Shown here one piece after another: positions 1-54,872 of a stretch of 54,872 bases of DNA (position 1 is the first letter of the stretch; the number at the start of each line of letters is the position of its first letter). Position numbers and translations under genes: made by a program. Below the pieces are notes generated by a model. It saw nothing but the letters and a program-made list of their open reading frames with translations. It was not told the DNA's origin and made no database searches. Origin of the DNA: an uncultured beta proteobacterium (GTDB taxonomy: Bacteria > Pseudomonadota > Gammaproteobacteria > Burkholderiales > SG8-41); assembly GCA_903885665.1 (NCBI GenBank), contig CAISJL010000158.1, positions 1 to 54,872 on the forward strand, given 5' to 3'.

Positions 1-65
1 AGCACGTCAATTTGGCGCAACAGCATCACAATTTGTTCGGGTTTGATTCGATGACCTTTGGGCAT
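1..65 (-). CDS. IS3-family transposase OrfA, N-terminal fragment (cut by window edge)
   Basis: Only the first 21 complete codons are visible. They read MPKGHRIKPEQIVMLLRQID and onward, which resembles the start of the helix-turn-helix OrfA of IS3-type elements (the usual pattern is M-P-K-K-R-x-K-P-E-E-I-I). A good ribosome-binding site, AAAGGAG, lies eight bases before the ATG. The frame is open to the window edge, so this copy may be intact, unlike the broken copy beside it. OrfA would bind the element ends and be joined to OrfB by programmed frameshifting. Those general roles are family knowledge, not visible here. Confidence 0.6.
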   Translation of the reverse strand, partial: MPKGHRIKPEQIVMLLRQIDV

Positions 66-138
66 TTTTAACTCCTTTAAAGATAGATTATCAAAAAATC
101 CTCGCTTTTGGAGTGGTACTAAAAATTAGGTCAGTTCA
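1..138 (-). mobile_element. End of an IS3-family insertion sequence, running off the window edge
   Basis: Read on the minus strand, the element seems to begin at 138 with TGAACTGACCTAATTTTTAG, which looks like an IS3-family terminal inverted repeat. About 70 bases later comes a transposase start. It sits directly inside the homologous transposase remnant to its right, whose reading frame stops exactly at the TGA that opens the repeat, so 138/139 is the probable insertion junction. The other end and any target duplication lie outside the window. The family call rests on one end plus the first residues of orfA. Confidence 0.6.
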
Positions 139-1039
139 CTGCTCGGCCTGTTCACGAGTAGCGAAGCAGTAATGATGCAGGCGTTCCGTTTTGTGCGTGC
201 CAAAGAAACTCTCCATTGGCGCATTGTCCCAGCAGTTTCCATGGCGACTCATCGAGGTCGTCATTCCGTAGCTGGCTCGTTGTGCGCGGTAGGTGCTGCT
301 GCAATACGGGCTGCCACGGTCAGAGTAGTGGGTCAACCCGGGCTTTGGTTTTTTGCGCCAAAACGCTGTACGCAAAGCATCCGCGACCAGCGTTTTTGTC
401 ATGCGGCTGTCCATCGTCCAGCCGACAATTTCACAGGTGTGTAAATCCTTAACCGCCGCCAGAAAGCGCCAACCTTCGTCGGCGGGAATGTAAGTGATAT
501 CAGTCACTCAGACTTGATTAGGTGCGCTACGAACAAACTGCCGATCCACCAAGTTATGTACTACCGAAAAATTATGTTTGGAGTCGGTATTGATTCTGAA
601 CTTTTTCTTGTGCGTGCACCAAATGCCGTGCAGCATGCTTAGGCACCTGATGGGGTTTAAACCTGCAACGATACCTTGGTCAGCCAGTTCGTCGAGAATC
701 TTCTTCGGGCCGTAGGCACGGCTCCGTTGATGCGCTGCGGCACGACTTTGCCGGCACTCCATGCCTGGTAGAAGCTCTAGGCGACATTTAGCAAGGCGCA
801 CAGATGCCAGACAGGATGTTGATTTCGGAGTTGATCAATCATGGCGTATCTCAATTCGACTCCTTCGAGAAGAATGCTGCCTTTTTTTAGATGTCGAGTT
901 CTATCTTTGCTATGGCTAACTCTCGTTCTAACTCACGTATGCACTGCTGATCGGCGGTGAGCTTTGAAGTATCCAAGCTAGCCTTGAGTTGACTACGCTC
1001 AAGCTCTTTGCTGAAAGGTAAGGAGTTGGAATTGTCAAC
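139..1039 (-). pseudogene. Decayed IS3-family transposase (orfA end plus orfB), multiply broken
   Basis: Translated on the minus strand, the sequence carries an IS3 OrfA tail (1039 to about 855) followed by the OrfB HTH_21 and integrase (rve) regions. OrfA has a TAA where the conserved D-I-L-K-K-A-A motif should have leucine. OrfB has an early stop (VA-stop-SFY), a frameshift near 745-760, and a TGA at 508-510 replacing the tryptophan of NQVWVTDITY. After that the frame reads through HYSDRGSPYCS and GNCWDNAPMESFFG, so the core catalytic Asp and Glu are still recognisable. The C-terminus is lost where the neighbouring element inserts at 138/139. A stop codon (1040-1042) precedes the OrfA remnant, so its N-terminal half is gone. 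It cannot make a functional transposase. Confidence 0.85.
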
Positions 1040-1252
1040 CTAATGCAAATATATGCAATGCAATAAACTGTCACGAATTAATTTCATCAACAAATCTTAT
1101 CAATAAATTAGCAACATCTAATTTCTAGGGATGGATTGCTTACAACAGTTTCATCGTCACCAGCTACTAAGCATAGTCCACCTTGATCAAACCCATTTGT
1201 AAGCAGCAATCGCCGTGCGTATGCCTAATTACACTTTGTAAAATGATTTATA
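1040..1252. other. Non-coding spacer with an inverted repeat
   Basis: AT-rich sequence between the dead transposase and the 3' end of the first membrane/spermidine-synthase-like gene. An 8-base inverted repeat, GCTTACAA (1138-1145) and TTGTAAGC (1197-1204), flanks a 51-base gap. It could be an old insertion scar or part of a structured 3' end. No gene is visible. Confidence 0.4.
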
Positions 1253-3478
1253 TCACCATTGTATCTGGTGCATGCTGCTAAATTGATCAGTCCATAATCG
1301 TAGCCCGGGCCGATCACGATTTTCTATGCCGATGACTTGCCCTTGCTCGTTGCGCAGTATACGATTAACTGATGGGTAGTTTTTGAGATAGAGCTGATCA
1401 TTGGTCATGATGAAATATTGATTACGTCTGATTAAATGATCCCGATCAATGTCTTGAAATTTATTGCGATAACCAAGACCAAGTGCTTGGGCTTGTGCCT
1501 TAACCACCGGATACAAATTTAGGTAGGCATTGGTGATGTTAATAGCAATAAAGCCATTTGGTTTGAGATGTGATTTGTAGATCTGAAATGCTTCCTGCGT
1601 CAGTAAATGAATCGGTACTGATCCGCCTGTGAAGGCATCAAGCACAATGACATCGTACAGCGTAGTAGCGGGTAGGCGCTCCATTTGTAGTCGGGCGTCG
1701 CCTAAGATGATGCTGAGATCATGGGTTTTAATTGTCGATAAATTATCGAACCACTTTTGGGCAACACGTACTACTTCGGGATTGATTTCATAGAAATCAA
1801 AGCGATCTTGTGACCTTGCATAATTAGCTAGCGTGCCAGCGCCTAAGCCTATTAGCCCTACATGTAAGGGCTTGTCATTTTGATGTAGATAAGAAAATGT
1901 TTCACCTACACCACTTTGCTGACTGTAGTAAGTGGCTGGTTGGTGGCGTAATTCTGGGCTTTGGAATTGTAGTCCGTGCGTGATTTGCCCGCTAAAAAAA
2001 ACTCGGTAGTTAAGCTCTGGATGCTTTGGATATTGACGCTCAGTAACGGCTACTGTGCCATAAAAATTACGTGATTGTTCCAAGGGAATACTGACATAAT
2101 CAGTGGGTGAGCCGGGGCGCCATTCTAGAGGGTCCTCAATAAAGAGGTATAAGCTGAGTGTTGCGATACAGGCGATACCGATATAGCGTTGTTTAGTTGG
2201 ATTAGCTATCCATATCGGTGCTGTATGCGACATTGGCGACGTTGACGAATATTCAATCAGCGATGATGTGCCAGCCCATTCGCGACGTAAGATGCTGAAA
2301 GCTAATAAGATCGATAGTATGAGCGCAATGGGCCACTCATGGTATTCATTGAAAAAATGCGTGGCAAATAAGGTCACAAATAAACCACCGCATGCACCAC
2401 CCACTGACATCCACAGATAAAATTCAGTTAAATAGCGTGTATTGCGAGGGCGTTGCCGATACAGTTCGCCATGACACATCATGCACACCAAAAACAATAC
2501 TGCATAGTGCATCAGTCGCATTTCTGAGACACCATATTCCCATTCAAAATTAAACCAAGATGGGATTTCTTTGCGGCCAACCGTAACAAACAAGCCAACC
2601 ATGGCGGCCACTGCAGTGAGTGCGGGTCGATACCAGCGTGGGTGGTCAAAGGTCAGTACAAAAGTCAGTAAATACAGACCTAGAGTTGCAATCCATAGAC
2701 TGGGTTCTGGTGCAATGTTATGGCTGACTTGGTCAGTAGCTGCGATAAAGATGAGTGACGCCAGCGCTGGAAGGGAGAGCCAACGTAAGCGCATCCAACC
2801 CGTAATCGTGCTGCTGTCTTGGTCGTGTTGGTGTGGTGCTGACGTAGTCGAATTAGTATTTGATTGTTGCTTCCAACCTAAAGCAATGGGTAGGCATAGT
2901 ATGACAAATAAAATAAATCCCCAAGTCCACCAACGACTCATTTGTTGTAATTCAAACCAAGGCTCCAGTAAATAGGGGAAAGATAACAGGGCAGCAAATG
3001 ATCCTATATTCGATAGGGCATAAAGGCGATAGACGGAGCCTGTGGCCGTGGTGTGTGAGAACCAGTGTTGAACCAATGGTCCGGTAGTGGCTAGGCAAAA
3101 ATAGGGTAACCCTATGCTCGTGGCCAGAATGAGCAAGACCTGTAATGCTGGTATTTCATCACCCATTGGTTTCCAGCTTGCGCTAGGCAGAATAGAGCCC
3201 GCCAATAAGCCGCCACATAATAACAATATGACGTGAATACCCGCCTGTAACTGACGTGAGGGTAGGCGTGTCAGAGCGTGTGCATAGATATAACCTGCAC
3301 ACAATATGCATTGAAAAAATAGCATCGCAGTTGTCCATACTGCAGGGCTACCGCCAAACCATGGCAATATAAACTTGCTAATCATCGGTTGCACTTGAAA
3401 CAGTAGAAATGCACTGCAGAAAATAGTTAATGCAAACAGCAGGATAATAGGTTTCTTGGTAGTGCTTTGATTAGGCAT
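1253..3478 (-). CDS. Fused multi-spanning membrane protein / spermidine-synthase-like domain (copy 1)
   Basis: 741 residues. The first two thirds are strongly hydrophobic, with about ten to twelve membrane segments starting at residue 10. A soluble loop region follows, then a C-terminal Rossmann methyltransferase-like domain of the spermidine synthase type. Its signatures are GLIGLGAGTLA, an acidic residue in YEINPEV, LGDARLQ, and DAFTGGSVPIHLLT. This is the known 'fused MFS/spermidine synthase' class, whose substrate is not established. It closes a leftward run behind cphA', cphA, the acyltransferase and the Tgl-like gene, 159 bases after the last. A homologue of the same architecture closes the opposite arm at 13852-15921. 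In this copy the Asp found in the other's SGDSVP loop is Gly. The enzymatic role (aminopropyl transfer versus binding only) is unproven. Confidence 0.82.
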   Translation of the reverse strand: MPNQSTTKKPIILLFALTIFCSAFLLFQVQPMISKFILPWFGGSPAVWTTAMLFFQCILCAGYIYAHALTRLPSRQLQAGIHVILLLCGGLLAGSILPSASWKPMGDEIPALQVLLILATSIGLPYFCLATTGPLVQHWFSHTTATGSVYRLYALSNIGSFAALLSFPYLLEPWFELQQMSRWWTWGFILFVILCLPIALGWKQQSNTNSTTSAPHQHDQDSSTITGWMRLRWLSLPALASLIFIAATDQVSHNIAPEPSLWIATLGLYLLTFVLTFDHPRWYRPALTAVAAMVGLFVTVGRKEIPSWFNFEWEYGVSEMRLMHYAVLFLVCMMCHGELYRQRPRNTRYLTEFYLWMSVGGACGGLFVTLFATHFFNEYHEWPIALILSILLAFSILRREWAGTSSLIEYSSTSPMSHTAPIWIANPTKQRYIGIACIATLSLYLFIEDPLEWRPGSPTDYVSIPLEQSRNFYGTVAVTERQYPKHPELNYRVFFSGQITHGLQFQSPELRHQPATYYSQQSGVGETFSYLHQNDKPLHVGLIGLGAGTLANYARSQDRFDFYEINPEVVRVAQKWFDNLSTIKTHDLSIILGDARLQMERLPATTLYDVIVLDAFTGGSVPIHLLTQEAFQIYKSHLKPNGFIAINITNAYLNLYPVVKAQAQALGLGYRNKFQDIDRDHLIRRNQYFIMTNDQLYLKNYPSVNRILRNEQGQVIGIENRDRPGLRLWTDQFSSMHQIQW

Positions 3479-3637
3479 GTTAGTTTTTTTTAGTTTTTCG
3501 TAGGATTATGTGAAGTATGTATTGCGCAATATGTTGCTAAATATGTAGCAAAATACAGCGATTGAATTTGTATTGTATGGATTACATGAACAATCTGTCG
3601 CAGAGTGATGATTGAAGGCGGCACTTAAGATGCGTGA

Positions 3638-4792
3638 TTAGTAATACCCTGGCATTATAATGTCGCACGTGCTAGGCCGAACCCAGCGTAAGAACTCGCG
3701 AGAAGTATCCATACAGCCACCATTTTCGTAAACGCCTTTGGGGTCGCGTAGTCGATACATGCGCCGCATAATTTTTGCAACTTCTGCTGGTTGAGTCATG
3801 GTTTGGTCAAGCAGCTCTGAGACTCTACTCTCATCCATTTGGAGCTCGCCATTAGTATCGCGAAAAGTACTGTTTCGCCAGTGGTATACATCAACACATT
3901 TTGATTCAATCGTAAAGGGTTTGTTGCGTCTCCAGAAATTTGGAAATAGTCCGCCACCTAAATACAGAACCCAGGAGCCCTCAAAGCCTGCCACATCAGA
4001 TGACGAATCATCTGGGTTGCGAAACCATATGCGGTCACCTGGAATGTAATACCGTATGGGTAGAGGGTCTTCCATGGTGCCTGCTTCCTTTAAGAAAACA
4101 TCATGAAATTTTCCGGATATGACTGCACGAGTTTCCCACTGTTGTTGCATGGCCGCCAGTAGCGCAGGATTAGAGATTTGAGCCTCTTGCGCTAACGCTA
4201 ATAATAGGACGTACTCGGTTGCTCGGTAACAAGAAAACGAGTAGACCGTGCCATCTGGACCAGGTTGAGTTGCTTTAATCAGGGCTTCAATCAAAGGTGA
4301 GCCTGGCAGTACGGTAAAGCTGGTGTTTTCGTGGTAAGTCCAGCAGTCGTTTGGACGCTCAGCTTCGCTAGCGTTGAAATTTAGGACGGTTTTGCTAGCA
4401 GCATCTACAATAAATGTACGTATGCGTATCGCAGAGATTATCTCATCAACGCTGGGGTAGATCCATGGTGTCGGGTTTGCCAACATGGCAAGCCAGATCT
4501 CTCGATACAAATCGCTTGGGTTGCTGTGTGGTTGCAATCCTAGGCGCTCACTCAGATCAATCGTGTTTAGCTCAGGCATTACTGATTGAATATAGTCTTG
4601 TTTAAGGGTCCATTGCATATAGCCCTCAAATATGGTGCCGTTGGAATCCTTCACATCATTTTCTAAGCGTAGTGTTTGCAGTGTGCTTTTGATGGTTTGT
4701 CGCGCCACATCGGATTCATGCTGATTGGTAACCCGTATCTGGATACCATGTATGTTCTGTTGTGAGGCAGTGGGTGATCCGTATTCGTTCAT
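3638..4792 (-). CDS. Protein resembling Bacillus Tgl transglutaminase (putative)
   Basis: 384 residues, no signal peptide or membrane segment, predicted cytoplasmic. The middle and end follow the layout of the B. subtilis spore transglutaminase Tgl: an aromatic stretch CWTYHENTSFTVLPGSP (150-166), a cysteine after a tyrosine in VYSFSCYRATEYVLLLALA (Cys188), then IPGDRIWFRNP (250-260) and EGSWVLYLGGGLF (271-283). Tgl has the comparable blocks Y-G-T-E-C, V-P-G-D-L-V-Y-F-K-N-P and Y-L-G-N-F-F, in the same order. It is about 140 residues longer than Tgl, mostly at the N-terminus. Tgl's catalytic Glu and His are not clearly matched, so activity is uncertain. If active, it would form amide links between glutamine and amines. 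The gene lies 55 bases after the acyltransferase, in the same run as the cyanophycin synthetases. The match is from memory of motifs, not an alignment. Confidence 0.5.
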   Translation of the reverse strand: MNEYGSPTASQQNIHGIQIRVTNQHESDVARQTIKSTLQTLRLENDVKDSNGTIFEGYMQWTLKQDYIQSVMPELNTIDLSERLGLQPHSNPSDLYREIWLAMLANPTPWIYPSVDEIISAIRIRTFIVDAASKTVLNFNASEAERPNDCWTYHENTSFTVLPGSPLIEALIKATQPGPDGTVYSFSCYRATEYVLLLALAQEAQISNPALLAAMQQQWETRAVISGKFHDVFLKEAGTMEDPLPIRYYIPGDRIWFRNPDDSSSDVAGFEGSWVLYLGGGLFPNFWRRNKPFTIESKCVDVYHWRNSTFRDTNGELQMDESRVSELLDQTMTQPAEVAKIMRRMYRLRDPKGVYENGGCMDTSREFLRWVRPSTCDIIMPGYY

Positions 4793-4847
4793 AATTAGGA
4801 TTTAGAAAAAAATTTTTTGCAGATTTATTATTGAAGCTTATTTTAGT

Positions 4848-5966
4848 TTAATGCAGGTGTATTGTGGTGCGCCATGCTGCTCTAGGAGAATCTGCCCAAT
4901 TATAGAAGATGTTAGCAGTCCAGAGACTAACGGTCCATCCCGCGACTAGATAGGTAGTCGCTGTTGTAGCAGACGTAGTACTTGGCGAGAATCCCAGGCC
5001 AGTAAAAATTGCATTGATGAGTATTAATATTGGAAAGTGAATTAGGAATAGTGCATAGGATTGCAAACTTAATGTTATAAAAATTATTTTTATTTTAGGA
5101 TGCACGTCTAGCAGACTGGAGCGTTCTCCCCAAAGCGCTAACATTAGCGAAATGCTTATTGCTAGTGCAATTCGTAATCGAAATTGAATGATTAATGCAA
5201 TGATTCCAAATAGTAGCGTGATTGAAAACAATATGCGGGCGTGTAGCGTGGAATTAGTCGGTGTTTCTGCATTACTTTTTAGGCGTGCCCACCATGCCAA
5301 CACGCCTAAACCGTAAGCACCAATAAAATAGATTGCCCAATCATCCAGCTCAGGGTGACGATTAAACACCATCAGTGAAGCAATGCACAACACGGCAATA
5401 GTAATTTGTGCCCGATATGTATTATGAGTGTTTAGCCAAACAATCAAAGTCAGCAGAATAAATAATTGTAGATCTATAGCGACATACCATATCCCAGCAG
5501 ATATAGAATCAATATTAAAAAGGCTTTGCATCATGGCTAGATGTGATAGCCATTGTTGCCAGCTCGGTAACGCAGCGCGCAGATCTGAGGATAGCCAGGG
5601 GTTAACTAATGCGGTGCATAGTACTGCTGCAGCAATTGCTATGAAATAGGGGATAGCTAATCGAGTATATCGTTTGTATATCAAGTACAGGGATGAGCGC
5701 CAAGTTATTGATCTGCCCGCTAGAGTTCGTGCAGCTAAATAGCCAGCGACCACCAGAAAAATTTGCACTGCCATACGTCCATAGTAGAAGAGTAAGTCGC
5801 TGATAACCGGCCAGTGAGTGTGTATTGCATCTGAAATTGGACCATAGACGCAGAAGTGATGAAGGACAATCAGTTGTGCGGCTAAAGCTTTAAGAATATC
5901 AATGATTGGATAACGGTCGACAAGTGCGTTTGAATTAATCGAATTGCGCATTCTAGAGGTAATCAA
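4848..5966 (-). CDS. Acyltransferase family 3 (OafA/YrhL-type) membrane protein
   Basis: 372 residues with about ten hydrophobic segments. The family's N-terminal hallmark is present: D-I-L-K-A-L-A-A followed by LIVLHHF with the conserved histidine, then GRMAVQIFLVVAGYLAAR. These inner-membrane enzymes move acetyl, succinyl or other acyl groups onto sugars, lipids or peptidoglycan on the far side of the membrane. The acceptor cannot be told from sequence. The long form begins at a TTG (5966), 22 bases after cphA; an ATG at residue 6 (5951) is an alternative. Its place between cphA and the Tgl-like gene suggests cotranscription. A role in decorating the polymer or an envelope component is inference. 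Confidence 0.82.
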   Translation of the reverse strand: MITSRMRNSINSNALVDRYPIIDILKALAAQLIVLHHFCVYGPISDAIHTHWPVISDLLFYYGRMAVQIFLVVAGYLAARTLAGRSITWRSSLYLIYKRYTRLAIPYFIAIAAAVLCTALVNPWLSSDLRAALPSWQQWLSHLAMMQSLFNIDSISAGIWYVAIDLQLFILLTLIVWLNTHNTYRAQITIAVLCIASLMVFNRHPELDDWAIYFIGAYGLGVLAWWARLKSNAETPTNSTLHARILFSITLLFGIIALIIQFRLRIALAISISLMLALWGERSSLLDVHPKIKIIFITLSLQSYALFLIHFPILILINAIFTGLGFSPSTTSATTATTYLVAGWTVSLWTANIFYNWADSPRAAWRTTIHLH

Positions 5967-5988
5967 CTGTTATCCAATAGTTGGCAAA

Positions 5989-8583
5989 TTAGCTGGTTAG
6001 TTTTGCGCTCAGATGTCGACTGTCGGTGACTTGTTGTTGAATATAATCGAGTGCTGCTTCAACTTGGTCAACCAAAATTAGACATAGACTGCCCGGTGAT
6101 AAGCGAGCTAAGGCGGTATCGATTGCTTTAAACTCGCCCCGAATCTCTTGTACAAAGCGTGCACGTTTAGCGCCGTTGAGGCCTTGTCTGAGTAATTGAA
6201 TAACTTCACCGTCATTGCGTCCCCGTTGGCACGCGTCTTCATAGAGCACAATTTCGTCAAAAGCTTTACCAAGAATCTTGGTTTGATTGCGAATATCTTC
6301 ATCGCGTCGATCGCCGGCGCCGCTAATGACTACAACACGCTTTGTGGCAGGCATATTTTCTACAGCTTTTACCAAGGCTTGTATCGCGTCTGGGTTGTGA
6401 CCATAGTCAGCAATTAATGTGGAACCGCGGTAGTCAAATACGTTGAATCGTCCAGGTACACCTTCGATGTCATTAATAAAGGTGGATAGGCCTACAGCGA
6501 TTGTTTCCCAGGGAATATTGATAGCCCATGCCGCAGCGACTGCAGCAAGTACATTTTCAGTTTGAAATTCAATTTTACCTTGACCAGTTAACGGTACATC
6601 TGCGAGCGAGAAGCGGAACACTTTTTTACCCTCTTGAGCAACGAGGTGACCATTTTCGGTATAGACCACACGTTTGCCTTGCGCGCGATGCGTTGCTAGC
6701 ACAGACAGGTGCGAGTCAATTGCAAAAAAGGTCACTTTTCCGGGGCAATGTTTTGCCATCATGGCTACGGCGGGATCGGCTGCATTCAATACAGCCATAC
6801 CATCCGTAGCAACGTTTAAGACGACTACACGCTTCAGTACAGATAAGTCCTCTAAGGTGGTAATGTAATTTAAACCTAAGTGGTCACCAGCGCCCAGGTT
6901 AGTCACAATTGCGACTTGGCATCGGTCGAATGCTAAGCCTTCACGCAGCATGCCGCCGCGGGCTGTTTCAAATACCGCTGCATCGACATCAGGGTGCATG
7001 AGTACGTTACGAGCACTTCGCGGCCCGCTGCAGTCGCCATCGTCAATTTGTCTGCCATTTACATAAACGCCATCGGTGTTGGTAATACCAACACGCATTT
7101 TGTGCGCCTTGAGTAAGTGTGCTGTTAAGCGCACTGTAGTTGTTTTACCATTAGTGCCGGTTACTGCAATGATGGGGATTCGACCATTTTCACCCTTAGG
7201 ATACATTTGGTCGATAATCGCTTGACCTACGCCGCGCCCCTTACCGAAGGAGGGGCTAATATGCATGCGTAGACCAGGTGCAGCATTCACTTCTACGATA
7301 CCGCCATTTTGTTCTTCTAGGGGGCTTAATACTGACTCACACACGACATCAACTCCGCAGATATGCACACCAACCATTTGTGCAGCAGCAACTACTCGCG
7401 CCGCCACATCGGGATGGACATCGTCTGTGACGTCGGTTGCGGTACCGCCAGTAGATAGATTTGCATTGTTACGTAATACAACACGTCGACCCTTTTCAGG
7501 TATGGTGTCCGGGTCGAGATCTTGCAGTTTTAAGCAGGCGATGACGATGTTATCGAACTTTATTTTACTTAAAGACGTGGCGTGACCATCGCCACGGCGT
7601 GGATCAGCATTCACTTTATCTAGGAGTTGTCGAACAGTAGAAACGCCATCTCCCACCACTAAGGGGGGGTCGCGTCTGGCCGCTGCAACTAATTGATCTC
7701 CAACAACTAATAATCGGTAGTCATTGCCTGGTAGGTATTTTTCAACCAATACTTCGCCAAAGCGCGCAGAAGCTGCATAAGCCTGATCGAATACATGGCG
7801 CTCAGTAATATTAACGGTAACGCCTTTACCCTGATTGCCATCGAGCGGTTTAACGACGACCGGTAAGCCAATGCTCTGAGCTATGCGCCATGCATCCTCT
7901 AGGTCTGTAGCGGGTCGCCCCATGGGGACAGGCACGCCTACCGCTTGTAATAATGATTTTGTTAAATTTTTATCTTGTGCGATCGTTTCAGAAATAGCGC
8001 TGGTGCTATCTGTTTCTGCGGCTTGAATCCGTCGTTGCTTGGATCCCCAGCCAAACTGTACCATACTACCTTCTGTTAAACGCTGAAATGGTATGCCACG
8101 AGCAATCGCTGCATCAACAATTGCACTGGTTGAGGGGCCCATGCGTATATCTTCATCTAGTTCATGTAACTCAGATAATGCTTTTTTAAGATCAAATGAG
8201 CTATTGTTTTGCGCGGCAAGGAACATTTTTTCAGCCCAACTAATCGCTAACCGCCCAACTGCCTCTTCGGTATATTGCACTACAACTTGATAGACACCCG
8301 GGTCTTCAGTAGCTGTAGTGCGACTAAAGGTCACTGGGCAACCGGCATGCGCTTGCAAGTCAAGAGTGATTTTCTCTAGCGTGTGCGCCATGCTGATGGG
8401 TTGGCCTGGATGCGGGCCAACTAATGGGCCAAGTGCTGGAAAAATTTGGCGTAAATTCTTTTCGAAGATACTGTTGGCTGGGAGAGCGCATTCAGTAGGT
8501 GTGCAGGAGACAATGGCCTCAATGCTGGTATGGCGGCTCCACAAATTGGGCCCTCTCAATGCTCTAATTCTAGATACTTCCAT
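5989..8583 (-). CDS. cphA: Cyanophycin synthetase
   Basis: 864 residues, about the normal length. It makes multi-L-arginyl-poly-L-aspartate by adding Asp to the backbone and Arg to the side chain at two ATP sites. The N-terminal domain opens with RALRGPNLWS. The ATP-grasp domain (about 200-460) shows KPLDGNQGKGV and EVNAAPGLRMHI. The Mur-ligase-like domain has an intact P-loop, VTGTNGKTTTVRL (474-486), and keeps its C-terminal part with VPGRFNVFDYRG and DYGHNPDAI. Both active sites therefore look complete. It follows cphA' by 30 bases and precedes the acyltransferase by 22. No cyanophycinase or isoaspartyl dipeptidase gene lies in the window, so degradation must be encoded elsewhere. Confidence 0.95.
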   Translation of the reverse strand: MEVSRIRALRGPNLWSRHTSIEAIVSCTPTECALPANSIFEKNLRQIFPALGPLVGPHPGQPISMAHTLEKITLDLQAHAGCPVTFSRTTATEDPGVYQVVVQYTEEAVGRLAISWAEKMFLAAQNNSSFDLKKALSELHELDEDIRMGPSTSAIVDAAIARGIPFQRLTEGSMVQFGWGSKQRRIQAAETDSTSAISETIAQDKNLTKSLLQAVGVPVPMGRPATDLEDAWRIAQSIGLPVVVKPLDGNQGKGVTVNITERHVFDQAYAASARFGEVLVEKYLPGNDYRLLVVGDQLVAAARRDPPLVVGDGVSTVRQLLDKVNADPRRGDGHATSLSKIKFDNIVIACLKLQDLDPDTIPEKGRRVVLRNNANLSTGGTATDVTDDVHPDVAARVVAAAQMVGVHICGVDVVCESVLSPLEEQNGGIVEVNAAPGLRMHISPSFGKGRGVGQAIIDQMYPKGENGRIPIIAVTGTNGKTTTVRLTAHLLKAHKMRVGITNTDGVYVNGRQIDDGDCSGPRSARNVLMHPDVDAAVFETARGGMLREGLAFDRCQVAIVTNLGAGDHLGLNYITTLEDLSVLKRVVVLNVATDGMAVLNAADPAVAMMAKHCPGKVTFFAIDSHLSVLATHRAQGKRVVYTENGHLVAQEGKKVFRFSLADVPLTGQGKIEFQTENVLAAVAAAWAINIPWETIAVGLSTFINDIEGVPGRFNVFDYRGSTLIADYGHNPDAIQALVKAVENMPATKRVVVISGAGDRRDEDIRNQTKILGKAFDEIVLYEDACQRGRNDGEVIQLLRQGLNGAKRARFVQEIRGEFKAIDTALARLSPGSLCLILVDQVEAALDYIQQQVTDSRHLSAKLTS

Positions 8584-8613
8584 GAAAAGGTTTTCCTAAT
8601 GTTGAATTAATTA

Positions 8614-10791
8614 TTAATGTGCAGCAGGACTTTGATCAAAGCTTTTCGCACCTGCGCGAATTAAATCAAAGGGTATATTCAAAGCCCATGAAGCAGCTGC
8701 CGCCACTAGTAGCTCGTCGGATTTGACGATTTGTTTTTTAAATAAGTTATCGATCATTGGTAGGGAACGGTTTAGCACATCAACCTCTTGTGATCTTTTA
8801 GATAAAATCAAGTGACCGTCACGCCAGAATACCACTCGTCCACCATCTTCGCGATGTTTGGCGACATGATGATTTTTTTCTGAATCGGCATAAAACATGA
8901 CCTCGCCGTCACAGTATTGCGCTAACGCAGCAACAGCCTCATCTTCGGCATTTAATATGGCTACACCGTTGGGTAGTATTACGTCAATTTGGGTACGCAC
9001 TATACTGGGCATTTGTGCGTTGTTATAGATATATAAGTCATCTAAACCTTCAGCCGTCGGCATAATGGTGACGATGCCAACTTGACAGCGATCGTAGGGT
9101 AGTCCCTCGGTCAAAATGTGTCTGGCCGTAGTTTCAAACACTGCAGCATCAACCGCGCGGTTGATTAGTAAGCGTTGTGCAACATCTATGGTCATACCTT
9201 CATGGTTTTGTAAGCAGCGCTGAACAACAAACAAACCTTTTGCAGATGATATTCCTGTGCGTAGACCTTGTAAGTGTAGTAGCCAACCTATGAGGTGACT
9301 AATGACAGTGGTATTTTGATGGCCGATCAAGCCAACGACCGGTATTCGTGCATTTTGTTTTTGAGGGAACAAATGTTCAACAATTGCTTCGCCAACTGGA
9401 CGTGCAGGGCCATCTGCAGGCTTGAGGTGCATAATTAAACCTGGCCCAGCGTTGACTTCAACAATAGCTGCGCCTTGTGCTTTCATGGGCTTGGAAATAT
9501 CTTGCGCAACTAAATCAACTCCCGCAATATCAAGACCAACAATGCGTGCAGCCAAGGCTGCGAGTTCTGCAACGTCTTGGTGTACTAAATCTGTAACGTC
9601 CGTTGCCATATTACTGGTGCGCATGACTACAACTTTACGACCTTTATCAGGAACGCTCTCGCCGGTTAATCCTTGTCGCTTTAACTCCATGACTGCAGTA
9701 TGGTGCTCATGCAGTCTGATGGTGTCTAGCGGAAAGTCTTCCTCTTCGCCGCGTCTTGGGTCGGAGTTGATTTGGATTTCGATCAGATCTGTGACGGTAT
9801 TAACGCCATCGCCAACAATACAGGCGGCCTCTCCTTTATTGGCGGCCACAACCTTACCGCCGACAACTAATAGTCGATATTCGTCGCCAAAAATATGACG
9901 CTCGACTAAAACTTCACTGCCCTCAGCTTCAGCTAAATGATAGGCAGCCTCAATTTCAGTTTGTGAATACAACTCTAGGGTCACCCCGCGGGCATGGTTG
10001 CCATCTACGGGCTTAATACAAACCGGCAATCCAATTTCTTGTGCTGCTGACCATGCTTCTTCTGAAGACTCAACGTTGCGACCCTCAGGGATAGGCACGC
10101 CACAATTGGCGAGTAAGCGCTTGGTGAGTACTTTATCTTTAGAGATACCTTCAGCGATGGCGCTAGTTTGATCGGTTTCTGCAGTCCAAATGCGACGCTG
10201 ATTTGAGCCATAGCCTAGTTGAACTAAATTGCCATCGTTCAAACGAATTGCAGGAATGCTGCGCTCAGCTGCAGCACCAACAATGCAAGCGGTGCTTGGC
10301 CCGATACACAGACGATCGACCATTTGAGTCAGTTCATCGATTACTTTGGAAATTGAATAGTCGTCGCCTTTGATGGCGGCCATGACTACATCTCGAGCAG
10401 CCTGTAGGGCTGCACGACTGACCGTTTCATGTCGAGTGCGGATCACGACTTTATAGATGCCGCGTGGACCCGCTTCTCGGGCTTTACCAAAACCGGTTTG
10501 CATGCCAGCAAGATTTTGTAGCTCCAAGGCTACGTGCTCCATAATATGGCCAACCCAAGTGCCTTCTTCGAGGCGTTTTATAAAGCCACCTGATTGACCT
10601 ATGCTACATCGGTGCTGGGTTAATCCCGGTAGTAGCGCTTGGAGCCGTTGATTAAACCCCGGTAGGGTGTTGGATGGAGAGTTTTCTAGGTCGCCAATGT
10701 CAATCCAAGCTTCAATAACTGGACGATAGGTCCAAATATTCGGACCACGCAAATGCGTCATGCGCAGGAATTGAATGTCTTTAGCGCTCAT
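8614..10791 (-). CDS. Cyanophycin synthetase paralogue with degenerate Mur-ligase domain (CphA'/CphA2-like)
   Basis: 725 residues, some 140 shorter than its neighbour. The N-terminal domain (THLRGPNIWTY) and ATP-grasp domain (IKPVDGNHARGV, EVNAGPGLIMHL) are well kept. At the Mur-ligase P-loop the expected GTNGKTTT is GHQNTTVI (about 487-496), without the nucleotide-binding lysine. The protein ends before the C-terminal Mur domain that carries the DYGHNPD motif in cphA. The second ATP site is therefore probably dead. Cyanobacterial CphA2, which polymerises ready-made aspartyl-arginine dipeptide, lost the same region, and Ralstonia has a comparable CphA'. A dipeptide-recycling or regulatory role here is inference. 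It is the first gene of the leftward run, 145 bases from the divergent ABC exporter. Confidence 0.88.
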   Translation of the reverse strand: MSAKDIQFLRMTHLRGPNIWTYRPVIEAWIDIGDLENSPSNTLPGFNQRLQALLPGLTQHRCSIGQSGGFIKRLEEGTWVGHIMEHVALELQNLAGMQTGFGKAREAGPRGIYKVVIRTRHETVSRAALQAARDVVMAAIKGDDYSISKVIDELTQMVDRLCIGPSTACIVGAAAERSIPAIRLNDGNLVQLGYGSNQRRIWTAETDQTSAIAEGISKDKVLTKRLLANCGVPIPEGRNVESSEEAWSAAQEIGLPVCIKPVDGNHARGVTLELYSQTEIEAAYHLAEAEGSEVLVERHIFGDEYRLLVVGGKVVAANKGEAACIVGDGVNTVTDLIEIQINSDPRRGEEEDFPLDTIRLHEHHTAVMELKRQGLTGESVPDKGRKVVVMRTSNMATDVTDLVHQDVAELAALAARIVGLDIAGVDLVAQDISKPMKAQGAAIVEVNAGPGLIMHLKPADGPARPVGEAIVEHLFPQKQNARIPVVGLIGHQNTTVISHLIGWLLHLQGLRTGISSAKGLFVVQRCLQNHEGMTIDVAQRLLINRAVDAAVFETTARHILTEGLPYDRCQVGIVTIMPTAEGLDDLYIYNNAQMPSIVRTQIDVILPNGVAILNAEDEAVAALAQYCDGEVMFYADSEKNHHVAKHREDGGRVVFWRDGHLILSKRSQEVDVLNRSLPMIDNLFKKQIVKSDELLVAAAASWALNIPFDLIRAGAKSFDQSPAAH

Positions 10792-10936
10792 TTCTGTGCT
10801 TTAACTCAGTGGCCATAGGGGTGACGTGTTACAATCAATTGTTGCGTTCGGCACTGGCAGAATCTTTCTGATCATTAAGGTGCAAGGGCTTTATACTGTC
10901 CGCCAACATATCTTCACTCTTGTTGCTTAAACCTAT
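10792..10936. promoter_or_regulatory. Divergent promoter region between cphA' and the ABC exporter
   Basis: The 145-base gap between two divergently transcribed arms of the cyanophycin cluster must hold promoters for both. A TATACT at 10892-10897 is a possible -10 element for the rightward arm, but no well-spaced TTGACA-like partner is visible. CAATCAATTG at 10832-10841 is a near-palindrome. No known operator is recognised. Confidence 0.4.
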
Positions 10937-13279
10937 ATGACCCTCAATGCCCCCCCCAATAATTTGTTTGGGTTGCCTATCGAATGGCGCGAACGCTGTG
11001 TTTTTAATTTTCATCCAACTGATAACGTATCAGCTAGTCTAGAAGTTGACTTGGATGACAATTTAAATTTCACTAAATCATTACTGATTTTATCGGACCA
11101 GCGGATCACGTTAGGTGTCGACACTTCAGAAAACTGGGATTTTTGGCCAACTTCTCCTAAAAACACCTTGATTTTGACGGATCACGCTGGGGTAGGTTCG
11201 CTTTCTCTGTATGTGGATGGTGAGCGTGTTGCAGTTTGGCGCTTTACTTTAGGTCGACTGGCTGCGGCATTGCGTTTTAAAAATCAGTTTGAACGTCAGC
11301 AAAACAAAGTCATTGCAGGTTCGGATGCAGATGAATCGATATCCTCATATTCGTCAGATTTTGTTTGCCAGGATTGTCAGAGTCCAATTAGTGTTGATAT
11401 TGATGAGTGCCCAGTGTGCTCTGAAAAAGAATCTATTCCGACTTCAACATTAACGTTGTTCAAATTGTGGCGTTTTGCACGGCCATACCACGGGCAGTTA
11501 TTGCTGGGCTTTATTTTAACTTTGGCGGCTACTGCAGCAACTTTAGTGCCGCCATATTTAACAATGCCGTTGATGGATGATGTGTTAATTCCTTATCAGA
11601 ATGGGGTACACATTGATCCTGTCATAGTCTCTTGGTATCTGTTGGGGCTGTTTGGCGCGGCTTTTTTAGCTTGGGGTTTGGGCTGGATCAAAACCTATAT
11701 TTTGTCATTAGTCTCTGAGCGTATTGGTGCAGATTTACGTACTGCCACCTATGAACATTTGATGCAATTATCTCTGGAGTATTTTGGGGGGCGACGTACT
11801 GGAGATTTGATCTCTAGAATAGGTAACGAGACAGACCGAATCAATGTCTTTTTATCGCTGCATTTGCTCGATTTTGCTACAGATGTACTAATGATTTTGA
11901 TGACGGCTGTTATCTTAATCTCAATTAATCCTGCGCTGGCAATCGTTACGCTACTACCACTGCCTTTTATTGCTTGGCTAATTCATATTGTGCGAGAGCG
12001 TCTACGTACTGGTTTTGAAAAAATTGATCGTGTTTGGTCTGAGGTAACAAATATTTTAGCGGATACTATTCCAGGTATTCGTGTAGTGAAAGCGTTTGCT
12101 CAAGAGCATCGCGAAGCGCAACGTTTCAATGATGCAAATAAGCATAATTTATCTGTGAATGATCGCTTGAATCGGATCTGGTCATTGTTTGGCCCTACTG
12201 TGACCTTAATGACTGAAATCGGGTTATTGGTGGTTTGGGCTTTTGGAATTTGGTTGGTGTCTAAAGACAAAATTACCGTAGGTGTATTGACTGCATTTTT
12301 AGCTTATATCGGGCGTTTTTATACGCGCCTTGACTCCATGAGCCGCATTGTCTCAAGTACGCAAAAGGCTGCTGCTGGCGCTAAGCGCATTTTTGAAATA
12401 CTCGATCATGTCTCCAGTGTTCCTGAGCCAAGCAATCCGCTGCCGATCCATACGGTGCAAGGCCGTCTGACATTAAGCAATGCTGATTTCAGGTACGGTA
12501 ATCGGTCGGTCATTCGACAATTAAATCTGGATATTCAACCTGGAGAGATGATTGGTTTGGTCGGCCATAGCGGCTCTGGCAAAAGCACTTTGGTGAATTT
12601 AATTTGTCGTTTTTATGATGTTTCTGAAGGTAGCATTGCGCTAGATGGTGTTGATATTCGACAATTTAGTGTGAGTGATTATCGAAGAAATATTGGTTTG
12701 GTTTTGCAGGAGCCTTTTTTGTTTTTTGGCACGGTCTCGGATAATATTGCCTATGGTAAACCACATGCGACAAGGGATGAGATCGTAGCTGCTGCACGTG
12801 CGGCTCATGCGCACGAATTTATTTTGCGCATGCCGCAAGGCTATGACTCTTTGGTTGGTGAGCGTGGTCAGGGCTTGTCTGGTGGCGAGCGTCAGCGCAT
12901 CTCGATTGCGAGAGCATTATTGATTAATCCGCATATATTAATACTCGATGAGGCTACCTCTTCGGTCGATACTGAAACAGAAAAAGAGATTCAAAATGCT
13001 TTGGATAATTTGGTTCGCGGCCGCACCACGATTGCCATTGCACACCGCTTATCCACTTTGCGCAAAGCAGACCGCTTAGTGGTGATGGATAAGGGGCAGA
13101 TTGTTGAGGTGGGACCGCATGACGCGTTGATTGCGGCGCAGGGTGCTTATTGGCGTTTGTATGAGGCGCAACAGCGTCAGGCGCAAATCGAGGGCGCCGT
13201 GCTGCGAGAGTCGCCTTCCATGCCTGTAGATTCGAAAGGGGAGTCTACAATGGCGCAATCTCCTGCGAAGGATAGATGA
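10937..13279 (+). CDS. Cyanophycin-cluster ABC transporter (fused permease/ATPase with N-terminal zinc-ribbon extension)
   Basis: 780 residues. Residues 1-170 form an unusual cytoplasmic extension ending in a four-cysteine knuckle, C144-x2-C147 and C158-x2-C161. Then come a six-helix exporter domain (about 180-480) and an ATPase domain with Walker A GHSGSGKST (543-551), signature LSGGERQR (647-654), Walker B ILILDEATSS and an H-loop in IAIAHRLS. This is the half-transporter exporter layout of the MsbA/LipA type and would work as a dimer. NCBI models recognise an ABC transporter and DUF1854 pair associated with cyanophycin metabolism, and this gene overlaps DUF1854 by four bases (ATGA), implying translational coupling. 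The cargo is unknown; polymer precursors or products are guesses. No strong ribosome-binding site precedes the ATG. Confidence 0.9.
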   Translation: MTLNAPPNNLFGLPIEWRERCVFNFHPTDNVSASLEVDLDDNLNFTKSLLILSDQRITLGVDTSENWDFWPTSPKNTLILTDHAGVGSLSLYVDGERVAVWRFTLGRLAAALRFKNQFERQQNKVIAGSDADESISSYSSDFVCQDCQSPISVDIDECPVCSEKESIPTSTLTLFKLWRFARPYHGQLLLGFILTLAATAATLVPPYLTMPLMDDVLIPYQNGVHIDPVIVSWYLLGLFGAAFLAWGLGWIKTYILSLVSERIGADLRTATYEHLMQLSLEYFGGRRTGDLISRIGNETDRINVFLSLHLLDFATDVLMILMTAVILISINPALAIVTLLPLPFIAWLIHIVRERLRTGFEKIDRVWSEVTNILADTIPGIRVVKAFAQEHREAQRFNDANKHNLSVNDRLNRIWSLFGPTVTLMTEIGLLVVWAFGIWLVSKDKITVGVLTAFLAYIGRFYTRLDSMSRIVSSTQKAAAGAKRIFEILDHVSSVPEPSNPLPIHTVQGRLTLSNADFRYGNRSVIRQLNLDIQPGEMIGLVGHSGSGKSTLVNLICRFYDVSEGSIALDGVDIRQFSVSDYRRNIGLVLQEPFLFFGTVSDNIAYGKPHATRDEIVAAARAAHAHEFILRMPQGYDSLVGERGQGLSGGERQRISIARALLINPHILILDEATSSVDTETEKEIQNALDNLVRGRTTIAIAHRLSTLRKADRLVVMDKGQIVEVGPHDALIAAQGAYWRLYEAQQRQAQIEGAVLRESPSMPVDSKGESTMAQSPAKDR

Positions 13280-13749
13280 TGAGCATACAAGAGTTCGTTT
13301 TCGATTGTGACGCACTGGGTCACTGGTTCTATGTTTCTAGTCAAGGCGTGCGCCATGAGCAAGTTAGTGTAGTGAGGGCGTTCCCAGTAGTCGCCCCTAA
13401 TGAGGGCGTGGCTTTGCTCGATGCTGAAGGGCATGAGTTGTTATGGATAGCTTACTTAGAACAGCTATCGGTCGAATTGCGTAATAAAATCGAACAGGCT
13501 TTGAGGCAACGTGAGTTCATGCCGTGTATTTTGAGACTGCTCAGTGTAAGCAGCGTCGTTACACCCTGCGTTTGGCAAATAGAAACCGACCGTGGCAATA
13601 CGACATTGCTGCTCAATGGCGAAGAGGATATTCGTCGGCTGTCCGGTAAGGCATTGTTGGTCACCGATGGCTATGGCGTGCAGTTTTTGATTCGCGAATT
13701 AGCGCAGATGGATAAGCAATCACGAAAGTTACTCGATTGGTTTTTGTGA
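13276..13749 (+). CDS. DUF1854 family protein, cyanophycin-associated
   Basis: 157 residues, soluble, with no signal peptide. It matches the small DUF1854 proteins that accompany the cyanophycin ABC exporter in Burkholderiales. Recognisable parts are VVRAFPVVAPNEGVALLD and ELLWIAYLEQL near the middle, then GEEDIRRL and the ending RELAQMDKQSRKLLDWFL. Function is unknown. The overlap of its ATG with the exporter stop, and the shared cysteine-ribbon neighbour, suggest it binds or regulates the transporter. A second ATG directly follows the first, so the start could be one codon later. Confidence 0.82.
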   Translation: MMSIQEFVFDCDALGHWFYVSSQGVRHEQVSVVRAFPVVAPNEGVALLDAEGHELLWIAYLEQLSVELRNKIEQALRQREFMPCILRLLSVSSVVTPCVWQIETDRGNTTLLLNGEEDIRRLSGKALLVTDGYGVQFLIRELAQMDKQSRKLLDWFL

Positions 13750-13851
13750 TTAATGGTCAGTTACAGATTGGTTTGGAGTTGGTTTCATTGGAATTGAATC
13801 CTTTGAATTTATGTAAATATTTGATTTTAAATAACTTTTTAATCGGTTTGT

Positions 13852-15921
13852 ATGCAAAACACTACTGATCTGAAAGCTGTATTTTTATATGGCCTGACTA
13901 TTTTTCTGAGTGCTTTTTTGCTGTTTCAAGTGCAGCCGATCATGGGTAAGTTGATCTTGCCATGGTTTGGTGGATCTGCGTCAGTGTGGACGACGTGCAT
14001 GTTATTTTTTCAGGCATTGTTATTACTGGGCTACCTGTATACGCATTGGGTAGTGAATCATTTATCACCTTGGCGTCAGAGCGTTCTGCACATGTTCTTG
14101 TTATTTTGTTGTGTGCTGTTATTGCCAATTACACCCAGTGAGCTGTGGAAGCCGACCGGAGCTGAGAATCCCACATTGCGTATTTTAGGCCTACTGAGCG
14201 CTTCAATTGGTTTGCCGTACTTATTACTCTCGACAACTGGTCCGCTGGTTCAAGCCTGGTTCGCACGGGAGCAAAGTGGCGCAGTGACCTATCGGCTATT
14301 TGCGTTATCAAATTTTGGTTCGATGTTAGCGCTGTTGGCATATCCTTTTGTAATCGAACCCTTGTTGCCGACTCGTTGGCAGTCCTTGGCATGGTCGGGT
14401 TTGTTTATTCTGTTTGTATTGGCATGTGGCAGTTTGGCGTGGCGGGGGCGACATGCGCAGCAGCATGTATTACCTGCTAATGGCGATAATCCTGCAATTA
14501 GAGACGGCGCACTCTCAACGATTTCGTGGAGTCAATTGCTACTTTGGATAGCACTCGCGGCGTGTCCCTCGATTTTGATGGTGGCTGACACGAGTTACCT
14601 CACGCAAAATATTGCACCAATACCATTGTTGTGGATTGCCCCTCTAGCATTATATTTACTAACGTTTATTTTATGTTTTGAGCGCCAGGGTTGGTATCAG
14701 CGGCGCATATTTTTACCGCTAATGGTGCTAAGTTTAGGTGCGCTCACGTATTTACCGACATTAGGATTGTCTGAGGTTCCGCTATTTTGGGCTATGAGTA
14801 TAAATTTACTTTCATTCTTTGTTGTATGTATGGTTTGTCATGGCGAACTGGCGTCTCAAAAACCACCCACACAGCATTTGACATTGTTCTTTTTGATGTT
14901 ATCTATTGGTGGTTTTTTAGGAGGATTTTTTGTGGGCGTGATTGCCCCTTATGCTTTTAATGGGCATTACGAATTATCAGTGGCAGTAGTATTGAGTGGG
15001 CTTGTGGTCAGCGCTTCGCTATGGCGATCCTGGCCTATTTTGTCAGCGCAAATGTTACGGTTATCATTTGTAATGAGTATTACGGTGTTTCTTGCTGTGC
15101 TTGCCGCGGTAAGCGTAAATGATCAAATGGAGGAGGCTGATGGTGTAGAGATGGCTGGGCGGAATTTCTATGGCAGTTTGAGAGTTTTTGCATTTCCAGA
15201 GGACGGTTTTCGTAGCATGCTACATGGTCAGATTGTGCATGGTAAACAGTTTATGTCGCCAGAGCGTGAGATGCAGCCGACCACTTATTACAATGCAGAT
15301 GCAGGTGCGGGTATGGCAATCACTACGCAAATGACCCGCGGACCTGTTCGTGTAGGTGTTATTGGACTGGGTGTAGGAACTTTGGCGGCTTATGGTCGAT
15401 TAGGTGATACTTATCGATTCTATGAAATTGATCCGCTAGTGATGAATATGGCGCAAAAAAACTTCAATTTTCTATCGCTGACTAAAGCTAAAACAAAATT
15501 GGTGCTAGGTGATGCAAGGCTACAGCTTGAGGCCGAACCTGCTCAACAATTCGATGTGCTAGTAGTAGATGCGTTCTCTGGTGATTCTGTTCCTGTGCAT
15601 TTGCTGACCCGTGAGGCATTTGCACAGTATGAGCGACATCTCAAACCTAATGGTGTTTTGGCGGTTCACATGACTAATCGATTTCTAGAGCTGCAACCTG
15701 TTATTCAAACTGCAGCAGATCAGTTTGGATTTACTGCCAGACTCGTTGAAAGTGTTGGTGATCAGGATAGATTAGTGTATGCCTCACGTTGGGCTGTTTT
15801 GGCTAAAGATGCAAAATGGTTTGAGCAAGGGCCTCTAAAGGAGGCCAAAGCCTTGGAGGGGCGAGCAGGATTTGTGCCGTGGACTGATGATTACAGTAGT
15901 TTATTTGCGGTAGTAAAGTGA
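13852..15921 (+). CDS. Fused multi-spanning membrane protein / spermidine-synthase-like domain (copy 2)
   Basis: 689 residues with the same layout as the gene at 1253-3478. The N-termini match closely: both read FLLFQVQPM or FLLFQVQPIMG, then LPWFGGS and VWTT-MLFFQ. About ten or more membrane segments are followed by a soluble domain with GVIGLGVGTLAAYG, FYEIDPLV, LGDARLQLE and DAFSGDSVPVHLLT. Both copies end in a Trp-Thr-Asp stretch. This copy is about 50 residues shorter and keeps the Asp in the SGDSVP loop. It follows DUF1854 by 102 bases on the same strand, so the two copies bracket the cyanophycin cluster. Family function is not established; aminopropyl or methyl transfer to a membrane or polymer substrate is possible. 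Confidence 0.83.
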   Translation: MQNTTDLKAVFLYGLTIFLSAFLLFQVQPIMGKLILPWFGGSASVWTTCMLFFQALLLLGYLYTHWVVNHLSPWRQSVLHMFLLFCCVLLLPITPSELWKPTGAENPTLRILGLLSASIGLPYLLLSTTGPLVQAWFAREQSGAVTYRLFALSNFGSMLALLAYPFVIEPLLPTRWQSLAWSGLFILFVLACGSLAWRGRHAQQHVLPANGDNPAIRDGALSTISWSQLLLWIALAACPSILMVADTSYLTQNIAPIPLLWIAPLALYLLTFILCFERQGWYQRRIFLPLMVLSLGALTYLPTLGLSEVPLFWAMSINLLSFFVVCMVCHGELASQKPPTQHLTLFFLMLSIGGFLGGFFVGVIAPYAFNGHYELSVAVVLSGLVVSASLWRSWPILSAQMLRLSFVMSITVFLAVLAAVSVNDQMEEADGVEMAGRNFYGSLRVFAFPEDGFRSMLHGQIVHGKQFMSPEREMQPTTYYNADAGAGMAITTQMTRGPVRVGVIGLGVGTLAAYGRLGDTYRFYEIDPLVMNMAQKNFNFLSLTKAKTKLVLGDARLQLEAEPAQQFDVLVVDAFSGDSVPVHLLTREAFAQYERHLKPNGVLAVHMTNRFLELQPVIQTAADQFGFTARLVESVGDQDRLVYASRWAVLAKDAKWFEQGPLKEAKALEGRAGFVPWTDDYSSLFAVVK

Positions 15922-16117
15922 AGGAGAGTTGCGTCTACTCTTTGAGTGTTAATTAAAGGTGTAAGCTACGAGTTAAATGGTGGCGTGCTAAATGCATGAA
16001 ATGAATTTTTTGTATTCGAAATATGCTTTGTATTCTTGCAAGATGAACAACATGGCTGATTTCAGATCTTTGTGCTAAAAGTATATTCAAATTGTATTCA
16101 TCTATTCAGGAATAATC

Positions 16118-16516
16118 ATGAAAAAAAGTATAGCGCTGGTAGGTTTTATTCTGAGCGCATCGCTCTTTGGAAATGTTGCTTTTGCGCAATCGATAATGAT
16201 GTGCCAACTGACAGCTGTTAATTCTGAAAAGAATAGTTTTGATTGCAAAGAAGCGAGTGGCAAAGTGACTGTGTTTGCGATTGACCCGCGTGGCAGAACT
16301 ACATTTATGCATCCGGGACCAACTGGTGCAGTCATGAATGAACGCTTTAGCGCGCCCACACCTGAGAATTGGAAGGCGATCAGCAGTGTTGCGTTGCCCA
16401 ATAAGGCCAATTGTAGTGTCACCTATAAAGTGGTCACTCAAACAACCTATGATAATGCGCAACGTCCAGCAGGTTCCGCACCGGTGCCAACAGTGCAAAG
16501 TTTGTTATGTCGTTAG
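16118..16516 (+). CDS. Small secreted four-cysteine protein, unknown function
   Basis: 132 residues. A clear signal peptide, MKKSIALVGF plus a hydrophobic run, ends at AFA, with predicted cleavage after residue 23. The mature part of about 109 residues has four cysteines (29, 43, 99, 131), enough for two disulfides. It has no membrane segment and no family I recognise. It probably folds in the periplasm. The ATG has a weak AGGAA site eight bases upstream. It lies alone on its strand, 47 bases before a Bug receptor gene, and could be cotranscribed with it. Confidence 0.7.
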   Translation: MKKSIALVGFILSASLFGNVAFAQSIMMCQLTAVNSEKNSFDCKEASGKVTVFAIDPRGRTTFMHPGPTGAVMNERFSAPTPENWKAISSVALPNKANCSVTYKVVTQTTYDNAQRPAGSAPVPTVQSLLCR

Positions 16517-16563
16517 TGGTGTCATTGCGGGTGGTTTAATAGATTTGTATTGAAAGGTTTCCT

Positions 16564-17535
16564 GTGATTCGATTATTGTTTTTTATGGTTGTTCAGGTGT
16601 GCAGTGTCATGGTGGTGGCGGTTGCAATAGCCGCTGATCCTGCATATCCTAATAAGCCTATTCGGGTAATCGTGCCTATTGCTGCGGGTGGTCAAACTGA
16701 TGTTATAGCTAGGTTGCTTGCGCAGCGGCTCTCTGAAACATTTAAACAACCACTCGTAGTTGAGAACCGAACAGGTGCCGGTGGTTCAGTTGGCACTGAA
16801 ATCGCAGTAAAGGCTAACCCCGATGGCTATACAATACTTTTGGTTGCAAGCACCTACGCGGCGAATGCTGCGCTCCATAAATTACCATATGATCCAGTAA
16901 AAGATGTAACTCCGATTATTTTCTTGGGGGAAACTGGGTTTGTTATTTCGGTACATCCCACAGTCCCTGTAAAGAGCATTAAAGAGCTGATTGCCTATGA
17001 AAAGAATAATCCAGGTAAATTGATCTATGGTAGTGGTGGCGCTGGTAGTACTACGCATCTCGCAACAGAACTATTTAATCAAATGGCGGGCACGCGTATG
17101 CTACATGTCCCTTATAAAGGGTCAGGTCCGGCTTTGAATGAGTTAATCGGTGGTCAAGTGCAGTTGGTTACTGTTGGTATGCCATTAGCGTTGCCACAAA
17201 TTAAAGCAAATCGCATTCGTGGGTTGGCCGTGACTACAACTAAGCGTTCGATTTCCCTGCCTGATTTGCCAACGGTGGCAGATACTGTTCCTGGTTATGA
17301 AGCCATCAGTTGGTTCGCAATATATGGACCGAAGGGGCTGTCTGCAGATATCGCCCAGCGGTGGAATGGTGAGATTAATCGTATTTTGCAATTGTCCGAC
17401 ATCAAAGATCGCATTGCTTCACTGGGTATTGAGCCAGTTGGTGGATCGGCAGATCGCTTACGTGACATTACCCGCAGAGAAATCTTGAAATGGCAAAACG
17501 TTGTTAAGCTTGCCAATATTAAGCCTGAAGATTAA
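16564..17535 (+). CDS. Bug/TctC family periplasmic substrate-binding protein
   Basis: 323 residues from a GTG start with a short hydrophobic signal peptide ending near AIA. The mature protein opens YPNKPIRVIVPIAAGG, then TDVIARLLAQRL, VVENRTGAGG and NPDGYTILL, the sequence signature of Bug proteins. They bind carboxylates such as citrate, glutamate or aromatic acids in the periplasm and usually feed tripartite tricarboxylate transporters. The loop after VPI is I-A-A-G-G rather than the common Y-P-P-G-G, so ligand preference may differ. No tctA/tctB is near, and the ligand cannot be predicted. Confidence 0.93.
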   Translation: MIRLLFFMVVQVCSVMVVAVAIAADPAYPNKPIRVIVPIAAGGQTDVIARLLAQRLSETFKQPLVVENRTGAGGSVGTEIAVKANPDGYTILLVASTYAANAALHKLPYDPVKDVTPIIFLGETGFVISVHPTVPVKSIKELIAYEKNNPGKLIYGSGGAGSTTHLATELFNQMAGTRMLHVPYKGSGPALNELIGGQVQLVTVGMPLALPQIKANRIRGLAVTTTKRSISLPDLPTVADTVPGYEAISWFAIYGPKGLSADIAQRWNGEINRILQLSDIKDRIASLGIEPVGGSADRLRDITRREILKWQNVVKLANIKPED

Positions 17536-17567
17536 ACCGCTACAGTTAATTATTAAGCGATTCTTGA

Positions 17568-17584
17568 GTGCAAACGATTTGCAC
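17568..17584. promoter_or_regulatory. Perfect inverted repeat GTGCAAA-CGA-TTTGCAC
   Basis: A perfect 7-base inverted repeat with a 3-base centre, 33 bases after the Bug stop codon. No T-run follows, so it is more like an operator or small hairpin than an intrinsic terminator. The short repeats AAGTAGGATAG follow at about 17614 and 17637. Confidence 0.35.
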
Positions 17585-17691
17585 AATAAAGGCGATCTGT
17601 AAATTGGTTATTAAGTAGGATAGAAATTAGGATGGTAAGTAGGATAGCAAGGCGATCAATACTTAAAGAGTCTTCAAAATAACCCCCAAAC

Positions 17692-18837
17692 CTACCTTCC
17701 TAAAGGATCGGTTACCGCGTTATACCCGTATCGACTCTCTGCATCATCACCTTTTAAGCTGTCTTTATTGGGCTCGCCAAGGTATCGATCTCCCCGTTTT
17801 GCTGATTGTTCGGTAGCGCTGCGTACACGAGAGGCACGAGTGTCTTGGTAGAGAGTGAATGCCTGCTGTGGGTCCGATTCGGCCACTAAGCAACGGGTTA
17901 AAATCATTGCATCTTCTAGGGCGTTGGCTGCACCCTGACCAATAAAGGGTAACATTGGATGCGCAGCATCCCCCAATAAGACTACTCTGCCAGAATGCCA
18001 CTGCTCTAGCCACGGACGACCAAACAATCCCCACTTAAACACTTGTCCCAGTGCGGGGCGTGAGATGATTTCCCGAGTGTCTGCATCAAAACTAGAAAAT
18101 TCATTGAGAAATTCACCCATAGGTGCAGGTATATTCCAACCCTCTGCTTCCCAATGATCGCGATGAGCGACGGCAATAAAATTAAGTAACTCACCTCGAC
18201 GCACTAAGTAACGATTAATGTGTCGTCCTTGTCCAAAGGCAACGACAGACTCATGTAAATGTGGTGGTAGATCTGAGGTGTTTACAAGTCCACGCCAGGC
18301 TACAAAGCCAGCAAAAACCGGTGGTGCTGGATTGAATAAAGTCTCTCGTATTGAAGAGCGAATGCCATCAGCTGCGATCACAATATCCGCGCGCGCAACC
18401 CGACCATCTGTAAAGTGAATATCTACATGATTACTCAGAGATTCCAGGCCTTTAATATCTGCGTTAAGTTGCAGTGTGTTTGGCGCAATCTCAGCTAGAC
18501 GAAGGAGCATAGCATGTTGCAAATCCCAGCGATGGAGTCGCATGTAAGGAGACCCAAAAAGCTCACGATAATTCTTAGGCGTCACCTGCATAATCACTTC
18601 GCCATTTTTGTAATGAAGAAATTCAGTTTTAGCTGGTGTGACAGAGGTTTGCTCTAATTGTGTGCCCAGGCCAATGTGATAGAGTACTCGTGTCGCATTG
18701 GGTGCGAGGGTGATGCCAGCTCCAAGATCGACTAGCTGGGGGGAGCGTTCATAAACGGTGACTTTAAAACCTTCTTGAATCAAGGCTAGTGCACTTGCCA
18801 GTCCGCCAATACCGCCGCCAATAATGGCAATATTCAT
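17692..18837 (-). CDS. FAD-dependent monooxygenase (aromatic-ring hydroxylase type)
   Basis: 381 residues, soluble. The FAD Rossmann fold opens the protein (IAIIGGGIGGLASALAL). The middle DG motif is IAADGIRSSIRE, and the second flavin motif is LLGDAAHPMLPFIGQGA (about 287-303). This is the PHBH/salicylate hydroxylase class, which uses NAD(P)H and O2 to hydroxylate a substrate. The closest feel is 3-hydroxybenzoate 6-hydroxylase or salicylate 1-hydroxylase, but specificity cannot be read here. It has no aromatic-pathway neighbours: it is convergent with a Bug receptor and divergent from trkA. An ATG start with a glycine-rich N-terminus supports the given start. Confidence 0.88.
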   Translation of the reverse strand: MNIAIIGGGIGGLASALALIQEGFKVTVYERSPQLVDLGAGITLAPNATRVLYHIGLGTQLEQTSVTPAKTEFLHYKNGEVIMQVTPKNYRELFGSPYMRLHRWDLQHAMLLRLAEIAPNTLQLNADIKGLESLSNHVDIHFTDGRVARADIVIAADGIRSSIRETLFNPAPPVFAGFVAWRGLVNTSDLPPHLHESVVAFGQGRHINRYLVRRGELLNFIAVAHRDHWEAEGWNIPAPMGEFLNEFSSFDADTREIISRPALGQVFKWGLFGRPWLEQWHSGRVVLLGDAAHPMLPFIGQGAANALEDAMILTRCLVAESDPQQAFTLYQDTRASRVRSATEQSAKRGDRYLGEPNKDSLKGDDAESRYGYNAVTDPLGR

Positions 18838-19082
18838 GTCGTCAACTTTCTCTGTGTGAACCAGTTGGAATGGTTGATAGAGTGATTAATTCCAAATTGT
18901 AGGAATTTTACATGATAGCGCATGAGTTCAGTGCCTGCCTGTTGCATTATTTATTAAAAACCCGGAATGTTGATGGTGATTGATAACTGATAATTTGCTT
19001 TTAAGTGACCTTGCTAAAATGGTATCCTCAGAACGTTCAGCGAGCGAGGACTAGTTCTGAATTTAATTAAAGGTAGACGGCA
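18838..19082. promoter_or_regulatory. Divergent spacer upstream of trkA
   Basis: This 245-base gap separates the monooxygenase from trkA. A CAGAAC/GTTCTG inverted repeat at about 19029-19059 lies near the trkA start and could form a leader hairpin. AAAGGTAGACGGCA precedes the trkA ATG and supplies its ribosome-binding site. No clear sigma-70 promoter was found. Confidence 0.35.
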
Positions 19083-20459
19083 ATGAAAAAGGTAATTATT
19101 TTAGGTGCTGGTCAAGTGGGTGGCATAGTGGCTGCCAATCTGGTTAGTGAAAAGACAGATATTACAGTTGTAGACTTAAATTCAGAGAAATTACAAAAGC
19201 TTTCAGAGCGACTCGATTTAAGAGTGGTTGTTGGTAACGCTGGTCATCCTGCAATCTTGCAGGAGGCGGGAATTGAGGATTGTGAACTATTGGTTGCCGT
19301 CACCGAAAAAGATGAAATCAATATGCTGGCTTGTCAGATTGCTTCTAAAGTTTTTTCGGTGCCAGATCGGGTTGCTCGAATTAGATCGAACGAATATTTG
19401 AAAGACACCAGACTCTCTGTGCAAGAAATGTTTGATATTAATCATGTAATTTGCCCAGAGCAAATAATAACCGACTACATTTGTAAATTAGTTGAATACC
19501 CAGAGGCATTGCAGGTTTTAGAGTTTGCCAATGGTGCGCTGAGCATGGTGAGTATTAAAGCATTAGAGGGCGGGTTCTTAGTTGGTCAGCCGATTTCAAA
19601 TTTAAATGTTCACCTAAAAGAGACCGAATCACGCATCGTCGCTATATTTAGGAATAATCAATCTGTTGTCCCTGATGGCGGTACGCTCATAGAGTCTGGT
19701 GATGAGGTGTTTTTCTTAGCAAAAACTCAAGACATGCGTAACGTCATGTACGAAATGCGCAAAATGGATAGGCCTATTAAACAAATTATGATTGCAGGAG
19801 GCTCTGATATTGGCTATCGCTTGGCAAGCACGCTAGAGGCTGACCGAAAAATAAAAATTATAGAGCCGAGTGAAGTGAGAGCTAAGTATCTTGCAAATAA
19901 TTTGAAGAGCGCTTTGGTTATTCGAGGTAATGAAACTGATAAGAATTTGTTAAACGAGGAGCGCGTAGAGGGTGTTGATTTATTTATTGCGGCCTCTAAT
20001 AATGATGAACGCAATATTATTTCGTCGTTGTTGGCAAAGCGCTTGAAGGTGCGTAAAGTCATTGCACTGATCCATGAAAGCGCTTACGTAGATCTGTTAG
20101 AGGAAAGTAATATTGATATTGTTATTGGCTTAGCCGAAGCGACGATTGGTTCTGTATTGTCACATATCAGGCAAGGTGATGTAACGCGGGATCATAGCTT
20201 AAGAAAAGGTGCTGCCGAAGCGTTGGAGATTATTGCCCATGGCAATAGCTCTACCAGTAAATGTGTAGGGCGTAAGGTGCAGGATATTGATTGGCCTGAA
20301 AATACGCAATTAGGCTCCATTATTAGAAATCAAGAAGTATTAATGGCACATCATGATACGGTGATTGAGTCTGATGATCATCTGATTATTTTTGTAGCTA
20401 ATAAGAAGATGGTTCCTATGGTTGAAAAATTATTGCAAGTCAGTAAATTTCATATATAG
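19083..20459 (+). CDS. trkA: Trk potassium uptake system regulatory protein TrkA
   Basis: 458 residues, the standard length. It is a peripheral cytoplasmic protein that binds NAD(H) and gates the TrkH/TrkG potassium channel. Two RCK repeats are visible. The first starts KKVIILGAGQVGGIVAANL (1-20) with acidic VVDLN ending strand two. The second starts around residue 235 with IMIAGGSDIGYRLA. Each is followed by a TrkA-C domain (about 140-220 and 370-450). The second glycine motif is G-G-S-D-I-G rather than a perfect GxGxxG, which is usual. The gene is followed after 12 bases by trkH, forming a complete K+ uptake operon. Confidence 0.96.
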   Translation: MKKVIILGAGQVGGIVAANLVSEKTDITVVDLNSEKLQKLSERLDLRVVVGNAGHPAILQEAGIEDCELLVAVTEKDEINMLACQIASKVFSVPDRVARIRSNEYLKDTRLSVQEMFDINHVICPEQIITDYICKLVEYPEALQVLEFANGALSMVSIKALEGGFLVGQPISNLNVHLKETESRIVAIFRNNQSVVPDGGTLIESGDEVFFLAKTQDMRNVMYEMRKMDRPIKQIMIAGGSDIGYRLASTLEADRKIKIIEPSEVRAKYLANNLKSALVIRGNETDKNLLNEERVEGVDLFIAASNNDERNIISSLLAKRLKVRKVIALIHESAYVDLLEESNIDIVIGLAEATIGSVLSHIRQGDVTRDHSLRKGAAEALEIIAHGNSSTSKCVGRKVQDIDWPENTQLGSIIRNQEVLMAHHDTVIESDDHLIIFVANKKMVPMVEKLLQVSKFHI

Positions 20460-20471
20460 GGATTATTCATA

Positions 20472-21932
20472 ATGATTCGATTTGCTTCAGTTCTAAATTT
20501 GTTGAGTATTGTGATTGTCATTATTGCAGTATTAATGTTGATACCATACTCAATATCAGTTTATTACCAAGACGGTGTCAGCTTTGCTTTTCTGGAGTCA
20601 TTTATCCTCACCATGGTGGTAGGATTGCTAACGTGGGCAATAACTATGCGTTTGTCTAAGGGCCAAGAAATCCAGATTAGAGAGGGTTTCTTATTGGCTT
20701 TGTTGTCGTGGTTAGTTATACCTGCTTTATCTGCGATCCCCTTGTTGTTGGCAATCCCTGGGTTATCCTTCACGGATGCCTATTTCGAAACTATGTCTGG
20801 TTTGACTACAACTGGGGCAACGGTTTTAACGGGTCTTGATCATTTGGCAGTATCGATTAACTTCTGGCGAACGTTTTTGGTCTGGTTAGGGGGCATGGGT
20901 GTTGTTGTGTTGGCTGTTGCATTAATGCCGTTATTGGGAGTGGGCGGGCATCAGGCTTTTAAGGCTGAAACACCAGGGCCTATGAAGGATGAAAAAATAA
21001 CGCCACGCATTACCCAGACCGCCAAAGGATTGTGGATTGTCTATTCTATTATTACTGTAGCTTGTATTGTATCGCTATGTTTGGCAGGCATGCCTACCAT
21101 GGACTCGATTATGCATACTTTTTCAATTATGGGTTTGGGTGGATTTTCTTCGCATGACGATAGTTTTGGTTTTTTCAAGTCGCCCGCTATGGAGAGTGTG
21201 GCTATTGTTTTTATGTTAATTGCGGGAGTGAATTTTGCAACACATTTTGTTTCATTTTCCAAAAAAAGTGTCAAGCCCTACATTGCTGATATAGAAGCGC
21301 ATGCTTTTCTGATTCTAATGGTTTTCAGTATTATTCTCGTATCTATCGTGTTGTGGGTGCATCAGTTCTATGATGATTATTTAACAGCCCTACGGCATGC
21401 GGCGTTTAATGTGGTCTCTATTGCCACCACAACAGGGCTTGTAACAGTTGACTATAATTTGTGGCCAATTTTTGCACCAATATTTATGATCTTATTATCT
21501 TGTTTCGCAACCTGCGCAGGCTCTACCGGCGGTGGTATCAAAATGATAAGAGCTCAATTATTGTTGAAGAAGAGTCAGGGCGAGATATTACGATTGATAC
21601 ACCCTCATGCGGAGATTGTGGTAAAGCATAATAATCAGCCGATTCAAACTAAAATTTTATATTCAATTTCTACGTTTTTTTTCTTATATGTGGTCACCAT
21701 TATTTTCTTCACTTTGCTGATGTTGTTATCAGGTTGTGATGTTGTTACTGGCGTTACCGCTGTGGTAGCGAGTATTAACAATATGGGGCCTGGCCTCAAT
21801 TTAGTGGGGCCTGCGACCACTTTTGCTGTTCTGACAGACTTTCAAACTTGGGTTTGTACTTTTTCGATGTTACTTGGCCGGCTCGAGTTGTTTACCTTCT
21901 TAGTGGTTTTGAGTCCACGATTTTGGGATTAG
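20472..21932 (+). CDS. trkH: Trk potassium uptake membrane subunit TrkH
   Basis: 486 residues, normal for TrkH. This multi-spanning inner-membrane protein is the pore of the K+ uptake system and works with TrkA just upstream. Pore loops of the SKT type are recognisable: MSGLTTTGATVL, MGLGGFSSHDDSFG, ATTTGLVTVD and CAGSTGGGIKMIRA, with a further one at INNMGPGLNLVGP. It ends in the typical RLELFTFLVVL and SPRFW. The ATG at 20472 has AGGGA 8-12 bases upstream. The potassium system is encoded with no other transporter subunit, which is normal. Confidence 0.95.
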   Translation: MIRFASVLNLLSIVIVIIAVLMLIPYSISVYYQDGVSFAFLESFILTMVVGLLTWAITMRLSKGQEIQIREGFLLALLSWLVIPALSAIPLLLAIPGLSFTDAYFETMSGLTTTGATVLTGLDHLAVSINFWRTFLVWLGGMGVVVLAVALMPLLGVGGHQAFKAETPGPMKDEKITPRITQTAKGLWIVYSIITVACIVSLCLAGMPTMDSIMHTFSIMGLGGFSSHDDSFGFFKSPAMESVAIVFMLIAGVNFATHFVSFSKKSVKPYIADIEAHAFLILMVFSIILVSIVLWVHQFYDDYLTALRHAAFNVVSIATTTGLVTVDYNLWPIFAPIFMILLSCFATCAGSTGGGIKMIRAQLLLKKSQGEILRLIHPHAEIVVKHNNQPIQTKILYSISTFFFLYVVTIIFFTLLMLLSGCDVVTGVTAVVASINNMGPGLNLVGPATTFAVLTDFQTWVCTFSMLLGRLELFTFLVVLSPRFWD

Positions 21933-21968
21933 CATGCCAATGGATTTACTAACCGAGTGAGGACGCCA

Positions 21969-23591
21969 ATGCATGCTGTGATAGATTGGTTAGATCGTAA
22001 TATTTTTGAATTGGGTCGGCAGATGCGTCTGTCCTATTTGCCGCCTTTGATGGTCTATGTGGCTGCGGGTGTTGCCGGCCTTACCAGTATTGTTGGTATG
22101 TTTTTTGTGAAAGAGCGCCTTGGGCTTTCTGCAGAGTTCTTGGCGGGTCTTGGTTTTTGGGCTGGACTGCCTTGGGTGCTCAAAATGCCGTTGGGTCATT
22201 TAGTTGATTTGATGTGGCGCTGGAAGTCGATATTGGTTTATATAGGCGCATTTTTAATTGCTGTTAGTCTATTAATTATGATTGGTTTGTTGGGCTATCA
22301 GCGTCAAATGACCGCAGTTATGTCTGTTGAAGCTTGGTTTGTATTAACTACATTATTGAGCCCGATTGGCTACGTGGTCCAAGATGTTGTTGCTGATGCT
22401 ATGACAGTAGAGGCTGTGCCTCGTCATGATGAGGCTGGATTGCTACTCGGTGAGGAAGCTCGGCGCTTGATGCACACCACGATGCAAACCCTAGGTCGAG
22501 TTGCCATTATAGGGGGTAGTTTATTGGTCTCGGGTGTTAATGTATTCTTACTGGCTGGTGTGTCGCAGTTGTCTGAGTTGGAAAAAGCGCGTGCTTATCA
22601 AGGGATTTATGAACTTGCTTTGATTATTCCAGCGTTGTCTGTGGCAGGTGTGGTGTTGGCTAGTATTTTATTTTATCGCGAGCGTAAGCGCTTGATTATC
22701 CAGGGCTACTCTCAGGAAGAAGTTAATGCACTCACGCTACACTATGCCCAAAGACCGGACATTAATTGGTTCATTCTTGGGGGTGGGGTGATATTTGCAT
22801 TGGTCTCAGTGGCACTTGGACTGAGTGAAATTCCATACGCCCAGGAGTGGGTTTTTGCGATATCAATGACAATTGTTGTTTTTTTAATCTCTCGTATCAC
22901 CAAAGAATTAGACCCTGACGCTCGGAATGTATTAGTGGGTACTGCTATTGTAATCTTTGTGTTTCGTGCGATGCCTGGCCCGGGTTCAGGTTCAACCTGG
23001 TGGATGATTGATCATTTACAATTTGATCAGCAATTTCTTGCCTCATTATCTTTGATCTCTAGTGCCTTAACCTTATTGGGTATGTTTATTTTTAGACGTT
23101 TTATGGCTGAGCGATCGATTGCTTATATTGTTGGTTTTTTAACAATTGTGGGTTCTATCTTGTCTTTGCCAACCTTAGGTATGTTTTATGGCTTACACGA
23201 ATGGACTTCCGCTCATACGAATGGGATTGTTAACGCCCACTTTATTGCGGTAATTGATACTGCGTTAGAATCACCGCTAGGCCAAATTGCGATGATACCG
23301 ATGCTGGCATGGATTGCTAATTCAGCTCCAGAGAAACTAAAGGCAACTTTTTTTGCGGTGATGGCCTCATTCACGAATTTAGCGCTTTCCGCTTCGCAAT
23401 TAGGAACAAAGTATATGAATAATTTATATACGGTGACTCGTGAAGTGAGAGATCAGGCGACTGGTTTGGTCATTACCCCGGCTGACTACAGTCAGTTGGG
23501 GATATTATTGATTAGCGCAACACTAATCGGACTCATGCTCCCTATGCTTACTATTGTATTGATCCGGATGAGTCGTTATAAAAGCGCTTAG
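21969..23591 (+). CDS. MFS-type permease, BT1/folate-biopterin transporter-like
   Basis: 540 residues from ATG 21969, with about twelve hydrophobic segments. The N-terminal pattern (FFVKERLGLSAEF, GFWAGLPWVLKMPLGHLVD, WRWKSILVY) resembles the BT1 branch of the major facilitator superfamily, where L-P-W-x-x-K-P-x-x-G is typical. The upstream GTG (21957) is in frame, but GTGAGG lies in a good position to be the ribosome-binding site of the ATG. It follows trkH by 36 bases, possibly in the same transcript. The substrate is unknown and the folate/pterin assignment is only family resemblance. It ends 22 bases before the convergent acyl-CoA synthetase. Confidence 0.65.
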   Translation: MHAVIDWLDRNIFELGRQMRLSYLPPLMVYVAAGVAGLTSIVGMFFVKERLGLSAEFLAGLGFWAGLPWVLKMPLGHLVDLMWRWKSILVYIGAFLIAVSLLIMIGLLGYQRQMTAVMSVEAWFVLTTLLSPIGYVVQDVVADAMTVEAVPRHDEAGLLLGEEARRLMHTTMQTLGRVAIIGGSLLVSGVNVFLLAGVSQLSELEKARAYQGIYELALIIPALSVAGVVLASILFYRERKRLIIQGYSQEEVNALTLHYAQRPDINWFILGGGVIFALVSVALGLSEIPYAQEWVFAISMTIVVFLISRITKELDPDARNVLVGTAIVIFVFRAMPGPGSGSTWWMIDHLQFDQQFLASLSLISSALTLLGMFIFRRFMAERSIAYIVGFLTIVGSILSLPTLGMFYGLHEWTSAHTNGIVNAHFIAVIDTALESPLGQIAMIPMLAWIANSAPEKLKATFFAVMASFTNLALSASQLGTKYMNNLYTVTREVRDQATGLVITPADYSQLGILLISATLIGLMLPMLTIVLIRMSRYKSA

Positions 23592-23613
23592 CGACCTTAA
23601 TGTCTTTAAATGA

Positions 23614-25761
23614 TCAATGACGCACAATGAGTGCATCGACTGCAATGAGCCCATCTGCGCTGCAGATAATTGGATTAACATCCAGTTCGCTAATTATTTG
23701 CTGTTGATCGTTTGCAAACTCAGATAATCTCACAATAATATCGGCAAGGGCACTTAAGTCTACAGAATCAGCCCCTCTATACCCCTTGAACAAGGTATGA
23801 CCTTTGAGGGTGTTGAGCATGTTAAGCGCCTGTTCAGTGGTAACTGGCGCGAGTTCCAGTGCGGTATCTTTGAGCAGCTCAACAAAGATGCCGCCGAGAC
23901 CGACTATCACCAAAGGTCCAAAGAGCGGGTCAATACGAACGCCAACCATGATTTCAAGTCCAGGCTTCTGCATGGCTTGCACTAGAACACCATCAATTTT
24001 GGCATTCGGTGCGGCTGATTTGACTTGTACCATCATTTCAGCATAAGCAGTCTTGACTGCATCGGTGGAGTTTAAATTCAGTCGGATACCGCCCACCTCA
24101 GTTTTATGTTGAATATCCGATGATTCGATTTTCAATACTACTGGGAAACCGCATGCCTGTGCGGCAATTGCCGCTTCATCTGCAGAGTGGGTGAGACAAT
24201 CTTCCGTAACCGGTATTCCATAAAGGGCTAGTATACTTTTTGCTTTTCGCTCGCCGATAGATGTTGTCAATGATGCTTTAATCCGTTGGCTGGCATCAGT
24301 GGCTGCATCGATTGATGAGATGCGATGATGTGGGCGTGGCTTTGCAGATTGCTCAGCGCTTCTACGTGCTTCGCGTTTATGCCATGCCGCCAATGTTGCA
24401 TAGCACCGGTCAATGGATTGAAAGCATTGTAAATTTGGATCTAGTTCTGCTTCTGTGACGCCCGGACCATTGATCCATCCGCCTGAGTAGGTTAAGCACA
24501 CGGGTTTACCTAGGCGCTGTCCAGCAGCACTCATGCCCTGTGCTCGTTTGATGCTACCTTGGCTTAAGCTGGTATGTGGTACTACAATCGCACCGTAAGT
24601 GTCACCAGTGATCATTGCTTCTATAGCATTACCCGCAATACTATTGTCTTTTGTTAGCATTGCCGTTAAGTCGCAGGGATTACGTAGTGCGCCATACTCA
24701 GGCACAAATGGTCTGAGTTTAACTTTGGTTGCTTCTGTGGGTTGCGGCATTGGCACGCCATATTTTTCGGCAGCATCGGTTGCTGCTATAAGTGCACCAC
24801 CAGATCCACCAATTGCAGCAACACCGGTAGATTTAAGTGTGCCCACTTTGGCAAAGAAGGATGCAGTTTCTAGTAAGTTTTCAATATGGGGAACGACAAT
24901 GAATCCCGCTCGCTCAAATAGTGCCCAGTAAGCCTCAGTTGATCCAGCAAGAGACCCAGTGTGCGAGAGTGCTGCGGTTGCTGCATCTTTGCCAATACCA
25001 AGTTTACAGATGACCACAGGTTTATTCGCTTTCCAAGCTAACTCACCGGCCTCAAGTAACTGTTTGGGATTTTGCATACCTTCAAATAGACAAGCAATTG
25101 CGGCACAGTTTGGATCCCCAGCTAGAAAAGCAATTTCGTCTGCAATGTTGACATCAGCGCCATTGCCGAAAGTAAGTACGTGACTAAGATTTATGCCGCG
25201 ACGTTCGGCCTGACCCAATGAAAAACCTAATGCGCCAGACTGACTGACCACACCAATACCTGGGCCTCGCGGCTGGTTCATGATCATTTCACCGGATGCA
25301 AAAGAAGTCATTGCCCCGGATATGAAGTTAATAAAACCTAAGCTATTAGGGCCAATTATTTTTATACCGCTTTCTCTGGCGATCGCGCTGATACGCTGCT
25401 GGCTTTTAGTGTGCTCAGCATCCCCTGTTTCTGTGTAGCCCGAGGCAAAGATCACTGCACCGCCAATACCTGCTTTTACGCATTCCAGTAATGCAGGCTC
25501 AATCCCAGCGCGAGGAATTGCAAATACCGCACAATCGGGTGTTACCGGTAATGATGCTAAATTAGGGTAGTAAGTATCCTCGCCAATTTGTTGATAATTG
25601 GGATTAATGCGAAAAATTTGACCACGATAATGCGCCATATTGGCTATTGTTCTTGCCCCAAAGGATTGTGTGTTGGGAGATGCACCAAAAATCGCCACAC
25701 TTTGTGGATCAAATAAGCGCTTAAGTTGAGCGTGTGTGTATACGGGGCGATGAGTGTTCAA
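23614..25761 (-). CDS. ADP-forming acyl-CoA synthetase (acetate-CoA ligase type), fused subunits
   Basis: 715 residues joining alpha and beta parts. The N-terminal CoA-binding domain starts near residue 16 (PQSVAIFGASP). It is followed by succinyl-CoA-ligase-like domains with GPNSLGFIN and VSQSGALGFSLG. The phosphohistidine loop is ALSHTGSLAGS (His267). The C-terminal part (about 500-715) is an ATP-grasp domain with PVVLKIESSDIQHKTEVGG. Such enzymes convert acid, CoA and ATP to acyl-CoA, ADP and phosphate. The start is TTG, two bases after the enoyl-CoA hydratase stop, so the two are translationally coupled. The substrate acid is not predictable. Confidence 0.9.
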   Translation of the reverse strand: MNTHRPVYTHAQLKRLFDPQSVAIFGASPNTQSFGARTIANMAHYRGQIFRINPNYQQIGEDTYYPNLASLPVTPDCAVFAIPRAGIEPALLECVKAGIGGAVIFASGYTETGDAEHTKSQQRISAIARESGIKIIGPNSLGFINFISGAMTSFASGEMIMNQPRGPGIGVVSQSGALGFSLGQAERRGINLSHVLTFGNGADVNIADEIAFLAGDPNCAAIACLFEGMQNPKQLLEAGELAWKANKPVVICKLGIGKDAATAALSHTGSLAGSTEAYWALFERAGFIVVPHIENLLETASFFAKVGTLKSTGVAAIGGSGGALIAATDAAEKYGVPMPQPTEATKVKLRPFVPEYGALRNPCDLTAMLTKDNSIAGNAIEAMITGDTYGAIVVPHTSLSQGSIKRAQGMSAAGQRLGKPVCLTYSGGWINGPGVTEAELDPNLQCFQSIDRCYATLAAWHKREARRSAEQSAKPRPHHRISSIDAATDASQRIKASLTTSIGERKAKSILALYGIPVTEDCLTHSADEAAIAAQACGFPVVLKIESSDIQHKTEVGGIRLNLNSTDAVKTAYAEMMVQVKSAAPNAKIDGVLVQAMQKPGLEIMVGVRIDPLFGPLVIVGLGGIFVELLKDTALELAPVTTEQALNMLNTLKGHTLFKGYRGADSVDLSALADIIVRLSEFANDQQQIISELDVNPIICSADGLIAVDALIVRH

Positions 25762-25763
25762 TC

Positions 25764-26537
25764 TTAGCGACCTTTGAATATAGGTTTACGTTTTTCAGCA
25801 AAAGCCAGTTGTGCTTCTTTTGCGTCCTCAGTATGCGAGAGTTGCTCAGTAATATTCTGTTCGTAGCGATAGCCATCACGTTGTGGCATGTGCTCAACCA
25901 CATTATATGCTTGCTTGGCTAGGCGGATAGCTGTGGGGCTTTTAGCAGCAATCTTACATGCAATTTGCATGGCTTCAGGCATTAATTGATCTTGTGGAAC
26001 GCAGCATTCAATCACGCCAAGTCTATACATTTCCTGGGCTGAAAATCGATCGCCAGTAAATACAATACGTCGACCTCTGGATTTACCTAAAAGTTTATGA
26101 AGCATTGCTGCACCGCCAGCAAGACCAACATCAATTTCGGGCATGCCAAATACTGCGCGATCTGAGGCCATCATCATATCGCAAGCCGCCATTAATCCGA
26201 ATCCAGCACCCAGTGCCGCGCCATTGACTGCAGCAATGACCGGAATCTGGCATTCGCGGATACAGTTGGTATATTCACGCGCAGTTCTATTGTGACGCCA
26301 ATAGTCTCCGGGTTGCGTCACAATGCCAATGCGCTCCTTAATATCCGCACCAGCTGAAAAGGTCCGGCCAGCGCCAGTGAGGATTGCAACACGGACATCA
26401 TCACGATCATTGAATCCATCAAAAATATGCATGATTTCTTGACGAAATTGGGTATTTTGAGCGTTAACGGGTGGACGATCCATAGTGACGATCGCCACGT
26501 ACTCGTTCACTTCAACTTTGATGTATTGATATTGCAT
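25764..26537 (-). CDS. Enoyl-CoA hydratase/isomerase family protein
   Basis: 257 residues from the ATG at 26537, which has GGGGAG five bases upstream; a longer in-frame start at 26567 is less likely. The crotonase fold is clear from ILTGAGRTFSAGADIKE, VNGAALGAGFGLMAACD and FGMPEIDVGLAGG. The second catalytic glutamate (PEIDVG) is present. The position of the first, normally in a C-E-L motif, is glycine (GAGFGL). The enzyme may therefore act as an isomerase or on an unusual enoyl-CoA rather than as a textbook hydratase. It forms an operon with the acyl-CoA synthetase. Confidence 0.88.
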   Translation of the reverse strand: MQYQYIKVEVNEYVAIVTMDRPPVNAQNTQFRQEIMHIFDGFNDRDDVRVAILTGAGRTFSAGADIKERIGIVTQPGDYWRHNRTAREYTNCIRECQIPVIAAVNGAALGAGFGLMAACDMMMASDRAVFGMPEIDVGLAGGAAMLHKLLGKSRGRRIVFTGDRFSAQEMYRLGVIECCVPQDQLMPEAMQIACKIAAKSPTAIRLAKQAYNVVEHMPQRDGYRYEQNITEQLSHTEDAKEAQLAFAEKRKPIFKGR

Positions 26538-26567
26538 TGAACTCCCCTCAATTTTTTGGGTAATCAT

Positions 26568-26808
26568 AGCATGCTCGTATGACTTCCAAATAAACTGGTT
26601 AGCTCAGTAATCCTGATATTATGTTGCCAATAGGTAATTCATGGTAGATTTGCATGCGCCCTATGAGTTCATTCCAATTTAGAGCAACGATTGGTTCGGC
26701 CTATTGCTCCGTAGCTTAGCAATGCATGAGCTGTCAAAATTAAATCAATAATTAAATACATTTAAATAAATGTACATAAATGAAAATAAAGGTATTGTGA
26801 GGAGGGAT
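26568..26808. promoter_or_regulatory. Divergent spacer between enoyl-CoA hydratase and a Bug receptor
   Basis: 241 bases separate the two divergent genes and must carry promoters for both. The rightward gene has AGGAGG immediately before its preferred ATG at 26809. No sigma-70 promoter or known operator could be assigned with confidence. Confidence 0.35.
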
Positions 26809-27789
26809 ATGTTTCGCAAATCATTGTTATATGTTGTGATGGGCCTATTCACACTACAAGCTAATTTTAGGGTTGAAGTGGTAGCACAATCTTACCCGAG
26901 TCGACCGATTCGGTTTATTGTGCCGTATCCACCAGGCGGCACAACGGATATTATTGCTAGAATCGTTGCTCAACGCATGAGTGAAAATATTGGTAAACCG
27001 GTAGTGGTTGATAATCGACCAGGTGCGAACACCATTGTTGGTAGTGAGCTTGCAGCGCGTGCGGCCGCTGATGGATACACCATGTTACTGGGAACATCAT
27101 CGACACTATCAATAAACCCTCATCTATATCGACAGCTCCCTTACGATGTTGCGCGCGACTTCGCGCCTGTTACACAAATTAGCGCGCACTCATACTTTTT
27201 AGTAGCTGGTGCTAGCCTTGCTGCAAATACTGTCCAAGAATTAATTGCATTAGCACGCGTAAAGCCTAATCAATTATCATATGCCTCTACAGGAAATGGC
27301 TCTACTGCACATTTTGGAGGTGCGTTATTAGGGTTGATGGCAGGAGTAAAAATGACCCATGTTCCGTACAAAGGGAACGCGCCTACTATTGTTGATTTGA
27401 TGTCAGGACAGGTTCATTTTACGTTTACTGGATTATCGTCAGTAGCGCCGTTTGTTAAAAATGGGAAATTAAAGTTAATCGCTTTTGCCGCTGACCGTCG
27501 AATGATTGCCTATCCAGATATACCTACAGTGGCTGAAGCAGGTTTTCCTGGGTTTAGATCGGGCACTTGGTTTAGTGTGGTTACGCGTTCTAGAACTGCA
27601 AGGCCCATTATTCACCGACTCAATCAGGAAATCGTGACAGTATTAAAAACGCCGGATACTCGAGAGCGGTTAGAGGCTTTAGGATATGAGCTTGTATTTG
27701 GCACACCTGAAGCGTTGCAAGATTTAATTCAGCAAGAGTCTAAGCGATTTTTTCAGGTGCAAAAAGAAATTAAAATTCAGCTTGAGTAA
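26809..27789 (+). CDS. Bug/TctC family periplasmic substrate-binding protein
   Basis: 326 residues from ATG 26809, chosen because AGGAGG lies directly upstream and because this start gives a normal signal peptide (MFRKSLLYVVMGLF, cut near VVAQ). An in-frame ATG at 26770 adds 13 residues without such a signal. The mature protein begins SYPSRPIRFIVPYPPGGTTD, then VVDNRPGANTIVG and AADGYTMLLG, standard Bug hallmarks, and HVPYKGNAPTIVDLMSGQV. It lies upstream of a convergent, frameshifted Bug gene and divergent to the acyl-CoA operon, so a linked uptake role is plausible. The ligand is unknown. Confidence 0.93.
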   Translation: MFRKSLLYVVMGLFTLQANFRVEVVAQSYPSRPIRFIVPYPPGGTTDIIARIVAQRMSENIGKPVVVDNRPGANTIVGSELAARAAADGYTMLLGTSSTLSINPHLYRQLPYDVARDFAPVTQISAHSYFLVAGASLAANTVQELIALARVKPNQLSYASTGNGSTAHFGGALLGLMAGVKMTHVPYKGNAPTIVDLMSGQVHFTFTGLSSVAPFVKNGKLKLIAFAADRRMIAYPDIPTVAEAGFPGFRSGTWFSVVTRSRTARPIIHRLNQEIVTVLKTPDTRERLEALGYELVFGTPEALQDLIQQESKRFFQVQKEIKIQLE

Positions 27790-27841
27790 ATATTTCAAGG
27801 TAATATTACTTGTAAATGCTATAAAGTACTATAGATAGTAA

Positions 27842-28845
27842 TCAATCCGCTTTGATATCAGCGGCTTTCACTACGCGCAACCACTTGGTACGTTCAGCAG
27901 TGATCACTTTTGAAAATTCATCAGGCCCCAGGCTGACTACTGTGCCACCATCCTGAGCTAGGCGTTGTGAGATTTCAGGCGTGGTGACAATCCGGTCAAT
28001 TTCGGCATGCAGTTTCTGAACAATAGCCATTGGAGTATTGGCGGGAACCATCACCCCATACCACGGGCTGACATCATATCCCGGTATGGTCTCAGCGATA
28101 GATGGAATATCGGCAAGTGATTGAATGCGCTTGGGTGTTGCGACTGCAATTGCCCGTAGTCGATTCGATTTTACATAGGACGTGACTGATACTGCGCTGG
28201 CGAACGCCATGGCAACATGACCTGCAATTAAATCTGTAGTGCCAGGTGCAGCGCCCTTATAAGGAACATGGATGAGGCGAATTTTCCCTAGATACTCGAG
28301 TAATGCTCCAGATAAATGGGCCACCCCGCCAGTGCCAGATGAAGCGTAGGTCAGGGTTCCACGATTAGTCCTTGCCAATTGCACCAGATCACGAATCGTA
28401 CGTAAACCAGTAGAGGGGTGGACCACTAAAATCAATGGTGCAGTTACCGTGAGATTAACTGGCTGGAAGTGACGGTCGGGATCGTAAGGCAATTTTTTAT
28501 ATAACGCAGGGTTAATGGTTAAGATGCTGGTGTTGCCTAAAAATAATAGATGACCGTCACCAGATGATTTGCTAATGATTTCTGCTGCAATGCTGCCATT
28601 TGCCCCTGGTCTGTTATCAACTACAACGACTTGGCCCCAACGTTCACTGAGCTTTTGTGCGATGAGTCTTGCCAATACATCAGTAGGCCCTCCCGGTGCG
28701 TAAGGCACAATAAAGCGAATCGGGCGATTCGGATATTGGTCTGCGGTAGTTTTGTCTTGAGCATATACGATTTGATATCCCAGAAAAAAATACTCACTAC
28801 AATGAGTGTGATTATTTTTGTTAAGAATGTGCGATAAATTTTCAT
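27842..28845 (-). pseudogene. Bug/TctC family receptor, frameshifted in the signal peptide
   Basis: The open frame from 28708 down encodes a normal Bug body (PYAPGGPTDVLARL, VVDNRPGANGSIA, HVPYKGAAPGTTDLIAG) but lacks a signal peptide. An ATG at 28845 in another frame starts a good signal, MKIYRTFLTKIITLIVVSIF. The two join if one T is added to the T7 run (A7 on the plus strand, 28784-28790): the reading becomes IFFLGYQIVYAQ, a textbook export signal. The gene is therefore one base short in a homopolymer. It may be a recent pseudogene, a phase-variable switch or an assembly error. If read intact it would be about 334 residues, the usual Bug size. Ligand unknown. Confidence 0.8.
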
Positions 28846-28912
28846 TTAATTTTTATTTTGTGTGTGAAGTAATTTTTTTAAGATAGGCTAGTATAACTTT
28901 CAGCATTAATGA

Positions 28913-30544
28913 TTAATGATTATTGATTTTGCTAGTCGTCATTATTGTTTGCGCTATTTCACGTAATTTAACTTTCTGCACTTTAGGAGCATTAGCACCA
29001 ACAGTCATGGGGAATTCATTAATCACGATAATACGCACCGGCACTTTGTAGCTAGCCATGCGTTGTTTACAATGATGAATTAATTTTGCTTCATCTAATG
29101 GACCTGTGCTAGTCACAAACGCAAATGTGCGCATACCTTTTTCGGTGTCTACGCCAACCACCTGACATTGCGTAATTAGGGGGGTAGTCATGATCAGTGC
29201 TTCAATTTCGGCAGGGCTGGTCATGTAGCCCGATATCTTTAGTATGTCGCCCATACGAGATTTAAAAACAAACCCGCCATTCTCACGCATGAATCCACAG
29301 TCTCCGCTGCGGATGAATCCATCAGGTGTAAAAGCGTTTTGTGTAGCGGCTTTGTCACCAAAATATTCAAGCATTTGACTAGGTCCTTGAAATTGTAATT
29401 CGCCAATTTCACCCTGAGGCGTAATTTCACCGGTATTAAAATCAACACATCGCGCTTGTGCCCTTTGAGAAATGGGTACGCCGCCTGCGTCATTCATATG
29501 TAATGGGTCATCGTAAGGGAATTGCCTAGAAAATTTGGCTTGCATCTCGCTCGAGCCATAAATCGACTGCAAGGTAATGTCATGTGCTTGTGCTAAAGGT
29601 CTGACTTGGGCAATACCTGAGCCACAGTTTACCCGCCGTAATGATGACAAGCCCTGATTTTGAGAGAGCAGACTTGCCCATCGCCTAATGATTTCATGGT
29701 TTGCGTGAATATGAGTAACAGCATAGCTATTAATGAGTTGTATGCTCTGTTCGGCATCAAATGTTGGTAATAATACGCAAGTTCGTTGTGCGGCTATTGC
29801 GGCTATTGGCATGCCATGCCCAGAAACACCAGATAGTGGTGTCACAACTTGTATTACGGTATCTAGAGCATTGTATTCGAGTGTTTCAATAGTATCTTGC
29901 GCATGGATTGCAATTGACGATTGGGTATGCAGTACTAATTTGGGTCGACTGGTCGTGCCTGAAGTCGTGAACATGACGCAACCGTCTTGGGCTTCTCCTG
30001 AAGCATTGCTCTCTGTGCCAAGTCTAAGAAGTTGCTCAATATCAATAATGTTGATATTTGTATATTGTTTAGATAGCACCCTAGGGCTTAGACTTGCATA
30101 TTGATGCATGACAATTGTTTTTAAATCAATTAAGCATGAGGGCTCTATTTCATTGAGTATGCCCATTACATCAATATTTTTAAATTGTGGCCAGCAGACC
30201 AGTACCTGCGCACCTGAGCGTGCTAAGAGGTCACCCAACTCTGCGGCTTTTAAACGGGTGTTAATTGCAACTACAGCCACGCCTATTCTGGCGCAGGCAA
30301 ATTGCAGGGCAATCCACAATGTAATATTAGGCAACCAAATTGCGACTCGATCGCCACGTTGTAAGCCGCAGGTCTGCAGTCCAGCGCTCAGTTGCAAGCT
30401 CCATTGGAGAAGTGCTTGATAGCTGAGTTGTTGATCGTTTTCAATGAATGCGATTGCTTCGGGGTGTTGCTGTGCAGCGCGAGCCAGTAGCGCCCATAAA
30501 GTGGTCAAACGCGGTGTTGTGCTGTTATGTTGAGGTGTCATCAT
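28913..30544 (-). CDS. AMP-forming acyl-CoA synthetase / ligase
   Basis: 543 residues of the ANL superfamily, soluble. The P-loop A3 motif is FTTSGTTSRPKLVLH, the A5 region is LQSIYGSSEMQAKF, and the hinge motif is IRSGDCGFMRENG. The C-terminal subdomain has KISGYMTSPAEIEAL and the ending NAPKVQKVKLREIA, where a lysine is in the catalytic region. Such enzymes activate a carboxylic acid with ATP to an acyl-adenylate and then CoA. The start has two ATGs in tandem. It is divergent from the next Bug gene at 30719, with which it may share a regulatory region. Its acid substrate is unknown, and a chain-length guess would be unsupported. Confidence 0.9.
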   Translation of the reverse strand: MMTPQHNSTTPRLTTLWALLARAAQQHPEAIAFIENDQQLSYQALLQWSLQLSAGLQTCGLQRGDRVAIWLPNITLWIALQFACARIGVAVVAINTRLKAAELGDLLARSGAQVLVCWPQFKNIDVMGILNEIEPSCLIDLKTIVMHQYASLSPRVLSKQYTNINIIDIEQLLRLGTESNASGEAQDGCVMFTTSGTTSRPKLVLHTQSSIAIHAQDTIETLEYNALDTVIQVVTPLSGVSGHGMPIAAIAAQRTCVLLPTFDAEQSIQLINSYAVTHIHANHEIIRRWASLLSQNQGLSSLRRVNCGSGIAQVRPLAQAHDITLQSIYGSSEMQAKFSRQFPYDDPLHMNDAGGVPISQRAQARCVDFNTGEITPQGEIGELQFQGPSQMLEYFGDKAATQNAFTPDGFIRSGDCGFMRENGGFVFKSRMGDILKISGYMTSPAEIEALIMTTPLITQCQVVGVDTEKGMRTFAFVTSTGPLDEAKLIHHCKQRMASYKVPVRIIVINEFPMTVGANAPKVQKVKLREIAQTIMTTSKINNH

Positions 30545-30718
30545 AGGGTGCTGAGTGTAAACCCTTACAGTGTATGTAAAAAAATGGCATTAGGTGATGA
30601 GCAATACCATCGCAAATATCTGATAGATGTTTTGTCTGGAATCATGATATTGTAATTGAAGCGTAGTAGTATTATTAAAAGTATTCGAAACCCTTATCAA
30701 ACTCTTAAAAAGGTCGAT

Positions 30719-31720
30719 ATGTTCGCTTCGTTCAATAAACAATATTTAATCAAATTGCTGGGAACGTTAAGCATCCTTCATTTCATCTTATGCGCTCCCT
30801 TATATGGGGCTTCTTCGGCTGTGCCAGTCAATGGGCGGCCGATTCGTTTGGTTGTTGGTTATCCAGCTGGTGGCGGTGTAGATTTTTTTGCTAGAGCGAT
30901 TGCGGGTAAAATGAGTGCAGTATTAGGTCAGCAGTGTATTGTTGATAATCGACCAGGTGCTGCTACCAATATTGCTTCTGAGATTGTTGCAAAGTCAATT
31001 CCTGATGGCCATACTTTATTGATAAATAATATCGCCTTTGCTGTAAGTCCTGTAATGACCGAGAAACTTTCGTTTAATCCGGTCAGTGACTTTTCCGGTA
31101 TCTCGCAAGTGGCAGTGCTGGCGAATGCCTTAGTTGTAAATCCCGCAGTTCCTATTTATTCGGTTACTGAACTTATCGCGCAGTCTAAGGAGCGGGCTAA
31201 ACCGCTGCAGTATGGATCTGCTGGTAATGGTTCATCTACGCATTTAGCTGCTGAATTATTTAAAAATTTAGCAAATATTGAACTCGTTCATATTCCTTAT
31301 CGCGGCGCAGCCTTAGCAATGACTGCTTTGTTATCTGGAGAGGTGCAACTGATGTTTGCATCGCTGCCTACGGCATTACCACAGGTGCGTGTGAACAAAT
31401 TACGGGCCTTGGGTGTGACAAGTCAATTTAGATCAAGAGCTGCTCCGGACCTTCCGACAGTTGCTGAGTCGGGTTTGCCAGGATTTGAAATGAGCTCTTG
31501 GATTGGGGTCATGGGGCCATCTCAGTTAACGCAAGCTACGATTAATCGATTAAATGTTGCGGTGAATCAAGCTGTCGCTTCACAAGAGGTCAAGGATTTA
31601 TTTTCACGTGAAGGTGCCGATGCTATTGGCAGTGGTAGTCGTGAATTTAATCAATATGTCATTCATGAGATTGCTAAATGGGGAAAAATATTAAAAAAAG
31701 CAGGGATTCGCCCTGATTAA
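30719..31720 (+). CDS. Bug/TctC family periplasmic substrate-binding protein
   Basis: 333 residues from ATG 30719; a longer TTG-started version from 30656 adds 21 residues and no recognisable signal. AAAAAGG precedes this ATG. The signal peptide (MFASFNKQYLIKLLG then LSILHFILCAPLYG) is cleaved near ASS. The body follows the Bug pattern: RPIRLVVGYPAGGGVD, IVDNRPGAATNIAS and PDGHTLLINN. It sits 40 bases before a second Bug gene on the same strand, so the two are probably cotranscribed. Confidence 0.93.
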   Translation: MFASFNKQYLIKLLGTLSILHFILCAPLYGASSAVPVNGRPIRLVVGYPAGGGVDFFARAIAGKMSAVLGQQCIVDNRPGAATNIASEIVAKSIPDGHTLLINNIAFAVSPVMTEKLSFNPVSDFSGISQVAVLANALVVNPAVPIYSVTELIAQSKERAKPLQYGSAGNGSSTHLAAELFKNLANIELVHIPYRGAALAMTALLSGEVQLMFASLPTALPQVRVNKLRALGVTSQFRSRAAPDLPTVAESGLPGFEMSSWIGVMGPSQLTQATINRLNVAVNQAVASQEVKDLFSREGADAIGSGSREFNQYVIHEIAKWGKILKKAGIRPD

Positions 31721-31760
31721 CTTTGTGGTGACTATAAAAATATGAGCACTAGGAGGAGGT

Positions 31761-32726
31761 ATGAATATAGCTCGTGGATGGGTTGGTGTATTTTTATTGT
31801 TGATTGTTACTTACTGTTGCGCTCAGTCTTATCCTTCTCGGGGGATTCGAATTATTGTTCCAGCAACACCCGGCGGCGGTACTGATTTATTAGCGCGGCA
31901 GATTTCGGTTAAATTAACCGATACTTATTCTCAGCAAGTCATTGTAGAGAATCGGGCTGGCGGCGGCGGTATTATTGGTAGTGATTATGTTGCTAGATCT
32001 GCACCAGATGGTTATACCTTGTTGATGGCCTTCACCTCGCATGTGACTAATCCGAGTTTGTATCAAAAAATGCCCTACGATACAGTGAATGATTTTGCTT
32101 CAATCAGTTTGATTGCAGTGATTCCGAGTATTGTTGTTGTGCATCCTGCTGTACCGGTGAGTTCTATCAAAGAGCTCTTAGCATTGTCGAAGCGCTACCG
32201 AGATCAGCCTTTGACTTACTCCTCTGCAGGCATTGGTAGTGCTTCGCATTTGGCAGTAGAGTTATTAGCCCATTTATCGGGTACGCGATTTACGCATATC
32301 CCTTATAAAGGCACTTCACCAGCGTTAGTGGATATTGTGAGCGGCCATGTCTCTTTAATGATCGGCGTCATCCCATCTACATTGCCTTATATTAAGACAA
32401 ATCGTCTCAAAGCCTTGGCAGTAACTAGTGCGCAACGCTCTAAGATCGTACCTGAGTTACCGACTATTGATGAGTCTGGGATGCCAGGCTACGAGTCTGC
32501 TGCTTGGTTTGCCCTGTTAGCCCCCACTAAAACTGCAGAGCAGATTATTGCTAAGCTCAATGTTGATGTTCGGCGCATACTCAATAGCCCGGAGGTCAGA
32601 GAGAAGTTACTGACACAAGGCGCGGAATTACAGTCGGGCTCTGCAGCTGATCTTGACCGACGAATCAGAAATGAAATCGAAAAATGGGGAAAAATTATTC
32701 GTAGTTCTGGAGCCCGTGCCGAATAG
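31761..32726 (+). CDS. Bug/TctC family periplasmic substrate-binding protein
   Basis: 321 residues. The start has an excellent ribosome-binding site, AGGAGGAGGT, directly before the ATG. The signal peptide ends at CCAQS, with a cysteine at the border that could suggest a lipoprotein, although the rest is an ordinary signal. The mature part shows YPSRGIRIIVPATPGGGTD, VENRAGGGGIIGSDYVA, HIPYKGTSPALVDIVSGHV and an ending EIEKWGKIIRSSG. It is the second of two tandem Bug genes. Its stop codon directly abuts the stop of the convergent MmgE/PrpD gene (zero bases between them). Confidence 0.93.
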   Translation: MNIARGWVGVFLLLIVTYCCAQSYPSRGIRIIVPATPGGGTDLLARQISVKLTDTYSQQVIVENRAGGGGIIGSDYVARSAPDGYTLLMAFTSHVTNPSLYQKMPYDTVNDFASISLIAVIPSIVVVHPAVPVSSIKELLALSKRYRDQPLTYSSAGIGSASHLAVELLAHLSGTRFTHIPYKGTSPALVDIVSGHVSLMIGVIPSTLPYIKTNRLKALAVTSAQRSKIVPELPTIDESGMPGYESAAWFALLAPTKTAEQIIAKLNVDVRRILNSPEVREKLLTQGAELQSGSAADLDRRIRNEIEKWGKIIRSSGARAE

Positions 32727-34082
32727 TTAGTTGCGTGCTAAAGCCATTAAATCATTAATATTGTCCAGTGTATCTAGACGTTCAATATAACTAATCATTT
32801 GATTGGCATTTGATTGGCTGAGTACCCGGTGAGCGCAAAGATTAAATTTTTTAATGCGTTGATCCCGACTCAGTGGCGAACCAATCCATCCTGATAGTTT
32901 ATCAATTTTTTGACTATGCTTCTCACCGTTTTTTAAAGTCACAGTTATTGTGCAATGCATAGCATCAAAATCAGTAGGTATAGCATCATCAAAGATTAGA
33001 TGCACATGGGGTAGCAAGGCGCTGACATCGCTTGCATAGCGTCGCTCATTGTTGAAAGAGTCGATGGTAATTTCACCATCTAGCAGCGCGATCAAAGTTG
33101 TGTATTGAACGCTAAATTTGCCATCCAGACCTGTTTTCGGAAATTGTCGATTAACATATTCAAAGCGCGGGAAAATGATTTCAACCTGTTCGATGTTCTG
33201 GAGTGTAATCTGATGGGCTTGCCGGAGTGCTAATGCGCCATCAATTGGGCGGTGCGTGAAATAATTGCTCGGATGTTTTTTAAAGCCTACGCCAGGGTCA
33301 ATCATTCGTAGTGGATTGGCAAAGTTTTCGACTAATAGATGTGGTTTTTGATTATCGCCCATGAATGTGTCAAAAAATCCTTTGCTCCCAAAGACGTCTG
33401 CACTGGCGGTCCAGCCTTTGCTGGCTAGGATTCCGCATTCAACGCCCATACGAGCAGCGTGACCTGAGTGAGAGGATTTGGTCATTGAACCGGTGTTAAT
33501 TGAAATGCTACCGGCCCTAGAGCCTGCGATACCCAATGCCATTAATGCTTGTGTCGAGTCTAGTTTTAATAGTTTGATGGCTGCCGCAACGGCGCCAAAA
33601 GTGCCGGTCATGCCTGGTTTATGAAAGCCCGATCCGGTAGTCATGCCAGTAGCAGCCAATCTGAGGCGACCTTGGACCTCGAATGCTGTGACTATAGCTT
33701 CAATAATGGCTTTGCCATCTAATTGATAATGCTCGGCAATTGCTAAAATTGCAGGTAGTGTTGGTGAGGTGGGATGATTAAGTGGATACCAAGTGTTATC
33801 GTAATCGAGTGCATGCGCCATAGTACCGTTGACATAGGCCGCATTTTGCATAGATGTTTTGAAGCCACCGGCAATCACTGTGGATTGTGGATGTCCACCC
33901 ATTTCGCGCGTGTATTCAATGGAAATTCGGCCAACACCTAAGGGTTCTGTAGCGCCAGCAAGCATGACCGCAAACCCATCTAGGGCTACTTGCTTGGCCA
34001 TCTCAATAGCCTGCTCAGGTAATTGGGCATATTCAATATTTAAGATATGGTCAGTGAGTTGCTCGGTCAGTGTTTTATTCAT
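32727..34082 (-). CDS. MmgE/PrpD family protein (2-methylcitrate dehydratase-like)
   Basis: 451 residues, soluble. The MmgE/PrpD fold is recognisable from DGFAVMLAGATEPLG, AYVNGTMAHALDYDNTW, HPTSPTLPAILAIAEH and GSRAGSISINTGSMTKSSHSG. Members dehydrate 2-methylcitrate, isomerise or decarboxylate related acids such as cis-aconitate, or act on unknown hydroxy-acids; many annotated copies have no proven substrate. No prpB or prpC gene is near, so a methylcitrate cycle is not supported here. It is convergent with two Bug receptors. It is divergent from the MaoC-like pair, 254 bases away, suggesting coregulation around one acid. Confidence 0.9.
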   Translation of the reverse strand: MNKTLTEQLTDHILNIEYAQLPEQAIEMAKQVALDGFAVMLAGATEPLGVGRISIEYTREMGGHPQSTVIAGGFKTSMQNAAYVNGTMAHALDYDNTWYPLNHPTSPTLPAILAIAEHYQLDGKAIIEAIVTAFEVQGRLRLAATGMTTGSGFHKPGMTGTFGAVAAAIKLLKLDSTQALMALGIAGSRAGSISINTGSMTKSSHSGHAARMGVECGILASKGWTASADVFGSKGFFDTFMGDNQKPHLLVENFANPLRMIDPGVGFKKHPSNYFTHRPIDGALALRQAHQITLQNIEQVEIIFPRFEYVNRQFPKTGLDGKFSVQYTTLIALLDGEITIDSFNNERRYASDVSALLPHVHLIFDDAIPTDFDAMHCTITVTLKNGEKHSQKIDKLSGWIGSPLSRDQRIKKFNLCAHRVLSQSNANQMISYIERLDTLDNINDLMALARN

Positions 34083-34336
34083 GTCGATGCCAGGCCTTTT
34101 TGTAGAAGCGTTCGATAAGGTTAAATAGCGCTATGAGATTGCGAGTTTCGCTATATGAGATTTCAGCCTCGTTTATGATGATTTTACCGAGATTTCTAAA
34201 TGGATTCTGATTTTTATTTTTTTATAATTCCATTATTTGGGGTGTCAGGTTCAGAGTCAATCACCAAGTAGCGTCGAATAGTGTATTATTTAGAAAGTGT
34301 TTGTAGATCGCATTAGTTCCACAATAGGAGATTTAT
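34083..34336. promoter_or_regulatory. Divergent spacer between MmgE/PrpD and the MaoC pair
   Basis: 254 AT-rich bases separate the divergent genes. AGGAGA lies eight bases before the ATG at 34337. TTTTTATTTTTTTATAATTCC around 34211-34231 contains a TATAAT-like box. No regulator gene is adjacent and no operator is recognised. Confidence 0.35.
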
Positions 34337-34762
34337 ATGTCGCATGCAGAGGGGCCAGATCACCGTAAGTTGCTAAATTGGGATGAGCTTGTTATTGGGG
34401 AGCAGCTACCCACGCTCGATTATGTTTTAACACAAGAGATGATGGACGAGTTTCGTCTTGGTGTCATGGATCCGGAAGCCGCTTTCCCGACCATTTCTCA
34501 AAAGGTTGATGTCAGACCATATCATTTGGTTTATCGTGATGATGGTTCAGTTAATGCGCGTTGCTCATTTCATTTTTATAACCCACCTGTTGCGGGTAAG
34601 CGAATTGTGGTTCATGCGTGGATTGCAGATAAGTATGCGCGTCGCGGCAAGAACTATATCGTTACTGAAGCAGTATCGGTAGATGAGGATGGTCGCTTAT
34701 TGGATCGAGTGATTACGCATGAATTGAAACAGCCTTCGGAGGTTGGTAAAAAATGGCAATAG
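34337..34762 (+). CDS. MaoC/FAS1-like hot-dog domain protein, first subunit
   Basis: 141 residues, soluble, one hot-dog fold. The start resembles the N-terminal MaoC-like dehydratase half (NWDELVIGEQLPTLDYVLTQ). FHFYNPPVAGKRIVVHAW and NYIVTEAVSVDEDGRLL form the central strands. The classic R-hydratase D-x5-H dyad is not visible. Two small hot-dog genes in tandem commonly form a two-subunit enoyl-CoA hydratase, or one binds the acyl chain while the other carries the active site. It overlaps the next gene by 10 bases. Confidence 0.75.
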   Translation: MSHAEGPDHRKLLNWDELVIGEQLPTLDYVLTQEMMDEFRLGVMDPEAAFPTISQKVDVRPYHLVYRDDGSVNARCSFHFYNPPVAGKRIVVHAWIADKYARRGKNYIVTEAVSVDEDGRLLDRVITHELKQPSEVGKKWQ

Positions 34763-35205
34763 AGAAACGTATGTATAAGATTGGTGATGAGCTCGCTCCG
34801 CTCACTAAGCATATGACGCAGGAAGCAATTAATCACTTTGAGAGCAGCGGTGGCGCCAAAGGGCCTAGTCAATTCACAGATGTTGAGACTGCACGTTCGA
34901 CTTTAGGCACAAAGGGTACTGTTGCTTCTGGTCGGATGTCCTTAACCTTTACGACCGAATTACTTCGTCGTTTTTTTGGTGCGGAAATTTATAATCGAGG
35001 CGGTACGGTTGATATGCGTTTTTTGCGGCCAGTGCGCCCAGGTGATAGCGTCACTTTTAGTGGAAAAATTACTGGCATGTCGAAAGAGGCGAATGGTTGT
35101 CGGGTGACTGTTGAAGTGACCGGAACCAATCAAAAAGGTGACACCACTGCTGTGGGTGGCGGCTCATGCCTAGTGCCTAGTGGGTATTTGCCCGCAGAGG
35201 AGTAA
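34753..35205 (+). CDS. MaoC-like hot-dog domain protein, second subunit
   Basis: 150 residues. The C-terminal half follows the MaoC dehydratase pattern: VASGRMSLTFTTELLRRFFG, FLRPVRPGDSVTFSGKI and VEVTGTNQKGD. In true R-specific hydratases the D-x4-P-x-H motif is followed by A-H-G; here the region reads FTDVETARSTLGTKG and ASGRM, so the usual Asp-His catalytic pair is absent or displaced. It may be an acyl-binding partner or have a different mechanism. Its ATG overlaps the previous stop region by 10 bases, indicating a coupled heterodimer. Substrate unknown. Confidence 0.78.
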   Translation: MAIEKRMYKIGDELAPLTKHMTQEAINHFESSGGAKGPSQFTDVETARSTLGTKGTVASGRMSLTFTTELLRRFFGAEIYNRGGTVDMRFLRPVRPGDSVTFSGKITGMSKEANGCRVTVEVTGTNQKGDTTAVGGGSCLVPSGYLPAEE

Positions 35206-35227
35206 TCAACATTGTAGTAGTGGTTTT

Positions 35228-35276
35228 GATCTGAGTGCGAAAAAACGAGTGTAGACTTTTTGCACTCAGATCTTTT
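35228..35276 (+). terminator. Long intrinsic terminator after the MaoC pair
   Basis: GATCTGAGTGC (35228-35238) pairs perfectly with GCACTCAGATC (35262-35272), followed by TTTT. Inside it, AAAAA and TTTTT can extend the stem. It starts 23 bases after the MaoC stop. Confidence 0.75.
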
Positions 35277-35435
35277 ACTTTGTATTGTGCTTATTCATTG
35301 TCCTTATTCATTGTAATTATTCAATTTAATTGAACTGTTGAGGAAATAGGATCTCTTTTTTAACTATTTCCAGTGGTTTTTTCCAATAGTAGATTCTGGT
35401 GGTAGTCGTTATCAGGCACCCCTTAAGGACTCTTT

Positions 35436-36428
35436 ATGAAATCCACTCTGTATTTAATCTGTAAATTCTTTTTAGCTTGCGTTGTTTACAGTCAATGCGC
35501 TCTGTTTCCGCAGTCAGCTTTTGCACAGCAGGATTACCCCAACAGGGCGATTCGAGTTATTTTGGCGTATGCACCCGGTGCGAGCAGTGATATTGTGGCG
35601 CGCATCTATGGTCAGAAAATAGTTGAAAAGTGGGGGCATCAAATCATTTATGATTTTAAGCCGGGTGGTAACACGATTATTGCCTCTGAGGCCCTGGTGC
35701 GTGCCGCTCCAGATGGCTACACTTTTTTATTGATTTTAAATACTCACGCAATCAATCCCTTATTAACCAAGTTGCCCTATGACACGTTAAAAGATTTTGT
35801 GCCAGTTGCAAGTCTAGGTATCGGCGAGTATATGTTGGCGATTAATGCTGAAGTGCCTGCGAATAATTTAAAAGAATTTATTGCTTATGCAAAGTCTAAG
35901 CCTAATGCTTTAAACTATTCGACTTCTGGTGCTGGTGGTCTGGGTCATTTATCAGCTGAACTATTTAATTTGCAAACTGGCATTAAAACTACGCATGTGC
36001 CATTTAAGGGTGGAGCACCCTCAGTAGTTGCACTAATTTCTGGTGAAGTTCAGTTCAGCTTTATTCACCCCACTAATGTGCAGTCGCATATTAAGTCGGG
36101 AAAATTAAAAGGCATTGCGATCTCGGGTAAAAATCGTTTTCATGGATTGCCTGATGTAGCTACATTTGCCGAATTAGGGATGCCTAACTTTGAGTCTACT
36201 AATTGGTTTGGATTGTTGGCACCTGCGGGAACACCTAAATCAATTGTTACCAAATGGTCTACTGAGATTGCTCGATTACAAACATTGCCCGATGTAAAAG
36301 AGAAGTTAAATGCACAGGGTATAGAGCCATGGACAGGTGATTCGGATCAGTTTTCTGCTCATATTAAATCAGATATGGATAAGTTTTCTAAGGTGGTGAA
36401 GGCTGCAAATATAAAACTAGTGTATTAG
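35436..36428 (+). CDS. Bug/TctC family periplasmic substrate-binding protein
   Basis: 330 residues with a signal peptide that ends at SAFAQQ (about residue 31). The mature part has DYPNRAIRVILAYAPGASSD, where the usual G-G-T-D is A-S-S-D, then FKPGGNTIIASEAL, PDGYTFLL and HVPFKGGAPSVVALISGEV. The loop and the DFKPGG change (versus DNRPGA) are atypical and may alter ligand choice. The typical ending is KVVKAANIKLVY. It is convergent with the SDR gene, with a strong shared terminator between them. Ligand unknown. Confidence 0.93.
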   Translation: MKSTLYLICKFFLACVVYSQCALFPQSAFAQQDYPNRAIRVILAYAPGASSDIVARIYGQKIVEKWGHQIIYDFKPGGNTIIASEALVRAAPDGYTFLLILNTHAINPLLTKLPYDTLKDFVPVASLGIGEYMLAINAEVPANNLKEFIAYAKSKPNALNYSTSGAGGLGHLSAELFNLQTGIKTTHVPFKGGAPSVVALISGEVQFSFIHPTNVQSHIKSGKLKGIAISGKNRFHGLPDVATFAELGMPNFESTNWFGLLAPAGTPKSIVTKWSTEIARLQTLPDVKEKLNAQGIEPWTGDSDQFSAHIKSDMDKFSKVVKAANIKLVY

Positions 36429-36490
36429 CTTGTAGATCAATGTAGTTTTGAAATTTGTTTGATCTACTAGGCAATTATCTACTACATCAT

Positions 36491-36524
36491 AAAAAAAGGG
36501 ATCTGTGAGCCGATCCCTTTTTTT
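36491..36524. terminator. Bidirectional intrinsic terminator
   Basis: A perfect 13-base stem, AAAAAAAGGGATC (36491-36503) and GATCCCTTTTTTT (36512-36524), with an 8-base loop. The A-run and T-run give terminators in both directions, ending the Bug gene (plus) and the SDR gene (minus). Confidence 0.92.
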
Positions 36525-36541
36525 ACGAACGCAAGTAGCTA

Positions 36542-37510
36542 TTAATTAGCACTTTCTTTCTTGGCGGCGTTAGAGCTGACAGCATCTGCCATTTTGACGA
36601 TTGGAGCAACTGGCACGATACCACTCATGAGAGAAGCAGGTACGGTTTCAATAAGTTCATCTACAGTAAACATGCCGTCATCACCTTTATGTAAGAATTT
36701 GTATTCTTCGCCAAAGTGATAGGTATTAATGCGACCGCGCTCAACGTGGAACACTTGGCCGTTAACGGTGTCGGCTTCGTCAGTTGCTAAGTAAGCGACC
36801 ATAGGAGCAATGTATTCAGGACCGCGATGCACTAGGGTTAGCGCATATTGCTCCTTGGTTAACAGACCAGCCTCAAACTTTCTGCGTCTGTTCTCTTTAA
36901 CGGTGTCGGTCAAGGTCATGCGAGTATCTGCAGAAGGGCAAATAGCATTTGCAGTGATACCGTTTTTATACGTCTCTTTCGCAATTGAGCGTGTCAGTGC
37001 AATGATGCCAGCCTTAGAGGCGCTGTAGTTACACTGACCGACTGAACCTTTAAAGGCATCGGATGAGAAGTTAATGATACGGCCATAACCTGCTTGACGC
37101 ATATACTTCACGGCGTGGTGGCAGAGATTCCAGTGACCTTTTAGATGCACAGAGACTACGGAGTCGAAGTCATCTTCTGACATATTCCAAATCATGCGCT
37201 CGCGTAAGTTGCCGGCGACATTGACTAAGATATCAATCTTGCCATAGGCGTCTACGCATTGCTTAATCATTAAGCCTGCTTTGAGATAGTCAGATACGGA
37301 ATCATAGTTCGCTTGCGCTTTGCCGCCTGCGGCTACAATCTCAGAAACCACATCATCTGCTGGACGCTCTTCAGTGGGCTCGCCGCTGCGGCCAACGCCA
37401 GGATCAACAACAATAACGCTCGCCCCTTCTTGTGCAAGTAGTAGAGCGATGGCGCGACCAATGCCACGTCCCGCACCAGTGACAACGGCAGATTTTCCTT
37501 TGAGATGCAT
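36542..37510 (-). CDS. SDR-family NAD(P)-dependent oxidoreductase
   Basis: 322 residues. Classical short-chain dehydrogenase: TGAGRGIG (11-18) for the cofactor, NVAG (97-100), a serine in INFSSDAF (149-150) and the catalytic YSASK (Tyr162, Lys166). Asp36 after VIVV suggests NAD+ preference. It is about 70 residues longer than a minimal SDR, with a C-terminal tail carrying a disordered end. The overall feel is the SDR domain of 17-beta-HSD4-type hydroxyacyl-CoA dehydrogenases. Together with the nearby hydratase-like genes it could oxidise a 3-hydroxyacyl-CoA, but the substrate is inference. Confidence 0.9.
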   Translation of the reverse strand: MHLKGKSAVVTGAGRGIGRAIALLLAQEGASVIVVDPGVGRSGEPTEERPADDVVSEIVAAGGKAQANYDSVSDYLKAGLMIKQCVDAYGKIDILVNVAGNLRERMIWNMSEDDFDSVVSVHLKGHWNLCHHAVKYMRQAGYGRIINFSSDAFKGSVGQCNYSASKAGIIALTRSIAKETYKNGITANAICPSADTRMTLTDTVKENRRRKFEAGLLTKEQYALTLVHRGPEYIAPMVAYLATDEADTVNGQVFHVERGRINTYHFGEEYKFLHKGDDGMFTVDELIETVPASLMSGIVPVAPIVKMADAVSSNAAKKESAN

Positions 37511-37709
37511 TTTTTCTCCTTAGCAATTGCGAAATTAATCAAAATATTAAAAAATTTTTAAAACAATACTGTGCGCAGTGTGGTCAGTATACGTTTTTGA
37601 AACAGCATAATCACTGATTATAAAAGACAATTCGATGAATATTAATCAATCAATCCTGAAGTGTTGATTTAAACCACAATGTGAATAATTTTAAGTCTCC
37701 CATTCCACA

Positions 37710-38702
37710 TTAACGCATCACATCGCTGCTGATGCCTGCAGTTTTGATCACTTTTTCCCAGCGTTTCTGTTCGGTAATAATCAGGGTTTGTAGCGCCTCT
37801 GGGGTACTGGGTTTAGCTTCTACCCCACCGATCATTAAGTGCTGTACGAAATCAGGGTTGGCAAGGATTTGATTTAAATCAGTATTCATACGGGTAACTA
37901 GGGGTTTTGCCATGCCTGTAGGGCCAATCAATGAATACCAGCTGGAGCAATCAAAGCCGGGTAATACTTCTGCAATGGTGGGTAGCTCAGGCATACCGCG
38001 AAAGCGTTCGGCGGTCGCCGCAGCAATTGCCTTGATACGACCAGCACGGATCAGTGGAAGTACTGCAGGGACTGTAGTGAATATTAACTGCACTGCGCCA
38101 CTAGTGAGATCGAGTATCGCTATTCCTGCGCCTTTGTACGGGATATGGACAATATTAATGTTTGCCATCATTTTGAGCATCTCTCCGCCCAGATGATTGG
38201 GCGTGCCTGTGCCGGGTGATGCGAAATTGATTTTTCCAGGTTGTGCTTTTGCTAATGCAATAAGTTCACGAATATTATTGGCCGGGAGTGAAATACTTGT
38301 GGCTACAATAAAAGGCAAGCTGACAATTTGCCCGATGCTAGTAAAGTCTTTGGGTGATACGTATGTCAACTTAGTACCTAATACCGTATGCATCACCATT
38401 CCGGCCGCAGACCCAATCCCTAAGGTATACCCATCCGGTATCGACTTCGCGACAATAGCATGGGCAATCACAGTGCCTGCACCGGGTCGATTATCGACCA
38501 CAACTTGTTGCTTCCAAGCATCGGTCAGTTTATTGGCGATCTCACGCCCTGTATAGTCTCCTCCGCCGCCTGGTGGATAAGGCACAACCAAGCGAATAGG
38601 GCGAGATGGAAATTTGTCTTGAGCTGAAGCTGTAAAGGTCTGTGGAAGGAGACTGACTAATAGCAGACCAAATAGACTGGCGAATTTTAAGATTAGCAAC
38701 AT
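37710..38702 (-). CDS. Bug/TctC family periplasmic substrate-binding protein
   Basis: 330 residues. Signal peptide of about 27 residues ending TASAQ. Mature hallmarks: KFPSRPIRLVVPYPPGGGGD, VVDNRPGAGTVIA, PDGYTLGIGSA and HIPYKGAGIAILDLTSG. It lies 199 bases after the SDR gene on the same strand, separated by an AT-rich gap, so it could have its own promoter. Ligand unknown; the G-G-G-G-D loop has one more glycine than common. Confidence 0.93.
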   Translation of the reverse strand: MLLILKFASLFGLLLVSLLPQTFTASAQDKFPSRPIRLVVPYPPGGGGDYTGREIANKLTDAWKQQVVVDNRPGAGTVIAHAIVAKSIPDGYTLGIGSAAGMVMHTVLGTKLTYVSPKDFTSIGQIVSLPFIVATSISLPANNIRELIALAKAQPGKINFASPGTGTPNHLGGEMLKMMANINIVHIPYKGAGIAILDLTSGAVQLIFTTVPAVLPLIRAGRIKAIAAATAERFRGMPELPTIAEVLPGFDCSSWYSLIGPTGMAKPLVTRMNTDLNQILANPDFVQHLMIGGVEAKPSTPEALQTLIITEQKRWEKVIKTAGISSDVMR

Positions 38703-39066
38703 GAGGGCTCCTCAGCCTTGATTTTATTTTAACTGATTGAAATGGTTGTTTATTTTTTAAATAGCACTAACCTCAAGAATAACAATTATGCGACCATTTA
38801 TGCGCTAGCGCTAGCTTCCGCGCACTGTATTGCTTACTATGAAAAATAAACGCTATAAAGTTCAATATGTGATCAGTAACGTGTTGGGTGTTGAGTATTG
38901 ATTGATTAAGTGATTAAGCGATTAAGTGGCAAAGCAACAAGGGGCTTAGAGCTCAGGGGTTAAGTCACAGGGCCGCACGGCAACAATGCACTCAGCGGAT
39001 AGGGTCCGAAGGTCAATAAGCCGTAATTATTCAACTGATAAATTAAATAAATAAAATTTAGGGGGG
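38703..39066. other. 364-base divergent intergenic region with palindrome and tandem repeats
   Basis: Lies between a Bug gene (minus) and a glutathione transferase (plus). It holds a perfect 12-base palindrome, GCTAGCGCTAGC (38804-38815), which could be an operator. It also has a short tandem array based on GATTAAG (about 38901-38930, four imperfect copies). GGGGGG just before the GTG at 39067 serves as ribosome-binding site. No gene is seen. Confidence 0.5.
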
Positions 39067-39714
39067 GTGACAGTGGAACAGTCTGGTCAGCGTATCTTAT
39101 GGGGTGTGGGTACTTCGCGAACATTGCGCGCTCACTGGATATTGGCAGAATTAGAGCTGGATTATGTGACCCGTCCGATGACCTCGCGGTCGGGAGAAAC
39201 TAGTACGGATCAATATTCGCACATTAATCCCAGTCAGAAAATTCCAACGTTTCAAGATGGTTATTTCACGCTCAGTGAGAGTGCGGCGATTGTGAATTAT
39301 GTAGCAACTCGGTATGGACAGGCTTTCGATTTAGCGCCACCAACCGATCCTCAGCAACGCGCACTCTATGATCAGTGGTGTTTCTTTGTGATGATGGAGC
39401 TCGATGCACATACGCTATATGTGATCCGTAAGCATGGTGATTTATCTAATATTTATGGCGAGGCCGAGCAGGCTATTCGCACAGCCCGCGAGGGGTTCCA
39501 AAAACAAGCGAACGCAGCAGCAAAACGCCTTGATCAACTGGGGCCATACGTTTTGGGCGCACGCTTTAGCGGCGCAGATATTCTACTCACTAGTTGTTTA
39601 AATGGCGCTTTGCGTCGTTCGATCGAATTGCCCGATATATTGCACCGTTATCTAGAGCGAACAACCCAGCGCACGGCTTATTACCAAGCTATGCGGGCTA
39701 ATCAAAGCGTATAA
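39067..39714 (+). CDS. Glutathione S-transferase family protein
   Basis: 215 residues from a GTG. The thioredoxin-like N-terminal domain (RILWGVGTSRTLRAHWILAEL) contains the cis-proline region SQKIPTFQDGYFTLSESAAIVNYV, where E-S-A-A-I binds glutathione in the family. The alpha-helical C-terminal domain follows (about 90-215). It probably conjugates or isomerises an electrophile in the cytoplasm. A Ser is present in the first loop (GTSRT). A second GTG six bases on is an alternative start. Substrate is not predictable. Confidence 0.88.
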   Translation: MTVEQSGQRILWGVGTSRTLRAHWILAELELDYVTRPMTSRSGETSTDQYSHINPSQKIPTFQDGYFTLSESAAIVNYVATRYGQAFDLAPPTDPQQRALYDQWCFFVMMELDAHTLYVIRKHGDLSNIYGEAEQAIRTAREGFQKQANAAAKRLDQLGPYVLGARFSGADILLTSCLNGALRRSIELPDILHRYLERTTQRTAYYQAMRANQSV

Positions 39715-39912
39715 GACGCTAGATTTAATAAATTAAACTGCCTAACGTATCATTATTTTAAATTTTAATATTATTTTTACTATTTTATCGATACTTGTCA
39801 TTTTTTTCTGCGGTAGGTGATTTGGCTTCATGTAATCTCGTATTGGGGAATTGCAAGAGTCGTGTTAGTGTTGTGAACTTTATTCGCTTTAAGCTAGATA
39901 TAGCAATTTGGG

Positions 39913-40791
39913 GTGTCGGTGGTAATTAAAGACAATCAATCGATAAATGACTCTGCATTATCCATGGGCGGCGATGTGGACGCGCATTGGGCACGATTTG
40001 CTAAAGGTTTGCAATCCCGACAAAACAATCGACTCCATGAGATTGAAGTTCTGTGTTGGATACTCAAAGTGGGTGCGGTATATCCTGTATTTCAACCCAT
40101 ACTCGAGATGCACACAGGCGCAATTGTTGCATTTGAAGGGTTAATCCGAGGTCCAGAGCAATCGCAGTTACACACGCCAGAACAATTATTGAGAGTTGCA
40201 AGGTCTGCTGGACTGTTGGCAGAGTTTAATATGCTCTGTGTACATAAGATTGCGGAATATTATGCGCAATCTGGTTTGAGTCAACGCTTGTTTATTAACT
40301 TAATGCCACAAGCCTTGATTGAAGGTTATGCCGACTTTTGTAAAGCTTCGCAATTCATGAAGAGTTGTGGCTTTGATTTGTCTCAAATCACTATTGAAAT
40401 TACTGAAACTCAATCGATTCTCGATCGTCAATTATTTCGCACGCGTTTGCAACCGTTGCGTGATGCCGGTTTTCGAGTCGCTCTTGATGATTTAGGAGAA
40501 GGTTTTTCATCATTGCAATTGTGGTCTGAGTTGCGCCCAGACTTTGTTAAAGTCGATATGCATTTAGTGCAAGGGGTCAGTGAGAGTCCAGTTAAGCGGC
40601 ATTTCTTACGCAGTTTGCAGCAAATTGCTGAGGGGTGTGAGTCGCCCTTGATTGCAGAGGGTGTAGAGACTGCTGCTGATTTTTGTATTTTGCGAGATCT
40701 GGGCATTGCCAATGCGCAAGGATTTTTTATAGGTTCGGGAGTTAAAGTCCCCAGTCCTGTGGTACCTCAGCATGTGCAAGTGCTGAGCTAG
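39913..40791 (+). CDS. EAL-domain cyclic-di-GMP phosphodiesterase
   Basis: 292 residues from a GTG. The last 240 residues form one EAL domain, with only a short N-terminal stretch of about 45 residues and no membrane segment, sensor or GGDEF. All metal and substrate residues I can place are present: Glu75 (FEGLIRG), Asn129 (INLMP), Glu162 (IEITE), Asp192-Asp193 (LDDLGEG), Lys213 (VKVD), Glu249 (AEGVE) and Gln269 (AQGFF). It should therefore hydrolyse c-di-GMP to pGpG in the cytoplasm. Its E-G-L and D-D-L-G variants of E-A-L and D-D-F-G are tolerated in active enzymes. A strong bidirectional terminator follows. Confidence 0.9.
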   Translation: MSVVIKDNQSINDSALSMGGDVDAHWARFAKGLQSRQNNRLHEIEVLCWILKVGAVYPVFQPILEMHTGAIVAFEGLIRGPEQSQLHTPEQLLRVARSAGLLAEFNMLCVHKIAEYYAQSGLSQRLFINLMPQALIEGYADFCKASQFMKSCGFDLSQITIEITETQSILDRQLFRTRLQPLRDAGFRVALDDLGEGFSSLQLWSELRPDFVKVDMHLVQGVSESPVKRHFLRSLQQIAEGCESPLIAEGVETAADFCILRDLGIANAQGFFIGSGVKVPSPVVPQHVQVLS

Positions 40792-40890
40792 TCGTCTCGA
40801 CTATAGAGCGTAATGTTCGCAGTGTTGTGTTAAAGATGATTGTTTAACGTTATTTGACTGATTTGTGTAATTCATTTTCACTAGAATTTG

Positions 40891-40928
40891 TTCAAAAAAA
40901 CGGAAGAGAGATCTGCCGTTTTTTTGAA
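40891..40928. terminator. Bidirectional intrinsic terminator between EAL gene and reductase gene
   Basis: A perfect 13-base stem, TTCAAAAAAACGG (40891-40903) and CCGTTTTTTTGAA (40916-40928), with a 12-base loop. Both strands carry a T-run, so it serves both convergent genes. Confidence 0.92.
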
Positions 40929-40970
40929 CTGATAAGACGCATTGCCGAATCAAGTAGTATGCTTTTGTGA

Positions 40971-42053
40971 TTAAGCTTTTTTCCGATTCTTCTCCAGCCA
41001 TCCATCGACCAATGCTACCGTTTGATCGACTACATCTAAGTGCATGTTCTTTTGTGCGGCAACAGTTTTGACTAAGCGGTCTACACGCTCGATATTGGGT
41101 GCGCCTGCAGCTAGTGCACGTGCAGCTGAAGAGGGGCTGCCGAGCGAGAGTGCAGCGTTTGCGTATTTTTCAAACGGCACCATGTCTTTTTCGCTGGCAC
41201 CAATAAGGGTGCAGAGCTTTACTACCCAATTGTAGACAGCGCGCGACGCCTCTAAGTCGCTATGCACAGCATCTTTAATTGGACGCATCTCATCTTTTTG
41301 TACGCATCGATAGTTACCTGCAATCAGCATGGCCCACTTGGCTAGTGGTACAAAGACTGAATCGTGCACTTTGAGTTTGACGGGAAGCTCAATCAGATGG
41401 CCATCACCCGGATCAAAGCGGATTGCATCAATATCAGCCTCGAGTTGGCGCAGTATCGCGGTGTGTGCGTCTGAGTCAAAGCGCGCCGCTTTGAAGTTGG
41501 TTGGTAAGCGCACTTGCAACACATTGACTTTCTCTTCTGGTGGGCGAAATGCTTGGGGGTCGGGGCTGCATAAGGTGAGGGTCTTGGGATCGAAGCTATC
41601 CCACACCGAAGCATCGGTAAAGCAATCACGGCAACCATCTGCATTGAGGCCAGGAATCCGCTTAAGGTAGGGCAGCGGTGGCATGTTCATGATGGACATG
41701 CAGGGTACTTTAGAGCGTGCTACTTGATCGAGTAACTCGCGCACGCCTGGTGAGCGATATTGTGGCTCTTGCATCGCTAATGCGATTAGGTCGTAGTCAG
41801 CTGGGTTCGCTGAGTCTGGGCCGCCTGCAGAGAGTTCTCCTGGTAGATTTTTGGAGTGAATCTCGACCAAGCCTTCGCGACCTTTGATCGGCATACGCAC
41901 AATCGCCCCTTCAGCGTTGAACAGGTCAGCCTCAGCTGGCAAGCAAATCATCTTGACCGTGTGACCAGCGAGCAGCAGTTTGGTGGCGAGTAATGAGCCG
42001 TAGGAGGCGCCGAGGATCAAGATTTTATATTTTTTCATAATCATTTCTTTCAA
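40971..42053 (-). CDS. Ketopantoate-reductase-like (ApbA/PanE family) NADP-binding protein
   Basis: 360 residues, cytoplasmic. The N-terminal dinucleotide fold (KILILGASYGSLLATKLLLAG) and the MPIKGREG and DLIALAMQEPQY stretches resemble ketopantoate reductase, which reduces 2-oxopantoate. The C-terminal part (about 220-350) is helical, with LPVKLKVHDSVFVPLAKWAML. The family includes many oxidoreductases of unknown substrate, and no pan genes are nearby. Several in-frame ATGs follow the first within eight codons, so the start is uncertain (42053 or about 42038). Confidence 0.65.
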   Translation of the reverse strand: MKEMIMKKYKILILGASYGSLLATKLLLAGHTVKMICLPAEADLFNAEGAIVRMPIKGREGLVEIHSKNLPGELSAGGPDSANPADYDLIALAMQEPQYRSPGVRELLDQVARSKVPCMSIMNMPPLPYLKRIPGLNADGCRDCFTDASVWDSFDPKTLTLCSPDPQAFRPPEEKVNVLQVRLPTNFKAARFDSDAHTAILRQLEADIDAIRFDPGDGHLIELPVKLKVHDSVFVPLAKWAMLIAGNYRCVQKDEMRPIKDAVHSDLEASRAVYNWVVKLCTLIGASEKDMVPFEKYANAALSLGSPSSAARALAAGAPNIERVDRLVKTVAAQKNMHLDVVDQTVALVDGWLEKNRKKA

Positions 42054-42391
42054 CGGTAGGGAGTTAAATCGATGGTTTGCTAAATGAAACAGTGTGGAAC
42101 GGTGCTCAATAATGATAAGCGGCTATATTTAATGGGGGCATTATATTGGCTGTTGTGCCCCATTTGCCCAATGATACACAAATGCTTGAATCAATGCGCG
42201 GTGTGATGCTCTTTCTTGTGGCTGGGGTAGGTGCTGAATTACGAATATAACCTTCTGATTTTATTGACTAAATCAGCTGACTGAACGAAGCTGGCGAATG
42301 TGTTGTTATGGGCGAAACAGTATCGTTGTGGGTCGCATTCTCATATTACAATGCGGCGCTCGTATTCTCACCTAATTCTCAGGAGTCGATC
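42054..42391. other. 338-base divergent intergenic region with a hairpin
   Basis: Lies between the ketopantoate-reductase-like gene (minus) and the second glutathione transferase (plus). AATGGGGGCA (42131-42140) and TGCCCCATT (42156-42164) can form an imperfect hairpin with one bulge. AGGAG at 42381-42385 precedes the ATG at 42392 and decides that start. No gene is seen. Confidence 0.45.
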
Positions 42392-42982
42392 ATGCAACTG
42401 TATATCAGTTCAACCTCGGGCAATGCTTGGAAAGTACGTCTATTATTATCAATGCTCAAAGTGCCTTTTGAGTTAATTGCGCTTGACCCCGCGACTGGGG
42501 AGCAGAAGACTCCGCAATTTCTCAAGCTCAACCCACGTGGTCAAGTACCGGTTCTGGTCGATGGTGAGCATGTGTTTTGGGATTCAACAGCTTGCCTAGT
42601 CTACCTGGCTCGCAAATACGGTGGGGAGACTTGGTTGCCAACCGATGCTGCGGGCTTGGCTGAGATTCAATTATGGTTGGCCTTATCAAACAACGAATTA
42701 CATTACGGCATCCAGTGGGCGCGTGGTCTAAAAATTGGGATTCGTAGCATTGGAGATTACGAGGAATATGCGCAATACGCGCGGCGTGGTTTGGCTGTTT
42801 TAGAAGGGCGTTTGCAAACCCATGATTGGTTGGTCTGTGACCGATTAACGATTGCTGACTTGGCGTGTTATTGCTATACCTCGGTGTCGCCGGAGGGCGG
42901 TTTCCCGCATGACCCTTATCCAGCGGTGGCAGCATGGGTGAAACGGATTGAGATATTGCCGGGTTGGATGAAGCGGGTTTAA
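42392..42982 (+). CDS. Glutathione S-transferase family protein
   Basis: 196 residues from ATG 42392, which has AGGAG upstream; a 28-residue upstream extension from 42308 matches no family region. N-terminal thioredoxin fold: YISSTSGNAWKVRLLLSML, NPRGQVPVLVDGEHVFWDST and LVYLARKYGG, where D-S-T is at the glutathione gamma-glutamyl site. An all-helical C-terminal domain follows (about 90-196). It is divergent from the ketopantoate-reductase-like gene. Substrate unknown; the protein is not clearly related to the GST at 39067. Confidence 0.88.
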   Translation: MQLYISSTSGNAWKVRLLLSMLKVPFELIALDPATGEQKTPQFLKLNPRGQVPVLVDGEHVFWDSTACLVYLARKYGGETWLPTDAAGLAEIQLWLALSNNELHYGIQWARGLKIGIRSIGDYEEYAQYARRGLAVLEGRLQTHDWLVCDRLTIADLACYCYTSVSPEGGFPHDPYPAVAAWVKRIEILPGWMKRV

Positions 42983-43072
42983 GGAGTTTGATGTACGGTC
43001 GATGCAGTGCGTAGTCATGCCTCAGAAGCTTAAATTACAAGTGTAGATATTACACATGCATAGCACATAAAA

Positions 43073-43098
43073 AAACGACCAGGAAATCCTGGTCGTTT
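43073..43098. terminator. Intrinsic terminator between hppA and the GST gene
   Basis: AAACGACCAGG (43073-43083) and CCTGGTCGTTT (43088-43098) pair perfectly with a 4-base loop. On the minus strand seven T follow, so it best terminates hppA; in the plus direction the T-run is weaker. Confidence 0.88.
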
Positions 43099-43133
43099 GC
43101 TTTGGTGCAGTGCCTACAACGACTAGGCGTTGT

Positions 43134-45203
43134 TTAGATCAGCGGAATAATCAACAAGGCAACAATGTTGATAATCTTGATCAATGGATTCACAGCGGGA
43201 CCTGCGGTGTCTTTGTAAGGATCACCAACCGTGTCACCAGTGACAGCAGCTTTGTGTGCATCAGAGCCCTTGCCACCGTGATGGCCATCTTCGATATATT
43301 TTTTGGCATTATCCCAAGCGCCACCACCAGTACACATGGAAATTGCCACAAACAAACCAGTGACTATAGTGCCCATCAGCATACCGCCCAAGGCTTGTGC
43401 ACCGGCATCTTTACCCATAAGTGCGCCAACGATTAATGCCACTGCAACAGGTGCAAGCACCGGTAGCAAAGATGGCACAATCATTTCTTTAATGGCAGCT
43501 TTGGTCAGCATGTCAACTGCTAGTGAGTAGTCAGGTTTGGCAGTGCCATCCATGATGCCGGGGATTTCTTTGAACTGGCGACGCACTTCAACCACGACTG
43601 AGCCAGCAGCACGGCCAACTGCTTCCATTGCCATAGCGCCGAACAAGTAAGGAATCAAGCCACCAATAAACAAACCGATGATGACTGCAGGGTTGGATAG
43701 ATCAAAGTTTATAACGCGGCCAGACTCAGCAATTTTATGGGTGTAGTCGGCAAACAAGACTAATGCAGCTAGGCCAGCAGAGCCGATGGCGTAGCCTTTG
43801 GTCACTGCCTTGGTGGTGTTTCCTACCGCATCCAAGGGGTCGGTTACGTCGCGTACAGACTTTGGCAACTCAGCCATCTCCGCAATACCACCAGCGTTGT
43901 CGGTGATTGGGCCGTACGCGTCAAGCGCGACGATAATGCCAGCCATCGATAACATGGAGGTCGCGGCGACTGCAATACCATAAAGACCTGCGAATTTGTA
44001 TGACAGGAAAATAGCCACACACACAGCCAATACCGGCCATGCGGTTGAGCGCATCGATACGCCTAAACCGGCGATCATATTCGTTGCATGCCCTGTGGTA
44101 GAGGCGGCTGCAATGTGACGCACTGGAGCGTAGTCAGTACCGGTGTAATACTCGGTGATCCAAACTAAAAAGGCGGTTAGACCTAGGCCAACCATTGCTG
44201 AGGCGTAGATTTTATTGACTGAGAGATCTGGGTAGTATTCGGAAATATTACCCAACATCCAGTTGGTAATTGGGTAGAAGGCAATCAATGCCAATACGCC
44301 GGCAACAGCTAAGCCGCGGTAGAGCGCACCCATGATATTTTTACCATCGGAGGTTTTAACGAAGAAAGTGCCGATGATGGAGGCAATGATGGCAAACCCA
44401 CCCAGAACCAATGGATAGGTCACAGCACCAATGACCACTTCAACTTTAGGCATCATTAAGGCACCTAATACCATGGTCGCGATGATGGTCACAGCATAGG
44501 TTTCGAACAAGTCAGCAGCCATGCCAGCGCAGTCACCAACGTTATCACCAACATTGTCGGCGATGACTGCAGGGTTGCGGGGGTCATCTTCAGGAATACC
44601 GGCTTCGACTTTACCGACGAGGTCAGCGCCTACGTCTGCACCTTTAGTGAAAATGCCGCCACCAAGACGTGCAAAAATTGAAATCAACGATGAGCCAAAG
44701 GCTAAGCCAATCAGTGGCTTAATGATTTCGCTTTGGGTAGCACCAGCGAGCGCATGGTCGTTGAGGTATTGGTAGAATAAAACAGTGCCTAGCAGACCGA
44801 GGCCAACTACCAACATGCCAGTGATCGCGCCCCCACGGAAAGCGACATCGAGTGCGGCATTGATGCCTTGGCGAGCAGCTTCAGCAGTGCGCACGTTGGC
44901 GCGAACCGAAACGTTCATGCCAATATAGCCAGCTAAACCGGAGAGAATTGCGCCCACAGCAAAGGCTGCTGCAGTGGTAACACCTAAGACTACCCAAATC
45001 AAAATAAACAAAACGGCGCCGACCATGGAGATCGCGGTGTATTGACGGTTGAGGTAGGCCTGGGCACCCGTTTGGATGGCAGCAGCAATTTCGCGCATGC
45101 GGTCATTGCCAGTGGGTTGCGCCAAGATCCACCGGATCGACAGTCCACCGTAGATGAGCGCGGCAACAGCGCAGGCCAGCGCAAAATTCAAACCATTCAT
45201 CAT
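43134..45203 (-). CDS. hppA: Membrane-bound pyrophosphatase (K+-independent H+-pumping type)
   Basis: 689 residues with about 16 membrane segments. It couples pyrophosphate hydrolysis to proton pumping across the inner membrane. The substrate loop carries [18 protein letters not shown] and [18 protein letters not shown], and the conserved end has [12 protein letters not shown] and [19 protein letters not shown]. The GNTTKA motif has lysine where K+-dependent enzymes have alanine, which marks the K+-independent class. AGGAG lies five bases before the ATG. A good TATAAT (45365-45370, minus strand) is a possible -10. It saves energy by recycling PPi from biosynthesis. Confidence 0.96.
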
Positions 45204-45364
45204 TATTACTCCTAAACTGTTGTTTTAATTAAAAATTTAACCAACGCGATTGTCACAAGGCTTTGCGCAAGCGTCGTTTTCTCAGAGCCATACTGAAACC
45301 AGAACTATCGGTAAAACAATGATTAACTCTGAGTAGCTCGGTATGCAATACTGAAACGACCGCT

Positions 45365-45370
45365 ATTATA
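45365..45370 (-). promoter_or_regulatory. Possible -10 box upstream of hppA
   Basis: On the minus strand the hexamer TATAAT lies about 160 bases before the hppA start. No convincing TTGACA partner is found at the normal spacing, so it is only a candidate. Confidence 0.3.
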
Positions 45371-45463
45371 AATTGCCTATGGGCGGCGCGCACTGCTAAT
45401 CGGCAAATTTTGTTGATTTTTTAGGGGCTTAGCGTGCTTTTTGCCGCATTGCGCCCGATTTAA

Positions 45464-46120
45464 TTAAGAAATCCCATTGATGGCGCTAAGAATTTCTTGG
45501 CGAATCTGTTCTACTGGCCCTTGACCATGGATCAAAACATAGCGTGGTTTCCCGGCTTTTATCTCTAATTGCCGGTAAAAATCAACTAACGGCGCCGTTT
45601 GTTCGTGATAAGTAGCGATTCTGGCCTTCACGGTCTCGGTATTGTCGTCTGGCCGCTGGACTAAGGGCTCACCGGTGAGATCATCCAGACCCGCCTGCTT
45701 GGGGGGATTAAATTCGATATGGTAGGAGCGACCCGAACTGGGGTGTACCCGACGTCCACTCATGCGATGCAAAATTTCAGAGTCGGGGACTCGAATTTCA
45801 ATCACGCAATCTAAATGCACGGCCGCCTGCTCCAAGGCTTCGGCCTGTGGCAGGGTGCGCGGGAAGCCGTCCATAATGAAGCCCTTGCTGCAGTCCGGCG
45901 CTTTGATGCGCTCTTGTACTAAGCCGATGACTACTGCATCGGGGACTAGTGCGCCGCGATCCATATAGGTGCGTGCTTCTAAGCCTAGAGATGATTGCGC
46001 CTTGATTGCTGCCCGCAGCATATCCCCTGTGGCGATTTGCGGAATCTGAAAGTGTTCCATTAAAAACTGAGCTTGGGTGCCTTTGCCGGCGCCGGGTAGA
46101 CCGAGGAGAAGTATGCGCAT
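45464..46120 (-). CDS. adk: Adenylate kinase
   Basis: 218 residues, the long bacterial form. It converts ATP and AMP to two ADP in the cytoplasm. The P-loop [10 protein letters not shown] (7-16) is clear, followed by the AMP-binding [13 protein letters not shown] and the LID region ([14 protein letters not shown] to [10 protein letters not shown]). The LID lacks the four-cysteine zinc site, which is usual for Gram-negatives. It lies 211 bases after kdsB in the same direction, so it may have its own promoter. Confidence 0.96.
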
Positions 46121-46331
46121 GGGGGTAAACAGAATTTAAGAGTTAAGAAAACCTAAGTATTAAGAAAACTTAGAGGGTAATAAAAATTAAGGGTTAAAAA
46201 CTGAAGAGGTTAAGAGAGTGAAATATTTAAAAAATCAATTAATTCAAGTATTTAGAGTATTTTTCGAGTGCGACAGGCTAGGTAGGGGGGGTAGTATAGC
46301 GACCCGCTTCGATACCTGCAAAGGTGTTCGA
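46121..46331. other. AT-rich spacer with repeated TTAAG motifs between kdsB and adk
   Basis: The 211-base gap has repeats such as AAGTATTAAGAAAAC and TAAGAGTTAAGAAAACC around 46137-46168. They look like simple-sequence expansion in a non-coding region. Nothing else is recognised. Confidence 0.3.
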
Positions 46332-47081
46332 TCAACGGCGAAACCATTGCCGCACGCGTCGTAAGTCTTGCGGGGTATCAACGCCAGCATGGGGGGCGGT
46401 AGTGCGGGCGACACTAATTCGATAGCCATAGGCGAGGGCGCGCAACTGCTCCAGTGCTTCGGTGTGTTCGATGGCGCTTGGCGCCAAGTGGGTATAGGTC
46501 TTAAGAAATCTGCAGCGATAAGCATAGATGCCCAGATGACGATACACCGGAGTGGCGGGTAGCTTCCGCCACGGCAGTGCCTGATCGCGCGGATATGGGA
46601 TCGGCGCACGACTAAAATAGAGCGCATAGTCTTGTTGGTCCAGCACGACCTTGACTACATTTGGGTTGCTAAATTCTTTTGGGTCCGTTATTCGACAAGC
46701 CGCTGTGGCAATGGTTGCTAGGCGATGGTTAGCTAAATTTTCAGCAACCAAGCGAATCAGGCGTGGCGCGATCAAGGGCTCATCGCCTTGGACATTGACA
46801 ACAATATGATCGGCTTTGAGTTTGAGTTGGGCGGCGACTTCTGCCAAGCGATCAGTACCTGTGGCGTGATCGCTACGCGTCATCAAGGCCTGATAGCCGT
46901 AATCGTTAACCGCATTGGCAATTCGGGTGTCATCTGTGGCAATAATGACATTAGCGGCGCCACTGCGCGCGGCGCGCTCGGCCACACGCACCACCATCGG
47001 CTTGCCGGCAATCATGGCCAAGGGCTTACCCGGTAATCGAGTAGATGCGTAGCGGGCGGGGATAACAACGGTAAAGGTCAT
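46332..47081 (-). CDS. kdsB: 3-deoxy-manno-octulosonate cytidylyltransferase
   Basis: 249 residues, the normal length. It couples KDO to CTP giving CMP-KDO for lipopolysaccharide inner core. The nucleotidyltransferase start is [19 protein letters not shown], then [16 protein letters not shown] and the ending [14 protein letters not shown]; the signature Asp and Arg residues are kept. It follows the Trm112-like gene by 29 bases and belongs to a lipid A/LPS block with lpxK. Confidence 0.97.
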
Positions 47082-47110
47082 AGGAATATCTATAGTAAGG
47101 GTATCGACGG

Positions 47111-47290
47111 TTAGAGCTCAACGTCATCGGGGATCTTGCGCGCGCTATCCTCTAGCATAATGGGGATACCCTCTTGGATCGGATAAGCCAGCCGGCAAGG
47201 CTTGCAGATTAATTCGTTCTCGGCTTTTTGATAGCCCAACGGAGCTTTGCAGATGGGGCAGACTAAAATACTCAATAATTTACTATCCAT
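47111..47290 (-). CDS. Trm112/UPF0434 family zinc-ribbon protein
   Basis: 59 residues: [20 protein letters not shown] then a tail ending [13 protein letters not shown]. Four cysteines in two pairs (Cys11-x2-Cys14 and Cys29-x2-Cys32) form a zinc ribbon typical of Trm112-like proteins (YcaR in E. coli). The family in eukaryotes and archaea activates methyltransferases; the bacterial role is unclear. It lies 13 bases after lpxK and 29 before kdsB, the same order as in E. coli. Confidence 0.9.
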
Positions 47291-47303
47291 GTGCTTAAAC
47301 CTT

Positions 47304-48341
47304 TTAAGTGGCTGCGTGATCTTTAATGTGAGCTTGGGTGTGATCTAGGGTATGCGCTAGTGTCAGAAGTCGGGCATTGATAAGTTCGCCCAGTTGGGCA
47401 TCGAGTGTGGCATCGACCACTAATACCCAATGCGCAGCGCTCGCAAACGGCGCCCATTTTACCGCATCCTTTTCTGTCATCACGACGGGATCATGACCGG
47501 CAAAGTCTAAGTCGCCCGCTTGAAACGGATGGTGGTCAGGCAAAGGATGGGTTGTGCAGGAAATCCCTAAGTTACTGATATGATTGAAGAATCTTTCTGG
47601 ATTGCCAATGCCGGCAACAGCGTGCAGTGGCTGCCCAGAAAAGTGCTCGGCGCTGACGACTTGACTGGGATCGACGATATTTTGAAAGAGAGCGCCGGCA
47701 AGTGTCATACGAAACGCGTTGGGATATTGGGAATCTACACCCTGCCCACCATTGATGACGACAGCATCCACCGTGGCGAGACGATTGGCAGGCTCCCGGA
47801 GTGGTCCTGCCGGTAGCAAACATGCATTGCCCAAGCCGCGGGTGCCATCGATGACCGCAATCTCGAAGCAGCGCGCTAGCGCGTAATGTTGTAGGCCGTC
47901 ATCACTAATCACCACACTGACCTCGGGATGGGCGGCATGGAGGGCGAGCACACTGGCGACTCGATTGACACCTACCCATACCGGACAGCCACAGCGTTGG
48001 GCAATCAGATAAGGTTCGTCGCCTACGGAGTTGGGGGTATCGCTTGGTGTCACTGGGCGCGAATCGCGGCGAGTGCTGCCGTAGCCACGGCTGATGATGG
48101 CAGGCTGTAGCCCTAAGGCTTGCAAGGTTTTGACTAGCCACAATACCAAAGGCGTTTTGCCGGTGCCACCAACAGTAATATTGCCCACTACAACCACGTG
48201 AACAGGGAGCGCTACAGCGCGCCACATGCCGCTGGTCCAGAAAAAGCGGCGCAGCGTGATAACGAGTCGGAACAGCAAAGATAATGGCCACAACAAGATG
48301 CTGCGCCAGTCCCAATGCTGCCAAAAGTGTGGATAATTCAT
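47304..48341 (-). CDS. lpxK: Tetraacyldisaccharide 4'-kinase
   Basis: 345 residues, normal. It phosphorylates the lipid A precursor at the 4' position at the inner membrane. It has an N-terminal hydrophobic helix (about 14-30), then [20 protein letters not shown] with Walker A GGTGKT (58-63), [10 protein letters not shown], a D-D-G-L-Q-H motif at [11 protein letters not shown] and a C-terminal [10 protein letters not shown] stretch. It is needed for outer membrane assembly. It lies between exbD and the Trm112-like gene, all in one direction. Confidence 0.97.
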
Positions 48342-48479
48342 GAGTGGCGTAGCCTAGCCCGTTTTAGCACGCGAGTCGAGCCTGCAGTTAAGGGAGCCGA
48401 ATCTGACATGATAAGCGTGCCGCAACGCGCCCGATTGCGCTGTGCGGCAAGTAATAAATTGGTATAGCGATGGGTAGGT

Positions 48480-48896
48480 TTAGCGATTCCCTTGGGTGGT
48501 AAATGTGATTTTCGAGTAGCCCGCCATTTGTGCTGCCTCCATCACGCGTACCACAGTTTGATGCGCTGCGTTGGCATCAGCATTAATTACAATGGTTGGG
48601 TCTTTCATCTGGGCAGCAGCTTGTTTGATGGCATTGCTAATGGCAGTCACATTATTCGTAGTGATGACGACTTGATTGACGCTAAAACTACCTTTGGCAT
48701 CAACCCCAACATTGATTTGTTCTGGACGCGATGGCGCTTGCTCGGCATTCGCTGTGGGTAGGTTGATTTGTAACTCAGCAAAGCGCGAATAAGTGGTGGT
48801 GACCATTAAGAAAATTAATATCACCAACAGCACGTCAATTAACGGGATCAGATTGATCTCGGGTTCTTCTTGATGTCTACGAATTCTAAATTTCAT
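48480..48896 (-). CDS. exbD: ExbD/TolR family biopolymer transport protein
   Basis: 138 residues with one membrane segment near the start (residues 15-37). The essential aspartate is in the helix INLIPLIDVLLV (Asp21). The periplasmic part holds LQINLPTANAEQAP and IVINADANAAHQTVV, as in ExbD. With ExbB it turns the proton gradient into force for TonB or Tol-dependent transport. It starts 11 bases after exbB, so the two are translated together; lpxK follows 138 bases on. Confidence 0.93.
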   Translation of the reverse strand: MKFRIRRHQEEPEINLIPLIDVLLVILIFLMVTTTYSRFAELQINLPTANAEQAPSRPEQINVGVDAKGSFSVNQVVITTNNVTAISNAIKQAAAQMKDPTIVINADANAAHQTVVRVMEAAQMAGYSKITFTTQGNR

Positions 48897-48907
48897 GCGA
48901 TTTCTAC

Positions 48908-49516
48908 TTATTCGCTACGGTTGCCGTGGATGATTTCAATTAACTTGGCAGCTTGCTGTTGCATGTTAAATAGCAGCATATCGACACGCCCACGCAAATA
49001 GCGATAAAACACCATGCTGGGCACGGCCACTACCAAACCAAATGCGGTGTTATAGAGCGCAACTGAAATACCATGAGCTAAGGCTAAGGGGTTGGCGCCC
49101 TGAGGGCTTTGTGAGCCAAAGATTTCGATCATGCCGACCACGGTTCCAAAAAGCCCTAGCAACGGTGCAATCGAGGCAATTGTGCCTAAAGTGTTCAGAA
49201 AGCGCTCTAGTTCCACAGCAGCGTTATCAGCTGCTTCAGTCATCGACTCTTTGATAACTTCAGCGGAATGTTTTTCGTTACGCAGCCCGGCAGCGAAAAT
49301 TTGCCCCAAGGGAGAGTGCGTAGTCAGTTGGGTGAGTATCTGCGGGGTAACCCCACTTTGCCGATAATTTTTGACCACTTGGTTTAGCAATAGTGGTGGA
49401 CATACCACAGCGTTACGTAACAACCACAAGCGTTCGCCAATAATAGCGACAGCAATAACTGAACAGAGAATAAGAGGCCAAATGGGCCAACCGGCAGCGT
49501 CAATAATGGATAACAA
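48908..49516 (-). CDS. exbB: ExbB/MotA/TolQ family proton channel
   Basis: 202 residues from a TTG with GGAAGG about six bases upstream. Three membrane segments lie at about 12-30, 107-130 and 145-170. The proton-channel motif is TLGTIASIAPLLGLFGTVVGMIE, typical of the family. ExbB pairs with ExbD to power outer membrane energy coupling. It is the first gene of the leftward envelope block. TolQ or MotA is unlikely because the partner and gene order match ExbB-ExbD. Confidence 0.93.
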   Translation of the reverse strand: MLSIIDAAGWPIWPLILCSVIAVAIIGERLWLLRNAVVCPPLLLNQVVKNYRQSGVTPQILTQLTTHSPLGQIFAAGLRNEKHSAEVIKESMTEAADNAAVELERFLNTLGTIASIAPLLGLFGTVVGMIEIFGSQSPQGANPLALAHGISVALYNTAFGLVVAVPSMVFYRYLRGRVDMLLFNMQQQAAKLIEIIHGNRSE

Positions 49517-49530
49517 GGTAGACCTTCCAC

Positions 49531-49610
49531 AATCAGGGTTAATCAGGGTTAATCAGAATTAATCAGAACTAATAAGAACTAATGAAACAAAATGCAACAA
49601 AATGCAGAAA
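49531..49610. repeat. Decamer tandem repeat (eight degenerate 10-base units)
   Basis: Successive 10-base units read AATCAGGGTT twice, AATCAGAATT, AATCAGAACT, AATAAGAACT, then AATGAAACAA, AATGCAACAA and AATGCAGAAA. They start only 14 bases upstream of the exbB start codon. The 10-base period is near one turn of DNA, so the array could bend DNA or be a slippage product. No coding frame is supported. Confidence 0.75.
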
Positions 49611-50298
49611 TTAATCATCGTTTTGTCGAAGTTTTAAGCAATTAAAATAACGAATTACAAATTAAATACAATACCTTAGCTTATTTTTTGTTGGCAACGA
49701 TGGCGAATTATAGTGCCTATAATCCCGCTTGTTGTCATAGGGCGTAAAAACAAATCATCAATGACCTAAAACGAGCACTCGGATTGTATTCAGTTTATAA
49801 GGGTCTTGTATCCCCGCTTAAGATACCGTTAGTAAGCGTTCATCAGCGCTTGGTCGGATTGTTAAGTGAATAGATACAACTTAGATACGACTGAACCGAT
49901 TTTGCATTTTAAGATAAATATGCACCCGATCGCTAGCCAAGGATGTGAAATCCTGTTTTATGCATCAATGCGTTTGCAGTGTCCTCTAGAATTTCAAGAC
50001 ATATCCGCGCTAAACGCTTGAAAGTGAAGGGTTTAGCAACTTGCCCACAAAAGCTGTGGATAAGTGTGTGGGTAAGCTACCAGTAAGTTAGCTAAGTCAC
50101 CAGATTGTAATCAGTTTTTCTAAGATGCTAAAACCGTACGCTAAAAAAATACTTAATAAAATCAATAATTTAAAAATTAACTTTTGAAGTGCTTGATATG
50201 CAAAATGCATGACCTATGCGCGAACAGCATTGCCCCTGCATATTGACTGATTGTGAGTTGTTTGGGCGGTAAACAGGCTGAGCCGTTATACTTGGGGG
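49611..50298. other. Long non-coding gap between exbB and uup
   Basis: The gap has no gene I can support on either strand. It holds a TATAAT at 49718-49723, without a well-spaced -35 (TTGGCA is 21 bases upstream), and a cluster of DnaA-like boxes at 50041-50075, listed separately. The remainder is AT-rich and could carry promoters for exbB and uup or an unrecognised small RNA. Confidence 0.4.
50041..50075. promoter_or_regulatory. Cluster of three DnaA-box-like nonamers
   Basis: TGTGGATAA (50055-50063) is the exact reverse complement of the DnaA consensus TTATCCACA. TTGCCCACA (50041-50049) differs at two positions. TGTGGGTAA (50067-50075) reverses to TTACCCACA and differs at one. Spacing is 14 and 12 bases, near a helical turn, and no dnaA gene is near. 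Possible roles are DnaA titration or regulation of a neighbouring gene. Confidence 0.45.
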
Positions 50299-52119
50299 AT
50301 GTCCATACTCAATATCGATCAAGCCGAACTTGCTTTTGGCCTACACCCACTGCTAGACCGCGCTCATTTAATTGTCCACGAAGGTGAACGTATTGGCCTC
50401 ATTGGCCGCAACGGCACCGGCAAATCCTCACTACTAAAAGTGATAGCGGGTCAAGCGGTCTTTGACTCGGGCGAAATTCGCCTCGCCGATAGCGCTCGCA
50501 TCATCATGGTGGAACAAGAGCCCGTATTGCCGCCGGCTGAAACCTTTTATCTCAGCCTGACCGAGCGGGGCGGCTTAGAGGATTTTCCTGACGAGCGCGA
50601 ACGCTGGCGCATTGATGCGCGTTTAATTGAATACCTGCACCGCTTTGGTATTGATGACGGACGTTCGCCGGCAAGTGCCTCTGGTGGCGAGCGCAAACGT
50701 GCTGCACTTGCCTTAGCCTTGGCGATGCAACCGGATTTGTTGCTATTGGATGAGCCCACCAATCATTTAGATATTAGTGGCATCACGATGCTGGAGGACT
50801 TGCTACTGCGTGGTCAGGTACGCTCGGCCATTATCATTACCCACGATCGGGCATTTCTCGATCGGGTTGCCAGTCGTATTATTGAACTCGACCGTGGTTT
50901 ATTGCGCTCCTACCCCGGTAACTTTGCCGCTTATGAGGCGCGCAAACTCGATCAACTCGCTGACGAAGAAAAAGCCAATCGCAAGTTTGATCAGTTCTGG
51001 GCGCAAGAGGAAGTTTGGATTCGTAAAGGTATTAAAGCGCGGCGTACCCGTAACGAAGGCCGTGTGCGGCGACTGGAGGTATTACGCGTCGAGCGCATGG
51101 CGCGGCGCGAGCGCGTTGGCAACGTCAAGTTAGCACTTGATGCGGGTGAGCGCTCGGGTAAGTTGGTGGCAGAACTCACGGATGTCAGCATCCGCTTTGG
51201 TGAACGAGTCATCATCGACAACTTAAGTATGAACATCATGCGCGGTGATCGCATCGGCTTAATTGGTGCCAATGGCGCGGGTAAGACTACGCTCATCAAA
51301 CTCATCCTCGGGCAGCTTCAGCCCGATCAGGGCGAAGTGCGCTTAGGCACTAAAATTGAAGTTGCTTATTTTGATCAAATGCGTGAGCAACTGAACCCCG
51401 ATGCAACCTTGGTCGAGACAATTAGCCCAGGCTCGGAGTGGGTAGAGACAGCAGACGGTCGCAAACATGTGATGAGTTATTTAGCGGACTTTTTATTCCC
51501 ACCGCAACGCGCGCATGCCAAGGTAAAAATGCTCTCTGGTGGTGAACGCAATCGCCTGCTGTTAGCGCGACTCTTTGCGCGACCGGCAAATGTATTGGTG
51601 CTCGATGAGCCCACCAATGATCTGGATATTGAATCACTAGAGCTTCTCGAAGATACCCTACAGGGTTATCACGGCACACTGTTATTGGTGAGTCATGACC
51701 GCGCGTTTTTGGATAACGTAGTCACCCAAACAATTGTGGCCGAAGGGGAGGGTCAGTGGCAAGAGTATGTGGGCGGCTATTCTGACTGGCTAGCTTATTG
51801 CACCAAGCGCGATGCGGTCGTTAGCGAAGGCGCTCCCAATAACAAAATTTCACCACCAGCACCGCGCGCTGCAGCCACACGCTCGCGGTTGAGCTTTAAA
51901 GAGCAACGGGAATTGGCGCAATTGCCGCAAGAACTTGAAACCATCGAGTTACAGCAAAAGGCACTCAACGAACGCATGATCGCGCCGGATTATTACAAGC
52001 AATCGGTAGAGCAACAAAAAACAGATCGTGCCCAAGTGCAGACCTTAGAGCAGTTGATGACCAAAAAATTTGAACGCTGGGCAGAGTTAGACCAGCGGGC
52101 GAATCAGGTGGGACAATAA
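50299..52119 (+). CDS. uup: ABC-F family ATPase Uup
   Basis: 606 residues with two ATP-binding cassettes and no membrane segment. First cassette: Walker A GRNGTGKSS (36-44), signature SGGERKRAALALAL and Walker B LLLLDEPTNHLD. Second: GANGAGKTT (about 320), SGGERNRLLLARLF and VLVLDEPTNDLD. An arginine-rich linker of about 50 residues separates them (KGIKARRTRNEGRVRRLEV), and a coiled-coil C-terminal tail of some 80 residues is typical of Uup. It acts on ribosomes or DNA and reduces replication-associated recombination. It is the first gene right of the long gap. Confidence 0.95.
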   Translation: MSILNIDQAELAFGLHPLLDRAHLIVHEGERIGLIGRNGTGKSSLLKVIAGQAVFDSGEIRLADSARIIMVEQEPVLPPAETFYLSLTERGGLEDFPDERERWRIDARLIEYLHRFGIDDGRSPASASGGERKRAALALALAMQPDLLLLDEPTNHLDISGITMLEDLLLRGQVRSAIIITHDRAFLDRVASRIIELDRGLLRSYPGNFAAYEARKLDQLADEEKANRKFDQFWAQEEVWIRKGIKARRTRNEGRVRRLEVLRVERMARRERVGNVKLALDAGERSGKLVAELTDVSIRFGERVIIDNLSMNIMRGDRIGLIGANGAGKTTLIKLILGQLQPDQGEVRLGTKIEVAYFDQMREQLNPDATLVETISPGSEWVETADGRKHVMSYLADFLFPPQRAHAKVKMLSGGERNRLLLARLFARPANVLVLDEPTNDLDIESLELLEDTLQGYHGTLLLVSHDRAFLDNVVTQTIVAEGEGQWQEYVGGYSDWLAYCTKRDAVVSEGAPNNKISPPAPRAAATRSRLSFKEQRELAQLPQELETIELQQKALNERMIAPDYYKQSVEQQKTDRAQVQTLEQLMTKKFERWAELDQRANQVGQ

Positions 52120-52248
52120 AAAGGCATTCACCGATAAATAATCAATAAAGCACTAAAATATTGATAGAATTCGATAGAAATAATTTAATAATTTAATAAA
52201 TTTAAAATTTACAAAGTTAATCACAACACCCAGGCTGAAAGGATGTTT

Positions 52249-52449
52249 ATGAAAGTAACGCGGTTAATGACAGAAGTGACTTTAGTGATTGCCGATATTG
52301 AAGCAGAAATTAACGGCGAAATACGTAGTTGCCCCACGTTGTGTGCAGTGATTAAACATGACGATGGCGCCAGTGATTCGGTGATACCGCTGAACACCCC
52401 AGATGGTCGACCGATTTTTCTGAATATGGAAAATGTGATTAAACATTAA
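52249..52449 (+). CDS. Small hypothetical protein
   Basis: 66 residues from ATG 52249; an ATG two codons upstream (52243) is an alternative. GAAAGGA overlaps the upstream ATG and fits the second one better. The sequence is acidic and soluble (DIEAEINGEIRSCP, HDDGASDSVIPL, ending ENVIKH), with no signal or membrane helix and no recognised family. It sits alone between uup and the alpha/beta hydrolase. Confidence 0.5.
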   Translation: MKVTRLMTEVTLVIADIEAEINGEIRSCPTLCAVIKHDDGASDSVIPLNTPDGRPIFLNMENVIKH

Positions 52450-52638
52450 TTCACTACAACGATCGCTAAGCTATTTGTTTAACACAACACCATCAATACG
52501 AGTTATAAATTTTTAATTTAATAATTAATAATTAATCATTAAACATTAACCAACAGTCTCAAATTATCTGTCACATTAATTATCTGTCGCATTATTAGTG
52601 AACCCAGGATTAGCGAGCTCAGTATTAGACAACCCATC
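52450..52638. other. AT-rich spacer with TTAAT repeats
   Basis: The 189-base gap has a run of TTTAATTTAATAATTAATAA type repeats at 52514-52550. A similar run lies at 54658-54710. No gene or terminator is recognised. They may be expansions of simple AT sequence. Confidence 0.35.
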
Positions 52639-53445
52639 ATGCCCAGACTTCACTTATCCAGTAACGTAGACCTGCATTATGTCGTCGATGATTACACCGA
52701 CCCCTGGACCACACCGGAGACGGTGATGTTACTTCACGGCAATAATGAGAGTGGCCAAGCTTGGTATGGTTGGGTGCCGCACTTGGCGCGTCACTACCGT
52801 GTGGTGCGGCCCGACATGCGTGGCTTTGGTCAATCAACTCCTATGCCGCGAGACTACCCATGGACACTCGATGCAGTTGTCGATGACTACGTCGCCCTCA
52901 TGCATCACTTGGGTATTAGCCGTTGCCATATTGTTGGGGCCAAGATCGGTGGCGTGATTGCACGGGTATTTGCAGCGCGGCGTCCCGAGCATGTGCACTC
53001 TCTAACTGTAGTCGGCTCACCCCCGCCAGTGCGTCTGGACATCGCCACGGTGGCAGAGCGTGTACTCGAGATCGAAGAGCTGGGTATTGAGCACTGGGCG
53101 CGGCGAAGCATGGGTGATCGCTTGGGTAGTGACTTCCCGAAGGCGGGTGTAGAGTGGTGGATCCAGTATATGGCGCGTACCGCGGTGAGCACTGAGGCGG
53201 GTTTTGCCGGTACGATTAACTTCTCAGATATCACGGAAGATATTCTCAAAATTAAATGCCCGATGTTGGTGTTAACTACCGAAGGTAGTGGGCTGGGCAG
53301 TGTGGCGCAAATGCAAGCGTGGCAACAACAAGTAGCGCATTCCGAATTGGTGGCACTGCCCGGCGATTCGTTTCACGTTGCTGCAACTGCGCCTGATCAA
53401 TGCGCACTGGCTACACTTGAATTTTTAAAGCGCCATCCATTCTAA
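52639..53445 (+). CDS. Alpha/beta-hydrolase-fold protein with altered nucleophile motif
   Basis: 268 residues, soluble. The fold is obvious from MLLHGNNESGQAWYGWVPHL (oxyanion H-G), VVRPDMRGFGQSTP and IVGAKIGGVIARVFAARRP. The nucleophile elbow, normally G-x-S-x-G, reads G-A-K-I-G: Lys102 replaces serine. The catalytic histidine is present in DSFHVAAT (His246). The acid position, usually an Asp in a G-x-x-D turn, reads LTTEGSGLG and has no clear Asp. It may be a pseudoenzyme, a binding protein or a lyase-like cofactor-independent enzyme. Its start ATG has no strong ribosome-binding site. It precedes a Bug gene by 70 bases. Confidence 0.85.
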   Translation: MPRLHLSSNVDLHYVVDDYTDPWTTPETVMLLHGNNESGQAWYGWVPHLARHYRVVRPDMRGFGQSTPMPRDYPWTLDAVVDDYVALMHHLGISRCHIVGAKIGGVIARVFAARRPEHVHSLTVVGSPPPVRLDIATVAERVLEIEELGIEHWARRSMGDRLGSDFPKAGVEWWIQYMARTAVSTEAGFAGTINFSDITEDILKIKCPMLVLTTEGSGLGSVAQMQAWQQQVAHSELVALPGDSFHVAATAPDQCALATLEFLKRHPF

Positions 53446-53515
53446 TCGTCATTGATTCTTGATGTTGATTTTCAAAGTTGGGTCTCAATCGTACATTTAA
53501 TTGTACACTTAATCG

Positions 53516-54556
53516 ATGCTTAATCTGCAACTTGTAAAGACGCTTATCATGAGTGAACACCAGTGCAATCGTAGTTGGGTAATTGGATTTGTGGTGTGTT
53601 TGTTGTCGTTAGTATTCTTTCAAGCGGCCGCAGTTGACGCTGCGGCCGTGGATGGATATCCAAATCGCGCACTACGTATCGTGGTCCCATACCCCGCCGG
53701 TGGTGGCACTGATGCGATAGCCCGCACCATGGCGCTAAAGTTAAGCGAAACCATTGGTCAGCCCGTGGTTATCGACAACCGCAGTGGCGCTAATGGCATT
53801 ATTGGCACCGATGTGGTTGCCAAAGCCAAACCTGATGGCTACACCGCACTAATTACTCTGGCTATTCACGCTATCAACCCTAGTCTCTACGCCAAGTTGC
53901 CCTACGATTCAGCTAAAGACTTCACCCCGATTACCTTGCTGGCTGAATATCCGTATGTGATCACCGTTCACCCTTCGCTGCCTGTGCGAACAGTGCCCGA
54001 ATTGATTCGCTTTGCAAAAGTGCGACCCAAGGCCCTATCCTACGCCTCATCAGGTAATGGTAGTGGGCCGCATTTAGGCATGAAACTCTTTGAAATGAGT
54101 GCGGGCCTGCAAATGGTGCATGTCCCGTACAAGGGGGCTGCCACGGCGATGACAGATTTAATTGCAGGGCGTGTTGATTTATTTTTTAATAATTTTCTAG
54201 CCGCCGCCCCCACTATTCAATCAGGAAGGCTGCGTGCACTGGCAGTGACTAGCGCAAAACGCTCTAATGCTATGCTAAGCCTGCCAACGGTAGCCGAAGC
54301 TGGCATTCCGCAATTTGCAGTGACTGGTTGGTATGGATTGCTGATGCCGGCAGGCGTGCCGCAACCGATAGTCACAAGCCTACATGAGTCTTTAGTAGGC
54401 ACGCTACGCGCGCCCGAAGTCGCTGATAAGCTTGCTCGAGAAGCGGCAGTTGTCGTGGCTAACAACCCGCAACAGTTTTCAGTATTTATGCGTGCTGAAA
54501 CTGAGCGTTGGGCACATGTTATTCAAAAATCTCAATTGAAGATCGAGGCGTATTAG
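53516..54556 (+). CDS. Bug/TctC family periplasmic substrate-binding protein
   Basis: 346 residues from 53516; the ATG at 53549 (residue 12, MSEHQCNRSW) is a possible shorter start, and neither has a strong ribosome-binding site. The signal peptide's hydrophobic run is FVVCLLSLVFFQAAAVDA. The mature part shows GYPNRALRIVVPYPAGGGTD, VIDNRSGANGIIG, PDGYTALITL and HVPYKGAATAMTDLIAG. It sits 70 bases after the alpha/beta-hydrolase-fold gene, which may be its partner. Ligand unknown. Confidence 0.92.
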   Translation: MLNLQLVKTLIMSEHQCNRSWVIGFVVCLLSLVFFQAAAVDAAAVDGYPNRALRIVVPYPAGGGTDAIARTMALKLSETIGQPVVIDNRSGANGIIGTDVVAKAKPDGYTALITLAIHAINPSLYAKLPYDSAKDFTPITLLAEYPYVITVHPSLPVRTVPELIRFAKVRPKALSYASSGNGSGPHLGMKLFEMSAGLQMVHVPYKGAATAMTDLIAGRVDLFFNNFLAAAPTIQSGRLRALAVTSAKRSNAMLSLPTVAEAGIPQFAVTGWYGLLMPAGVPQPIVTSLHESLVGTLRAPEVADKLAREAAVVVANNPQQFSVFMRAETERWAHVIQKSQLKIEAY

Positions 54557-54872
54557 TAGAAAATGCATCGCCTTAAGCCTGTCCCCATGTGGCCGGTTCG
54601 GTGAGTAAATACTTCATTGTGAGGTAATGATCGATAGTTTTTTTAAACTGCATGGTCATTAATTAATTATTAATTGATCATCAATAGGTCGTTAATAGGT
54701 CATTAATAGAACATATCGATTGTTAAGTCTGCTTTGAATTGTGTGACTTGCGGCATGGGTCTCAAGCAGACTTAATGCCCCGATCCAAATTATTTTTGTA
54801 TTCACTATTATTGTTGTTGTTGGCTGATGGAGAGCTTTGATTGGGGGTAATGTAGAATTGGCCGTCATAATA
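54557..54872. other. Non-coding end of window with AT repeats
   Basis: The last 316 bases contain runs such as TTAATTAATTATTAATTGAT (54658 onward) and repeated TCGTTAATAGGTCATTAATAG. They resemble simple-sequence expansion. No open frame or RNA gene is supported. Confidence 0.4.

Follow-up and report, generated by a model that had tools for sequence, protein, structure and literature searches.

Cyanophycin is a bacterial arginine-aspartate storage polymer. The closest described counterpart of the locus reported here is the betaproteobacterial cphA-cphA' locus, in which the synthetase genes are accompanied by genes for an ABC protein (NF052233) and a DUF1854 protein (NF052234). According to excerpts of PMC10206079 (Table 2), the 903 betaproteobacterial genomes with CphA1 form the largest group, and a recognisable cyanophycinase is present in 2.8% of these, a scarcity which raises the question of how the polymer gets used. 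A second point of comparison is the spore-coat transglutaminase (Tgl) of Bacillus subtilis and Geobacillus (4p8i, 7c9j), whose role is described in passages of PMC6490927 as the cross-linking of pre-assembled coat proteins; the same passages report that the E115A mutant of the Bacillus enzyme is inactive and that E187A retains about 60%, with E115 substituting.

We analysed a window of 54,872 nucleotides, the whole stretch of DNA under study, from an uncultured beta proteobacterium. All eight genes of its cyanophycin cluster were confirmed as open frames where the first-pass annotation had placed them, and all could be named by profile matches. The leftward run, on the minus strand, encodes in order CphA' (8614-10791), CphA (5989-8583), an acyltransferase-3 (AT3) membrane protein (4848-5966; PF01757, 3.8e-21, 75.9 bits against a gathering score of 31), a Tgl-like protein (3638-4792; PF20085, 1.2e-26, 94 bits against a gathering score of 23.7) and a membrane/spermidine-synthase-like fusion (fusion 1, 1253-3478), with successive gaps of 30, 22, 55 and 159 bp. 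The rightward run, on the plus strand and divergent from the synthetases, encodes an ABC protein (10937-13279) matching NF052233, the "cyanophycin metabolism-associated ABC transporter", with 1358 bits, a DUF1854 protein (13276-13749; PF08909, 1.4e-43; NF052234, 195 bits) whose gene shares 4 bp with the end of the ABC gene, and a second such fusion (fusion 2, 13852-15921). Promoter and terminator scans gave site numbers not above those of shuffles, and a tRNA search found none. Misbinning of the contig is unlikely, its H+-pyrophosphatase at 43 kb being 88-89% identical to four full-length same-genus homologues.

The core of CphA', CphA, ABC and DUF1854 is a cyanophycin locus of the ordinary betaproteobacterial type, and its order (both synthetases on the minus strand, ABC and DUF1854 on the plus strand) recurs in 85 of the 102 other cph loci. 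What the window adds to the typical locus is an AT3 and a PF20085 gene inside the cphA operon, an order that, among the loci examined, the window has in common with L191-L200 and no others. Across the order, the cph ABC (NF052233) is present in 102 of 300 genomes; these, together with G122 and G287, which were recognised by CphA, make up the 104 genomes that we term cph-positive. Among the matches listed, the cyanophycin literature does not name DUF1854, and the portion of PMC10687191 available contains nothing on these genes.

The genes of two cyanophycin synthetases beside an ABC protein and DUF1854, as originally proposed for this locus, are indeed there, but the synthetases differ and cannot be treated as equivalent. 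CphA exceeds the curated cut-offs of both TIGR02068 (959 against 850 bits) and NF010623 (1210 against 877), and combines this CphA1 profile match with an intact M-domain Walker A motif, GTNGKTT; its N-domain zinc motif is lost. CphA' falls below the first cut-off (698 bits), though it passes the second (953 bits), reads GHQNTTV in place of the Walker A motif in an alignment to 7wac/7lg5, and gave no Pfam Mur ligase domain match, which together rule it out as a complete CphA1. Its N-domain zinc motif C-x19-HxxEH is intact, as it is in 91 of 91 CphA' proteins over 600 aa; it occurs in 0 of 86 CphA proteins over 750 aa, the window being included in both counts. As excerpts of PMC9262961 define CphA2 by the absence of this N-domain motif, CphA' was also rejected as a cyanobacterial CphA2. 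From their sequences, CphA and CphA' seem to divide the catalytic work between them: judged by motifs, CphA retains the arginine-adding (M) site and CphA' the primer-cutting N domain, and an ATP-grasp domain is retained by both.

The association of the Tgl-like and AT3 families with cyanophycin genes is strong. PF20085 was detected in 30 of the 300 order genomes, 29 of which are cph-positive as against 104 of 300 overall (p 5e-14 in a Fisher test that, like the others here, counts genomes as independent); by genus, 19 of 20 are cph-positive (p 5e-8). The AT3 subfamily profile (A3) was matched in 34 of the 300, of which 33 are cph-positive (p 3e-16), the exception being G136, which lacks the cph ABC. 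A second PF20085 subfamily contributes 8 copies in 8 cph-positive genomes. Among the best 80 of 391 relatives of the Tgl-like protein, 22 loci adjoin the cph core, 23 adjoin a member of the AT3 subfamily, 10 lie beside both in the operon order of the window and 45 beside neither. By adjacency or genome search 79 of these 80 are cph-positive, for 57 of the 58 genomes without cph adjacency encode a CphA-type synthetase at another site (50 of 50 in a first batch, 46 over the curated cut-off, and 7 of 8 in the remainder, 5 over it). Cultured environmental bacteria are represented, the record titled Polaromonas sp. JS666 combining Tgl (L221) with CphA and Curvibacter delicatus combining the Tgl-AT3 pair (L233) with CphA. 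The arrangements are varied, the Tgl gene lying downstream of CphA, downstream of DUF1854 or convergent, and seven changes of cph adjacency are needed on the Tgl tree. Of the 102 other cph loci, six have AT3 close to the core, each time as its immediate neighbour among the called genes. Two exceptions, G154 (listed as 100% complete) and L269, carry Tgl without CphA. Among the 104 cph-positive genomes, 29 have Tgl, 33 AT3, 5 both and 47 neither, an overlap slightly below expectation (p 0.04) despite the pairing in place. Accordingly, the two genes do go with cyanophycin, as the first-pass annotation had suggested. Its remark that no described cyanophycin system is known to include a transglutaminase-like gene agrees with the portions available of the literature naming both, which gave no link between transglutaminase and cyanophycin metabolism: in PMC7522526 a transglutaminase-domain protein and cyanophycin synthetase appear, unconnected, among cold-raised Polynucleobacter proteins, and PMC11915815 concerns pseudomurein. 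Papers naming an acyltransferase, an ABC transporter and a gene cluster together with cyanophycin and proteobacteria concern cyanobacteria, judged by their titles.

The profile match and the predicted fold place the Tgl-like protein in the Tgl family. Its predicted structure (AF2, pLDDT 90) has 7c9j and 4p8i as the only Foldseek matches in PDB under E 0.001 (probability 1.00), with loose superpositions (rmsd 10.5 and 6.5, respectively), and alignment to 7c9j puts its catalytic Cys188 at the place of Bacillus Cys116. This cysteine is invariant in alignments A1 and A2, whose residue numbers run one lower as Met1 is missing. Pfam family, predicted fold and catalytic cysteine are thus common to the Tgl-like and spore-coat proteins. 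The former differs in being about 125-140 residues longer, in accompanying cyanophycin genes rather than sporulation, and in its active site, where neither Glu187 nor Glu115 is available as the acid partner. Serine occupies both of these dyad positions in 81 of 81 proteins (the window and the best 80 of 391 relatives), a conservation that is in part by construction since the relatives were found via the patterns FSCYRATE and SS[DN][VA]xG[YF]EGS; the same residues recur in 22 strong proteins found independently by a whole-protein search. Two residues upstream of where Glu187 would fall, at the position of Bacillus Arg185, there is an invariant Glu271. With both Bacillus dyad acids replaced, the chemistry of the protein is uncertain.

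AT3 proteins take acyl groups from cytosolic acyl-CoA. They pass them to extracytosolic acceptors, according to excerpts of PMC12423673, and are marked by the motifs R-x10-H and RXXR (PMC9833829, in part). The window protein has the PF01757 domain together with K-x10-H and RXXR, and so belongs to the family with an Arg-to-Lys change. PF01757, K/R-x10-H and RXXR are common to it and to OafA, OafB and their relatives; both motifs are present in 30 of 30 sequences of its subfamily, which is set apart by lysine in the first motif (29 of 30), by the signatures HHxxxYGP and SAGxWYVAxDxQL, and by cph or tgl neighbours. No solved structure was matched by the sequence of the AT3 protein. In G102 the matches to AT3 and to cyanophycinase are 350 bp apart.

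Given their near-restriction to cyanophycin makers in the genomes examined and their frequent adjacency to the cyanophycin genes or to each other, the Tgl-like and AT3 proteins probably help to modify or break down the polymer. We propose, with a probability of roughly one half, that both serve cyanophycin metabolism as accessory enzymes, with beta-aspartyl-arginine bonds the probable target of the Tgl-like protein. The latter would be a cytosolic thiol enzyme with an NlpC/P60-type Tgl fold, in which Cys188 would attack a polymer amide, most likely the beta-aspartyl-arginine isopeptide bond, akin to the gamma-glutamyl bond in the substrates of Bacillus Tgl. Transfer of the acyl-enzyme to water would release arginine or shorten the polymer, and transfer to an amine would remodel or anchor it. 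The AT3 protein might acylate cyanophycin, a fragment of it, or the place of its retention or export. The cyanophycinases CphB, CphE and CphI are a possible functional counterpart of the Tgl-like protein in cyanophycin processing. The Tgl-like protein differs from these serine peptidases in family and nucleophile, and it may provide part of a depolymerising or remodelling activity that is mostly missing as recognisable cyanophycinase in betaproteobacteria. In our own profile search, cyanophycinase was found over the cut-off in 4 of 80 genomes and at 1e-5 in 7 of 80, and TIGR02069 gave no match at 1e-5 in the window's own genome. Two Tgl-positive genomes (G056 and G102) nonetheless possess a cyanophycinase. 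We rejected Tgl as the general missing cyanophycinase, 75 of the 104 cph-positive genomes being without it; as most such genomes lack one or both of Tgl and AT3, neither can fill that place generally. A fuller account would join a two-protein synthetase, export or membrane delivery by DUF1854-ABC, acylation by AT3, and thiol cutting or transamidation by the Tgl-fold enzyme in place of cyanophycinase in part of the group; in its entirety, with Tgl-fold thiol enzymes as a new class with a rearranged active site and the locus as more than one of plain storage, we consider this unlikely. In any event, two families tracking cyanophycin genes across an order are named, testable candidates. If the proposed action on beta-aspartyl-arginine is true, the Tgl fold would have been put to a new use in the Tgl-like protein, a cyanophycin-processing enzyme not of the serine type, and if AT3 acylates the polymer, this would be a natural cyanophycin modification.

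An alternative, possible though doubtful, is that polymer or oligomers exit via the ABC protein, a putative exporter, that AT3 and a secreted Tgl paralogue act outside the cell, and that surface or periplasmic arginyl-polyaspartate exists besides granules. The regular presence of an MsbA-like ABC protein in the locus (102 of 300 genomes), the extracytosolic acceptors of AT3 proteins, the hydrophobic N-termini of 5 among the 7 copies examined of the second PF20085 subfamily, and the rarity of recognisable cyanophycinase, both here and in the part of PMC10206079 cited above, are consistent with it. However, a signal-like N-terminus was found at threshold in 0 of 80 window-type relatives (best 80 of 391; window score -0.06), and the endo-cyanophycinase-type motif is on CphA', inside the cell. 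We likewise think it unlikely that the Tgl-like protein forms isopeptide bonds that spot-weld or anchor granule-associated proteins, leaving the polymer untouched: fold and cysteine are as in the coat-protein cross-linker of Bacillus, but the replacement of both dyad acids by serine in all 81 proteins, set beside the inactivity of E115A and the residual 60% of E187A (PMC6490927, in part), means that ordinary protein cross-linking is not assured.

Co-distribution might also reflect common ancestry and joint island transfer among betaproteobacteria with no common function. Carriers are often related (a single genus, g37, supplies 8 cph-positive sample genomes, 6 of them Tgl-positive), the cph cluster is patchy in the window's genus (0 of 4 same-genus genomes are cph-positive), and the G+C of the cluster stretch is lower than that at the contig end (42-55 kb). 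We nevertheless regard this explanation as improbable, because the CphA-type synthetase persists in 57 of the 58 non-adjacent Tgl genomes (among the best 80 of 391), the signal holds at the genus level (19 of 20), and joint transfer leaves the several distinct adjacent arrangements unexplained.

The two fusions, 44% identical to each other, pass NF037959, a profile for fused MFS/spermidine synthases (62.6 and 69 bits, cut-off 40), and fall below the 22.9-bit cut-off of the Pfam Spermine_synth domain (14 and 22.3 bits), by which they were not accepted as spermidine synthases. A wider pathway in which they add aminopropyl or amine groups is very improbable, even though they flank the cluster on both sides in the window and a full-length homologue lies beside the core in L181 (G180), with AT3 at the opposite end, and a partial match of 113 residues about 4 kb beyond DUF1854 in L143, since 4 of the 55 fusion carriers among the 300 genomes, a family somewhat commoner than Tgl or AT3, are cph-positive and 51 are without the cph ABC; the 8 sample genomes from the same genus or family are all among these 51. 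No homologue was detected in the sequence fetched around the 10 closest operons, which extends about 1 kb beyond DUF1854 in L191 and L193-L199 and not at all in L192 and L200, or around the other 70 Tgl loci (best 80 of 391); some of these stretches end near the place. On this distribution the fusions were rejected as pathway members, contrary to the first-pass annotation, and are probably bystanders outside the cyanophycin system; aminopropyl modification, which depended on them, is therefore without support. The gene set proposed there accordingly holds across genomes for Tgl-like and AT3, found almost only with cph, and fails for the fusions, which occur mostly in genomes without it.

No further partner of Tgl and AT3 emerged: among 95 of 110 flanking proteins examined, taken for Tgl one per sequence cluster so that recurrences collapse, no Pfam family occurred in more than two, and 29 loci surveyed earlier had no neighbour in common. 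Within single clades the Tgl gene (best 80 of 391) has as neighbours Transglut_core (PF01841) proteins in 11 loci, AhpC/TSA-type proteins in 11 and histidine phosphatases in 9. The recurring flank clusters, which reach up to 10 Tgl flanks, also include a GSDH, a methyltransferase and one protein without a match, and lie in Comamonadaceae and Polaromonas, or in Achromobacter loci.

All eight genes of the extended cyanophycin pathway proposed in the first-pass annotation were confirmed in position and strand. CphA was matched by the profiles NF010623 and TIGR02068, CphA' by NF010623, the cyanophycin-associated ABC exporter by NF052233, the DUF1854 protein by NF052234, the acyltransferase-3 (AT3; 4848-5966, reverse strand) by PF01757 and the transglutaminase-like (Tgl-like) protein (3638-4792, reverse strand) by PF20085; the two fused membrane/spermidine-synthase-like proteins (fusion 1, 1253-3478, reverse strand; fusion 2, 13852-15921, forward strand) lie below the Pfam Spermine_synth cut-off. 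The core of synthetases, exporter and DUF1854 gene is nothing unusual, because a profile search of 300 genomes from the order recovered the exporter in 102 of them and the arrangement CphA (-), CphA' (-), ABC (+), DUF1854 (+) recurs in 85 of the 102 other loci, drawn from all 101 other exporter-positive genomes and genome G122. Judged by sequence, the contig belongs to its assigned genome, since its H+-pyrophosphatase is 88-89% identical to four full-length homologues from same-genus genomes. The exporter is absent from all eight sampled relatives (four same-genus and four same-family genomes), so the locus is patchy in this genus and family. Measured in 2-kb steps, G+C is 0.41-0.49 in 1-42000 and 0.46-0.52 in 42000-54872, and near this shift at 42-43 kb the GC3 of measured genes rises from 0.37-0.46 (DUF1854, 0.53) to 0.52-0.56. 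The low-G+C part, with its exporter missing from same-genus genomes, may be an acquired stretch. At the contig end, adjoining fusion 1, lies a fragment (136-507) which we take to resemble an IS3-type transposase.

The Tgl-like and AT3 genes are strongly associated with cyanophycin genes. PF20085 occurs in 30 order genomes, 27 of them among the 102 exporter-positive ones, and the carriers G122 and G287 have CphA. Scored by exporter or CphA, 29 of the 30 are cyanophycin-positive against 104 of 300 overall (Fisher p 5e-14), a base rate possibly too low by some genomes, as the exporter profile covered all 300 and the CphA search some only. The Fisher tests ignore kinship, for which a count by genus corrects in part (19 of 20 PF20085 carriers positive against 54 of 134; p 5e-8). 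The sole exception is G154, listed as 100% complete, in which no CphA was found. A phylum-wide draw of 349 genomes yielded four carriers, namely the window's own genome and three order genomes already counted; the share of the draw from outside the order is not given. For AT3, a subfamily profile from 30 proteins, including those paired with Tgl-like genes away from cyanophycin genes, was scored on the best six candidates of each genome only and identified 34 of 300 genomes at E-values up to 1e-35 (weakest match 3.8e-48). All but one of these (33 of 34; p 3e-16) are cyanophycin-positive, the exception, G136, being 79% complete. With the window AT3 as tblastn query, relatives were found in six of the 102 other cyanophycin loci, always as the immediate called neighbor of the core, at either end. 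Both genes are optional additions rather than core components, because 47 of the 104 cyanophycin-positive genomes have neither and five have both (24 Tgl-like only, 28 AT3 only). G102 has a cyanophycin-type AT3 as the divergent neighbor of a cyanophycinase homologue (L292, about 4457-6572), with 350 bp between the two matches.

In a first set of 29 loci, made up of 22 strong relatives, six weak ones and a partial one, the Tgl-like gene adjoins cyanophycin genes in only two, a scatter-like pattern, whereas adjacency recurs in 22 of 80 loci in a wider search. This search, a profile scan of species genomes, gave 391 stretches encoding a relative, of which the best 80 were examined. Ten of these, from Comamonadaceae and Polaromonas genomes, contain the window's operon CphA'-CphA-AT3-Tgl, with Tgl-like proteins 64-67% identical to that of the window, a divergent exporter in nine and DUF1854 in eight, the remainder stopping at a contig end. 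Twelve further loci show other arrangements beside the core, the gene being downstream of DUF1854 in six (Thiobacillus included), and convergent with DUF1854 in four Alcaligenaceae loci; in two Sulfuricellaceae loci it follows CphA or converges with it. A further 13 have the Tgl-AT3 pair without cyanophycin genes in the stretch, and 45 have neither neighbor, some of the 80 stretches being short. For 57 of the 58 loci not adjoining cyanophycin genes the genome encodes a CphA-type synthetase at another place: 50 of 50 in one set, with 46 scoring above the cut-off, and seven of eight in a second, with five above it. None was found in the genome of locus L269. In a tree of 81 Tgl-like proteins the window groups with the ten operon bearers (support 100/99), and cyanophycin adjacency requires seven changes; therefore, this neighborhood was gained or lost repeatedly. 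Neighbors were called by our own codon-usage script, which missed some genes, and the neighbor control used one representative per cluster; some neighbors recur, each within one clade. Transglut_core (PF01841), another transglutaminase-like family, shares the stretch in 11 Comamonadaceae-type loci (L217, L232, L233, L244, L250-L253, L255, L260, L265) and is next to the Tgl-like gene in eight.

The fusions, also proposed as pathway members, are probably both bystanders of the cluster. A fusion 2 homologue occurs in 55 of 300 genomes, only four of which are cyanophycin-positive, and a fusion homologue is present in all eight same-genus and same-family genomes, all without the exporter; this somewhat commoner family, which does not track cyanophycin genes, thereby serves as a negative control. 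No fusion was found in the examined stretches of the 80 Tgl-like loci, including those of the ten operon loci. Points in favor of membership are a full-length copy beside one other core (L181) and a partial match in locus L143.

Searches of solved structures by sequence and profile matched the Tgl-like protein to Bacillus-type Tgl (7c9j, 8e-11; 4p8i, 1.4e-5), the single-sequence search also giving one chance-like match at 0.16. When its AF2 model (56 sequences, pLDDT 90, pTM 0.91) was compared with solved structures, the same two were the only entries with E <0.001, with loose superpositions (rmsd 10.5 and 6.5 Å, respectively). According to PMC6490927, catalysis by Bacillus Tgl relies on Cys116 together with Glu187, for which Glu115 can stand in. 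The catalytic Cys is retained in the Tgl-like protein, whereas both acid positions are Ser in 81/81 sequences, a count that is partly by construction as the patterns used to find the best 80 relatives cover these motifs, and an invariant Glu occupies the place of Bacillus Arg185. The 22 strong proteins found by whole-protein search show the same active-site residues. A second, divergent PF20085 subfamily comprises eight copies in eight order-sample genomes, all cyanophycin-positive. Each of the seven copies examined (L036, L055-L060) carries either YEGSN or YEGSS, which supports the alignment of the active-site region; five of the seven have a hydrophobic, signal-like N-terminus. The protein is thus predicted to combine the Tgl fold and nucleophile with an acid partner that is not that of Tgl, and for this reason we make no claim that its activity is that of a transglutaminase.

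Cyanophycin side chains are joined by beta-aspartyl-arginine isopeptide bonds, close to the gamma-glutamyl bonds made by Tgl. We infer the chemistry of the Tgl-like enzyme and AT3 on this polymer: a Cys enzyme of the Tgl fold could load an aspartyl group on its thiol and then transfer it to water or an amine. The need for such an enzyme seems greater in betaproteobacteria than elsewhere, because recognizable cyanophycinase is so rare there, being reported by PMC10206079 for only 2.8% of the 903 betaproteobacterial CphA1 genomes it covers. In our search of 80 of 105 candidate genomes (one, G154, without CphA), four reach the cyanophycinase cut-off and seven are found at 1e-5; among the four are G056 and G102, which carry the Tgl-like gene as well. 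A general substitute for the missing cyanophycinase it is not, as 75 of the 104 cyanophycin-positive genomes are without it. AT3 proteins, as described in PMC12423673, move acyl groups through the membrane to extracytoplasmic acceptors, and the acyl-CoA-handling motifs set out in PMC9833829 occur in all 30 subfamily members counted (K-x10-H in 29/30, R-x10-H in 1/30, RXXR in 30/30). The AT3, the exporter and the secreted-looking Tgl paralogue together raise the possibility, which is not our best estimate, that part of cyanophycin metabolism lies outside the cytoplasm.

The two synthetases divide their sites. In the window (5989-10791) and loci L035, L041 and L091-L190, the N-domain zinc motif C-x19-HxxEH is found in 91/91 CphA' and 0/86 CphA, counting CphA' >600 aa (91 of 94 called) and CphA >750 aa (86 of 90 called), and the M-domain Walker A motif GxxGK[TS] in 83/86 CphA against 25/91 CphA'. 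Under a stricter test the active sites split cleanly in 73 of 84 loci with both proteins, and in betaproteobacteria the synthetase may consist of two proteins. Most relatives have a short CphA'; six Achromobacter genomes (G327, G336, G342, G344, G350, G352; loci L234, L247, L254, L256, L262, L264) each encode two full-length CphA, both above the TIGR02068 cut-off.
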